Source of the DNA: a virus
IMG/VR virus record: IMGVR_UViG_3300047470_000524
Span: 1-42,280 of that record
Reading direction: 5' to 3' (one strand)
DNA: 42,280 nucleotides
Shown here: positions 1 through 42,280 of the stretch, piece after piece
How the letters are laid out: each line of letters starts with the position of its first letter
Position numbering within the stretch: position 1 is the first letter of the stretch
Position numbers and translations under genes: made by a program
The notes under the pieces: model-generated
The model's input: only the letters and a program-made list of their open reading frames with translations
What the model was told of the DNA's origin: nothing
The model's database searches: none

Positions 1-702
1 ATGGCCGCTAAGTGTAAACCGGGTGAAATCAAATGGACCTTCATGCACTTGTTGCATGAAAGGTGACTCGGCAAAGACGACACCATTAGTCACTAGAACA
101 CGGTGGATCTCTGCCACGACGTCGATGGGTGTTAGTACATGCTCCAGGACAGCGCCGATCCAGACACCATGGACGCTTCCGTTAACGAGAGGAAGCTGAT
201 GACCGTCAGCAATGATGGATGTATTCGGTGAGCAGTAGATATCCGAACCTACTATTGTAATGTCGGGATGTTCATAGAGAAATCGGGTGCTGCCAATCGA
301 ACCCCCGCCAATAACCAAGATCGTGGGACTGGGATGCAGCGCCAGTGCTTCGGAGACGAAAACTTTGGCGAAATGCTGTGCTTCAACGTTGGGTTCCCGC
401 AACAGCTTTGCCCGTAGCCTTTGATAGAGAGATTTGCGCCGACGCGGTTTGTACGAAGATGCCCTGGATGCAACGCATTGATCGCGCGAAATGATCGAGT
501 TTTCGAAATCGACTAGCGCAGGCACGCCGTCGATATCGGGAAAGCCATCTTTTGAAAGCGCGCAGGCATCGTTGTAACACGCCAGCGCGTAATTTGGACT
601 GGCGTTACTTGGTTCGTAAAGTCGCTCCTTGCATCGAGGGCAGCATAGGATGGCGGAGAGCTTCGCCTTATCCGCAACACCATGGTCTAGGATCGCAGCC
701 AT
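1..702 (-). CDS. class I SAM-dependent methyltransferase with N-terminal Zn-ribbon-like segment (3' end outside window)
   Basis: A minus-strand frame runs unbroken from ATG 702 to the window edge (234 codons, no stop), so the C-terminus is missing. The start follows a strong GGAGGAA site about 9 nt upstream. Residues 20-48 hold CPRC and CYNDAC cysteine pairs, like the Trm112-type ribbon often fused to small methyltransferases. Next come a glycine-rich SAM loop (ILVIGGGSIGS), an acidic end of strand 2 (IVGSDIY), a strand-4 region (GVWIGAVLEHV) and IHRVL, as in Methyltransf_11 proteins. The substrate is unknown; glycan or lipid-linked small-molecule methylation is common in such fusions. It lies left of the attachment site, so it probably belongs to the host or another element. 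Confidence 0.8.
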   Translation of the reverse strand, partial: MAAILDHGVADKAKLSAILCCPRCKERLYEPSNASPNYALACYNDACALSKDGFPDIDGVPALVDFENSIISRDQCVASRASSYKPRRRKSLYQRLRAKLLREPNVEAQHFAKVFVSEALALHPSPTILVIGGGSIGSTRFLYEHPDITIVGSDIYCSPNTSIIADGHQLPLVNGSVHGVWIGAVLEHVLTPIDVVAEIHRVLVTNGVVFAESPFMQQVHEGPFDFTRFTLSGH

Positions 703-968
703 TGCTACCGTTCCTCCTTTAATAATGACCCACTGATCCGAGTTTTTAAGGAAGATAACCTAATTCAAGTTGAATGCATAATGCGTTAATCACATCATCT
801 TGGTTCCCGTAAAAGCTAATTATTTGAGCATTTTGCAACCAATCTGGATCCTATCCACATGTATCCATACGCCGAAGATCGCGCAATCAGCGTCGATTCC
901 ATGCGAAACGTCCAGATTGCGTATGTCCAGGCAAAATAAGGCCAATAGACAGGAGGACCCTGGCTGTC

Positions 969-1154
969 GTGCGCACGATCTTCCAGAGGGCGGACACCTT
1001 CGTCGCGGTGATCCGGGCGACGTTCGATGGCAGCACTCCATTAGTATCCGCCGAGAAGCCCAAATCAGCGCGTCCGCCCATGGTCCATCCTGACGGCTAT
1101 GGGGATGACGACTGGCCGCCGCGCGAGTCTATGGACTATTTCAGCGGCATTTAA
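969..1154 (+). CDS. small hypothetical protein
   Basis: This is a 61-residue frame with a GTG start. A perfect AGGAGG at 951-956 precedes it by about 12 nt, the main reason to accept it. The C-terminal half is acidic and aromatic (HPDGYGDDDWPPRESMDYF), typical of small cytoplasmic proteins of unknown role; no family was recognised. A minus-strand frame across 887-1081 is also open, so the coding strand is not certain. It is isolated between the methyltransferase and the convergent small-gene cluster at 1292-2078. Confidence 0.4.
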   Translation: MRTIFQRADTFVAVIRATFDGSTPLVSAEKPKSARPPMVHPDGYGDDDWPPRESMDYFSGI

Positions 1155-1291
1155 TTTCCCGTCAGGTCGGCAAGCGCGCTTTCCCAATTTGGATCGACGC
1201 GGAAAAGTAACAACGAAGGAGCTCGTCGAGCGTATTCACGCCGGGCTCCCTAATGTTTGTTCAAGGGACGACCGGTCCGATAGTCCATCCA

Positions 1292-1477
1292 CTAGTCGAC
1301 CTTGGCGGCGATTGCCTGCCAAGCCTGCGCTCCATCCAGATCCCCGGCCGTCGCCAGCTCGACTATTTGACAAGCGACATGCAGCGGAGCCTTCACCCCG
1401 TGCCGCTTTATGACCTGCTGGGCACAGGCCCATATCTCCCAATCGGTTAGAATACTCCTACCGCCGCGTCGGCCCAT
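1292..1477 (-). CDS. DUF6961-like small protein
   Basis: About 61 residues. From residue 10 the chain reads LTDWEIWACAQQVIKRHG, then HVACQIVELATAGDLDGAQAW. This matches, from memory, the layout of the small DUF6961 family of sphingomonads: a WxxA helix, then an AGD turn and a W helix. Function is unknown. The listed ATG overlaps the upstream membrane-protein gene by 31 nt. A later start near 1451, where GTAGGAGT would act as ribosome site with a non-standard ATT codon, would suit family length better. It is the last gene of a four-gene minus-strand series (2078 to 1292). Confidence 0.6.
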   Translation of the reverse strand: MGRRGGRSILTDWEIWACAQQVIKRHGVKAPLHVACQIVELATAGDLDGAQAWQAIAAKVD

Positions 1478-1737
1478 AGCACCATTACCGCGAGCGCAAC
1501 CAACCCCGCTGCTACAATCTGACGCTGCTTCAGGACGCGGGTCGCTGACTCGTAGGCTGCCCCGCCGCCGATAAGCAGCGCCGCAGCCGCAGCGAAGTCT
1601 TCAGCCCCCCACTGCATCTGGTCCGTCAACAAATGGGCCAACGCAGGCAACACCAACAACACGGAAATAGAGGTCCAGACGATCCTGCTGCCATTGAAGG
1701 CAACACGGTTGCGATTACAGCGCGCGCTTTGAATCAT
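1447..1737 (-). CDS. small membrane protein
   Basis: 96 residues with three hydrophobic stretches: about 20-38 (IVWTSISVLLVLPALAHLL), 48-60 (AAAAALLIGGGAAY) and 75-92 (VAAGLVALAVMVLWADAA). Two or three membrane helices are likely, with a basic N-terminus (CNRNR). No family was recognised. Its ATG overlaps the stop of the upstream YozE-like gene by 4 nt (ATGA type), so the two are translationally coupled. It lies outside the presumed prophage. Confidence 0.6.
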   Translation of the reverse strand: MIQSARCNRNRVAFNGSRIVWTSISVLLVLPALAHLLTDQMQWGAEDFAAAAALLIGGGAAYESATRVLKQRQIVAAGLVALAVMVLWADAAVGVF

Positions 1738-1967
1738 CGGTCATCTCCTTCACCAGCCCATTCCACCTCAGCGTCATCCAGTGCCTTGAAAGTGTCCCCT
1801 TCAGCCCCAACTTCCTGAAGCTTCTTGCGCAGATCATCCGGGGTCATGCCTGCCTGAAACTTCGGGTCCGCGCTTGCCGATTTCGCCAGTGGCCCGATCC
1901 AGTCGTCACGGCTGGTCTGCCTTAGCAGCCATGCACCGAAGGGTTCGCCCTTTTCGCTTGTTTCCAC
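1734..1967 (-). CDS. YozE-like SAM-fold domain small protein
   Basis: 77 residues. FGAWLLRQTSRDDWIGPLAK followed by ASADPKF matches the YozE SAM-like fold, where a short helix is followed by an R-D-D/S-x-I-G-x-LA-x-D motif and a DPxFP-like turn. The molecular role of this family is unknown. The C-terminus is acidic (DDAEVEW). It starts 10 nt after the stop of the TIR remnant and overlaps the next gene by 4 nt, so all are on one transcript. Confidence 0.65.
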   Translation of the reverse strand: METSEKGEPFGAWLLRQTSRDDWIGPLAKSASADPKFQAGMTPDDLRKKLQEVGAEGDTFKALDDAEVEWAGEGDDR

Positions 1968-1976
1968 AAAACTCTC

Positions 1977-2078
1977 CTATCCTACATCGATCCAGTGATC
2001 GCGGATCTCTGCAATGATGTGGTCTACATCGTCGTCTGCATTATCTTTCCAGGCATACGTCAACCAAAGTTTTGCCAT
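1977..2078 (-). pseudogene. N-terminal remnant of a TIR-domain protein
   Basis: The 33-codon frame begins MAKLWLTYAWKDN, the first strand and BB-loop approach typical of bacterial TIR proteins (K/V-F/W-x-S/T-Y-A/S-W-K-D). It continues through an acidic first helix (DDDVDHIIAEI) and stops at the second strand (WIDVG). Full-length relatives are a few hundred residues, so about 90% is missing. AGGGG precedes the ATG by 7 nt. The remnant may still be translated as the leader of the downstream small genes. It could instead be a genuine mini-protein; the identification rests on about 25 residues. Confidence 0.5.
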
Positions 2079-2236
2079 GCTCAATCCCCTCTCCAAAATG
2101 CCCAAATCATCAGTAGGCCTACCCCCTCGCCTACTGACGTCCGGTCCATTTCTACAAATCCCGCAACGCTTAGGGGTAGCGTGGGTGAACAGAACGTGTA
2201 ACATGTAGAAATAGCCGTTGAAATATTGGGATAATC

Positions 2237-2287
2237 TACCGACTTTTAATCAGTAGGTCACTGGTTCGAACCCAGTTGGACTCACCA
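2237..2287 (+). other. displaced 3' half of tRNA-Lys(TTT): likely attachment-site core
   Basis: The sequence has a tRNA anticodon stem-loop with loop CTTTTAA (anticodon TTT at 2245-2247), a short variable loop AGGTC, a perfect T arm (ACTGG TTCGAAC CCAGT), the acceptor strand TGGACTC, discriminator A and encoded CCA. The matching 5' acceptor strand GAGTCCA and D arm are absent upstream, so it is not a functional tRNA gene. One anticodon-stem pair is mismatched (C39 position against A). Such 3' halves are classic attB/attP cores for tyrosine integrases. The partner copy is not in the window. Confidence 0.75.
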
Positions 2288-2329
2288 TTTCCCCAATGAA
2301 ATCAGATAGATAGATTACCCTTCGGGGGC

Positions 2330-2471
2330 AGCGTGTATTCGTGCATCTACAAAATACACGAAAAATACACGCTATAGGCTCTTAACAGCCCGAAACGGTA
2401 TGTGACACTGGGCGACCTGATGCGACACCGCCAAGGAGGTGCGATTCGCGAATACACACTCCGTGTATTCG
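2330..2471. repeat. five GTGTATT sites in two inverted clusters (candidate integrase arm sites)
   Basis: CGTGTATT occurs at 2332-2339 (+), and its complement AATACACG at 2353-2360 and 2364-2371. AGCGTGTATT (2330-2339) and AATACACGCT (2364-2373) form a perfect 10-bp inverted pair. A second cluster has CGAATACAC (2449-2457) and GTGTATTCG (2463-2471), a perfect 9-bp inverted repeat with a 5-nt spacer. They start 43 bp from the tRNA core, where arm-type binding sites of integrase or excisionase would be expected. Confidence 0.6.
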
Positions 2472-2669
2472 GATTCCGGCGAATCATTGGGTTACGGAAA
2501 CCACTGCCGACCGCTTTTGCGATTCGTCGAGCGTCCCGATTGGCCGACGCCAAGGAGCAATCCGTTGATCGTTCATTCTGCAACCAATCTGATTTTGATG
2601 CGTATCGGAAATGCAATCTTTACCGCATCTAACTAGTCCTGCGCGTGTCGCGGGGCTTCTTGTTTGAGA

Positions 2670-2801
2670 ATGGGGGCAACGTTGGCCAACCGCCACAAGC
2701 ATTCGCGCAATCGCGCAAAACTCATCCTTCGGCTGGAAGCGATAGTCCTCGGCGCGATTATGCTGGTTGCGGTCGGCGGAGGCGTCGCAAGCATGATCTA
2801 A
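2670..2801 (+). CDS. possible small single-span membrane protein
   Basis: This is a 43-codon frame with a basic N-terminus (about residues 7-16, rich in R, H and K), then a hydrophobic helix from residue 18 (LILRLEAIVLGAIMLVAVGG) ending near MI. The positive-inside pattern with one membrane span suggests a real small protein. No clear ribosome-binding site precedes the ATG and no family is recognised, so coding status is uncertain. It lies alone in the hairpin-rich left end of the prophage. Confidence 0.35.
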   Translation: MGATLANRHKHSRNRAKLILRLEAIVLGAIMLVAVGGGVASMI

Positions 2802-2839
2802 GTTGTAGACGCTGAACAGCCGACCGGTATTATGATGGC

Positions 2840-2889
2840 GAGCCTGACGCCTCCTGATGTGTCCCAACACCCGTTAACGCGTCAGGCTC
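2840..2889. repeat. perfect 11-bp inverted repeat with 28-nt centre
   Basis: GAGCCTGACGC at 2840-2850 pairs with GCGTCAGGCTC at 2879-2889. The 28-nt centre contains a further small GTGT/ACAC pairing and GTTAAC. There is no U-tract on either strand, so it is not a typical terminator. It could be a structured RNA or a protein-binding cruciform. Confidence 0.55.
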
Positions 2890-3064
2890 AACCCGCCCCC
2901 GGAAATATGTGTTCGACCTCGCCAGCCCTTGAGGGGGTGACTGACGAGGCCGAATTTGTCAGATGGTCAGCGGGGGCTGCTCATCCGACCATCAAAGAAC
3001 GGATAGGTCCGCCTTCCGATCCTCGCTCTATCCCCGATTTGCCACGATCCACTTGAAAGCAAAA

Positions 3065-3100
3065 GACCCCGCCAGCGGGGGGGGGGATGCTGGCGGGGTC
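3065..3100 (-). terminator. strong hairpin with G10 loop tract, terminator-like on minus strand
   Basis: GACCCCGCCAGC (3065-3076) and GCTGGCGGGGTC (3089-3100) form a perfect 12-bp stem. On the minus strand the stem is followed by TTTTGCTTTC. The loop contains ten consecutive G (3077-3086). No minus-strand gene is recognised immediately to the right, so the transcript it would end is unknown; it may shield the host boundary. Confidence 0.55.
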
Positions 3101-3107
3101 GAATGGG

Positions 3108-3158
3108 TATCGGACGCTTGCGATATGCGGGGGGCATGTGGGTCGCGTCCGATATTTT
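3108..3158 (+). terminator. second hairpin, possibly plus-strand terminator
   Basis: TATCGGACGC (3108-3117) and GCGTCCGATA (3145-3154) pair perfectly over 10 bp, followed by TTTTG on the plus strand. The 27-nt loop is long for an intrinsic terminator. It sits 8 bp from the preceding hairpin, so the two may work as one bidirectional insulator. Confidence 0.4.
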
Positions 3159-3303
3159 GACAACGACCATTTCTTGATTGGGTTCCAACCCAGATTGCTT
3201 GCGCCCTCATTAATGCTGCATTGCAATACTGCTTCCATGATGATGCCGAAAAACTTCTCTGGTATAGTGGCGTGTCCCTGAGTCACGACAGGAGGATTGC
3301 GTT

Positions 3304-3510
3304 ATGCACGATCACCTGAAAGACGCCGCTATTGCTGCGGCAATGAGCGACGACGAACTCGTCGCGGCCTTTTACGCGATGGATGATCAAAACGATCCCA
3401 CAGGCTTGCAACAAGCTATTATCGACGAGATGCAGCTTAGACGAATCCCGGAATTCTCTTACCACGAAATGAATGTCGCGGCGAACTCATCACGGTCATC
3501 TCGCCGCTAG
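3304..3510 (+). CDS. hypothetical small acidic protein
   Basis: 68 residues. An ATG follows a clear AGGAGG site (about 7 nt spacing). The N-terminal 45 residues look helical and acidic (AAAMSDDELVAAFYAMDDQND, then a second helix through AIIDEMQLR), and the C-terminus is a basic serine/arginine tail (SSRSSRR). No family was recognised. It is the first plus-strand gene inside the left end and runs toward the terminator at 3624. Confidence 0.6.
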   Translation: MHDHLKDAAIAAAMSDDELVAAFYAMDDQNDPTGLQQAIIDEMQLRRIPEFSYHEMNVAANSSRSSRR

Positions 3511-3623
3511 AAAGCCTATCCATCCGCAAGTGGGTTCGCTAAAGTCGTTGCTTCTTCGTTACTGTAGGAACATAGCTTTTTCGTATTCGTCTCAACCGAT
3601 AGAACCGCCCATGGTTCGACACT

Positions 3624-3656
3624 GCCCCGCCCGATGTCTCGTGGCGGGGCTTTCTT
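3624..3656 (+). terminator. intrinsic terminator
   Basis: GCCCCGCC (3624-3631) and GGCGGGGC (3643-3650) form an 8-bp GC stem with an 11-nt loop, followed by TTTCTT on the plus strand. It would end the transcript of the gene at 3304-3510. Confidence 0.7.
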
Positions 3657-3668
3657 CAAGAGCGCCCG

Positions 3669-3833
3669 ATGGCAAACAAGTTCACCCGCCTGTGTATGTC
3701 CGATGGCCGCCCTGCACTGATGGTCGCGCGACAGAACGGTATCTCGCTGTCTGCATTGGACAGTCGATTGAAAAAGGGTTGGGACGTTGATGAGGCCGTA
3801 ACTCGGCCGATGGTGTGGCTGAAGAGGAAGTGA
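3669..3833 (+). CDS. small HTH-like phage protein
   Basis: 54 residues. The centre reads ALMVARQNGISLSALDSRLK followed by KGWDVDEAVTRP. This is the layout of small phage proteins with a helix-turn-helix-like core, where an NGIS turn is followed by a recognition-type helix and a GWD-x-E-x-A-x-T-x-P ending. A role in DNA binding is inferred from that pattern only. It starts 12 nt after the terminator at 3624-3656, so it needs its own promoter or read-through. The ribosome site is weak (AAGAG). Confidence 0.6.
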   Translation: MANKFTRLCMSDGRPALMVARQNGISLSALDSRLKKGWDVDEAVTRPMVWLKRK

Positions 3834-3849
3834 CGCGGCCAAAATAAGT

Positions 3850-4323
3850 ATGATCATGGACACCCATGATCTTCCCCAAATGCTCGACGGACTCGGTGCT
3901 GTCTGGACCAACCTCGACTACCCAGACGATCAGATGCGCGACGATCTGCACGACCTCGACGCCGAAGATCGCGACGACCTTTGCCCGTCCCCTGCCCGCC
4001 ACGGTCGCCGTGAAGGCGGGTGGCAGACTACCAAGGCGGAAAGCGACCATCTCGATCAGCCTGACTTCCATGGGCCATGGGATCGCCTGCGGTGGTTCAT
4101 GGCGGCCAGCCTGCGGCAGCAGCGTGAACTGGCCCTGATAGCCAACGATACGGCTGATTTGACCCGGATTGAAATGGAATGCGCGGCGCTGGAATTTGTC
4201 AGTGAAGCCGATGCGGTGATTGCCGCGCTACGCGATCGGGATCACATCAATGAGCAAGATGCCCCGATCGAAATAGATGCGCGATCAGTTCAGGGCGATT
4301 CTTGGTCGCGGTTTTCAATCTGA
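3850..4323 (+). CDS. hypothetical acidic protein
   Basis: Frame of 157 codons (155 if the second ATG at 3856 is used). The N-terminal third is very acidic (repeated D-D/D-L pairs), a helical middle carries WDRLRWFMAASLRQQREL, and a predicted helix follows (AALEFVSEADAVIAAL). It overlaps the convergent LuxR-type gene by 77 nt at the 3' end, and the last 20 residues may be read through that overlap. No strong ribosome-binding site is present. No family was recognised; coding status is moderately supported by composition and length. Confidence 0.5.
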   Translation: MIMDTHDLPQMLDGLGAVWTNLDYPDDQMRDDLHDLDAEDRDDLCPSPARHGRREGGWQTTKAESDHLDQPDFHGPWDRLRWFMAASLRQQRELALIANDTADLTRIEMECAALEFVSEADAVIAALRDRDHINEQDAPIEIDARSVQGDSWSRFSI

Positions 4324-4465
4324 CATTTTCGATATGTCGTTCCACGGTACTGGGGGCAATATTCAGCCGAAGACCTATCTGCTTCGCGGATTCTCCACTC
4401 GCGACAAAATTGATGATTTCCATCTCGCGCGGTGTGATATGCAAAATATGAACTATGCGTGCCAT
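4247..4465 (-). CDS. LuxR-type HTH-only transcription regulator
   Basis: 72 residues, essentially one GerE/LuxR C-terminal DNA-binding domain: ITPREMEIINFVASGESAKQ, then IGLRLNIAPSTVERHIENV and a K-T-x-x-K/R-P-E-L-I ending. Key family features are the T-P-R-E start, G-x-S-x-K-x-I, and S-x-x-T-V-x-x-H in the recognition helix; all are present. No receiver or autoinducer domain exists, so activity is probably set by expression. GGGGGG precedes the ATG by 7 nt. It lies beyond the holin-like genes at the downstream end of the late region and converges on the 3850 gene. Targets are unknown. Confidence 0.85.
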   Translation of the reverse strand: MARIVHILHITPREMEIINFVASGESAKQIGLRLNIAPSTVERHIENVRLKTATKNRPELIAHLFRSGHLAH

Positions 4466-4628
4466 TGTATTCCCCCCAGAAGAACGGCTTCATCGTTATG
4501 TATAGGTTGCTCCCGATTAATAACTTATGTTCCGTCACTTGACCACGCAACCAAAAGGTCATGGTGTAAAATGCGTAGGTAGTTTTACGGACTATGCCGA
4601 GGCTATCGAGCGAAGCGCATGATCAGCC

Positions 4629-4913
4629 TCAGTCGCCCTGTTTCGCCTCGATCCTCGCGACCGATAGCCGCACTGCTGTCATTTCTTCGACCAGCTTTTC
4701 AAGTCGCTGGAGTAGCGCTGCATATTCCTGCCGATGATTGTTGCGGACGTGCTGAATTTCGACGCTTTGGTCCGTCAGTTTGCGGTCATGATCCTTTAGC
4801 CGATGCTCGATATCGCTGACTTTTCCGCCCATCGACCAGATTGATCGGAAGACAGCAGCCGCCGCACCAAACATTGTGATCGCGGATAGGACCATGGTTG
4901 TGTCGATGGTCAC
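4629..4913 (-). CDS. membrane-anchored coiled-coil protein, candidate lysis protein
   Basis: 94 residues starting at GTG 4913, which overlaps the stop of the upstream gene (GTGA). A membrane helix spans residues 8-27 (VLSAITMFGAAAAVFRSIWS), followed by a long charged coiled coil to residue 90 (heptad-rich VSDIEHRLKDHDRKL and QRLEKLVEEM). One span plus a cytoplasmic or periplasmic coil resembles phage holin accessory or antiholin proteins. With the neighbour at 4910 it forms a two-gene membrane pair at the end of the late operon, where lysis genes often lie. The function is inferred from topology and position only. Confidence 0.65.
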   Translation of the reverse strand: MTIDTTMVLSAITMFGAAAAVFRSIWSMGGKVSDIEHRLKDHDRKLTDQSVEIQHVRNNHRQEYAALLQRLEKLVEEMTAVRLSVARIEAKQGD

Positions 4914-5125
4914 AGAAGATCGCCCGCGCTTTGTTCGACACCCACCGGCTCGAAAATCACGTTGCGGACGTCTGTGGCAGTTTCCGGCGCAACTACGCCA
5001 AAAAGCGTGGCGATGCCAAGCATGATGGAAATATTGCGCCGGTTCATGAGCGGCAGGACCAACCCGACGGCCTGCCTCACAGCTTCGAGGGCAGATTTGG
5101 CCCAATTTTTCGGTTTGATCGTCAT
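4910..5125 (-). CDS. small membrane protein, candidate holin
   Basis: 71 residues with a hydrophobic segment at about 14-30 (VRQAVGLVLPLMN) and another at 32-47 (ISIMLGIATLFGVVAP), separated by a basic RR turn. Two short spans in a ~70-residue protein fit small class II holins. The start has no Shine-Dalgarno sequence; instead TAAATA lies 4 nt before the ATG. The gene is coupled by overlap to the coiled-coil membrane protein downstream. The endolysin is far away at 32 kb, so grouping by neighbourhood is weak. Confidence 0.6.
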   Translation of the reverse strand: MTIKPKNWAKSALEAVRQAVGLVLPLMNRRNISIMLGIATLFGVVAPETATDVRNVIFEPVGVEQSAGDLL

Positions 5126-5129
5126 CCCA

Positions 5130-5135
5130 TATTTA
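5130..5135 (-). promoter_or_regulatory. TAAATA element, 4 nt before ATG 5125
   Basis: Minus strand reads GCATAAATA-TGGG-ATG. This is one of the dispersed late-promoter-like elements described in the findings. Confidence 0.5.
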
Positions 5136-5156
5136 TGCTGCGGGGCGCGGTGATGG

Positions 5157-5459
5157 TCAGGGAAGTGGGTCTATCAGGTCATTCACCGCGCCCCACACCG
5201 CCGTCAGAATGTCTTCCGCCTTGCTCAAATGCGGCTCCCAATCGCCGCCCGTCCCGGCCATTTCCTGCGCGATCTGCTGGATGATATACTGATTGTCCGA
5301 CCCCAGAGCCGTTCGAAGGATATGCTCCGCTACGCGGCCCATCTTGAAGCCGGATTCGACTTGAACGTATGTGCCATGCTGGTCAACTTCGTCGTCGCCA
5401 AGCTGGTGGCGCAGTTCCTTGACCGCTGCGTCAACGACCATCTGTCTGAAATCGCTCAT
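5157..5459 (-). CDS. hypothetical phage protein
   Basis: 100 residues, start preceded by AGGAGGATAGC. No membrane helix is visible; the chain alternates helices (MVVDAAVKELRHQL, MGRVAEHILRTAL, YIIQQIAQEM) with an acidic C-terminus ending in LIDPLP. No family was recognised. It lies between the tail and membrane-protein genes, on the late transcript, and may be a late accessory or virion protein. Confidence 0.65.
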   Translation of the reverse strand: MSDFRQMVVDAAVKELRHQLGDDEVDQHGTYVQVESGFKMGRVAEHILRTALGSDNQYIIQQIAQEMAGTGGDWEPHLSKAEDILTAVWGAVNDLIDPLP

Positions 5460-5517
5460 GCTATCCTCCTATATCGTCACGTCATTGAAACGAAACGACA
5501 TCGGAGATGCAAGTCCA

Positions 5518-5775
5518 TCAGGCCGCAGCGTCCCACGTCGCGATGATGGCGGTCAGCCGGTCGCGTTCGCCGGTCAGGTTGATCTTGCAGCCGTCGAAAT
5601 TGGTAAGCTGCATATCGATCGCCTGACTCGTCTTATGGTCGATCGCATCTGCGTCACGGTCAGCCTTTGTGTCAGCGGCAAGCGTGTCGATCGCGTCGAT
5701 CAGCGTGTCGATCTGCAACAGGCTGGCTTCGACGATTTCACGCTGCGTCAAATCTGGGTTGGTGTACTGGTTCAT
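5518..5775 (-). CDS. hypothetical phage protein, helical
   Basis: 85 residues. Two helices dominate (REIVEASLLQIDTLIDAIDT and a C-terminal ERDRLTAIIATWDA) with an acidic linker rich in D and A. Its start overlaps the upstream gene by 4 nt (ATGA), so it is translationally coupled to the 155-residue protein. No family was recognised. A role in tail-fibre assembly or a late accessory role is possible from position alone. Confidence 0.65.
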   Translation of the reverse strand: MNQYTNPDLTQREIVEASLLQIDTLIDAIDTLAADTKADRDADAIDHKTSQAIDMQLTNFDGCKINLTGERDRLTAIIATWDAAA

Positions 5776-6239
5776 TCTGCGTGTTCATCCTCTTCTTCAA
5801 TTTCTTCAAATTCGGGTTCACGATCGGGTTCGACCATGTCGAAAATCGCCTGTGCGGAATCGGTGACGGTCAGCCGGATCGGGCCGTTGGCATTGCGGAC
5901 GCTGGTGTTGACGAGCGTCCCGCCCTCAACTTCAACACAGTCGACGATGTTGGTGCGATCCAAGGCGAAACGCTTGCCTTCCGCGCCGACCAAATCGACG
6001 ACATCGCCAACCATTTTCGCGCGCACATAGGTTGAGGTTTCGGCGACGATCGCGACAACGACGGTTTCGTTGTCGCCCAGTCGAAACCAGACAGCGGTTT
6101 TCTTTTTCGACTGACCAGCAGCGATTTTCCCGGTTTCGTCGCGGCCTTTGTCAGCGTCGGTCAGAGACTCGACAAGGCGGATGGCGTCGGGCGCGATCAT
6201 CAGCGCCTTGCCGTCGTGTTGATGTAAAATGATCTTCAT
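5772..6239 (-). CDS. hypothetical phage protein with very acidic C-terminus
   Basis: 155 residues, mostly beta-rich: strands such as KIILHQHDGKALMIAP, AVWFRLGDNETVVVAIVAE and RLTVTDSAQAIFDMV, then a terminal run of E and D (about 12 of the last 20 residues). It sits directly downstream of the giant tail gene and is preceded by TAAATA 5 nt before the ATG, with no Shine-Dalgarno site. Small beta-rich proteins in this position can be tail-fibre chaperones or virion proteins; no homology was recognised. Confidence 0.65.
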   Translation of the reverse strand: MKIILHQHDGKALMIAPDAIRLVESLTDADKGRDETGKIAAGQSKKKTAVWFRLGDNETVVVAIVAETSTYVRAKMVGDVVDLVGAEGKRFALDRTNIVDCVEVEGGTLVNTSVRNANGPIRLTVTDSAQAIFDMVEPDREPEFEEIEEEDEHAE

Positions 6240-6244
6240 GCACC

Positions 6245-6250
6245 TATTTA
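6245..6250 (-). promoter_or_regulatory. TAAATA element, 5 nt before ATG 6239
   Basis: Minus strand reads GGCTAAATA-GGTGC-ATG, in the 39-bp gap after the tail-tip gene. Confidence 0.5.
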
Positions 6251-6278
6251 GCCGGGCGCATGAAGCGCCCGACCAAGA

Positions 6279-9200
6279 TCAGATGAAGGTCCATTTCCCG
6301 ACCGCGTTGACGCTGAAATTCTGATAATTCGCGCTGACGTCCCGGCTGTAATAGTCGCCGCCATTTTGAACGCCAGTATCCTGATTACCCCGAATCGCGT
6401 AAACCTGAAGCCACAGGTCGCCAGCCACACCATCCGTGACTTCGACGGTCTTTCCACGATCGGCTAGAGAGACGGTACGCATCGCGCTGGAATTTGGATA
6501 AAGCCCGTCGCCCTGCCACGACATTTCCGCGACGATATTGTTGTTCTTCACCAGCCTGACGATGAGATTACCATCTTGCAGATAGTTGGTGTAAAATGGC
6601 TTCCCGCTCATAGTTGAAGTTACGGTACCGACGTTCGTTTGGAACGATGCGGTCACAGTCAGCGAATAGCTACCCAGCGCGCCTGCTTGTCCCATGTTTT
6701 GATTATACAGCATTAGTGTTTGGCCAGACGCTGGTGATCCAGACACGTTCGCATGTGCTTTCTTGACGAACATATCATAGTTGAGTGCCGACACAGATAG
6801 CGTCCCGGTAATCATAGCGTTGCCGTTAATCCGCAAGTCACCCCCGATATCGACCCCCGCGCCGCCATTTGCGTCGGCGTAAACTCGCAACTGTGCGCGG
6901 CCACCGGCAACTGCCTCAACCTGCCAAAACGCAGACGTCCGGCCTTGCAAGTTATTGATAGCGGTCTGCTGCGTCGAAACGCTGGAATTCAACGTGCCGA
7001 CCGTGCTGTTGAGCGAAGCATATTGGCCGGTTATGGTGGCAAGCGTCTGATACTGCTGAACGATCGAAGCCTCCGCGCTGTAAGGCGTAGCCACTGATCC
7101 TGTTTCAAACTTTGCCTGACGCCACCCGACAACCGTCATGGTGCCACTATCTTTACGCGTCACAAGAGAGACGCGCGCGAAATATGCGTTGCTAGGCGCA
7201 GCCGCCGTTTTCTTCATTTCCTCGCGGTTCACGCCGTTATTGTCGTAGTCACGCTGCACAGTTTTGTTCGTGCCGTATTCATGACCGACCTCAGTGGTGC
7301 CGTTTGAGCCGACCCATATAATCTCTACACGCGACCAGCAATTGGCGGACTTAAACATGACGTTATCCGCTGTGAACGTGTATGTCGCGCCGGGATTTAT
7401 AGCGAAAACGTCGGACAGCAGATAGTAATACTCACCGTCGCTGGGGTTGGAGTAAGTCGCCGCCGTTGCGCCCCATCCACCAAGACTAGAACCCCAACCC
7501 GCGCCGGTGGGCGTCCACCCAGCAAGGCCATTCTCGAAACCACCATTCTTGAGCATGTTTACGTTGCTGCCCGCCGACACCCGCGTTGTAAGCGAAGCAA
7601 CACTGCCCGTCAGCGTAGACGTTGTCGATTGCAAGGTGCTGATCGTCGCACCCTGTGTGGACACCGTCGATTGGAGCGTGGAAACGCTGCCCTGAACGGT
7701 CGTCATCGAAGATTGGAGGGTCGTAATGAAACCGCCCTGTGTGGAAACGGTCGTCGACAGGGTCGAGAGTTGCCCAGTCGCTGTGGTGATCGCCTGTGCC
7801 TGCTGCACAGCAGAGGCTTCTGTGGAGAAGCCCGACCATGTTGGTCCCGTCTCAACTTTGAACCGCCGGAACCCTGTGATTTGATTGCCGATGACTTCCG
7901 CAACAACACGCGGACGGATGCGCGTGGTGCCCGCAGGAGCCACGGCGGATATAGCAATCAGTGCGCGACGGCCATCATTGGCTGAAAAATTGAAAGTACC
8001 CACCTGCTGGTTCTGGCCACCGTCAAGCAGCAAGGTACCTGACGAATTGTAGAACAGCAGATCGCAATAGATCGAGGAGGTGCCATAGGCGATAGCGTCG
8101 CAATGCACCCAATAGGTGGCACCTACCTGCACGTTCGTGATTTCAGCGAAGGTAAAAACTTGAGTACCATTCACTGTAGTAGTGGCAGTCGGACCCCATT
8201 CGGCGCTGACATTCCAGACATAAGTTCCCGCCGAAATGACGCCGGTGTTATAGCCATTTTCCAAGCCGCCGTTGACAGCAAGATTGTTCTGAGACGCCGA
8301 CACCCGAGTGGTCAGGCTAGACACGTTACCTTGCAGCGTCGATGTCGTGGACTGCAAGGTGCTGATGCTGCCACCCTGCGAGGCCACGGTCGACTGGAGC
8401 GACGACACGGTTCCGTTAAGACCCGTATAGCTGCTCTGGAGCGTAGTGATGCTGCCGCCTTGCGAGGACACGGTAGTCGATAAAGTCGCATAGCTGGTAT
8501 TCAAATCAGCGTAGGCTTGGAAGGTCTGTGCTGCCGAGGCCTCCCCGCTATAAGGCGTGGCAATGCCACCCTGCTCCAGCTTGGGCTGACGCCATGCAAG
8601 GCTAGTCAAACTACCGCTGGTCATCGACGCTGTTAGTCGAACCTGTGCTGTGACGGCACCACTTGGTGCGACGCCCGACGCCTTCAAGGTGGCACGGCTG
8701 CTACCGTCGTTGGTGAAGTCTATGTTGGGCGATGAATAGCGCGACGAGCTTTGCGGGTTGCCCACGACACTACCAGTCGAGTTCTTGAACAAAATCTCAA
8801 CCCGCGTGCTGCCTGCGCCAGTCGTGAATAGCGAGCTATCTGCTGCGGCAGTATAGGCGGCACCCGGAAAAATGGGGACCGCCGGGCTATCTAGGAACAG
8901 CAACCCACTGAAATTGGCGTTGCGATACGCCGTGGAACCCCAAGGACCGGAGGAGATGGTGAATGAAGTACCGAACCAAGACGATAAGCCATTTTCAAAA
9001 CCGGAAATGATGTTTGGGTTGCTGGACGCGGCCACCACATTGGATAGCGTCGAAACGCTACCCTGCAACGTGGTGATCGCCGTGCCTTGAGAAGTGATCG
9101 ACGCACCTTGCGTGGAGACTGTCGACTGCAAGGTGCTTATCTGACCAGCTTGGGTGGTCGAACTGCTTTGCAGCGTGGATACGCTGCCTTGCAGGCTCGA

Positions 9201-12200
9201 TACATTTGTCTGTAGCGTGCTGATCGAACCATTTGCGCTGGTCAGTGACGACTGGATGGTCGTGATGCTGCCTTCAGCCGTCCCGACTCGCGTGGTCAAA
9301 GTCGCCAGACTGGACGTCGCTGTGTTCACCGCGCTCCATGTGCTGGTGATGGCCGCTTCCTGAGAGAATGGAGTCCAGCGCGGCCCCGTCTCCACCTTCA
9401 CCCGGCGAAAGCCAGCAACAGCGCCGCCCACTACGGTCGCAACGACGCGCGCCCGGATTCTCGACGTGTTCGCAGGAGCAACAGCAGATATCGCGATCTG
9501 TCCACGCCTCGTATCATCTGGCGAGAAGTTGAACTGCCCGGCCTGCGGATTCTGACCGCCGTCAAGAATGGTCGATCCAGATGAGTTCAGGAAAAGCAGG
9601 TCGCAATAAACCGATGATCCACCAAAGGCGATCGGGTCACAAGAAATCCAGTATGTCGCCCCAATCTGCACTGAGGTGACATCGGCAAACTCGAAAGTTT
9701 GAGTGCCATTGGTCGTTGTGGTCGCGATTGGTCCCCATTCCGCGCTGTTTGTCCAAGCGAAAGAGGATGTGTAGTTCGCGCCAACGAATATATTTTCCAG
9801 CCCGCCGTTTGCGAGAAGGTTAGACTGACTTGCGTTCACGCGCGTTGTAAGGCTGGCGACGTTGCCGGTTAGAGAGGATGTGGTCGACTGCAAACTGGTG
9901 ATCGACGCACCCTGCGTCGACACGGTCGATTGCAGCGTGCTGACGCTGCCTTGCACCGTGGTGACCGATGACTGGAGCGTCGAAATGCTGCCACCTTGCG
10001 TGCTGACTGTAGATTGCAAGGTCGAGATCGACCCGTTCGCGTTCGTCATGCTTGACTGAAGCGTGCTGATGCTGCCGCCTTGTGTCGACACAGTGGATTG
10101 CACGGTCGCAAGGTTGCTGGTCAGCGTCGATAGGGCAGTGGCTTGCCCGACAATAGAGGCTCGCGAATTACCCGCAGAATAGGCCACCGGCGTGGACGAT
10201 CCGGCCAGCGTTTCAGTCACTTGCGGGCGCAAGAACCAAGCCCAACTGTCGCTGTTGCCGGATAGCGTCCCCCACTTTCGGAGGTATAGGCGACCACGGA
10301 CCGTCGTGGCCGGAACCTGTGTCTTGAACGATCGAATAGGAAAGTCGGCCAGCGTCTTGCCGCCGCCAGCCGCCGCGATGAAACCGCTCGTGGGCGTGGC
10401 GATCACCGCCCCGGTGGCGTCGATGCATTGTAAATAAATCTGGATACCGGCGCGAAGTGATGCAGCGTAGACCGACACGTCATACCATTTACCGCCTGCC
10501 AATTCGATATATTGCGTCCATTCGGCCGTGTTAGTCGCCGTGGCATTATCTTGTTGGATGGAGAGCGTGTTTTCGGTCGATGGATACCAATTGGCATCTG
10601 GATTGTTGCGGCCGCCTACCGAAGCGTTGTTCGTGCTGAACGTCCATCCGGCCGTGTCCACAGCCAAATCGGTATTGGTCAGCAGATTACCCCCGCCCGC
10701 CATCACCTGCGTTTTCAACGTGGCGAGGTCACCCTGCGCTGAAGATATTGTGGTTTGTAAGCTAGTTATCGACGAACCTTGAGTGGCCACAGTCGATTGA
10801 AGGGTCGAGACGCTACCCTGTAGCGTGCTGACCGCTTGCGACGTGCTGGTGATCGACGCGCCCTGCGTGCTGACGGTCGTCGTCAGGCTAGCTAGAGATT
10901 GCGTTGCTGTGTTAAGTGCAAGAGCCGACTGCACGATAGAGGCTTCGGCACTATACGGCGTGTCTGCGGTGCCACGCTCTACTTTGACTTGTCGCCATCC
11001 GGTAGCCGCAAACGAACCGCTGTCCTTTTGCGTGACCAGCGAAACGCGCAGATACTGCGCGTTGCTTGGCGCTGTGGAAGTCAATTTCAGGTCACGACGG
11101 TTAAGGCCCGTGGTGTCGAAGTCCCGGCTGACGGCTTTGTTGGTTCCGTAGTTCTCCCCGACGTTGGTTGTACCGTTTGCCGCGAACCAGCGAAACTCAA
11201 TCCGGGCTTTTGCCGAACCAGAAAAAGACAGGGTGTTATCGGCCGTCGCCGTGTAGCTCGCGTTCGCATCTACATGGATCAGGTCTGACTGGAGATATGT
11301 GTAGGCCCCATCACCCGGATCAGTGAACGTCAGAGCCGTTTGACCCCAGCCACCGCTATTCGCATACCAGCCCGCCCCAACGACCGTCCAGTCGGTCAGT
11401 CCATTTTCAAAACCACCGTTTTTCAAGAGGTTTAATTGCGTCCCGGCGTCAACACGGGTTGTCAAAGACGCTAGGTTCCCGATCGTGTTGGATACAGTCG
11501 ATTGCAGCGTGCTTATACTCGAACCCTGCGTGGACAGGGTCGAATTGACCGTGCTGATGTCGCCGCCCTGCGCCGTAATGCGCGTGTCCAGCCCGTTGAC
11601 GCTGCTGATGATCCCGCTGGCCTGCGTCTGCAAATTGGTGACGTTGGTTTTGGCAGCCGACACATCCGACTGGAGGGTCGACACGCTGCTGTTGAGCGTG
11701 CTGGTCGACGATTGCAGGTTGGTGATGTTGGTCTTAGCCGCCGACACATCCGACTGGAGGGTCGACACGCTGCTGTTGAGCGTGCTGGCCGTCGACTGAA
11801 GGCTGCTGATGTTCCCGGCCGCCGCCAAAACATCCGACTGGAGTGCATCGACCTCCTGATTGAGGCTGCCGAAATCAGCATTGACACTGCCTTCTATTGC
11901 CGCGATCGTCGCCTTTGCAGCAATGATTTCGGCCTGAAGATCACGCGACTTGATGATTGTGCCGCCATTGGTGATGGCGTCCACGATAGCTTCGGCAGGT
12001 TTGCCGCCCACGTCGGTACCAACAGGTGCGCCAACCGTCGCGTTGTCGGCTGGCTTGTTGTCACCGACGATAACGCCGGAACCCCAATCGATCTGCTGTT
12101 CGCCTGCGGTCGCGCCAAGCATGAGACGGTCACTGGTTACGCCCAACACCGTTCTGTAGGAGACAGCGACGTCATAGGCCGTGTTGCGTGTGACAGCGGT

Positions 12201-13928
12201 AATTTCGATCTGACGCGTGTTCTTGTTGAACGAACCCCAATTGATCCATTCCGATGATCCGGTCGGACGATACTCAACAATGATGGCCGCTGCGTTCGGA
12301 TCATCGACTTCGCCGCTGACCACGATGGCAGGGATAACAACGCCTTCAGCCGTGATCGTCGTCGCCGTGATCGACCAAGCGTTTGGCTCAGGCGCACCCG
12401 GTTCTGCCGGGTTGTAACCGTCCAACGCGGGTGAAGGCGGCGCAACCTGTGACTGCCCAAGCGCGAAAGGATGCTTCGCATCCGTCTCACTCTTGAGGCC
12501 GAGCGTTACAGAGTAATCGGTCGGATTGATCTCACGCGATACCACCAGACATTTCTGACCGTTGGCATTCGCCTCGGGCAGGTTGACGGTGATGGCTTCA
12601 CCGACCTTGGCTCCCAGCATTCGGACGCCACAGGTCAAACGCATGGTCAGAAATTCACGACCATTGGCGAGTTCGTAAACGGCAAGCTGGTGTGCTTGCG
12701 CAGCCTGCTGCACGAGCGGATATTCGACTTCTATGGTTTTGGTTTCGCCACCATCCTCTTCGACATAAACCGACGACGATACCGTCTCACCCGCTACGAT
12801 TTCCCAGAGTTGGCTTTCCTCACGATAGGAAGGAACGACGGTGTTATTGCGGTCGCGCCATGACGTGCTGTTCTGCACCTCCACTTCACCAATGATATCG
12901 GCGGAGGTGAGCGTCAGCGTCGAAACTTTGGGCGCGTTGACCAAAACGGAAATTTGCGCACCGCGCGCGATTGGAACACCGCCACCGCTTTCGAGCAGCG
13001 TTCCAAGCACAGCCATCTTGTCATCGGTGCTGACAACAACACCGCCGACCGTCCAACCATTGGCATCTGCGATGTTCGCGCCAGCCACGAAGGCGGCTAC
13101 ATCAACCTCTTCCCACTTCGCGCCAATCCCATAGACTTTGCGTGCGTTATAGAAGCGGCCGAGCGTCCAATCCAAAGCAGCCAGATACGGGTTTTCGCTA
13201 TATTCCCACGTCGCGTGATTGGCACGACGCTGCGGACCAGACCCACCGAGATATGTGCTGTCTTTTCGCGGATCATACAGCTTGACGCCGCTGGCAACCC
13301 ATGTCGATTTCGGCATACCCTGCGGGAATTGATCGCTGTCATAGTCGAGCAACTGAATGGCGTGCGCGATGCCCGACAGCCTGCCCGGTGATTTCGGCAG
13401 ACCACCACCGGCAGCTTCGTTGATAGTCTGGGCAGCAGGCGTCTCGCCACGCTGATAGCGCATGCGAAACCGACCACGATAAAGCTTGCTGTCGTTGTAG
13501 CCGCCCGTGTTCTGCACCGCGACATGGGGATCGCCGTAGAACGTCAGCGGGCGATCGTTCGCGATGTAGCTGTTAATCCCCAAAATAGGACCGACCGACA
13601 GCGCGACAGCTATCGCCGCGTATTTGTTCTTCGACCCGTAAGTTTCGCGATAGAAGGCATAGCCACCTGTGGCCGATCGCCCGTAGAGGACTGGCACGGG
13701 TGCCTTCGGATCAAGTTTAGTGTCTAGCTGGCCGCCCGAACTACTGGGCTTCGCGGTTTTCATCGTGAGGGCCGAAACGGCCATCAGAGCCAGACCAGTG
13801 ACGCTTAGGACAGCGCCCCACGTCACAGCGGTTGCGCCGAGCATGAAAGCGGTGCCAAGGCCTATGGCAGTGGCTGCGCTGCCTACCGCGACGAAGGCGG
13901 CAGCGACCATCGGGATTGCGGCGGGCAT
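6279..13928 (-). CDS. giant tail tip/host-specificity protein with repeated lectin-like modules
   Basis: 2549 residues from ATG 13928, chosen over an ATG 15 nt upstream because GGAGG lies 7 nt before it. Residues 1-60 are hydrophobic, then a gpJ-type tail-tip region (PVLYGRSATGGYAFY near 75, and baseplate-hub-like strands to about 500) and fibronectin-like segments to about 620. From 680 on, S/T-rich coiled repeats (STLQSTVSTQG type) alternate with six beta-sandwich, carbohydrate-binding-like modules at about 830-1000, 1080-1255, 1370-1525, 1635-1795, 1880-2040 and 2125-2290. A C-terminal domain (2300-2549) begins like the gpJ DUF1983 region (AFWQVEAVAGGRAQL). It probably forms the trimeric central fibre binding host surface glycans. 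It is the last structural gene of the tail block. Confidence 0.85.
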   Translation of the reverse strand: MPAAIPMVAAAFVAVGSAATAIGLGTAFMLGATAVTWGAVLSVTGLALMAVSALTMKTAKPSSSGGQLDTKLDPKAPVPVLYGRSATGGYAFYRETYGSKNKYAAIAVALSVGPILGINSYIANDRPLTFYGDPHVAVQNTGGYNDSKLYRGRFRMRYQRGETPAAQTINEAAGGGLPKSPGRLSGIAHAIQLLDYDSDQFPQGMPKSTWVASGVKLYDPRKDSTYLGGSGPQRRANHATWEYSENPYLAALDWTLGRFYNARKVYGIGAKWEEVDVAAFVAGANIADANGWTVGGVVVSTDDKMAVLGTLLESGGGVPIARGAQISVLVNAPKVSTLTLTSADIIGEVEVQNSTSWRDRNNTVVPSYREESQLWEIVAGETVSSSVYVEEDGGETKTIEVEYPLVQQAAQAHQLAVYELANGREFLTMRLTCGVRMLGAKVGEAITVNLPEANANGQKCLVVSREINPTDYSVTLGLKSETDAKHPFALGQSQVAPPSPALDGYNPAEPGAPEPNAWSITATTITAEGVVIPAIVVSGEVDDPNAAAIIVEYRPTGSSEWINWGSFNKNTRQIEITAVTRNTAYDVAVSYRTVLGVTSDRLMLGATAGEQQIDWGSGVIVGDNKPADNATVGAPVGTDVGGKPAEAIVDAITNGGTIIKSRDLQAEIIAAKATIAAIEGSVNADFGSLNQEVDALQSDVLAAAGNISSLQSTASTLNSSVSTLQSDVSAAKTNITNLQSSTSTLNSSVSTLQSDVSAAKTNVTNLQTQASGIISSVNGLDTRITAQGGDISTVNSTLSTQGSSISTLQSTVSNTIGNLASLTTRVDAGTQLNLLKNGGFENGLTDWTVVGAGWYANSGGWGQTALTFTDPGDGAYTYLQSDLIHVDANASYTATADNTLSFSGSAKARIEFRWFAANGTTNVGENYGTNKAVSRDFDTTGLNRRDLKLTSTAPSNAQYLRVSLVTQKDSGSFAATGWRQVKVERGTADTPYSAEASIVQSALALNTATQSLASLTTTVSTQGASITSTSQAVSTLQGSVSTLQSTVATQGSSITSLQTTISSAQGDLATLKTQVMAGGGNLLTNTDLAVDTAGWTFSTNNASVGGRNNPDANWYPSTENTLSIQQDNATATNTAEWTQYIELAGGKWYDVSVYAASLRAGIQIYLQCIDATGAVIATPTSGFIAAAGGGKTLADFPIRSFKTQVPATTVRGRLYLRKWGTLSGNSDSWAWFLRPQVTETLAGSSTPVAYSAGNSRASIVGQATALSTLTSNLATVQSTVSTQGGSISTLQSSMTNANGSISTLQSTVSTQGGSISTLQSSVTTVQGSVSTLQSTVSTQGASITSLQSTTSSLTGNVASLTTRVNASQSNLLANGGLENIFVGANYTSSFAWTNSAEWGPIATTTTNGTQTFEFADVTSVQIGATYWISCDPIAFGGSSVYCDLLFLNSSGSTILDGGQNPQAGQFNFSPDDTRRGQIAISAVAPANTSRIRARVVATVVGGAVAGFRRVKVETGPRWTPFSQEAAITSTWSAVNTATSSLATLTTRVGTAEGSITTIQSSLTSANGSISTLQTNVSSLQGSVSTLQSSSTTQAGQISTLQSTVSTQGASITSQGTAITTLQGSVSTLSNVVAASSNPNIISGFENGLSSWFGTSFTISSGPWGSTAYRNANFSGLLFLDSPAVPIFPGAAYTAAADSSLFTTGAGSTRVEILFKNSTGSVVGNPQSSSRYSSPNIDFTNDGSSRATLKASGVAPSGAVTAQVRLTASMTSGSLTSLAWRQPKLEQGGIATPYSGEASAAQTFQAYADLNTSYATLSTTVSSQGGSITTLQSSYTGLNGTVSSLQSTVASQGGSISTLQSTTSTLQGNVSSLTTRVSASQNNLAVNGGLENGYNTGVISAGTYVWNVSAEWGPTATTTVNGTQVFTFAEITNVQVGATYWVHCDAIAYGTSSIYCDLLFYNSSGTLLLDGGQNQQVGTFNFSANDGRRALIAISAVAPAGTTRIRPRVVAEVIGNQITGFRRFKVETGPTWSGFSTEASAVQQAQAITTATGQLSTLSTTVSTQGGFITTLQSSMTTVQGSVSTLQSTVSTQGATISTLQSTTSTLTGSVASLTTRVSAGSNVNMLKNGGFENGLAGWTPTGAGWGSSLGGWGATAATYSNPSDGEYYYLLSDVFAINPGATYTFTADNVMFKSANCWSRVEIIWVGSNGTTEVGHEYGTNKTVQRDYDNNGVNREEMKKTAAAPSNAYFARVSLVTRKDSGTMTVVGWRQAKFETGSVATPYSAEASIVQQYQTLATITGQYASLNSTVGTLNSSVSTQQTAINNLQGRTSAFWQVEAVAGGRAQLRVYADANGGAGVDIGGDLRINGNAMITGTLSVSALNYDMFVKKAHANVSGSPASGQTLMLYNQNMGQAGALGSYSLTVTASFQTNVGTVTSTMSGKPFYTNYLQDGNLIVRLVKNNNIVAEMSWQGDGLYPNSSAMRTVSLADRGKTVEVTDGVAGDLWLQVYAIRGNQDTGVQNGGDYYSRDVSANYQNFSVNAVGKWTFI
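7050..11440 (-). repeat. six beta-sandwich modules separated by STLQS coiled repeats
   Basis: Each module opens with NLL/NLA-x-NGG-x-EN or a variant and ends with FRR/WRQ-x-K-x-E-x-G, then P-Y/F-S. Module 1 (about 10940-11440) and module 6 (7050-7560) are close relatives, as are module 3 (9350-9820) and module 5 (7800-8285); modules 2 (10170-10690) and 4 (8540-9020) are distinct. The linkers repeat short DNA words encoding STLQS and VSTQG many times, a substrate for recombination. Confidence 0.75.
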
Positions 13929-14362
13929 TAGATGACCCTCCACGCAAACGTGCAGACAGACAGCGGGCCGTACTCAGCGCGCGCACCAGAACCATCGACA
14001 TCGGCAAAGCCAAGGATTCGATCGCCGCCGCAATAGATTCCAAGGGCGGTCCACGGTTTTTCGTTCGTCCCACCGGGGAAGCCTACGATATCACCGACCA
14101 AGGCGGATGCAGGGGCAATGGAGGCGAAGCCATGGCTTTCCACCAGTCCTTCCATCGACTTGACATCAAGGACTGTTAGCGCACGACGCGCGCCACGTTC
14201 GGTCTTATAGTTGGGCGCTTCAGACAGGCGTGAAGGAATGCCAAGCGCTTCGACATGACGTGCCGCAAGTTGCGCACAGTCGGCCGTTCCCCATTCAAAT
14301 TCGACGTTCAGGAATGTATCGATAGTCTTTTGCGTTGCAGCCACGCGTTCGATCAAGGTCAT
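13928..14362 (-). CDS. NlpC/P60-like (DUF6950-type) tail protein
   Basis: 144 residues. EWGTADCAQLAARHVEALG near residue 26 matches the catalytic-cysteine helix of NlpC/P60-like phage proteins (D-C-x-x-x-x-A). A G-D-I-V-G-F strand follows at about 90, then ALGIYCGGDRILGF where papain-like members normally carry the histidine. No His is visible at that place, as in the DUF6950 subset, so peptidase activity is doubtful. In lambda the equivalent gene (K) lies just before tail-tip genes, the same place as here. It overlaps both neighbours (4 nt upstream, 3 nt downstream). Confidence 0.7.
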   Translation of the reverse strand: MTLIERVAATQKTIDTFLNVEFEWGTADCAQLAARHVEALGIPSRLSEAPNYKTERGARRALTVLDVKSMEGLVESHGFASIAPASALVGDIVGFPGGTNEKPWTALGIYCGGDRILGFADVDGSGARAEYGPLSVCTFAWRVI

Positions 14363-15012
14363 GATCTATTTAGTATCTGCTGCGCGATGGCAGCCATGCC
14401 TCCACTAGCTGGCTTAGCCGTCGCAGCAGAAGGTGCCGCAATGCCCCAATAGATATCCCCAAGGGCGTCGATGTTATAATCAAGGCCGGTTTCGCCGGGC
14501 CATATCGACTGATGCCAATTGCCGTTCAGGCGTGCGCCCTCTTCAGACACGAACAAACGGTCAAACGCACTGACGGTTTCAACTTCCACTATCTGTGCAT
14601 TTTCGCCAATCTGAATGCGTGCAAAATCGAGGCGGCCAACCCACATCAATTCGGGCAGGCCGATGACCGCGCCGGTCATATCGTTGATGACACCAAACCA
14701 GACGCGAACTGGTGAACCCTGATGCTTGGGATTAGCCAGTTCTGCCGTTGCGGTCGGTGACGGCGGCATCATCGAAAATGTGAAACGCGGCGCGTCCGAC
14801 GCGACCGTATCTTCAAAACTTTTCGCTGTGGCGATTGAACCATAAATCGCGTCGCCACCGTCGAATGTGATCTGTTCACCATCAACGGAAAATGTCACTT
14901 CGCCCGATCCATCGATCAGGTTGACGACGCTTCCATTCGTCAGTTTGATCTGGACTGCGAAGAATGTGCGGATGAACGATTGGTCAAGCGCAGCGGTGAA
15001 TGAGGCGTCCAT
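14359..15012 (-). CDS. minor tail protein (possible DUF2163-like)
   Basis: 217 residues, beta-rich: strands FFAVQIKLTNGSVVNLIDG, VTFSVDGEQITFDGGD, RFTFSMMPPSP, and RVWFGVINDMTGAVIG with ELMWVGRLD. The last pattern (surface or loop description followed by a W-x-G-R-L-D strand and an IVEVET strand) recalls DUF2163/lambda L-like baseplate proteins. A glycine/alanine-rich C-terminus ends in AIAQQIL. It starts on the stop of the upstream gene (TAATG) and overlaps the NlpC-like gene by 4 nt, so the three are coupled. It is probably part of the tail-tip complex; family assignment is tentative. Confidence 0.65.
   Translation of the reverse strand: MDASFTAALDQSFIRTFFAVQIKLTNGSVVNLIDGSGEVTFSVDGEQITFDGGDAIYGSIATAKSFEDTVASDAPRFTFSMMPPSPTATAELANPKHQGSPVRVWFGVINDMTGAVIGLPELMWVGRLDFARIQIGENAQIVEVETVSAFDRLFVSEEGARLNGNWHQSIWPGETGLDYNIDALGDIYWGIAAPSAATAKPASGGMAAIAQQILNRS
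14367..14372 (-). promoter_or_regulatory. TAAATA element, 4 nt before ATG 14362
   Basis: Minus strand reads TACTAAATA-GATC-ATG. The element lies inside the last codons of the upstream minor tail gene (its L-N-R-S end), so it is kept even under coding constraint. Confidence 0.5.
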
Positions 15013-15578
15013 TAATTGGCCTCCTCAATCGTCCATTCGATGCCGACATTGGTTGCGAAACCAACCGAAAATGTCTTCTCATTCCCTTCGATGAAGCCTT
15101 CGATCTTTGGGCTCCCAAAATCGAGAGTTTCACCACCAGCCAGCGCGGATCGAAGCGCCGGAATGAACGTAAGAGTTTGTCCGGCAACCGCCGTAATCTG
15201 GTGAAGATAGTTGATGCCATTCTTCAAAACGGAAAAGAATTGACCGACTTTCTTTGCCGCTCCGCCACCGGAGTGAACGAGTGTTCGGCCATTGGCCGCG
15301 CCGACCACCGCGCCAATCGAATATGCGGACAGGTCCAAGCCCTGCTGTCTGACGACACAGACGATTTTTTCCGTAAGTCCGGCATTAAGGGCTGCGGTCA
15401 GCGGTCCAGCCTGATCGACCCGCATGGGCTGACAGGACACCTTGTAGACAAAGCGGTCACCCTTGCGAGCGATGCGCTTTATCGGTCCGCCCAAGTAAGG
15501 CTTCTGATCGACAGCAGACGAACGATAGGTGATGGAAACTTCGGTATAACGGGGAAGCGATGGGATGGTTATTGCCAT
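15012..15578 (-). CDS. distal-tail-type minor tail protein
   Basis: 188 residues directly downstream of the tape measure gene, the place of distal tail/baseplate hub proteins (lambda M, Dit). The chain is beta-rich, with EVSITYRSSAVDQ, DRFVYKVSCQPMRV, RTLVHSGGGAAKK and QTLTFIPALR, and an N-terminal PSLPRY motif. No precise family was recognised. The start lacks a Shine-Dalgarno sequence but has TAAATA 4 nt upstream. It overlaps the next gene by 1 nt at TAATG. Confidence 0.6.
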   Translation of the reverse strand: MAITIPSLPRYTEVSITYRSSAVDQKPYLGGPIKRIARKGDRFVYKVSCQPMRVDQAGPLTAALNAGLTEKIVCVVRQQGLDLSAYSIGAVVGAANGRTLVHSGGGAAKKVGQFFSVLKNGINYLHQITAVAGQTLTFIPALRSALAGGETLDFGSPKIEGFIEGNEKTFSVGFATNVGIEWTIEEAN

Positions 15579-15582
15579 TCCA

Positions 15583-15588
15583 TATTTA
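15583..15588 (-). promoter_or_regulatory. TAAATA element, 4 nt before ATG 15578
   Basis: Minus strand reads GCATAAATA-TGGA-ATG, between the tape measure stop and the distal-tail gene. Confidence 0.5.
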
Positions 15589-15590
15589 TG

Positions 15591-18527
15591 CTATTTCCGC
15601 ACAAGCCGATTCCGCTGGCTATCAGTCGTTTGTCGGCCAATTAGTTTCTGCGACGCGGCGACACTTTCAACCTGTGATTGACTGATCCAGCCCTTCACCG
15701 TCTCTGCCAAAACCGCGTCGTTTGCATTCACTGTTGTGCTGAAATAGTTGTTGTTCGTAGGTGCAGAGCGACCAGCGCCGTTCTTCAGGGCATTGCGCAG
15801 CAGGTTGTTGGGCGCGATCTGCGTACCAGCGGGCATGTAGGCAAGTTCAGGACCGTTCTCGCCTACCATGCTCAAGCCGCCCGCAAAACGATCTGTGCCT
15901 TTAGCATTCTTGGCCACGGTTGGGCTTTTCCCAGTGATACCAAGCGACGCTTTCCCCAGACCCTTGACACCGAAGGCCATGCCGATCGCTTCGAAGATCG
16001 CAAACTTGGCGGCCATCTCGATAAGCTGAGCGATAACCGATTTAGCCATATCCGTCATAGCTTCCTTGAACGAACCGGCTCCCAGTACAGCGTCGGCAAA
16101 GCCACGCGAGATATCGTCAATTGCACCGTTGGCGATGCTACCCAGTTGCTCGTTCAGCGTGCCAAAAGACTCGGCATAGCCGATAATCTGCCCCATCACG
16201 GTAGTGGGACGATCACGCGATTGATCGCGGTCCATATCGGCACGTTCGCCAGTCTTCTGCGCTTCCCGATTGGATTCCGCCTGTTGACGCAGACGATCGA
16301 TAACCTCTTTGGTCCAGCCCGCTTTCTGACGATCTAGGGCAAGCTGGTCCTGCTGAAGTTTAAACGCAGCATCTTCCGCCGCCTGCTTCTTCGACAGGGC
16401 AGACCGCTCCATGGCGTGGCGCTTGCGGGTATCACGTTCGTAGCGGGCGGCATCGGTCAGATTGTCGGCTTCGATACGGGCCGCTTCATTGGCAAGATCT
16501 ATTCCGGCCTGTACCTGTTCGCGGGCTTGCTCATCCACCTCAAGTTTGCGGGCAGCTTCAAGGTTGGCGACCCGCTGCGTATAGGTCGCCGCGATTGTTT
16601 CCTTCACCTTGGCCGCATCTGCATCGGTGACGGTTTTTTCCGCTACCTTCTTGGCAAGCTGTCGCAGCTTTTCGTCGCGATCATTGGACAAAGCCTCCAA
16701 TGCGTATTTGTGCCGCTCCTCCGCAGTGACCGCTGAAGCGGCCAGAGCGTCGCGATATTCACGCTCTGCCGCAGCCACTGCATCATCGCCGCGATCCTTG
16801 GCTGTAGCCTTCGCGCCGCCTTTCTTGGGCTTCTCTGGCGCGACCGATAGGGGCTTGGGGGCAAATTCGAGGGCGTTTTGACCCCGGACTTTCCCATACT
16901 CGCCAAGCGCCCAGTTTCGGTTTTTCCAAGCGGTTTGAGCGGTCTGATATTCCTCCGACTGCTGCCACTCAGCATCCTGCCGCGCCGCCGTCGCAGCATT
17001 ACCGCCACGGGCGCGGCGGGGCCGTGCCGCTTCAGCAGCGCCTTTGGCCTTCAGAAAATCATCATTGGCTTTGACCCATTGCTGGGCCGACATCTCGACC
17101 GCCGCCCGCTTGGCCTCAACGGCAAGGCGACCATATTCGCTGGAAAGCAACGCAACCTGATTGGTGAGCCTAGCCGTGTGCTCAAGCTGCGACCGCTGAG
17201 CGCTGGACATGTTGTCGGTGGCGACCTTGGCCTTCGCCTGCGCGGCTTCGGCCTCTTCACGCTTTTTGGTGAGGCCATCGATCGACCGGCTGAGGGCTTC
17301 GGTTTCCAGCGCTGCGTTGACCGATGAAGTCCCAAGGTAGGCGATGGCCGCGCCGATCGCCAGAATAGCGATGCCAATAGGGCCGCCCATGAATGCAAGC
17401 GCCGCCTGCAATCCGCGTGACGCCAGTGTCGCCGCAACTGTCGCGCGCGATACATTATGAATGGCCGCCGTGCGGGTGACGAGTGCAACCGTGTCGGCAA
17501 CGGACGCCACAGTGCTTCGGATCGTCGCCGCCGTACCAACCGCCAAAAGGGTGCCTGCCCGCCCCAGTGCAGGGAGGAAGGTGGCTGCATAGATACCGCC
17601 AACGATCATGATCGACTGACCCAGCACGTCCAGATTTTTCGACAGAGTGCCGATCGCCTGACCGATCCGTTCGGTCACACCATAGGTTGCGTCGGTTTCC
17701 CCCACGAACTTCGTGAAGGCAGTATGGAGGTTGGTCATCGCCTGCGTGACGGTCAGCGGTGCCTTGGCGGCCTGCGCCTCAAGGCTGGCCGAACCCTTTA
17801 GGAAATTGTCGAAGAATTCCTTTGATGACAGATTGCCGTCGATCATGGCGGCGCGCAGCTTCGCCACGCTGCCACCGTATTTGTCGCTGCCCCGCGCGAC
17901 GGCCTCAAGGATCGGGCGCGCACCTTCATTAATGCTGTTGAATTCTTCTGCGCGGACGGTTCCACCTGCCAAAGCCTGTGACATCTGCAATAGCGCGCCA
18001 GACGCGGACGCGGCATCGCCACCCTGAACACGCAAGGCTGCCGTCACACCGTTGGCGAATTTCAGAAGTTGGGATTGGGACGCGCCCAATTCGCCCGCTG
18101 ACTGAGACAGGCGCGAATACAGGGTACCAAGGGGTTCGATCGCCACGCCATTGGCGATGGCGCTTTTGTAAAGCTGATCCTGAACGACTTTGAGGTTGTT
18201 GCCCTCAACACCCGCAACCTTCAGTGAATTGGTGAAGCGGGTCCATGTTTCAGCAGCCTTGAGCGCTTCGTGTCCTGCAAACAGGCCCGCAATGGTAGCG
18301 CTCAATGCACGAAGCTGCGGCCCCATAGCACCGATCTGACGTTGCAGACCGGAAAGGATGGTGTTGTTGTTCCATGCGCTTTCGGCTGCCTTCGCAGCTT
18401 TGCGATGTGCGTCCGCCATCTGCTGTGCAGCGCGACTATTAATTCGATTGAGACGTTGTAGTTCGCGCTCTAGGTCGCGCATGTTCGCGCGAAAGCGAAC
18501 TTCCATTGCATTGTTCTGGCCAGCCAT
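15591..18527 (-). CDS. tail tape measure protein
   Basis: 978 residues. The N-terminus has a coiled coil (residues 10-45), then a tape-measure-domain region at about 70-260 (LAGGTVRAEEFNSINEGARP, a hallmark string of TMP_3-type proteins, followed by KEFFDNFLKG). Hydrophobic stretches lie near 305-345 and 380-405 (GGPIGIAILAIGAAIAYLG). A long alanine/glutamate/arginine coil covers about 430-790. Near the C-terminus are GAGSFKEAMTDMAKSV and GENGPELAYMPAGT, typical of tape-measure C-termini. It sets tail length and may enter the host envelope. The position downstream of a frameshifted chaperone is canonical for siphophages. Confidence 0.95.
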   Translation of the reverse strand: MAGQNNAMEVRFRANMRDLERELQRLNRINSRAAQQMADAHRKAAKAAESAWNNNTILSGLQRQIGAMGPQLRALSATIAGLFAGHEALKAAETWTRFTNSLKVAGVEGNNLKVVQDQLYKSAIANGVAIEPLGTLYSRLSQSAGELGASQSQLLKFANGVTAALRVQGGDAASASGALLQMSQALAGGTVRAEEFNSINEGARPILEAVARGSDKYGGSVAKLRAAMIDGNLSSKEFFDNFLKGSASLEAQAAKAPLTVTQAMTNLHTAFTKFVGETDATYGVTERIGQAIGTLSKNLDVLGQSIMIVGGIYAATFLPALGRAGTLLAVGTAATIRSTVASVADTVALVTRTAAIHNVSRATVAATLASRGLQAALAFMGGPIGIAILAIGAAIAYLGTSSVNAALETEALSRSIDGLTKKREEAEAAQAKAKVATDNMSSAQRSQLEHTARLTNQVALLSSEYGRLAVEAKRAAVEMSAQQWVKANDDFLKAKGAAEAARPRRARGGNAATAARQDAEWQQSEEYQTAQTAWKNRNWALGEYGKVRGQNALEFAPKPLSVAPEKPKKGGAKATAKDRGDDAVAAAEREYRDALAASAVTAEERHKYALEALSNDRDEKLRQLAKKVAEKTVTDADAAKVKETIAATYTQRVANLEAARKLEVDEQAREQVQAGIDLANEAARIEADNLTDAARYERDTRKRHAMERSALSKKQAAEDAAFKLQQDQLALDRQKAGWTKEVIDRLRQQAESNREAQKTGERADMDRDQSRDRPTTVMGQIIGYAESFGTLNEQLGSIANGAIDDISRGFADAVLGAGSFKEAMTDMAKSVIAQLIEMAAKFAIFEAIGMAFGVKGLGKASLGITGKSPTVAKNAKGTDRFAGGLSMVGENGPELAYMPAGTQIAPNNLLRNALKNGAGRSAPTNNNYFSTTVNANDAVLAETVKGWISQSQVESVAASQKLIGRQTTDSQRNRLVRK

Positions 18528-18531
18528 CGAC

Positions 18532-18537
18532 TATTTA
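18532..18537 (-). promoter_or_regulatory. TAAATA element, 4 nt before ATG 18527
   Basis: Minus strand reads GACTAAATA-GTCG-ATG, in the 31-bp gap before the tape measure gene. Confidence 0.5.
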
Positions 18538-18558
18538 GTCAGATGGCCGGACTATCAG

Positions 18559-18792
18559 TTATTCGTTGGCCTGTTCGGCTAGCCGTCGAAACGCAGTTTT
18601 TGCCTCTTCTATCGAAGGTGGCTGCACCGCTTCCTGTTCAGGGAAATGCCTTCGTTGGTAGCCTTTAACGGCCGCCTCATATTCCCATAGATAAAGCGAT
18701 TTCGCTTCGGTCGGGCCGATCCCGATCGCTGCACAAGCACCTATGATTTCGCCCCAGTCGGTCAGTAGATCGCCGGGGCTAGCTCCTCCCCC
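18559..18792 (-). CDS. -1 frame extension of the tail assembly chaperone (GT-like product)
   Basis: A -1 frame relative to the upstream chaperone is open from just left of a TGA at 18793-18795 to TAA 18559-18561. It encodes a credible domain: DWGEIIGACAAIGIGPTEAK, then LYLWEYEAAVKGY and a terminal helix EEAKTAFRRLAEQAN. It has no ATG, GTG or TTG start before that domain, so ribosomes must enter by a -1 shift between 18762 and 18792. The only homopolymer there is G5 (18788-18792, in GAG GGG GAG). Lambda G/GT-type genes before tape measure genes work the same way. The fused product would be about 190 residues. Confidence 0.75.
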   Translation of the reverse strand, partial: GGGASPGDLLTDWGEIIGACAAIGIGPTEAKSLYLWEYEAAVKGYQRRHFPEQEAVQPPSIEEAKTAFRRLAEQANE

Positions 18793-19130
18793 TCATCGTC
18801 AACGGCCTCCAAATCAACGCCGAAAAGTGAAGCGGAAAGGATCGAACCTGCCAGCACTGCATATTCGTGGAAATAGCCCGGTATGATGGCACGTCCGACA
18901 AGATCAAAGGCGTCTTTTTGGTGCATACCGCCTCCGACGAGGCCAAGGCGAACCACTTCAACAACGTCTTGGATTTCCCATTCGCCACGCACAAACCGGT
19001 TGAACAAAGCGCCCGGTCCTGCGGCCAATTTTTCTTGCAACGCGATGAGTTCTTCAACCCGAAGGCAAAGGTCATAATAACCTTCGCCCACGAACTGATT
19101 TTCAAGTTTTGCTGAACGCGGCGCTTCCAT
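18762..19130 (-). CDS. tail assembly chaperone (lambda G-like, zero-frame product)
   Basis: 122 residues from ATG 19130, which overlaps the tail-tube stop as TGATG; a longer frame upstream is antisense to coding sequence and is discarded. The protein is helical (LCLRVEELIALQEKLAAGP, IQDVVEVVRLGLVGGG, YFHEYAVLAGSILSASLF) with an acidic end (DDEGEEL). FNRFVRGEWEIQDVVEVVRLG resembles gene-transfer-agent/phage tail chaperones. Lying between tail tube and tape measure, it should keep the tape measure protein soluble and recruit tail tube subunits. Near its 3' end ribosomes probably shift to the -1 frame. Confidence 0.75.
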   Translation of the reverse strand: MEAPRSAKLENQFVGEGYYDLCLRVEELIALQEKLAAGPGALFNRFVRGEWEIQDVVEVVRLGLVGGGMHQKDAFDLVGRAIIPGYFHEYAVLAGSILSASLFGVDLEAVDDEGEELAPAIY

Positions 19131-19564
19131 CAGACAGTTGCCGTAACGGTGACAGCACCAGACTGTTCGAACGTCATCGTTGCTTCGACCATCTCGACGC
19201 GGTCGCCGGTGATCTGGAACGAAGTCAGGATATAGGGGCCGGTGACGGTGGCGGCAGGACCGGTGAACTTGATATTCTTCGCAACACCAGAGGCTGCCCA
19301 ATCCATGTATTCCTTTAATGACGCAGTATGCAGCAAACCCGCGCCGTCGATCTTCGAATCCGTAGACTGAGCAACACGAACCGTGGTGGCGGGCAGCGCC
19401 TGATTGGTGGCATCGGGAACTTCAGCGCTGGCCGTATTGACGGTCATCGTGAGACTGCGAGTGGTATTAATGAGCGCGGGATGTGCGAAAATTTCGGTCG
19501 GCGTAGCGCCGTTTCCAATCTGCACTGTGTACTGATAACCGCGCGCGGTCGTGATAGCTACCAT
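19130..19564 (-). CDS. major tail tube protein
   Basis: 144 residues from ATG 19564 (an in-frame TTG at 19582 is less likely). The sequence is beta-rich with features of TP901-1/lambda V-type tube proteins: a short N-terminal strand, ALINTTRSLTMTVNT, and a C-terminal half with FTGPAATVTGPYILTSFQIT then an EATMTFEQSGAV strand. Unlike its neighbours, it has a 5' leader of about 30 nt containing a near-perfect palindrome, and a GGAG 12 nt before the ATG. It should be among the most abundant virion proteins. It is coupled to the chaperone gene by a 1-nt overlap. Confidence 0.8.
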   Translation of the reverse strand: MVAITTARGYQYTVQIGNGATPTEIFAHPALINTTRSLTMTVNTASAEVPDATNQALPATTVRVAQSTDSKIDGAGLLHTASLKEYMDWAASGVAKNIKFTGPAATVTGPYILTSFQITGDRVEMVEATMTFEQSGAVTVTATV

Positions 19565-19575
19565 GGGTAATTTAA

Positions 19576-19602
19576 ACTCCAAACAATTGTTCGGAGTATT
19601 TA
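19576..19602 (-). promoter_or_regulatory. TAAATA element plus palindromic leader of the tail tube gene
   Basis: TAAATA lies at 19597-19602 (minus). Next to it is a 22-nt palindrome (19576-19597) with arms ACTCCGAACAA and TTGTTTGGAGT, one mismatched pair. The downstream arm carries the only GGAG before the ATG, so an RNA hairpin would mask or present the ribosome site. The same design precedes the major capsid gene. Confidence 0.6.
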
Positions 19603-19615
19603 TTCAAGCGACGCG

Positions 19616-19996
19616 TTATGCCGGTTGAAGCAGATACATCAATTCGATCCATGCCCGCTTCGTCATTCCATCGGGTTCAGTCGAATAGACCGTTTGCACA
19701 TAGTGACTTTCGCACGTCGCAAATCCTACGACTGGCAAGTCTATGGCAAGGGCTTTTGTCACCAACCCAGCCACCTGTTTGACCTTCGGCGTCGTGCGCT
19801 CAAACACATGGACGTTGACGGTGCAGGCATAGAATTCACCCGCGTCAAATTCGGCGTCGATGATGTCATCACCGATCTTGATGTAAGGAGGTTGCTGGTT
19901 CGCATCGACCTCATGGACGACGGCGTCATCGGTGACGGCAGTGATGGCCTGATAGACGGAGCGCTGAAGTTCGTACGATGGATCGGTGGTCATCAC
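19616..19996 (-). CDS. tail completion protein, DUF3168-like
   Basis: 126 residues. The start PSYELQRSVYQAITA followed by AVVHEVDANQQPPYIKIGDD matches DUF3168 tail terminator/completion proteins: an N-terminal helix, then a P-P-Y-I-x-I-G strand. Later comes CTVNVHVFERTTPKV, the conserved edge strand before a helix. It probably forms the hexameric ring joining tail to connector. It overlaps the upstream gp10-like gene by 4 nt. Confidence 0.85.
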   Translation of the reverse strand: MMTTDPSYELQRSVYQAITAVTDDAVVHEVDANQQPPYIKIGDDIIDAEFDAGEFYACTVNVHVFERTTPKVKQVAGLVTKALAIDLPVVGFATCESHYVQTVYSTEPDGMTKRAWIELMYLLQPA

Positions 19997-20397
19997 ATGC
20001 CCACTGCTTGCCGGATCAGTTTACGCAGGGCGCGAACCAGCGCCTTGCGGTGTTTGCGAACAATCAGCTTTTTGGCGGGCTGCCAAACATGCGCGCCTTC
20101 GATCCACGTCCCGTTGAGGTTGTGACCAAATTCAAGTGCAGCACCATATGGAAGCTGATCATTACCGATTGAGACGACATATTCGGCTGCCTTGGGATCG
20201 CCCTTGGTGAGTTCGATCGTGTCTGCAATATGCGGACCTTCATCGGACCGAGGCATATTGCGTCTGACGGTGCGTTCGAATTCGCGAGCGTGCTTTACGT
20301 TCGCTGCTTCAGCAGCGTCGTGCATCTTGGCAGGTAGGCGGCGAAGGTCATCGGCAAACTGCCGCATGTCGATCGACATGGACCACATATTAGCCAT
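19993..20397 (-). CDS. HK97 gp10-like tail-head connector protein
   Basis: 134 residues. A basic N-terminal helix (FADDLRRLPAKMHDAAEAAN) precedes the hallmark ALEFGHNLNG region, which in HK97 gp10 proteins reads Y-x-x-x-x-E-F-G-x, and a basic C-terminal helix (RKHRKALVRALRKLIRQ). It sits between the head closure and DUF3168 genes, the usual order. An 8-nt overlap with the upstream gene suggests coupled translation. Confidence 0.85.
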   Translation of the reverse strand: MANMWSMSIDMRQFADDLRRLPAKMHDAAEAANVKHAREFERTVRRNMPRSDEGPHIADTIELTKGDPKAAEYVVSIGNDQLPYGAALEFGHNLNGTWIEGAHVWQPAKKLIVRKHRKALVRALRKLIRQAVGM

Positions 20398-20755
20398 TGC
20401 TCACCTCCCCTGCCGTGCAGGCCAGCAGCAGGAACGATTTCCGCCCATCCTCAAGCGATCCCACCCATTTGATATTGTAGATTTGTCCGGACCGGGCATT
20501 GACGGCGATGTCTGCCGATGTGACCGCAAGAGCGGCGTCTGAGCGGCGAATGAGGATGTCAGCAGGCGCAAGGCCGCTCAGTCGCTGGGACTGGACGCTT
20601 TCGCCACCACGGGTTTGCACAATGCGCGCAGGCAGGTCGGTCAACAGGTCGGACCAGCTATCGACATAGCCGCCCATACCGTCGCTGATGCGATCACGAC
20701 GACGGATAGTCACACGATCGGACAAAGACCCCGCGCCGGGGACGCGCCACGCCAT
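20390..20755 (-). CDS. phage head closure protein
   Basis: 121 residues from ATG 20755. GSLSDRVTIRRRDRISDGMG followed by GYVDSWSDLLTDLPARI matches head closure proteins of the SPP1 gp16/HK97 gp7-type family (L-x-x-R-V-x-I-x-x, then G-G-x-x-x-x-W and A-R-I). Later NARSGQIYNIKWVGSLEDGR is the conserved Y-x-I-x-W-V-G strand ending. It seals the filled head and binds the tail. It starts 2 nt after the stop of the small upstream gene. Confidence 0.85.
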   Translation of the reverse strand: MAWRVPGAGSLSDRVTIRRRDRISDGMGGYVDSWSDLLTDLPARIVQTRGGESVQSQRLSGLAPADILIRRSDAALAVTSADIAVNARSGQIYNIKWVGSLEDGRKSFLLLACTAGEVSNG

Positions 20756-20757
20756 GA

Positions 20758-20925
20758 TTAGGCGTCCTCTTCGTCCGTCAGAATATCGTATTCTTCGGCC
20801 GCACCGGTTTCGATAGCGCGCATAGCGCATTCGTAGGCGACCTCGCCGACCCAGTCGGCTTCGTAGGCGATCGTCTTGTAGTCGGTTTCGCGATAATCGA
20901 AATCGCGCAGGAATTTCAGCGTCAT
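20758..20925 (-). CDS. small acidic phage protein between connector genes
   Basis: 55 residues (KFLRDFDYRETDYKTIAYE, then EVAYECAMRAIETG and an acidic tail DILTDEEDA). No family was recognised. A TAAATA element is 4 nt before the ATG and no Shine-Dalgarno site is seen. Its stop is 2 nt before the head closure start. Small proteins at this place vary among related phages. Confidence 0.65.
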   Translation of the reverse strand: MTLKFLRDFDYRETDYKTIAYEADWVGEVAYECAMRAIETGAAEEYDILTDEEDA

Positions 20926-20929
20926 CGGA

Positions 20930-20935
20930 TATTTA
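20930..20935 (-). promoter_or_regulatory. TAAATA element, 4 nt before ATG 20925
   Basis: Minus strand reads TGATAAATA-TCCG-ATG; TGA is the stop of the preceding connector gene. Confidence 0.5.
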
Positions 20936-21490
20936 TCAAAACCCGGCGTAGCGCTGGAGGATCGACGCCACCGCAAGCGGGATTTCCCGAATGGTCGCCT
21001 CTGACGTTGCTTCGCGGTGCATGTAATAGTGACCGACCAGCAAGCGGATGACATGCTTGAGGTCGGCAGGCGCATCGTCGTATCCAGCGGTGAATTCGAT
21101 TTTCACCCCACCGGGCTGGGCGCAAAGCGCCTGGCCCTGCGGGCCAGCGTCATTAATCCGGATAACTGCCGGACGCTGATCGATATCGACATAGTAGGAT
21201 GCTGGGTCCAGCGCGACACCATCGACTATGATGGATTGGATGGCTTTGACCGGATGCAGCGGGACGGAGATGCTGCGGGACAGCCTATCAAGCGACATTC
21301 GCCACGTTTGATCCACCAGCGCCAGTCCCACGCCGTTTGGCCCTTCGATGCTGTCGGTGGCGACATCGATTAGGATTGCGATGGTCGCGTCCTCATCGCT
21401 GTGGGCAATGTTGAGGTGGCGCTTTACGTCTTCAACGGTGACGACAGAGGCAGTGGGTGCAACGGTCCGCTTGAGTTTTGTCCAGTTCAT
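20936..21490 (-). CDS. head-tail connector protein (HK97 gp6-like)
   Basis: 184 residues. The N-terminus VVTVEDVKRHLNIAHSDEDA followed by ATIAILIDVATDSIE is the signature of gp6-like connector proteins (S-L-x-E-x-K-x-H-L-R-I/V, D-D-x-x-I). A middle V-D-Q-T-W strand and the C-terminal IRLLVGHYYMHREA fit the same family. It attaches beneath the portal. Its start has TAAATA 5 nt upstream, and it is the first minus gene after the intervening plus-strand gene and bidirectional terminator, so it may need its own promoter. Confidence 0.85.
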   Translation of the reverse strand: MNWTKLKRTVAPTASVVTVEDVKRHLNIAHSDEDATIAILIDVATDSIEGPNGVGLALVDQTWRMSLDRLSRSISVPLHPVKAIQSIIVDGVALDPASYYVDIDQRPAVIRINDAGPQGQALCAQPGGVKIEFTAGYDDAPADLKHVIRLLVGHYYMHREATSEATIREIPLAVASILQRYAGF

Positions 21491-21495
21491 ACCGA

Positions 21496-21501
21496 TATTT
21501 A
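21496..21501 (-). promoter_or_regulatory. TAAATA element, 5 nt before ATG 21490
   Basis: Minus strand reads GCATAAATA-TCGGT-ATG. It would restart transcription of the connector genes beyond the terminator at 21814-21840. Confidence 0.55.
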
Positions 21502-21558
21502 TGCCCGCGCCGGAATTCAGTGCGGCGGCGAAAAGGGACTATCAAGAGGGACCGAAGC

Positions 21559-21813
21559 ATGTCGGATTGGAAAACCAAGATCATTTTAGCAGCAGGTGAG
21601 ACCACCAAACCCACAGGAAGTCGCAGCACGGGGTTCATGCAGGAAACCGACGTGTACGACTATGATGTTGTCGCCGCAGATGGAACGAAGGTCGGAAATA
21701 TTACCGTCGAAGATCATACAGCGGTCAAGGGTTTTAAGCGTACCGTCACCGTGACTCAAACTGACGCGTCCGGCAAAACCATCGTCCATGAATCTTGGAA
21801 CCCGCCGAAGTAA
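21559..21813 (+). CDS. opposite-strand small protein inside the head operon (moron)
   Basis: 84 residues from ATG 21559, preceded by GAGGGA at good spacing. The chain is a small beta-rich domain (DVYDYDVVAADGTKVGNITV, then FKRTVTVTQTDASGKTIV) ending in WNPPK. No family was recognised. It is transcribed against the head genes, between capsid/60-residue and connector genes, and is followed at once by an intrinsic terminator. That autonomous arrangement is typical of morons expressed from the prophage. No clear promoter was identified; it must lie within about 60 bp upstream, overlapping the connector start region. Confidence 0.7.
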   Translation: MSDWKTKIILAAGETTKPTGSRSTGFMQETDVYDYDVVAADGTKVGNITVEDHTAVKGFKRTVTVTQTDASGKTIVHESWNPPK

Positions 21814-21840
21814 AAAGGGGCGGTTTCCCGCCCCTTTCTT
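21814..21840. terminator. bidirectional intrinsic terminator
   Basis: AAAGGGGCGG (21814-21823) and CCGCCCCTTT (21828-21837) form a perfect 10-bp stem with a 4-nt loop. TTTCTT follows on plus, and TTTTTAC on minus. It directly follows the stop of the plus gene and the stop of the minus 60-residue gene. Confidence 0.8.
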
Positions 21841-22021
21841 ATTCTACCTTTGGCTTTTTGACCGCCCGTTCCTTGGTCAGGGCGACTGTGGCGCGCTCTT
21901 CATCCTCTACCGGCTCCGCATATCCGGCAGCAATGAGCCGGACAGCATCTTCACCGTCGATGATGTCGCCGATGTCCCGATGAGGATCACCAGCGAGCGC
22001 CACCAATAGCTTGGCTCGCAT
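21839..22021 (-). CDS. small phage protein downstream of capsid
   Basis: 60 residues (KLLVALAGDPHRDIGDIIDG, RLIAAGYAEPV, basic end KKPKVE). Small proteins with an A-G-Y-A-x-P-V ending often follow the major capsid gene in HK97-like phages and may be connector accessories, but no function is established. The ATG overlaps the capsid stop (TGATG). Its stop lies in the bidirectional terminator. Confidence 0.65.
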   Translation of the reverse strand: MRAKLLVALAGDPHRDIGDIIDGEDAVRLIAAGYAEPVEDEERATVALTKERAVKKPKVE

Positions 22022-23205
22022 CAGGCCTGCACCAACACCTTGATGGCGCTGTTGTCCATCACACGGCCGTCAATGCGGGCAAAACCAACGAAACCAACCT
22101 GATCGCTGTCGGCGTAGCGTTCATCAAGACGCTTGATCGACAGACCGCCAGCCAGCCGCCCGGTATATTTCTGGAAATCGCCACCAAGAACGGTGCGGAC
22201 GCCGGTGGCGGCAACACTGGGCATGTCGTTGTTGACGTAATAGCGCTGACCGGCGATCGTTTCTGCGACCGGGCCGTTAGCCGGGGTCCAGATGTAGCGG
22301 CCTTCGCCATCCTTCAGCTTACGAAGCGTCTTCAGCATATTGTCATGGAACATATAAGCGAAGTTGGATCGATAGGCCGGGTCGACCGAATGGAACAGGT
22401 CGATGAGTTCGTCATAGAGGATGCCCGTCTGCGTGGCAGCGGTGACACCGACCGACGCACCGGTGACGATACCCTGCGGCTGCGCCGTCCCGGTTCCCTT
22501 GGTCAGAAGCTCATTGATACCACGGCCGAAGCGCTCACCGATCGCCTTGCCCACGAAATCGACGATGTTGATGGCGCTGTCGGCAATCAGTTCGCTCGAA
22601 ACCTTGAACACGCCGCTGGTCAGCTTATAAGCACCCAGCGAGGTCTGACCGAAGACCGCATCAGTATCAGCAGCCTGCGTGTTTTCAGCAATCAGCGTGG
22701 CCTTGTTACCCGTGTCATTGTTCGTGGCGAACGCCATCGGATTGCCCGACGCGGTGATCAGATAGTTGATCGGTCCACCTACGTTCAGGGGACCATAAGC
22801 CTTCATAGTCTCGATGAGGGTACCGTTGAGGTCAGTCGGAACGGTATAGCCGCCAGCAGCATTGGTCGCTACACCAGCAGCGCGAACTTCAGCGGACGAA
22901 ACCATGCCACGCAGATAGTCGGTGAATATGCCAGCCCGGACGTCTTCATCCGACAGGCCAGCAGAACGTGCTTCGACTTCTACCGTCTGGGCAGGGATGT
23001 CGGTAGCGATAGCGGACCATTCACGGCTACGCGCTTCGGCACCGGCCATACGATCGGAACGAGCAGCATAGGCGTCAGCATCGACCATCATACGGTCAAA
23101 TTCAGCTTCCTTCTCACCACGGTTTTCGTCAGTGATAGTGTTGAGTAGATTGCGCGCTTGATTTGCAATCTCTTCCGACTTCAGTCGGAGTTCATTGGCG
23201 TTCAT
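22021..23205 (-). CDS. major capsid protein, HK97 fold
   Basis: 394 residues from ATG 23205. An N-terminal charged coiled coil (about 1-60, delta/scaffold-like) is followed by the HK97 family body: GGYTVPTDLNGTLIETMKAY near 130, GQTSLGAYKLTSGVFKVSSE near 200, then a region with GTGTAQPQGIVTG and an FAYMFHDNMLKTLRKLKDGE string. The C-terminal half has GDFQKYTGRLAGGLSIKRLD and FVGFARIDGRV, all hallmark capsid segments. The prohead protease upstream probably cleaves after the coil. The leader carries a palindrome shared only with the tail tube gene. Confidence 0.95.
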   Translation of the reverse strand: MNANELRLKSEEIANQARNLLNTITDENRGEKEAEFDRMMVDADAYAARSDRMAGAEARSREWSAIATDIPAQTVEVEARSAGLSDEDVRAGIFTDYLRGMVSSAEVRAAGVATNAAGGYTVPTDLNGTLIETMKAYGPLNVGGPINYLITASGNPMAFATNNDTGNKATLIAENTQAADTDAVFGQTSLGAYKLTSGVFKVSSELIADSAINIVDFVGKAIGERFGRGINELLTKGTGTAQPQGIVTGASVGVTAATQTGILYDELIDLFHSVDPAYRSNFAYMFHDNMLKTLRKLKDGEGRYIWTPANGPVAETIAGQRYYVNNDMPSVAATGVRTVLGGDFQKYTGRLAGGLSIKRLDERYADSDQVGFVGFARIDGRVMDNSAIKVLVQA

Positions 23206-23213
23206 ATTAAGAG

Positions 23214-23245
23214 ATATCTCCAAACAATTTGTTCGAAGATATTTA
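23214..23245 (-). promoter_or_regulatory. TAAATA element plus palindromic leader of the capsid gene
   Basis: CATAAATA lies with its hexamer at 23240-23245. A 29-nt imperfect palindrome (23214-23242; arms ATATCTTCGAACAA and TTGTTTGGAGATAT, two mismatched pairs, 1-nt centre) fills the leader. GGAG in the second arm is 12 nt before the ATG, the same spacing as in the tail tube leader. Confidence 0.6.
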
Positions 23246-23256
23246 TGCAAACGCCG

Positions 23257-23868
23257 TTATCGTCCGCGCCGATCTAGCCTGAATGACATGTACCGCTTGA
23301 GCATGTTCGTGGTGTTGTCGATGACCAATCTCGGCGTCACAATCGTCTGGCTTGCACTCCACTCAGCAAGGCTACGAAGTGCGGCTTCCGTTTGCGGGTA
23401 CGCCGGGTTGATCACTAGGCTTATTTCGGAAAGATCGACATCGTGGAGCGTGCGAAGGATGATGTCATCGGAACGCTTAATCCACTCATCTTTACGAACG
23501 CGGAAGCCGAAACTGACCTGAAGATCGCCGTCTTCAAGCGCGCTGCGCTGCGCGTCGGTAAAGCGATCGGTGGACAGACCAAAAGCCAATCCACGGTTAT
23601 CCTGTGACAGGGTAAGTTTGCCTGATCGTGTCGATCCTAGTGGCGCGGCTGTGTCATGCGCCCACAGTGCGTAAATGTTGCGGGTACCGGCCAGCGCCTC
23701 ATCAAGCGATCGGGTAAAAGCGCCGGGCGCAACACGCTCCACGAAGCCGCCCAAATCGTGGCTATCTCGGTCGAACATCGCGGCGTAACCAAAGCCACGC
23801 TTCTGCGACTGATCATCCTCACGCAGTTCAAATTCATTCAGCGCCATATGCCGCGTTTCAATCTTCAT
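23257..23868 (-). CDS. prohead protease, HK97 family (U35)
   Basis: 203 residues from ATG 23868 (AGGAACC upstream); the longer frame is antisense to portal code. The pattern fits: GFGYAAMFDRDSHDLGGFVE, AFTRSL, LWAHDTAAPLGST with the catalytic His near 71, and DLQVSFGFRV with the catalytic Ser near 119, then a segment through LSEISLVINPAYP. All are hallmarks of the herpesvirus-assemblin-like phage proteases. It cleaves capsid subunits during prohead maturation. It overlaps the portal gene by 11 nt. Confidence 0.95.
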   Translation of the reverse strand: MKIETRHMALNEFELREDDQSQKRGFGYAAMFDRDSHDLGGFVERVAPGAFTRSLDEALAGTRNIYALWAHDTAAPLGSTRSGKLTLSQDNRGLAFGLSTDRFTDAQRSALEDGDLQVSFGFRVRKDEWIKRSDDIILRTLHDVDLSEISLVINPAYPQTEAALRSLAEWSASQTIVTPRLVIDNTTNMLKRYMSFRLDRRGR

Positions 23869-25153
23869 TTTCAGGTTCCTCCAGTGCGTAAATGTTGTCG
23901 CCCTGCGGTGCAGGGATATTCGCCGCAGCCTCCGACGCCGGGGTATCGGGCTGGGCTTTGAGGCGGACAGTCGCACCTTGAATCATCAGGTCGTCGCCGC
24001 CTTCTAGAGGTGGACGATTATCCAAAGCGCGCGCTTCGTTGGGTGTCATGACCCCCGTGTTGATGGCTTGCGCCAAGCCATTCATGCGTGATGCAAAATC
24101 GCCCCGTTGCAAGCCGTCTATGTTAAATTCAACATAGTTGATGCTGTTCTTTTTACCGAACAGCTTGGCATTCATCTCTTGCTCAATCAGCTTCACCAGC
24201 GGCACGATTGTATGCTGCGCGAAGTTCAGATTCTGCTGCTCAACATTGCTGTATGTGCCGGTCGAGAGGTCGTGCAACATCGCGGGCGCAATGTTGAGGA
24301 TACGCGCGCATTCGTTGATCTGAAATTGGCGCAATTCGAGTAATTGCTGATCGCGCGCATTGACACCAATCGAGTTAAGCGAAAAGCCGGGCGGAAGGGG
24401 CAGTACCTTCTGCTGCTGCCGATTATTGGCACTGATGATGGCGCTGACCTGATCACTTGCCCGACTATTGGCTTCAGGCGACCCTCCGGGCGATTCCAGC
24501 GCCAACGGCGGAACACCGCCACCGGCTAGCAGCGTTGAGGAATAGCGCTCCGCTGCCAGAATGAGGGACAGAGTGTTGCGATGGACGTTGAGCGGTGAGA
24601 TGGTGGACACACCATCCTCCGACAGCATCAGGTTGAAATCCAGTATCTGACTGTGGCTGTATGCCTTGCCATCGACGGTGTAAGTTCTCGACAAACCAAG
24701 TCCGCTGAAGTCCTGTCGGATCGAAACCTTGTGCAAAGGGACCGGCAATAGGCCGGTGGTTCGGCCAGCGCGATCAGTCAGGATCAGGGCTATAAAGCGA
24801 CCATCTAGGATCAAGCGGCTTACCAGCCACTTTCGGAACGCGTAAGAGGTGTGGATATCGTTTGGGCGATCGTGGATCACCTTATAGAGCGGATTTGCGC
24901 TGTCTTTTTCCGTGAATTCTCCAACCGTCTTGAACAAATGAAACGGAAGATGCGCGATGGTACCAGCAATGACATTTACGCCCACCCATATGGCAGGGAT
25001 GGACAGCGCTTTTTCAAACGTAATGGCTTCGCCAGTGATGGACGAACCGGTGTTGAAAAACGAAGACCACGCGCTTGCATCGGTCAACGAAACGGACGGA
25101 TTTTCCAGACTATTTGATCGGTGTTCCCGACCGAAGAATTCTCTAAGCAGCAT
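23858..25153 (-). CDS. portal protein, HK97 family
   Basis: 431 residues. Family strings are visible: a segment through ALSIPAIWVGVNVIAGTIAH near 50, RFIALILTDRAGRTTGLLPV near 120, GVSTISPLNVHRNTLSL near 190, LELRQFQINECARILNIAPA near 275 and STGTYSNVEQQNLNFAQHTI. GVMTPNEARALDNRPPLEGG near 385 is the classic C-terminal portal motif. It forms the dodecameric DNA entry ring. Its start has TAAATA 4 nt upstream and lacks a Shine-Dalgarno site. Confidence 0.95.
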   Translation of the reverse strand: MLLREFFGREHRSNSLENPSVSLTDASAWSSFFNTGSSITGEAITFEKALSIPAIWVGVNVIAGTIAHLPFHLFKTVGEFTEKDSANPLYKVIHDRPNDIHTSYAFRKWLVSRLILDGRFIALILTDRAGRTTGLLPVPLHKVSIRQDFSGLGLSRTYTVDGKAYSHSQILDFNLMLSEDGVSTISPLNVHRNTLSLILAAERYSSTLLAGGGVPPLALESPGGSPEANSRASDQVSAIISANNRQQQKVLPLPPGFSLNSIGVNARDQQLLELRQFQINECARILNIAPAMLHDLSTGTYSNVEQQNLNFAQHTIVPLVKLIEQEMNAKLFGKKNSINYVEFNIDGLQRGDFASRMNGLAQAINTGVMTPNEARALDNRPPLEGGDDLMIQGATVRLKAQPDTPASEAAANIPAPQGDNIYALEEPENED

Positions 25154-25157
25154 CTCA

Positions 25158-25163
25158 TATTTA
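25158..25163 (-). promoter_or_regulatory. TAAATA element, 4 nt before ATG 25153
   Basis: Minus strand reads GCATAAATA-TGAG-ATG in the 39-bp gap after terL. Confidence 0.5.
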
Positions 25164-25192
25164 TGCTGACCGATAAAACACCGATGATTGGA

Positions 25193-26797
25193 CTATGAAG
25201 CCCACTTCATGAGATCGAAATTTGGGTCTTCAAACGGATTTGAGACAATCGGCTCTGCTATGTCGGTGGCCTTCAAACCTAGCGCCATAGCCAAAGCAAC
25301 TGCACCGTCGATGCGCATCCGTGCTTTCGATTTGTCGAATTTTCGATTGCCTGCGGGATCGCTGATGACGATGGCATTCATGACGCACCAAGTTAGCAAT
25401 GGATGACCGTCGTGCTTCAATTCATCGTTCAGCACAGCATGTTCGAAAGCAGTAACAGCCGGTGCCATTCCGACCATTCCCTGCCCCCATGGTTCAAGGC
25501 GTAACCCAGCGCCGTGGCCAGTCTGATAATTGACCTCGGCGTCGGACAGGCGCGCGAACACCTCAGATGTTTTGTGGCGATCGTAGGCAAGGCCGCGCAC
25601 ATCATACTTCTGGGTCAATTCCACGATCTTGGCTGTGATCAGACGCGGGTCGATAGTGCGCTTCGGTGATAGAAGGAGCCTGCCCTCCTTGGCGAACACA
25701 TCATATCGGGTTCGGTCACGTCGCGTGTGCTGTTCAATCAGTTCGGCAGGCTTCCAGAACCATGCTTGGACGCGCGATCCATCCACGGCGGACACCGCTA
25801 CCAGCGCGGTGAGGTCGGTATTTTCCGACATGTCGAGGCCCAAATAGATGGGTTCGCCACGATCATCTGGCCCGTTAGCGCGCGCAGGGCGATAGTAGAC
25901 CTCGTCAACCCTTGCAGCCTGCCAGTCCGTCCGCGTGATGAGGGTGGAATGAAGGCTGACACGCTGGTTCAAATAGAGGAGACGGAAGCTGGCTTCTTCA
26001 GCCGGGATGCGTTTTGCGCGCGACGCCATGATCCGCAATTCTTCCAGCGATCGAAAATCACCAAGCGCCGGGTTGGCGGCCTTCCACCCCTCTTCGTCAT
26101 CAACATCGCAATCATCGTTAGCAGCGTAGAGATGACAAACTATGGTTTCGTCCTCCCCCTTCTGCGCGTCATCGATCATCTCTGACAAAGGATGCTGCGG
26201 GTCGTTGTTCTGCGTGCTGATGGTGAGGAAAAGCGGCTGTGACCGCGCGCCTTGGCTGGTCAGTAAGGTATCGAGCAATTCACGGTTTTTCGTCTGCGCC
26301 AATTCGTCATAGACCACGAAGGACGGATTCAAACCGTGCTTGGTGCTGGCGTCAGCCGACAGCGCCTTGAACTTGCTGCCCGCCGCCTTGGTCCCGCTGC
26401 CCTTCACGATAATTGTTTTCGTTGAAGTGACGATCATCAACCGCTTTTGCAGTTCTGGGTTGGCTTCGATCATACGTTTGACAGCATTGAAGACGATGCT
26501 GGCCTGCTCACGGTCGTTGGCGGCACTATAGATTTCGCCGTTCGGCTCTGCCTCTGGACCGATCAGATGCGCAAGGATCAGCACCGCTGCCAACTCGGTT
26601 TTTCCGTTCTTGCGCGCGATCGACAGGATTGCGCGCCGGACTTTGCGGTTGCCATCCGATTTGACCGGGCCATAGACATCTCGGATGAAAGCCTGCTGCC
26701 AAGGCCGCAGCCAGAAGGGCTTGCCCGCCCCCTCGCCAATCGTGATCTTGAGGTATTTGTGCGCGAAATCGATGACGCGCTGCGCCCGATCCAGCAC
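25193..26797 (-). CDS. terL: terminase large subunit
   Basis: 534 residues from a GTG start 1 nt after the small-subunit stop. ATPase part: FWLRPWQQAFIRDVYG (Q-motif area), Walker A-like SIARKNGKTELAA (62-67), Walker B FVVYDEL (160-166) and coupling TISTQNN (192-198). Nuclease part: GLDMSENTDLTALVAV as the first acidic cluster near 315, and a late IDGAVALAMALG near 505 with the final Asp. It belongs to the HK97-type Terminase_1 group. It translocates DNA into proheads and cuts it; an HNH gene upstream suggests cos-type ends. Confidence 0.95.
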   Translation of the reverse strand: MLDRAQRVIDFAHKYLKITIGEGAGKPFWLRPWQQAFIRDVYGPVKSDGNRKVRRAILSIARKNGKTELAAVLILAHLIGPEAEPNGEIYSAANDREQASIVFNAVKRMIEANPELQKRLMIVTSTKTIIVKGSGTKAAGSKFKALSADASTKHGLNPSFVVYDELAQTKNRELLDTLLTSQGARSQPLFLTISTQNNDPQHPLSEMIDDAQKGEDETIVCHLYAANDDCDVDDEEGWKAANPALGDFRSLEELRIMASRAKRIPAEEASFRLLYLNQRVSLHSTLITRTDWQAARVDEVYYRPARANGPDDRGEPIYLGLDMSENTDLTALVAVSAVDGSRVQAWFWKPAELIEQHTRRDRTRYDVFAKEGRLLLSPKRTIDPRLITAKIVELTQKYDVRGLAYDRHKTSEVFARLSDAEVNYQTGHGAGLRLEPWGQGMVGMAPAVTAFEHAVLNDELKHDGHPLLTWCVMNAIVISDPAGNRKFDKSKARMRIDGAVALAMALGLKATDIAEPIVSNPFEDPNFDLMKWAS

Positions 26798-26798
26798 G

Positions 26799-27245
26799 TC
26801 AGTTCAGAAGACCGTCATTGTCCTCGTCTGACGGTCCACCCTTGTCGGTTTGAATATGCTGGCGCGACACGGGGTCCAACCCCAGCTTTGCACCGATCGT
26901 GACGATCAAGCGCGCACTGTCGGCCTGTTCTTTGAGCCATGGGGACAGCTTGGTCTGGCCGGTCGAGCCAGTGACCTCCCCTGCCCCGTCGATGATATGC
27001 TTGGTGGCGCGTTGATGCGCGGCGACAGCCTCACAATAGGCGGCCATCATATGGCTGTCGGCAAAGGTGTAGACACCGGGCGGCATCGACACGACCAGCT
27101 TCGCCCAAACCTTCCGGGCCGCTGGCGTCATAATCGTGGGACGCGCGGGTTCGCCATAGGGGCGTGGCTCGGATTTGTTCAGCCGCCGTTTGCCGGGATT
27201 GCCGGTTAATTCTTTGATTGCGCTTGGTTTAGATGGTCGTGCCAT
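26799..27245 (-). CDS. terminase small subunit, P27 family
   Basis: 148 residues. IKELTGNPGKRRLNKSEPRP is the P27-family N-terminal string (G-N-P-G-K-R-x-L-N-x-x-E-P-x-P). It is followed by ARKVWAKLV, a middle helix with YCEAVAAHQRA, and the C-terminal LGLDPVSRQHI ending (typically L-G-L-x-P-x-x-R). It recognises the packaging site. Preceded by TAAATA 4 nt before the ATG, without a clear Shine-Dalgarno site. Confidence 0.93.
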   Translation of the reverse strand: MARPSKPSAIKELTGNPGKRRLNKSEPRPYGEPARPTIMTPAARKVWAKLVVSMPPGVYTFADSHMMAAYCEAVAAHQRATKHIIDGAGEVTGSTGQTKLSPWLKEQADSARLIVTIGAKLGLDPVSRQHIQTDKGGPSDEDNDGLLN

Positions 27246-27249
27246 CTAA

Positions 27250-27255
27250 TATTTA
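27250..27255 (-). promoter_or_regulatory. TAAATA element, 4 nt before ATG 27245
   Basis: Minus strand reads GGCTAAATA-TTAG-ATG, ahead of the terminase genes, so a natural start of the packaging/head transcript. Confidence 0.55.
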
Positions 27256-27293
27256 GCCAAGGCTGTAATCAATGCAGCTTGCGGGGGGCAGCC

Positions 27294-27881
27294 ATGACGT
27301 TTCTGGAGTATCTTTTCGGCATTGGTTCAGGTGTCGTCGCGGCGGGAGGAATCTTCCACTTTGCTGCGTCAGGTTGGCTGTCGCGGCATCTTCAAGTCCA
27401 CAAGGCGGACCTTGAACGTGACATGGTGAACCATAAGCATGATCTTAGTGGTTTTGCAGATAGAAACAGACTTCTTCTCAAGAGAGAAGAAATGATGTTC
27501 GAGCGAGAACTTGCTGCAACAGCCAGTTTCTTAGAAATTATGGACAGCGTACTTCCAAAATCAGGAGCATATCAGGAATGGGAGTATGCCCAAGACCATA
27601 TCGCGGATCGATTACACATTCACCAGCAAAAGTTGCAGAATTTTTATGCGAAACATTCGGTGGCAATAGGAAGTAAAGCTAGGGATTTTATATCGACCGC
27701 CATTGAAGAAGCGATGGGCGGGGCAATAATGGTTGGCGAAGAAACGGCTAGTGAACCCTATGGTTTTCATAGCCAGCCAAGCTATGAAGTTTGTGCTTAC
27801 GTCGATGATTTTTATAAGGCCATGCAGCAAGCCGAAAATCAGCTTCGATATGACCTAAAGCACGGTTCTTTTGCTGCATAA
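27294..27881 (+). CDS. membrane-anchored helical protein, probable moron
   Basis: 195 residues from ATG 27294 after a GGGGGG site. Residues 5-27 form one membrane helix (YLFGIGSGVVAAGGIFHFAA). The rest is soluble, charged and helical (about 38-60 a coil with HKADLERDMVNHKHDLSG, then FERELAATASFLEIM and HIHQQKLQNFYAKHS). No family was recognised. It is divergent from terS and more AT-rich than its neighbours, both typical of laterally gained cargo. Membrane anchor plus cytoplasmic coil would suit superinfection exclusion or an abortive-infection effector, but that is inference. Confidence 0.7.
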   Translation: MTFLEYLFGIGSGVVAAGGIFHFAASGWLSRHLQVHKADLERDMVNHKHDLSGFADRNRLLLKREEMMFERELAATASFLEIMDSVLPKSGAYQEWEYAQDHIADRLHIHQQKLQNFYAKHSVAIGSKARDFISTAIEEAMGGAIMVGEETASEPYGFHSQPSYEVCAYVDDFYKAMQQAENQLRYDLKHGSFAA

Positions 27882-28105
27882 AAAATTTGAAATTACGCGG
27901 CGTCACGCGTGATGCTTGGGACGCGGTGCAGCGCGAAGAGGGCGCTAGTGATACACTAACCCCCTCCCCTGAGACTTCATCGGTCCGGGGCCGTGGCCCC
28001 GCTGGACAGGGTCATCGCCCGCCACAGTTATTTATCATCGGACGACCGATCGCGTGTCATATGTGGATTGATGTCAGCACCCGCTCGCTTCAATATGTAT
28101 TCAGA

Positions 28106-29188
28106 CTAAAATGGCACCTCATCACTGTCAGACACTGAGACTTTACCTTCGACGATGACGAATGCCTCCGATGAGCCAGCGATATGAAATCGACGAGCGA
28201 CCCTCTCAGCAGCTTTGGTGAATGGAGTCATACCGACGTTATCAGTGAGCATTAACCCAGCTTCTCTGTAGTAAGCAATCAATCTGTCTACTGAATTTCG
28301 ACATATCTTGAAAAGACCGGTGGTATCATCAGACGTCATTTCATTGGCTATCGCCGATCCAATCGCCACGCATGATTTATCATATTCTATAAAATGGTAG
28401 TACTCATCATCAGAATCGTACGTTCCTAATTCCATATTCGAAAAAACGATAGGGAAGAAGGCAATCCAAGAAGCTTCTATTATCGCAGCACTCCCTTCCC
28501 TTCTATCAAATCGATTAGCCACCACCATAGGATTAAGGCTTATGGTGGTTAGATCGTTCGCCGCTGGCAAACTTGGCAGCGGGATATCTACAGCTAAATT
28601 CCCAATAGCGTCGCGTATCTCTTGATTTTCTTTCCGAACTCTATTTAGTTCTTCTAAAGCATCGAGACTCGCTATGCTATCGCCTCGAACCCAGCCAATA
28701 CGCGGTTTAGTGGCTTTTGCGTGATCTAGCGCCTCACGAACCGCCAGTTTAAGGTCACCCAAAGTGGACCAGCTTTTCCGGAGTCGCTTATGTTCCGCCT
28801 CAGAAATGAATGCTCTGAGGCTTTCTTTGCCTGCGTCCGTAGTTTCAAGCTTATCCGCTGTTATGCTACCGGGCTGACCATGAACCATCACAAGTACCGG
28901 AACATTCTGCGAAACAGCATACCGAAATTCTTTGTGGGTGTAGCTCAGTCCGTCTTCGGATACGCTACCATATCGACCTGCGGTTATGAGAAGATAGTAA
29001 TCGCATTTATCTATTAGCGATTTTATAAACTCAAATTGATCCTCATCTGCTGCGGGGAAGGATTCCATCTGCACTGGAAAGTCACCCATACTGATGACAA
29101 CGTCCTGCACCGCCCGTCGCTCTTCCTGTAGGTCTTGATATGTAGAACTGATGAAGACCTGAAATCTTTTTTCGTGCACGCCGACCAT
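28106..29188 (-). CDS. DUF4062-domain protein (TIR-like fold), probable defence cargo
   Basis: 360 residues. RFQVFISSTYQDLQEERRAV (8-27) is the diagnostic DUF4062 start. It is followed by the SFPAADEDQFEFIKSLIDKC block, CDYYLLITAGRYGSV near 65 and GLSYTHKEFRYAV near 82, all matching the family through about residue 140. The C-terminal 200 residues are unrecognised (S-N-M-E-L-G-T-Y strand, ending E-G-K-V-S-V-S-D-S-D). DUF4062 proteins occur in antiphage contexts and have a TIR/flavodoxin-like fold; enzymatic activity is unproven. Its composition is AT-richer than flanking phage genes. It separates the HNH gene from terS, which are usually adjacent. Confidence 0.88.
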   Translation of the reverse strand: MVGVHEKRFQVFISSTYQDLQEERRAVQDVVISMGDFPVQMESFPAADEDQFEFIKSLIDKCDYYLLITAGRYGSVSEDGLSYTHKEFRYAVSQNVPVLVMVHGQPGSITADKLETTDAGKESLRAFISEAEHKRLRKSWSTLGDLKLAVREALDHAKATKPRIGWVRGDSIASLDALEELNRVRKENQEIRDAIGNLAVDIPLPSLPAANDLTTISLNPMVVANRFDRREGSAAIIEASWIAFFPIVFSNMELGTYDSDDEYYHFIEYDKSCVAIGSAIANEMTSDDTTGLFKICRNSVDRLIAYYREAGLMLTDNVGMTPFTKAAERVARRFHIAGSSEAFVIVEGKVSVSDSDEVPF

Positions 29189-29267
29189 CCAACGAAGTTA
29201 AGGCACGGACGATAACCAATCGTATCGATAAGTCCATGATGCCGAGCAGAGCGTGCAGACTGACAGG

Positions 29268-29597
29268 TCAGCTATCTTGAGGCCCGTTCGGATGTTCGCC
29301 GTCGATCGGATAGCCCGCGAGATCGCACGCGATGTCGTACCCTGCCCTCTCCTGCCGTGCCTTGGCGGCATCGTGGCAGGTTTTGCACATAGACTGGACC
29401 TCACCATCCCAGAATAGGTCTGGGTCACCCCGATGTGGAATGACGTGATCCACCACGGTCGCGGCGCTGGTGACGCCCATGGCAAGGCAATATCGGCACA
29501 GGGGTTCCGCCTGAAGGTGGGCCAAACGCTTCACCTTCCACCGCTTCCACCCATACCAGCGCCTATAGACGCTGGCTTCGTCAGACCGCCGATCCAT
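29268..29597 (-). CDS. HNH endonuclease (packaging-associated type)
   Basis: 109 residues. The zinc pair CRYC (34-37), the VVDHVIPHRGDPDLFWD core (48-64, with D-H and a downstream H) and the second pair CKTCHDAAKARQE (71-83) define the HNH fold. The short length, the W-x-R-x-K-x-x-L N-terminus, and a place a few genes before terS/terL match the HNH proteins required for specific cos cleavage in several phages. Here two cargo genes stand between it and terS. Its start overlaps the preceding gene by 17 nt. Confidence 0.9.
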   Translation of the reverse strand: MDRRSDEASVYRRWYGWKRWKVKRLAHLQAEPLCRYCLAMGVTSAATVVDHVIPHRGDPDLFWDGEVQSMCKTCHDAAKARQERAGYDIACDLAGYPIDGEHPNGPQDS

Positions 29598-29820
29598 CCC
29601 AAGGACCGTCCAGATTTAGAGGTTCGCCGCCCGGTAAACCGGGCAGTATTTTGGCTGGGTTCGCTGCATGTTTGAAAACAGCGAAATACCGGATCAGCGC
29701 ATCCGCCATCTGATAAAGTTCTTCCCGACGCTGCTTTTCGTTCGCCTTTGCGCTCCAAGTCATCATCTCACGGACGATGACTTCCGCGACCATATGCTTG
29801 GTCGGCTCATTTCCCTTCAT
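29581..29820 (-). CDS. hypothetical small phage protein
   Basis: 79 residues from ATG 29820 (a GTG at 29829 is in frame). Helical: HMVAEVIVREMMTWSAKANE, ELYQMADALIRYFAVFKHA, then a glycine/proline-rich end. It overlaps both neighbours (14 nt with the membrane protein upstream, 17 nt with HNH downstream), so it belongs to the same operon. No family was recognised. Confidence 0.6.
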   Translation of the reverse strand: MKGNEPTKHMVAEVIVREMMTWSAKANEKQRREELYQMADALIRYFAVFKHAANPAKILPGLPGGEPLNLDGPWDGSAV

Positions 29821-30025
29821 TCTTGTCACCGATCGCCGTCCTGATGTTTATCCAGACAAGCGGCAGGACAGCGATAGCCGCGATTAGGAATGTAGTTGAA
29901 GTGAAGGTCAGGCCGATCTGCATCGGCATCCAACTATCGAAGGCCAGACTGGCGCAGCCGGTACCGCACAGGAGCAGCAGGTCCGCAAGCATGGAGAATA
30001 TGAAGGCGTCGCGAATGTAGATCAT
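29807..30025 (-). CDS. small two-span membrane protein
   Basis: 72 residues with two hydrophobic helices (residues 7-25, IFSMLADLLLLCGTGCASLA; and 39-58, LTFTSTTFLIAAIAVLPLVW) and a charged C-terminus (IRTAIGDKNEGK). A holin-like topology is possible, and the endolysin gene is 2 kb upstream on the same strand. Its start overlaps the upstream stop as ATGA. No family was recognised. Confidence 0.65.
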   Translation of the reverse strand: MIYIRDAFIFSMLADLLLLCGTGCASLAFDSWMPMQIGLTFTSTTFLIAAIAVLPLVWINIRTAIGDKNEGK

Positions 30026-30342
30026 TCGGCGTGACCCGCGTCAGGGATCGTCGCCAGCAGAACGTCACCGGCATCCAGCAACGCATTCGCAATACCGGAA
30101 AGCTTTTCCGCAACGACGATAATGACATCGTGCAGTCGGTCATTCTCTCCGATGAAGAAATGCGTTTCCGCGCGGGCATCATCCCGCTGAATGATCAGGC
30201 GATCAATCTCCTTCTGTAAGTCCCAACGGTCGCCAAGCAGTGCCTCGGTGAACTCGGTCGGATATTTGAAGAATGGGCGATCGGCCGCCATGCGCCCACG
30301 CACCGCGCGAACCTCTTGGATAAAGTCCCTTTCGTTGCTCAT
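30022..30342 (-). CDS. hypothetical phage protein
   Basis: 106 residues from ATG 30342, which has GGGAG 5 nt upstream (a longer frame to 30390 lacks a site). Helical: FIQEVRAVRGRMAADRPFFK, then LQKEIDRLIIQRDDARAE as a coiled coil. The C-terminal half is small-residue rich (IVVAEKLSGIANALLDAGD). No family was recognised. It is the first gene of the HNH operon; a TAAATA copy lies at 30414-30419. Confidence 0.65.
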   Translation of the reverse strand: MSNERDFIQEVRAVRGRMAADRPFFKYPTEFTEALLGDRWDLQKEIDRLIIQRDDARAETHFFIGENDRLHDVIIVVAEKLSGIANALLDAGDVLLATIPDAGHAE

Positions 30343-30413
30343 ATTACTCCCAAAAATCATTTGTCCCATTCTCGCGAACCGGACCATCAAAAGTCACTAT
30401 CCATCGACAATGG

Positions 30414-30419
30414 TATTTA
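30414..30419 (-). promoter_or_regulatory. TAAATA element upstream of the 30342 gene
   Basis: Minus strand reads ATCTAAATA-CCATTGTCG-ATG; that ATG opens only a five-codon frame (MDSDF), and the real gene starts 72 nt further. It diverges from the plus-strand copy at 30521. Confidence 0.3.
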
Positions 30420-30520
30420 GATTTTCTGGGGAATGAGGGCCGTTTAAGAGGCTATTTGAGCAATTCCTGCGGGACAGGCCGAACGGCCTGGCCCTTCGGG
30501 CCAGCCATCATCGGATAACC

Positions 30521-30526
30521 TAAATA
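30521..30526 (+). promoter_or_regulatory. TAAATA element, 4 nt before ATG 30531
   Basis: Plus strand reads ACCTAAATA-TGGG-ATG, the same spacing as in the late genes although this gene is on the other strand. A UUCG-type hairpin (CTGGCCC/GGGCCAG, 30488-30504) lies just upstream. Confidence 0.5.
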
Positions 30527-30530
30527 TGGG

Positions 30531-31325
30531 ATGGCAAAGCTATCCCACGCGCAGGTCAAACAGCATCGTTTGGCCTGTGATCTACTGACCAAAGACGCCC
30601 TGACGCTGGACGAACGCGAATTCGTTGTCGAGAATTGGAACGAAGGCGCGGAACACAACAACGCCGCCGCAGGCGCGTTCTTCACCCCGCTAGGGCTGGC
30701 CTATGATATGGCGCTGGACGTGTCTGGCAAACGCATCCTCGACCTATGCGCCGGTATCGGCGGTCTGTCATACGCGGCCTATTGGCATGGTCGCCGCTAT
30801 AATGATCGACCGGAAATCACCTGCGTCGAAATGAATCCGGGCTATGCTGCTGTCGGCCGCAAGATCATGCCAGAAGCCCGGTGGATCGAAGCCGATGTCC
30901 AGAACCTTCCCGATGATCTGGGCAAGTTTGACTGGGTGATTTCGAACCCGCCCTTTGGCAAAAAGATCAAGATTGCAGGACCGCGCTATGTTGGCGAAGC
31001 CGATCTGGCGGTCATCGACATAGCAAGCCAATATGCACCGGATGGCACCTTCATCATTCCGCAGATGTCTTGCCCGTTCGAATATAGCGGTCGGCCATAT
31101 TATCGGCAGCGCCCCAGCGCCAAATATGAGCGTTTCCACAAAGCGACCGGCATCAACTTGGAAGCCGGATGTGGGGTCGATTGCTCGTATTACATCGCCG
31201 CGTGGAAGGGTGTTGCTCCGTCTGTCGAGATAGTCACGGCTGATTTTGAGACACAATGCCCAATGCTTCATCGGCAGCGGCATTCTGGGCCAGTTGTTCC
31301 TGAAAGTCACGGGCGGCAGTATTGA
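30531..31325 (+). CDS. DNA methyltransferase (N6-adenine type, Rossmann fold)
   Basis: 264 residues. GAFFTPLGLAYDMAL precedes SAM motif I DLCAGIGGLSYAA (71-83), then an acidic ECVEMNP-type strand (TCVEMNPGY) and the catalytic NPPFGKK at 139-145, as in N-6 adenine-specific enzymes with D/N-P-P-Y/F. No target-recognition domain is evident beyond about 230. It may protect phage DNA from host restriction. The last 31 codons overlap the convergent FRG gene, and the tail after VEIVTADFE may be an extension created when that gene arrived. Confidence 0.88.
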   Translation: MAKLSHAQVKQHRLACDLLTKDALTLDEREFVVENWNEGAEHNNAAAGAFFTPLGLAYDMALDVSGKRILDLCAGIGGLSYAAYWHGRRYNDRPEITCVEMNPGYAAVGRKIMPEARWIEADVQNLPDDLGKFDWVISNPPFGKKIKIAGPRYVGEADLAVIDIASQYAPDGTFIIPQMSCPFEYSGRPYYRQRPSAKYERFHKATGINLEAGCGVDCSYYIAAWKGVAPSVEIVTADFETQCPMLHRQRHSGPVVPESHGRQY

Positions 31326-31989
31326 TGTCGTTATAGATACGCTCATTGCTGATACCGAACAACCTTAGCGCCGCTAAAACCCGAGATTTTTGATCTGCCT
31401 GTATAACAAAAATATTGGGATCGTGCTCCTCGTTCATGTGCGAGTTATTCCGGCAATGCAGTGTCATTATGCTGTCTTGTGCCAGAGTTCGCTTGTTCAT
31501 ATTCTCAGCGTTTACTAATGCTGGTCCACCATGCCACTCGGTGAAGGGGTCTTTGTTTGGCGGTGAAGGTACCAGTTCATTCTGAGTGACTTGCAAAACA
31601 GAACCACTTACCCCCATCCCACTCCTTTCATCCTTTGCTGGCTGACAGGCAAAAAAGAGTGCAACCAGTGGGTTGGTGGTCCAGTCCAAAAGAGGAGTGT
31701 AAACGCCATAATGCTGCGCCAGCACCAGCCATTCTAAGTCTGACAGTGGCCGATCCTGAAACCGTCCTGAAACCTGTTTCCAACGGGCTAATTCAACGAA
31801 GCTCGTTATCCCAAACCCAGCCTCTCGAAAGGCCGTTGGGATAGCTCGCCATGTAGAGTTTGCATGACCACGGTACATCGCAAGAGTCCCTAGCTTGCTG
31901 GAGACGACCGCAAGAAAGTTCGAAATTATATTAAGGCCGTCGTTTATTAGCAAAATTGCCTCCACCATGATGGAAGGCGCGAGATACAT
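31234..31989 (-). CDS. FRG-domain protein, probable defence cargo
   Basis: 251 residues from ATG 31989. LAMYRGHANSTWRAIPTAFR (about 37-56) is the FRG start motif (F/Y-R-G-H/Q-x-x-x-x-W-x-L/I-x-P). The second hallmark is LAQHYGVYTPLLDWTTNPLV with ALFFAC (about 88-114). The C-terminal half has a further FVIQADQKSRVLAAL strand and a helical end. FRG proteins are found in antiphage and toxin contexts; activity is not settled. It starts 17 bp after the endolysin stop on the same strand and collides 3' to 3' with the methyltransferase over 92 bp. Confidence 0.88.
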   Translation of the reverse strand: MYLAPSIMVEAILLINDGLNIISNFLAVVSSKLGTLAMYRGHANSTWRAIPTAFREAGFGITSFVELARWKQVSGRFQDRPLSDLEWLVLAQHYGVYTPLLDWTTNPLVALFFACQPAKDERSGMGVSGSVLQVTQNELVPSPPNKDPFTEWHGGPALVNAENMNKRTLAQDSIMTLHCRNNSHMNEEHDPNIFVIQADQKSRVLAALRLFGISNERIYNDINTAARDFQEQLAQNAAADEALGIVSQNQP

Positions 31990-32005
31990 CACCTCGATTG
32001 AGCAG

Positions 32006-32442
32006 TCACTTCGAATATAACCCCGCTTCGACCGCCCGCCTCTTAATCAGCCCTGCCAGCACCTTGCCGCCGCCGATGCGCCATTTCGCGAACTCCTTGG
32101 CTGCACCAGCATAGTCGCCCGCCACATGTTTCTTCAGCAACGTCGATTTACCGAATGCGCCGGAACCGATGTTGTAAGCCAGACTGACCATTGCGCCCAA
32201 CTGGTTCGGCGTGACCCTCGCCTTCCCCAGCGCCTTGATAACTACGGCTTCGAAAGCATCGTATTCGGTGGTCAGCCACGCATCGGCTTGCGCCTGCGTG
32301 CATGTATCACCGGCTTTGACGTCGGTGGTGCGCCCCCAACCAATGGTCCAGACCTTCGCTGGACAGAGGTAGGCTTCGAGTTCACATCCTTCGAACTTCT
32401 TGATGGTGGCAAGTCCGTTGCGGGCTTTTACAGTTGGTTCAT
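32006..32442 (-). pseudogene. T4-type lysozyme (GH24 endolysin) with start out of frame
   Basis: From about 32428 leftward the frame encodes a complete phage lysozyme: GLATIKKFEGCELEAYLCPA followed by KVWTIGWGRT gives the catalytic Glu and the E-8aa-C/D-5aa-T pattern. QLGAMVSLAYNIG and AAKEFAKWRIGGGKVLAGL with KRRAVE close the family pattern. That frame has no ATG, GTG or TTG before the catalytic Glu; the nearest ATG (32442) opens MNQL then a stop, one base out of register. A 1-nt loss after codon 3, a -1 shift, or a non-standard start could explain it. No signal peptide is visible. It should act with a holin. Confidence 0.8.
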
Positions 32443-32456
32443 TCCCTTAATTAGCC

Positions 32457-32481
32457 TTGACAACAGTCGCACTTCGAAGTG
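32457..32481 (+). promoter_or_regulatory. promoter-like TTGACA with palindromic operator
   Basis: TTGACA at 32457-32462 matches a -35 box, though no good -10 follows at 17 bp. CACTTCGAAGTG (32470-32481) is a perfect 12-bp palindrome in the spacer region, 36 bp before the ATG at 32517, and also faces the endolysin start on the other strand. Confidence 0.35.
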
Positions 32482-32516
32482 ACACACAGCGCCATCAACA
32501 GTGTGGAGATATAGTC

Positions 32517-32909
32517 ATGGCAAAAACAGGTTGGCAGTCGCTCATCATCAACGACTCGGATGCGTGGAAAAACGCGGGCAAGGCAAAGACCGACCCTGTT
32601 GCTGATCGTCGCGCCAAAGCCGTGGCATCGATCGACGGTGCGCTTGCTTCGATCGAAGCTGGATCAGAGCCAACGCGGATGGCTTTGTACAAGGTCAAGG
32701 CTGATGTTGCCCGTGCCGGACTGCGCTTGGGTCGCCGCACGGTGCAATTGAATGGTCAGGACGCGGTGTTCGTCCCGGCTGAACGGATCAAGGATTTCTA
32801 CGAAGCTTTGAAGGCGGCGGTTGAAGCTGGCGAACTGGACGCGGAATTGGCTACGGCTGCTGGCGATGATGCGCCGGTAAAGCGCCGTGGTCGTCGTAAA
32901 GCTGCCTGA
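32517..32909 (+). CDS. hypothetical protein with basic C-terminus
   Basis: 130 residues from ATG 32517 (GGAG upstream; frame extends further but upstream is palindrome and promoter region). Helix-rich: ADRRAKAVASIDGALASIEA, TRMALYKVKADVARAGLRLG, DFYEALKAAVEAGELDAEL, then a basic tail KRRGRRKAA that could bind nucleic acid. No family was recognised. First gene of a four-gene plus-strand series to 34474. Confidence 0.7.
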   Translation: MAKTGWQSLIINDSDAWKNAGKAKTDPVADRRAKAVASIDGALASIEAGSEPTRMALYKVKADVARAGLRLGRRTVQLNGQDAVFVPAERIKDFYEALKAAVEAGELDAELATAAGDDAPVKRRGRRKAA

Positions 32910-32911
32910 TA

Positions 32912-33427
32912 GTGGCATCAGCCTCGACATTGCTCGGAGCGGCTGGCGAACATTTTGTTATGTGCCAGTTGCTTCGGCAGGGCTTCATTGCCGCGCTTGC
33001 GCCCGTAGGCGTTCCAAACTGCGATATTGTCGTCACCGATGACATTGGGGATCGACTATGCGCGGTTCAGGTTAAGACCCGCCGCGACATCGGATCAGAT
33101 GGCGGATGGCACATGGGCAAGAAACACGAAGGCCTCATAAGCCCTACGCTGTTCTACTGCTTCGTAGATTTTGGAAAAGCGCCGACCGATGCGCCGTCCA
33201 CATATGTCGTGCCTGCCGCAGTGGTGGCCAACGCGCTAGCGGTTAGCCATGCAGCTTGGCTAGCCCAGCCGGGCGCGAAAGGGCAGCAGCGGAAGGAAAC
33301 TGATTTTCGGCGATTCCTACCCAGTTATGATCACCTTGATCTTCAAAGTTTTTCATTGGGCTGGCTGCATCCGTACCGTGAGGCATGGTATCTCCTGAAC
33401 CAGTCCGCCGAGATACCGGAGATATAG
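32912..33427 (+). CDS. PD-(D/E)XK-like nuclease family protein
   Basis: 171 residues from GTG 32912, 2 nt after the preceding stop. LGAAGEHFVMCQLLRQGFIA, then VPNCDIVVTDDIGDRLCAVQ followed by VKTR give the order G-x-x-G-E, (C/V)-D-I, 10 residues, Q-V-K seen in restriction-like nucleases (catalytic D and Q-x-K, Glu in helix 1). YCFVDFG and TYVVPAAVVA strands follow, as in DUF4365-like/PDDEXK proteins. DNA cleavage or junction processing is likely; the target is unknown. It is on the same transcript as the zinc-ribbon and helical genes. Confidence 0.7.
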   Translation: MASASTLLGAAGEHFVMCQLLRQGFIAALAPVGVPNCDIVVTDDIGDRLCAVQVKTRRDIGSDGGWHMGKKHEGLISPTLFYCFVDFGKAPTDAPSTYVVPAAVVANALAVSHAAWLAQPGAKGQQRKETDFRRFLPSYDHLDLQSFSLGWLHPYREAWYLLNQSAEIPEI

Positions 33428-33430
33428 TGC

Positions 33431-33628
33431 ATGGCTGAACCCAATGACACGAACGTCCACAATCAGAAGCTGATCGAGAAAACCGCTTTAGCGGGCAATC
33501 ATCCGTTCGCGAAAATGTGGAAGTTGGAATGCTGCGAATGTAACCAAACCTATGGCGCAAACTCGTGTGACTTCCATATTCGGCGCTGCCCGAATTGTCA
33601 GGGCGGCAAAGATGGCTTGCCCGTTTAG
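33431..33628 (+). CDS. small zinc-ribbon protein
   Basis: 65 residues. CCECNQTYGANSCDFHIRRC and PNCQGG contain a C-x-x-C pair, a lone Cys and a closing C-x-x-C, giving a treble-clef or ribbon knuckle. The N-terminus is helical and polar (NVHNQKLIEKTAL). It starts 3 nt after the nuclease stop, with GGAG about 8 nt before the ATG, so the two are likely co-translated. A DNA- or RNA-binding partner of the nuclease is possible, but unproven. Confidence 0.7.
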   Translation: MAEPNDTNVHNQKLIEKTALAGNHPFAKMWKLECCECNQTYGANSCDFHIRRCPNCQGGKDGLPV

Positions 33629-33708
33629 GTAATCCAAACGGTGATCCACAGCCTGCTGCCACGACCTACCGCACGGGTTTTAGAAAGAATTGGCTTGGGA
33701 GGAGGGAA

Positions 33709-34474
33709 ATGAAGAAGAGGATGCAAACCTTCACACTCGTCGAAGCGATCGCACAGGAGGATAGACGGTTTTCCACTGCCGAAGAAAGGCTAGGCTCGCA
33801 CCCAGATATGGTCCGAACTGGCTTGGAACTGCTTCGAGAATGTGTCGTCACTATCACGCACGATCACTATATGGCAGCTACCCTTCTCATAGCGATGCAG
33901 AAATCCGCAACGCTCGCTTACCTGTCGTTGCTTCGTGATCATACTATGCAAGCGGATGCCAACAGCCGGAACCTAATCGAATTCGCTGTCCTTGCGGCCT
34001 ATATGCTCGCCCATCCTGACGAGGAAATTGTTGACGTAGAGGGCGACCCCGAAGCCTTCCAAGACCCGCAAAAGGTCCGAAGGAAAGCCAACAAGTGGCT
34101 TGATGTGGAGGAACCTACTATTTCGGCGATGCTGCACGAGGTCAAGCTAGCGATCAACGATAGCACCGCGCACGGCAATGTTTACGGAACCCATTTCTCG
34201 TTCGATTGGGACGCAAGCGGTCCCGACAGTCCGATGTTTCGAGGATCGTTTTGCGATATCACACCTGCGGAAGCGATCTGCTCATGGCTTGTGCAGCTTG
34301 GACGCGTGATTTTTTTTGACGGTCGAATTGCTTCGACGTATTAACGAAAAGCACGGCGGTATCGAATTCGTTGAGAACATTCAGGAGCGTGTATTTGATT
34401 TCGCGGAAACCGTCGACGCTTACAAAGATGTGCTGAAGGCCGTAGTCCGGTCTCCGGGAAACCTTCATTCCTGA
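33709..34474 (+). pseudogene. helical (possibly DUF5677/HEPN-like) protein interrupted at a T8 tract
   Basis: The start ATG 33709 has GGAGGG upstream. The zero frame gives 211 residues ending at 34344. It is helix-rich (TGLELLRECVVTITHDHYMA, LIEFAVLAAYMLAHPDEE, HEVKLAINDSTAHGN), by eye like DUF5677/HEPN folds. At 34310-34317 eight T interrupt it: removing one T continues into LTVELLRRINEKHGGIEFVE and a further 35 credible residues to TGA 34474 (254 residues total). So the gene is either broken, phase-variable, or rescued by slippage. It lies after the nuclease and zinc-ribbon genes. Confidence 0.6.
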
Positions 34475-34789
34475 GCCAAGAAATCCGTGCTTGGACGATA
34501 ACGCCCGCCTTGATCTATGGCCTTATAATTTAGCACTTACAACTTCCCACCCTCCTACGCCGGTCGCTGTCCGCACAAATTTCGCCGCCAGACTGATCGA
34601 TAAAGTGTTTTTGCGAATGGTTCGCAATCTGGCGCCGGTGCGGAAATCCCGCAAGAGGAACGGACGTTGCGATCGGTCCAGTACGAGCGGCATGACGATC
34701 GAAACCATCCAATCCGCCCTACACATCCTCATGACCGCTGCCGCGCTATCGGACTGGTTGCACGCAAAATTCGTCGCGCGGCGGCACCG
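34475..34789. other. stretch with no convincing gene
   Basis: No well-supported gene was found. A plus-strand frame of 36 codons (ATG 34692 to 34802) has one hydrophobic stretch (SALHILMTAAALSDWL), but it has no strong ribosome site and runs into the repeat block. The segment separates the T8 gene from the candidate origin. Confidence 0.4.
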
Positions 34790-34981
34790 GGTGAGTGGGT
34801 GAGTAGTGAGTAAGTGCCGATTTTTCACAGTATAGGAAAAGGCGAATGCCTTTCCCTTCTCTGTATAGATTTTAAAATGACTTACTCACTTACTCACTTA
34901 CTCACTTAGATATAAAAGACAGTAATATCAGCATGTTAGATGACGAAAGGGTGAGTAGGTGGGTGAGTAGGTGAGTAAGTG
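34790..34981. repeat. GTGAGTA iteron-like repeats flanking an AT-rich segment: candidate replication origin
   Basis: Block 1 (34790-34816) has three copies of G(G)TGAGT(A/G) on plus. Block 2 (34881-34908) has an exact period of 8 (CTTACTCA three times, then CTTA), i.e. GTGAGTAA on minus. Block 3 (34950-34981) has three more on plus, with GGTGAGTA and GTGAGTAAGTG. The segment between blocks 1 and 2 is AT-rich (TTTTTCACAG, GATTTTAAAATGA) and includes a GGAAAAGGC/GCCTTTCCC hairpin. It abuts the helicase gene. Confidence 0.55.
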
Positions 34982-34983
34982 AA

Positions 34984-35001
34984 AGGGGGCCGAAGCCCCC
35001 T
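34984..35001 (-). terminator. intrinsic terminator of the primase-helicase operon
   Basis: AGGGGGC and GCCCCCT form a 7-bp stem with a UUCG-type loop; on minus it is followed by TTTCACTT. It lies 8 nt beyond the helicase stop at 35009. Confidence 0.7.
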
Positions 35002-35008
35002 CTCTGTC

Positions 35009-36538
35009 TTATCCAAGGTCGATATTGGGCCTTGTTCGGCCATATTCGTCCGCCGACCAGTATCGCCCATCGTTCGAACCATCCACGATCGTGGTCTTCG
35101 AGCGGAAGAACGCCACCTTGGACCGCTGACCGTTGACCGAAATGTTATGTTCTGCGCGGCTGACGTCTGCGTCGTTGCGCTTCGCCCACGCTTCCAGCAT
35201 CGCATACAAATTGGACCGCGCCTTGGGCTTTCTCGACGCCTCTTTGCAGAACCGCGTATAGAGGTCGAACAGCGTGCTGCACTTTATATGGCTGAAATGG
35301 TCATCGGCAAACACGGCTTCGAACAGACGGTCTTCGATCGACTTTTGGTCCCGCCGCAGTTTGTCATAATCCCCACCGTGAAGGGCTTCCAACCGGCGTA
35401 CATCACCGTGTTTTTCGATCATCGCGTTGATCCAGCGTCCGACCTGATCGCGATCGGACAGGATCGCCCTACCCTCACCGAACAGCCAGTCCAGCGCCGT
35501 AACCGTGTCACAATCCATTTTTCGCGCCAGATGATTGGCGATCGGTTCGCCGCCGATCACGATGGACCAGCGACGATCAACGCCACCACCGGACAACATG
35601 ACCGATCCATCGACATCGTTACCGCTGATGAAGATCAGCGCGGTCATGTCGATTTCGAAGCTATTCAGCCCCTTATGTTCGACTGTCATTCTGTCGCTAC
35701 CTACGATCCGCTTGAGGTCGTCCAGCGAGTATCGGCCCCGCGCGGCCTCATTAATGAACCATAGCGCCTTGCCCTCAAGCTGAGCGTTGAATTTCCCGCA
35801 CACGGTATCCATGGACAAGTTATCAGCAACGGCTGACTGGCCGAACAGCGCAGCGCAGACGGTGGACACGAAAACCGATTTCCCGGTGCCACCCTCATCT
35901 TGGAAGATCAGCGCGGGAAGCTGGACGTTTTCCGGGTGAAGATATTTTGCGACCATCAGCTTCTCGATATGCTCGATGTTGTCGGCCTTGCCGCCGCCGA
36001 TCGACGCCAACAAGGTATCGAATATCCAATGATATTCGCCAGATTGTCGCGGGCAGAAATCCACGCGCATCATGTTCAGGACATTCGAGGCCACCGGCTT
36101 GAAGGTATAGGTGCAACGGTCGAACCAACGCCGATCTTCGCGCATCACGTCCATGAACAGCGCGAATTCCACGCCATCACGCAGCCCCAGACGTTCGTGC
36201 TGGAGCGCCTTTTCAGTGACCGGCATCCATGAAGTGCCGTCCCGCAGCCAGTAGCGATCCTGACCCAACACATACTTATAGTCGCGTTCTGACAGCCAGA
36301 CGCGAATATCGGCCTTGATAGCTTCGGCCGCATCCTCGTCGCTCATCTGGGCTGGTACCAGCGCTTTGCGCTGCGCCACCAATTGTTTGAGCGCGGTCGT
36401 GGTTGCAGTAATCAGTTTCGCATCGTTTGCCGCGACAGCTTCGGTCATCGAACGGTTGGTCTGATCAATCAGATTATTCAGAGCGTCCAGCGCGTCCTCC
36501 GGTTCGCGCCTATCATTCATTTGCACAATATCAGTCAC
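35009..36538 (-). CDS. SF3-type replicative helicase (DUF5906-like)
   Basis: 509 residues from GTG 36538 (GAGGAA upstream). Walker A LIFQDEGGTGKSVFVSTVCA (210-229; GGTGKS), Walker B KALWFINEAARG (257-268), and an F-I-S-G-N-D motif C (LIFISGNDVDGSV near 305) are the SF3 helicase order, then GVDRRWSIV. The N-terminal 150 residues carry a helical segment and YKYVLGQDRYWLRDG, as in phage DNA polymerase/primase-helicases of the NrS-1/DUF5906 type. It should unwind the origin together with the primase encoded 12 nt upstream on the same transcript. Confidence 0.88.
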   Translation of the reverse strand: MTDIVQMNDRREPEDALDALNNLIDQTNRSMTEAVAANDAKLITATTTALKQLVAQRKALVPAQMSDEDAAEAIKADIRVWLSERDYKYVLGQDRYWLRDGTSWMPVTEKALQHERLGLRDGVEFALFMDVMREDRRWFDRCTYTFKPVASNVLNMMRVDFCPRQSGEYHWIFDTLLASIGGGKADNIEHIEKLMVAKYLHPENVQLPALIFQDEGGTGKSVFVSTVCAALFGQSAVADNLSMDTVCGKFNAQLEGKALWFINEAARGRYSLDDLKRIVGSDRMTVEHKGLNSFEIDMTALIFISGNDVDGSVMLSGGGVDRRWSIVIGGEPIANHLARKMDCDTVTALDWLFGEGRAILSDRDQVGRWINAMIEKHGDVRRLEALHGGDYDKLRRDQKSIEDRLFEAVFADDHFSHIKCSTLFDLYTRFCKEASRKPKARSNLYAMLEAWAKRNDADVSRAEHNISVNGQRSKVAFFRSKTTIVDGSNDGRYWSADEYGRTRPNIDLG

Positions 36539-36550
36539 TTCAATGTTTCC

Positions 36551-37585
36551 TCACTTTCGTTTCATTTTCAGGGATTTTTTGGCCGCCAAATATGCGGACC
36601 GAGTAAATTCTTGCGGCGCGTAGGACGCCTTTCCAGCGGCGCTATCCACGATCGACGCGAGATAGTTATCATCGACATAGTCACGGCCTGACAGGGCTGT
36701 GACGGCTCGGAAGCGGTCGATAAGATAGTCGCGATCAGGCTGAGGCGTGGATCGGTAATAGTGCATACTGGCACGCAGCAGCGGCGCATGGACATGCGGA
36801 TTTCCAACCTCGGCCAGCGCCTCTTCGAACGTCGCCACGACCGGGCGATCAACCGGGCCGGTGAAATCCATCACCGGCGCTTTACGCTTATGCTCGACAG
36901 GCGGCCTGTACGCCTCCAGCGTGACCGTATCCTCAGCTTTGCGGACCAGTCCAACGCGCTCACCGGCCATGGGATCGTCACAACCATGGAAGATAGGCGC
37001 TGCGGTGTAATGGGGCTGAACCGGCTGGAACAAAGACAGGTCGCACATCCAGTTTTGGCTATCGGCGCGGCGCTTTATGTCAGCGTCAGCGTAAGGCTGG
37101 TCCAACATGAACCAGACATGTGCTGAAAGTTCTTCCCACCCGCGCAGACCCGCGCTGCTGGACCACTGATAGACGTAGCTGACATTCTGAAAACAGTCAG
37201 GCAACAGCGACACCAGCCAAGCTATCTTTTGCGATAAAGTGTCCAATCCGCGAAGCGCCAGCACTTTATCGAAATCGATGCAGACCCAGTTGCGATCTAC
37301 CGGCTGAAACGCCGGATCGGGTTTTCCAACCGCAGGCAGATAGCGGCGGCGTACATCGCGGGCGTTGGTAGGATCGATCAAACCACCACGGACCACGCAC
37401 GATCGCGGTTGATCGTTGAGCCACCGCAGGACGTCATAAAGGTCGCCCACGGTCTGCATGTCATCGACAACATCGACGTCGAATGTTGCCGCGCCAGCGA
37501 ATTGTTTAATAGCCCAGCGTCCCACGTCATCGCGTGTCACGGTCTTGCACAAGTCAAGATGTCGAGATGTGAGAATAGTTATCAC
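36551..37585 (-). CDS. AEP-like DNA primase
   Basis: 344 residues from a GTG start with GGAGGT upstream. NWVCIDFDKVLAL near 99-111 provides the D-x-D catalytic pair; EELSAHVWFMLDQP near 151-164 fits the S-x-H motif of archaeo-eukaryotic primases; MCDLSLFQPVQPHYTAAPIF near 185 fits the third acidic motif. A C-terminal helical domain (YYRSTPQPDRDYLIDRFRA, VDDNYLASIVDSAAG) resembles the accessory domain seen in phage primases. It probably synthesises primers for the SF3 helicase partner. The hairpin at 37606-37637 sits just before its ribosome site. Confidence 0.75.
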   Translation of the reverse strand: MITILTSRHLDLCKTVTRDDVGRWAIKQFAGAATFDVDVVDDMQTVGDLYDVLRWLNDQPRSCVVRGGLIDPTNARDVRRRYLPAVGKPDPAFQPVDRNWVCIDFDKVLALRGLDTLSQKIAWLVSLLPDCFQNVSYVYQWSSSAGLRGWEELSAHVWFMLDQPYADADIKRRADSQNWMCDLSLFQPVQPHYTAAPIFHGCDDPMAGERVGLVRKAEDTVTLEAYRPPVEHKRKAPVMDFTGPVDRPVVATFEEALAEVGNPHVHAPLLRASMHYYRSTPQPDRDYLIDRFRAVTALSGRDYVDDNYLASIVDSAAGKASYAPQEFTRSAYLAAKKSLKMKRK

Positions 37586-37605
37586 TCAAAATTACCTCCA
37601 AAGAA

Positions 37606-37637
37606 AAAGCCAGTGCGGTGAGGGTCGCACTGGCTTT
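37606..37637 (-). terminator. hairpin/attenuator before the primase gene
   Basis: AAAGCCAGTGCG (37606-37617) and CGCACTGGCTTT (37626-37637) form a perfect 12-bp stem with an 8-nt loop. On minus it is followed by TTCTTT, then the GGAGGT of the primase. It lies between the TAAATA promoters (37700-37790) and the gene, so it could attenuate early replication transcripts. Confidence 0.55.
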
Positions 37638-37699
37638 CGGCTTTGTCTTTTCGGAGGTAACATCGCAACGATATCGGCTCATGCCGTTTACCGTCAATA

Positions 37700-37790
37700 T
37701 ATTTATCCCAATCGCTCTAACCTTTGCCGGTCGCCCTCACAGCTTCCGACTCTATTTATACCGAATCGCGATTTTCGGAGTCCATATTTA
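37700..37790 (-). promoter_or_regulatory. three TAAATA elements upstream of the primase operon, with AATCGCGATT palindrome
   Basis: Minus-strand TAAATA occurs at 37700-37705 (GGATAAATATA), 37753-37758 (GGTATAAATAG, exact TATAAATA) and 37785-37790 (TTTAAATATGG). The 10-bp palindrome AATCGCGATT lies at about 37764-37773 between the last two. Confidence 0.45.
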
Positions 37791-37838
37791 AATTTCGAGG
37801 TTTGCGGCCCTTAAGCGGCTTAATTCGCCCCGCGCGCA

Positions 37839-37844
37839 TAAATA
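37839..37844 (+). promoter_or_regulatory. TAAATA element of the 37870 gene
   Basis: Plus strand reads GCATAAATAG, 25 nt before ATG 37870, with GGAG in between, so here a short normal leader is expected. It diverges from the three minus-strand copies. Confidence 0.45.
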
Positions 37845-37869
37845 GGTGGTCTTAAAACGGAGATTACCA

Positions 37870-38154
37870 ATGAACTGCACAACACGTCCGGCTGTCGCCG
37901 TAGAACACTTTAACGCATTTAATTCAGCGCGGACTATCGAGTCGATGACCGAATCCGAGGCGCGTGCCGCCCTGATGATCGTCACCGAGCCATACTCAGT
38001 CTACGCGCTCCAAAGGCGAATTTACGATCTAGCAAGGCAGGCGCTTCCGCGTCCGCCAGCGCTAGCCACTTCTCCAATCCCGATGCCAGCGGACCTTTTG
38101 GCCAAATTTTCGCCCGCGTTGCAAGCCGCCCTGCGCGCCAAGCAGCCCGCATGA
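37870..38154 (+). CDS. hypothetical small protein
   Basis: 94 residues; ATG preceded by CGGAG at about 8 nt. Features: a central helix SMTESEARAALMIVTEPYSV, then YALQRRIYDLARQALPRP and an alanine/proline-rich end. No family was recognised. It is divergent from the primase and first in the rightward early region, so an early regulatory or replication-accessory role is possible. Confidence 0.6.
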   Translation: MNCTTRPAVAVEHFNAFNSARTIESMTESEARAALMIVTEPYSVYALQRRIYDLARQALPRPPALATSPIPMPADLLAKFSPALQAALRAKQPA

Positions 38155-38172
38155 TGGCGGCTGGCGTAGACG

Positions 38173-38218
38173 GAAATCAATTTCTTTCTGCGCCCGTCCG
38201 ACGCCGGAAATGATTTCC
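38173..38218. promoter_or_regulatory. two related palindromes, candidate operator pair
   Basis: GAAATCAATTTC (38173-38184) and GGAAATGATTTCC (38206-38218) share the half-site GGAAAT. Their centres are about 34 bp apart, close to three helical turns. They lie between converging genes, so the regulated promoter is not obvious; TAAATA at 38235-38240 (+) is nearby. Confidence 0.4.
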
Positions 38219-38274
38219 GAAAACACTTCATGGATAAATACCAGCGATCAAATTGGCTGGGCCATCGTCAGCTT

Positions 38275-38865
38275 TCAGACGGCGCCCCCTTTTAAGGGCG
38301 CTCTAAAATGCTCTATCGATAAATCAAATTTAACATTGAAAAATCGATGACCTGAAATCTTATGACGAATTTTCAGAAAATCACGAAAGTTTACATTCTT
38401 AATACCATTTTTCCTCAAACTTTTACTAAAGTGAAACCACTGCCTGCAAAGTGTATCTCTCTCTACATATTTATCAATTCTTTTTGCGTGCTGAAATTCA
38501 TTAACAGCCTGCAATTCAGAACCGTATTTTTGCAGACGATATGCCTTCGCCGTCCGATCGAACCACCGTCCATGAAGGTGCAAGAACTTGTAGGACTGCC
38601 ATGTCCGTGAAACATATGACAAGGCCCGCATAAGCCCGGTTTCCGTCAATTCTCCGCCGCGCCTTGCAAGAACGCCAAGCACGGTCAATCGTGCCGTCAC
38701 ATTCTTCAAAGTGAATTGATGAAGTGGCCAACTAGCTATTTCGCCCTCGTGCATGTCCTTTGTTAAGAGCGCGGCCAGATGTCGTGCATGATCCAGCGCC
38801 TTCGCCTGCCGCGTTTCGGCGCTCTTTGATAGCCAGCCATCGTGAATTTTCGTTTGGTCGATCAT
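38275..38865 (-). CDS. hypothetical protein with basic C-terminal half
   Basis: 196 residues. The N-terminal half is helical (LDHARHLAALLTKDMHEGE, LGVLARRGGELTETGLMRAL), where GGELTETGLMRALS could be a winged-helix-like element. The C-terminal half is rich in K, R, H and F (FRDFLKIRHKISGHRFFNVK), and more AT-rich than its neighbours. No family was recognised. It is alone on the minus strand among rightward early genes, as a lysogeny regulator or cargo gene might be; neither is shown. Confidence 0.55.
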   Translation of the reverse strand: MIDQTKIHDGWLSKSAETRQAKALDHARHLAALLTKDMHEGEIASWPLHQFTLKNVTARLTVLGVLARRGGELTETGLMRALSYVSRTWQSYKFLHLHGRWFDRTAKAYRLQKYGSELQAVNEFQHAKRIDKYVERDTLCRQWFHFSKSLRKNGIKNVNFRDFLKIRHKISGHRFFNVKFDLSIEHFRAPLKGGAV

Positions 38866-38987
38866 GCCTCGGACCTAACAAGCCAACTTAAAATATACAA
38901 ATGATATTTCCTGTTCGCCTTTTTCTGGACTGCCAAATCATGAACGATCATAAGTGACGAACAGAGACGGACTAGGACAACGAAAGG

Positions 38988-39149
38988 ATGATTAAGCTAA
39001 CGAGACAGCAGGCAGCGGCCGAATTGGATATAAGCCTATCGACGTTCGAAAGGCTGCGTCGAACCAATCAAATACCCGCACCTGTGCGATCACTAAAACA
39101 GCGTCCCTTACTCTGGGATGCCGCAGAGATATCAGCCCTCAAGGGCTAA
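38988..39149 (+). CDS. excisionase/AlpA-like HTH protein
   Basis: 53 residues. LTRQQAAAELDISLSTFERL followed by RRTNQIPAP and a closing PLLWDAAEISAL is the winged HTH plan of MerR/AlpA/Xis proteins: an x-x-Q/E-A-A-x-x-L-x-I-S-x-S-T helix-turn-helix, a P-A-P wing region, and a W-D-x-x-E/D-I helix. Such proteins bend DNA at attachment sites or act as early activators. It is 2 kb from the integrase gene, so a role in excision is plausible. Ribosome site AGGA is about 11 nt upstream. Confidence 0.7.
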   Translation: MIKLTRQQAAAELDISLSTFERLRRTNQIPAPVRSLKQRPLLWDAAEISALKG

Positions 39150-39156
39150 CGATCCA

Positions 39157-39182
39157 CCCACATTGTCAACCAACCATCCGGG
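39157..39182 (+). repeat. leader repeat copy 1 (CCACATTGT...CCATCCGGG)
   Basis: CCACATTGT and CCATCCGGG, 8 nt apart, precede the 39231 gene. A second copy is at 40046-40073 with the same outer words 10 nt apart, ahead of the 40128 gene. Confidence 0.4.
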
Positions 39183-39230
39183 GGCGGCAGCGCTTCCGAC
39201 GACGTGGAAGCTATATCGAAAGAGTTTCAT

Positions 39231-39593
39231 ATGATCACGAATGCAGCCACCACCACCACCAATTTCTATCGTTTCTTCAACCCCCGCGTAACAGTTTCGG
39301 CTGGCCAGCTTTCGGTAATGCGGGCGTTGGCCATCGCGGAATTGTGCGGCTTCGATTCTGTGGAGATGAACGAACTGACCGACGTGTTCGATCTCGATTG
39401 GAACGAAGTCCTGCGCGCACGAGATTACGAGAATGAAGAGTTCATTGGCCTTGATCTGTATCGTGACGCGGATGGTGAGGACGTGGACGCCCTTGTGCTG
39501 GAAGAGCCGGGAACGCGCTTTTTGCGGGCTTGCGGCATGTGGCCTGAAATTATCGAAGCTGCTGAAGTGTTGAAGCCGAAGCTTCCGCTCTGA
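39231..39593 (+). CDS. hypothetical early phage protein
   Basis: 120 residues from ATG 39231. A T-rich start is followed by NFYRFFNPRVTVSAGQLSVM, helices with LAIAELCGFDSVEMNELTDV, and acidic FDLDWNEVLRARDYENEEF. No family was recognised. It is the first of four rightward small genes (39231-40735) with spaced leaders, which may be expressed early. Confidence 0.6.
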   Translation: MITNAATTTTNFYRFFNPRVTVSAGQLSVMRALAIAELCGFDSVEMNELTDVFDLDWNEVLRARDYENEEFIGLDLYRDADGEDVDALVLEEPGTRFLRACGMWPEIIEAAEVLKPKLPL

Positions 39594-39692
39594 ACCCATC
39601 ACCAATTTGAGGGTACCCCACCGGGGTGCCTACGCCGTCCGGAACCACAGGAGTTCTGAAGACGGGAAAGCTATAACCAAAAGGAACAAAAT

Positions 39693-40010
39693 ATGAGCGA
39701 ATATACGTCGTACACCGTCCGTCGCGCTGGCAATCGCAACCTTTCTTTCGATGGCCTGCTTCTTGCGCACGTCCAGAATGACGGCATCGACCGCGTCAAT
39801 GGCCACGAAATCGACATCCGTATCTTCAGGACCAAGAGTGGTCGGCTCGTTGGATCGATCGAAGATTTCTCCTGTTACGGTCGCAATAATCAGAGCCGCG
39901 CCCTAGTCACCACCGACGAAGTCGAACTGGGCGCATTCATCGGATATGATGAGCTTGGTCGCCGAGCAATTGACGAAGGCGTTATCCTCGACGACGAAGA
40001 AATCGACTGA
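39693..40010 (+). CDS. hypothetical early phage protein
   Basis: 105 residues with AAGGA 9 nt before the ATG. Beta-rich: YTSYTVRRAGNRNLSFDGLL, DIRIFRTKSGRLVGSIEDF, then an acidic C-terminus (VILDDEEID). No family was recognised. Its upstream leader shares the words GGAAAGCTATA and AAAAGGA with the leader of the preceding gene (GGAAGCTATA, GAAAGAG). Confidence 0.6.
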   Translation: MSEYTSYTVRRAGNRNLSFDGLLLAHVQNDGIDRVNGHEIDIRIFRTKSGRLVGSIEDFSCYGRNNQSRALVTTDEVELGAFIGYDELGRRAIDEGVILDDEEID

Positions 40011-40045
40011 CCGACACGGGGAGGCACCGACCTCCCCACCCTCTC

Positions 40046-40073
40046 CCACATTGTAGTCCCTCCACCATCCGGG
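40046..40073 (+). repeat. leader repeat copy 2 (CCACATTGT...CCATCCGGG)
   Basis: Second copy of the leader words seen at 39157-39182. A regulatory or RNA role is possible; it may mark gene duplication of the leader. Confidence 0.4.
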
Positions 40074-40127
40074 TTCTAGCGCGCCCCGGCGTGGCCTTCC
40101 TTGCGCCCAATCAAAAAGGACCATCAC

Positions 40128-40550
40128 ATGATTGCAGCAGACGTCACTATTTCCACCGACACGCAGCCGCCCATTTTGACCGTCGAAGTGCGCGGCCAGA
40201 AGGTCACGACATCCGATCAACAGCAAGCGGTTGCTGCACTTGTCGATCTGGCGGGTTGGGACGTCGATTTCGCGCAACGTACCCTCGAACAGTATATCGC
40301 TGGCGCGCTGCGCGCTGCCGATGGCCACCCGGTCGATGGCCGTCCGATGCTCTACAATTTCGAGGACGCGCCACCCGAAATCCTCATCCAAGCGCTGGCC
40401 GATGCAATCATGCGCCGGTCCTATAACTGCGCTGCTGTCGCCCGCATCGTCACCGAAATGGCGACCGCAACAGGCGTCTATAATGATGTCGCAGCCAATG
40501 CCGCGACGTTGCTGTTGGAGCGCGAACTGAACGGTAAGACTGTCAATTAA
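40128..40550 (+). CDS. hypothetical early phage protein
   Basis: 140 residues from ATG 40128 (AAGGA upstream). Helical with a beta start: ILTVEVRGQKVTTSDQQQAV, then a helix with FAQRTLEQYIAGALRAADGH, and APPEILIQALADAIMRRSYN; the C-terminus ends in LLERELNGKTVN. No family was recognised. Third of the early rightward genes. Confidence 0.6.
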   Translation: MIAADVTISTDTQPPILTVEVRGQKVTTSDQQQAVAALVDLAGWDVDFAQRTLEQYIAGALRAADGHPVDGRPMLYNFEDAPPEILIQALADAIMRRSYNCAAVARIVTEMATATGVYNDVAANAATLLLERELNGKTVN

Positions 40551-40573
40551 CCGCAACAGGGGGGGACGAAATC

Positions 40574-40735
40574 ATGGAACAGAACACAGTCGATCAAATC
40601 ATCGCAGAGAGCGACAACGTCATCGCATTCCCGTCACCAAACCGGCCAGAGCCGAAATTTTATGCGTCCGGGTTTTGGTGGACGGCCTCCGAATGGGCCG
40701 AATATGAGGCCTATGTGGCCGAACAGTTCGGCTGA
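40574..40735 (+). CDS. small hypothetical protein
   Basis: 53 residues, start 7-8 nt after a GGGGGA site. An acidic N-terminal helix (DQIIAESDN) is followed by a W-rich segment (YASGFWWTASEWAEYEAYVA). No family was recognised. It is the last gene before the integrase terminator. Confidence 0.55.
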   Translation: MEQNTVDQIIAESDNVIAFPSPNRPEPKFYASGFWWTASEWAEYEAYVAEQFG

Positions 40736-40954
40736 AGAAAAATTGGCCTGACCTCCCCTGAAGGCCGGGCCAAGTTCAAAAACTCATCGGATCAAAGATC
40801 AACGACAAGCCTTCGGGTCGCACCGTCGCGCTGCATTATATCGAGCCACCTGACAAGACGCATTCATCTGGCATTAATCCAAATCAAACAGATTTTTCAT
40901 TGCGATAGCGAAGCGAAAAACACTTTAAGGAAACTTCGGATCGCGCCAAAAAGA

Positions 40955-40983
40955 AAAAGCCCCGGTCATTGCCGAGGCTTTTC
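40955..40983. terminator. bidirectional terminator after integrase
   Basis: AAAAGCC-C-CGG and CCG-A-GGCTTTT pair (one internal mismatch) around TCATTG. On minus, the integrase strand, TTTTTCTTTTT follows; on plus, TTTTCG follows. It lies 20 nt past the integrase stop. Confidence 0.7.
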
Positions 40984-41002
40984 GTATTAGAGAAAGATTG
41001 GA

Positions 41003-42280
41003 TCAGCCTGCTTTAGCCAGCCCGTCCTGTCCAGCTTCCGCCTTCACGATTGTCGCGATTGCGTCCACATGCTCGCCCCAGACAGCCAGTGCGTGCCGCT
41101 TTTCTGCATAGTAGTCCCATCGATCATAGACCCCTTCCGGTCCTGCGATTGTATGGTTTAAAACGCGCTCGATGTGATCCTTGTCGATCATGCGCTTGTG
41201 ATGGTCATCAAGCAGCCCGTTCATCCCGCTTCCCACGGTGCGGCGCAAGTCGTGGGTGGTCCAGTGTTCGACCGCTTTGCCATCCTTCGCGGCTAGCTTG
41301 ACCATATGATTCATGGTGCGCTTGATGATTTTAGAAAATCCACTCATCGGCCGCTCTTCGTCATCTTTGACCAAAGCCCTCTGTTTACTCGCCCAGACCA
41401 ATTTCTGCCCTTTAGGGCGCGAAACAGCTAGTCGTCGCATCATGGCCAGTGCGGTAGGAGGCAATGCCAACAGCAGTTCTCGACCGTTTTTAGACCGATG
41501 TTTCGGTATGAGCCAGTTACCCTTGTCGAGGTCGAATTCGGACCATTCGGCCGCGAAAGCCTCTTCCTTCCGCGTGGCGGTGTAAAGGATCAGCGTCCAC
41601 TGATCGCGAAATGGACAATCCACTTCATTGATCGCCCGCAGAAATAGGCCGATTTCATATTCGTCAAAGTATCTGTCGCGCCCCTTCGTCGCCGCCAGTT
41701 TCACCAAGTCGATGGTCGGATTAACCTTCAGCCCGGTTTCCGTCCGCCCTTTGGTGACTGCCCACCGCCACCAGCGCTTCACCATCGCGGTCATAGCGTT
41801 CGACATGATCGGTGATGTGACAAACTTGGCGTCGATCAGCCTTGCAAAATCGTCATGGTCGACTTCAAAAATCGATTTATCGCCCAACGCAGGTTTAAAC
41901 TCTCGATTGTAGATGCGCCGCTTCTCGTCGGCCGATCGACGATTGCCGCCTTCGCGGCTCATATAGACCTCAAACATCCAATCGACAGTGCGGGCGTCAC
42001 GGATGGCCGCCTCCTTCTTCTCGACCTTAGCTTCCGCAATCACGGTGCGATCCACGTTCATGCGCGCAGCCCAGTCGGCTGCGGCCTTCATCGAATGCGC
42101 CGTAGTCGGTCCCAGCGTCTCCGTCGTGGGCTGGCCGCCAACACGACCACGCCACTTCCAGACCTTGCCCCCGGTTTTGCCAACGAACAGCCAGAGGTTC
42201 TTTTGCCCCTCGACAGCATACTGCCCCGGCTCCCTCAACGCTTCGACCGCCTTGGCGTTATATGCAACTTTCAAGCCCAT
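41003..42280 (-). CDS. int: tyrosine recombinase, phage integrase (P4-like)
   Basis: 425 residues from ATG 42280 at the window edge. An N-terminal DUF4102-type arm-binding domain (VAYNAKAVEALREPGQYAVE followed by GQKNLWLFV) precedes a core-binding domain (about 95-185). Catalytic residues: R237 (YTATRKEEA), K264 (HRSKNGRE), H343-x-x-R346 (HWTTHDLRR), H376 (VLNHT) and Y385 (GVYDRWDYY), nine residues after H376 as in XerD. It should recombine a tRNA-type core such as the one at 2237. Promoter and attachment site lie to the right, outside the window. Confidence 0.95.
   Translation of the reverse strand: MGLKVAYNAKAVEALREPGQYAVEGQKNLWLFVGKTGGKVWKWRGRVGGQPTTETLGPTTAHSMKAAADWAARMNVDRTVIAEAKVEKKEAAIRDARTVDWMFEVYMSREGGNRRSADEKRRIYNREFKPALGDKSIFEVDHDDFARLIDAKFVTSPIMSNAMTAMVKRWWRWAVTKGRTETGLKVNPTIDLVKLAATKGRDRYFDEYEIGLFLRAINEVDCPFRDQWTLILYTATRKEEAFAAEWSEFDLDKGNWLIPKHRSKNGRELLLALPPTALAMMRRLAVSRPKGQKLVWASKQRALVKDDEERPMSGFSKIIKRTMNHMVKLAAKDGKAVEHWTTHDLRRTVGSGMNGLLDDHHKRMIDKDHIERVLNHTIAGPEGVYDRWDYYAEKRHALAVWGEHVDAIATIVKAEAGQDGLAKAG

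Follow-up and report, generated by a model that had tools for sequence, protein, structure and literature searches.

A putative T4-type late promoter at the edge of hairpins predicted to mask the Shine-Dalgarno sequence ahead of the capsid and tail tube genes across a clade of small temperate siphophages

Why should two genes of one phage, those for the major capsid protein (MCP) and the tail tube protein (MTP), carry nearly the same palindrome directly ahead of their start codons? The question is raised by a stretch of viral DNA of 42,280 nt (IMG/VR record IMGVR_UViG_3300047470_000524, hereafter the window), the phage of which is probably temperate, since a phage integrase is encoded at 41003-42280. 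A sequence-only reading had described twin palindromic leaders with a shared core on these two genes and on no other, and had proposed that the hairpin either stabilises the 5' end of the mRNA or controls ribosome access, or else that the palindrome is a DNA operator. The twin leaders are real: both were located on the minus strand, each consisting of TAAATA, a hairpin with the Shine-Dalgarno (SD) sequence GGAG in its 3' arm, and an ATG 12 nt beyond GGAG, and both fold far below the energies of shuffled sequences (MTP -11.7 kcal/mol, z -4.3; MCP -13.0 kcal/mol, z -5.1). The distance from TAAATA to ATG is 32 nt for MTP and 34 nt for MCP.

The capsid gene (22021..23205, minus strand, ATG at 23205) encodes an HK97-type capsid protein (PF05065) and is preceded on the same strand by a TAAATA box at 23240..23245, which has CA just before it and, in a promoter of the T4 late type, would span -11 to -6. 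Its leader, of the order TAAATA-TCTTCGAACAAATTGTTTGGAG-ATATCTCTTAAT-ATG, forms a 13 bp hairpin with a loop of 3 (23214..23242) that overlaps the end of the box and has counterparts in relatives; the anti-SD sequence UCUUC lies in the 5' arm, and GGAG in the 3' arm (23218..23221) pairs with offsets 2-5 after TAAATA. The tail tube gene (19130..19564, minus strand, ATG at 19564; PF06199) has its box at 19597..19602 and its hairpin at 19576..19597, in the order TAAATA-CTCCGAACAATTGTTTGGAG-TTTAAATTACCC-ATG, where CTCCGAACAATTGTTTGGAG covers 19596-19577; here the anti-SD CUCC directly adjoins TAAATA, and GGAG (19577..19580) again lies in the 3' arm. The shared core is present twice in the window, TTGTTTGGAG having only these 2 exact matches there.

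The claim of exclusivity survives in part. Among structural genes, the long SD-hairpin leader does set capsid and tail tube apart clade-wide; in the window, however, a third SD-hairpin leader of different sequence is found on the plus (early) strand, with TAAATA at 37839..37844 and GGTGGTCTTAAAACGGAGATTACC before the ATG at 37870. Furthermore, TAAATA itself, which the sequence-only reading had overlooked as a promoter-like element ahead of most late genes, precedes at least 10 window genes besides MCP and MTP in a short form, TAAATA-N4/5-ATG, that lacks an SD, and nearly every late gene is so equipped; the window holds 13 copies of ATAAATA where 1.8 would be expected. On the minus strand, TAAATA-N4-ATG is found at the small terminase gene (27250..27255), where the AUG lies within the hairpin UUAGAUGG-CACGA-CCAUCUAA, at the portal gene (25158..25163), without a strong hairpin, at the small head gene next after the head-tail connector gene (20930..20935), at the tape measure gene (18532..18537), at two tail genes with a hairpin across the AUG (15583..15588, and 14367..14372 with GAUCA..UGAUC), and at 5130..5135, while the N5 spacing occurs at the connector gene (21496..21501) and at 6245..6250. 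On the plus strand, a DNA methyltransferase gene has TAAATA-N4-ATG at 30521..30526 and an AUG hairpin of -13.3 kcal/mol, or -1.8 if cut at the AUG. Structure models were made for two other products of the window: for a protein of 63-97 aa that is conserved close to the HNH gene (29584-29820), the model consisted of two helices and was uninformative, and the single-sequence model of the 38278-38865 product was unusable (pLDDT 43).

Relatives of the window phage were obtained by a capsid search (L004, 84% identity; L005 and L055, 55-56%) and by a portal alignment search, which added more than a dozen, most of them at 47-51% identity, and revealed a clade. Tail tube and TerL queries gave few or no new relatives, an exact search for the core in viral contigs matched mostly unrelated sequences, and a search for a cultured phage of the clade found none. 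The resulting survey set comprises 18 contigs (363 kb), many of which are fragments. TAAATA occurs at 209 sites in these contigs, and at 110 of the 209 an ATG-led ORF follows at a spacer of 4 or 5, compared with 0-1 such ORFs for control hexamers of the same letters permuted (two exceptions overlap the TAAATA motif itself). The long SD-hairpin leader is present at MCP in 16 of 16 contigs and at MTP in 10 of 10, and the short form at portal (17/17), tape measure (9/9), small terminase (11) and other genes. The array of TAAATA boxes is absent from capsid relatives at 35-40% identity (L006-L012, L053, L057, L058) and from the Sphingomonas prophage L154, the terminase of which is 40% identical.

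The shared core fares less well over this clade, and it proves dispensable: hairpin and GGAG are kept by relatives on stems that are unrelated in sequence among phages. Twin-like MCP and MTP hairpins are found in four phages (the window phage, G391, G392 and G402), their sequence being private to each phage, and the remaining phages have two dissimilar hairpins at these genes; L055, for example, has both leaders with differing hairpin sequences. At the small terminase gene, an A-U pair of the window stem is replaced by G-C in L004.

From its sequence and position, TAAATA appears to be a T4-late-type promoter, one per late gene in the clade. At 141 of the 149 sites the box is preceded by A or C at -12, and the resulting [A/C]TAAATA stands ahead of portal, capsid, tube, tape measure and other genes without a strong -35 element, the upstream signal being weak at -34 to -17 and nil at -56 to -35. 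This motif matches the core of the T4 late promoter, TATAAATA at -13 to -6, and the CTAAATA form of phage Aeh1 (PMC1524935). In 11 contigs, strong same-strand terminators end 6-17 nt 5' of TAAATA, mostly in front of the next gene after capsid, and a gene behind such a terminator needs a new promoter. An intrinsic terminator read from the window (21815..21840, minus strand) likewise lies 3' of the capsid gene and ahead of the putative connector promoter, and relatives are arranged alike. Moreover, divergent genes carry TAAATA in both directions (L061).

Because the box lies at -10 to -5 ahead of the AUG in most late genes, it might instead be a translation signal of SD-less genes (an AU-rich S1 or standby site), acting at capsid and tube as a standby site before the hairpin. 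We consider this very improbable, as a strict hexamer with a preceding A or C is unexpected for S1 binding, and as in all relatives the capsid and tube box lies about 30 nt upstream, next to an SD that is itself entirely adequate.

The stem starts 0-1 nt after TAAATA, and a start with T4 geometry, at the 6th nt after the box, falls in the 5' arm; for MCP and MTP the predicted transcription starts are 23234 and 19591 (minus strand), which were placed from the T4 geometry (PMC1524935) and a cut scan. Promoter-started RNA would then lack the 5' arm, if it starts as in T4. Across the SD-type leaders, fold z ranges from -15 to -29 at offsets 0 to -4 and the excess is lost by +4/+6, mean fold energy being equal to or above that of shuffles at +4 to +6; a similar course is seen in the short class (z -9.5 at offset 0, then +1.8 to +5). 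Some loss of structure on trimming the first nucleotides of a stem is expected for any stem. Greater weight attaches to leader exchange and to the pairing and opening of the SD. Exchanging the leaders' first nucleotides between sites weakens folding in both classes (Z -8 for the SD type, Z -6.7 for the short type).

The pairing in question bears directly on the SD, as in most MCP and MTP leaders GGAG pairs with offsets 1-6 after TAAATA. Cutting the leader at the predicted start, instead of folding the whole hairpin, alters predicted SD opening by a factor of about 9,500 (geometric mean of 36 SD-type leaders), whereas the same comparison in control SD genes gives about 2-fold. In the SD-type leaders the opening climbs until a cut at +5/+6 and is flat beyond. 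Inner SD pairing is still there after the cut in some SD leaders (G390, G393, L059, L066 capsid). In read-through RNA, predicted folding sequesters the SD at MCP and MTP, or the AUG in about one third of the short class. The proposal that the hairpin controls ribosome access is thereby supported, though with a modification: MCP and MTP leaders have the SD in the 3' arm clade-wide, and access to it would depend on where the RNA starts.

The proposed role in stabilising the 5' end is a poorer fit, because promoter-started RNA should be missing the anti-SD, which makes up the first 5-6 nt of the arm. That the hairpin mainly shields the two most abundant mRNAs against degradation, with TAAATA an ordinary promoter, seems to us improbable: trimmed of their first 4-6 nt, the leaders as a class have no more structure than shuffles, and the pairing that is conserved is the anti-SD, which promoter-started RNA would lack. 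Several leaders do, however, keep a residual stem in such RNA (-5.0 and -6.0 kcal/mol in the window), and protection may be a side role there.

Comparison of sense and antisense folding (p 0.09 for the SD type, p 0.96 for the short type) does not distinguish between an RNA and a DNA element, and with these values G.U wobble was dropped as proof of RNA. This result is compatible with palindromes that act as DNA operators of a phage repressor, as is the fact that the window palindromes share sequence and cover the predicted start. However, sequence, stem length and spacing of the centre vary among phages and even within one phage (G390, G393, G394, G397, L055), and neither a common palindrome nor a fixed centre was found. 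We reject a shared operator given that the stems differ, and operators in general are hardly credible here.

For the short class, a start about 6 nt after the box would coincide with the AUG, and most late mRNAs would be leaderless. A strong hairpin over the AUG is present at 35 of 113 short sites; it is strongest at the small terminase gene (8/11) and never occurs at the portal gene. The ATG follows TAAATA by 4-5 nt in this class and is very rarely closer. Spacer swapping indicates that short-type leaders do pair with their own gene. Synonymous codons favouring the short-type hairpin were not seen (Z +1.2), and selection on such codons is not supported.

The arrangement has precedents. In T4 genes e, soc, 49, I-TevI and segB, and in mobE of Aeh1, a late promoter lies inside a hairpin that sequesters the ribosome-binding site, with the box at the 5' edge of the hairpin, such that read-through RNA is silent and the 5' arm is missing from promoter-started RNA (PMC3014915, PMC2988022). 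The clade leaders resemble the e, soc and I-TevI type in that the box adjoins the 5' side of a hairpin predicted to cover SD or AUG. In T4, however, this arrangement is confined to a few genes within transcripts of the early or middle class, and an SD is present in the late leaders; when we folded 16 T4 late leaders as a control, structure from offset 0 was not in excess (z -0.9), in line with such restricted use. In the clade, which unlike T4 consists of small temperate HK97-like siphophages, the arrangement marks capsid and tail tube in every relative, and most other late genes look leaderless. A hairpin leader on a capsid gene is also known from T7 gene 10, where it lies wholly inside the promoter-started RNA; in the clade the predicted start cuts the hairpin.

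T4-type late promoters are read by the sigma factor gp55. One relative, the 37-kb prophage-like contig G402, encodes a 264-aa protein of this family (phrog_12791, 1.2e-63), which has 27% identity to T4 gp55 over 102 aa (BLASTP, E 3e-8) and was also aligned with gp55 proteins; among the matches listed, gp55 homologues are otherwise in phages of 284-490 kb. The box core agrees with that of the T4 system, and the predicted start spacing would fit it. No gp55-type sigma was found in the 42-kb window or in 16 other contigs (many of them fragments), and a search for sigma-70 region 2 found none. A late sigma was likewise not found in 385 alphaproteobacterial genomes, a search in which no control gave a signal either. 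That no sigma was found in the window or in these contigs is the chief weakness of the late-promoter reading.

In one further alternative, the late mRNA would be long and polycistronic, and TAAATA and hairpin could form an element of that RNA, in which an endonuclease or RNA-binding protein recognises UAAAUA and opens the hairpin or makes leaderless 5' ends. The hairpin begins 0-1 nt after the box, so one RNA could hold both, and cleavage near the predicted start would remove the anti-SD too. We think this unlikely, although it retains some weight, since the terminators right upstream of many TAAATA sites and the divergent genes call for promoters, and since the box is that of T4 and Aeh1 late promoters, a relative has a T4-type late sigma and there is a weak signal towards the -35 region.

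The explanation we favour, and hold to be probable, is that at capsid and tube a late promoter lies within a hairpin that blocks translation, with most late genes leaderless and translation gated by the choice of start site. The motif, its spacing and conservation, the hairpins and the agreement with the cut point are what the sequences show; promoter activity, start sites and the effect on translation are inferred from them. Every late gene or short gene group would have its own T4-late-like promoter, [A/C]TAAATA at -12 to -6, with transcription starting about 6 nt after the box; for most genes this would be the AUG itself, giving leaderless mRNA. At capsid and tail tube, which encode the two most abundant virion proteins, the start would instead lie about 30 nt upstream of the AUG and yield an SD-bearing mRNA. 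As the start would fall inside the 5' arm, the first 5-6 nt of which are the anti-SD (or, at about one third of the leaderless genes, a sequence masking the AUG), RNA reading through from upstream would contain the whole hairpin, with its SD masked, and be translationally silent, and promoter-started RNA would be without the anti-SD, leaving the SD free. Translation of capsid and tail tube would therefore be coupled to firing of the late promoter. We give roughly even chances to the fuller proposition that a T4-type late promoter stands at nearly every late gene, that late mRNAs are mostly leaderless, that the promoter-gated SD leader is reserved for the two virion proteins of highest copy number, and that read-through, for example from lysogen cargo genes, yields no virion proteins.

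The mechanism as such is known for a few T4 genes, and what looks new is that small temperate siphophages would use it in a leaderless form across nearly the whole genome. A curiosity of a handful of T4 genes would thus become the rule for almost an entire genome, in phages of an unrelated kind. This reading predicts leaderless translation for most late genes, and it suggests why the capsid and tail tube genes alone carry an SD leader. The design would be a compact one, in which the choice of start site sets transcription and translation together, and it bears on how temperate phages may prevent expression of late genes that are crossed by read-through RNA.

A weak G-C-C-x-G and T signal is present at -34 to -24 from the predicted start across all 18 contigs (the window phage and its clade relatives), at a fixed distance from TAAATA, the predicted T4-late-type promoter box, and is perhaps a -35-region element. 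Three TAAATA boxes, TATAAATA among them, occur within 90 bp of the minus strand at window 37705-37790, separated by partly complementary segments (CTCCGAA/TTCGG and GACTC/GAGTC). This cluster faces a predicted plus-strand promoter at 37839, and is possibly a regulatory or replication region. A gp55-family late sigma factor gene (locus L150) is found at 5243-6034 (+) of G402, a prophage-like clade contig of 37 kb; among the matches listed, its homologues belong to phages of 284-490 kb.

Outside the clade, CGAACAATTGTTCGGAGT close to a T-rich stretch is common to many viral contigs (L013-L016, L025-L028, L030-L033, L035, L040, L042, L046, L048 and L050), which bear no relation to the window phage clade and frequently carry a second CGAACAATTGT copy. 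In three phages also unrelated to this clade (L017, L019 and L020), a -10-like box, perhaps a host-type -10, is followed by CCGAACAAGTTTTGTTTGGAG and then ATG (6254-6273 in L020), a promoter-plus-hairpin layout like that of the window leaders.

A small conserved protein (window 29584-29820, minus strand) is encoded upstream of the HNH gene, an arrangement seen in 10 of 12 contigs. Relatives' versions have 63-97 aa, with LPGLPGG close to the end; the protein, modelled as two helices, has no convincing Pfam match and is a candidate regulator. In the capsid relative L004, a protein-coding insert (5833-6996, minus strand) separates the capsid and connector genes; its product resembles SIR2-like proteins by eye, with no match in Pfam. 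Two cargo-like genes with DUF4062 and FRG domains (window 28106-29188 and 31234-31992, both minus) share their strand with the late block and lie upstream of it; they may be where read-through into it originates.
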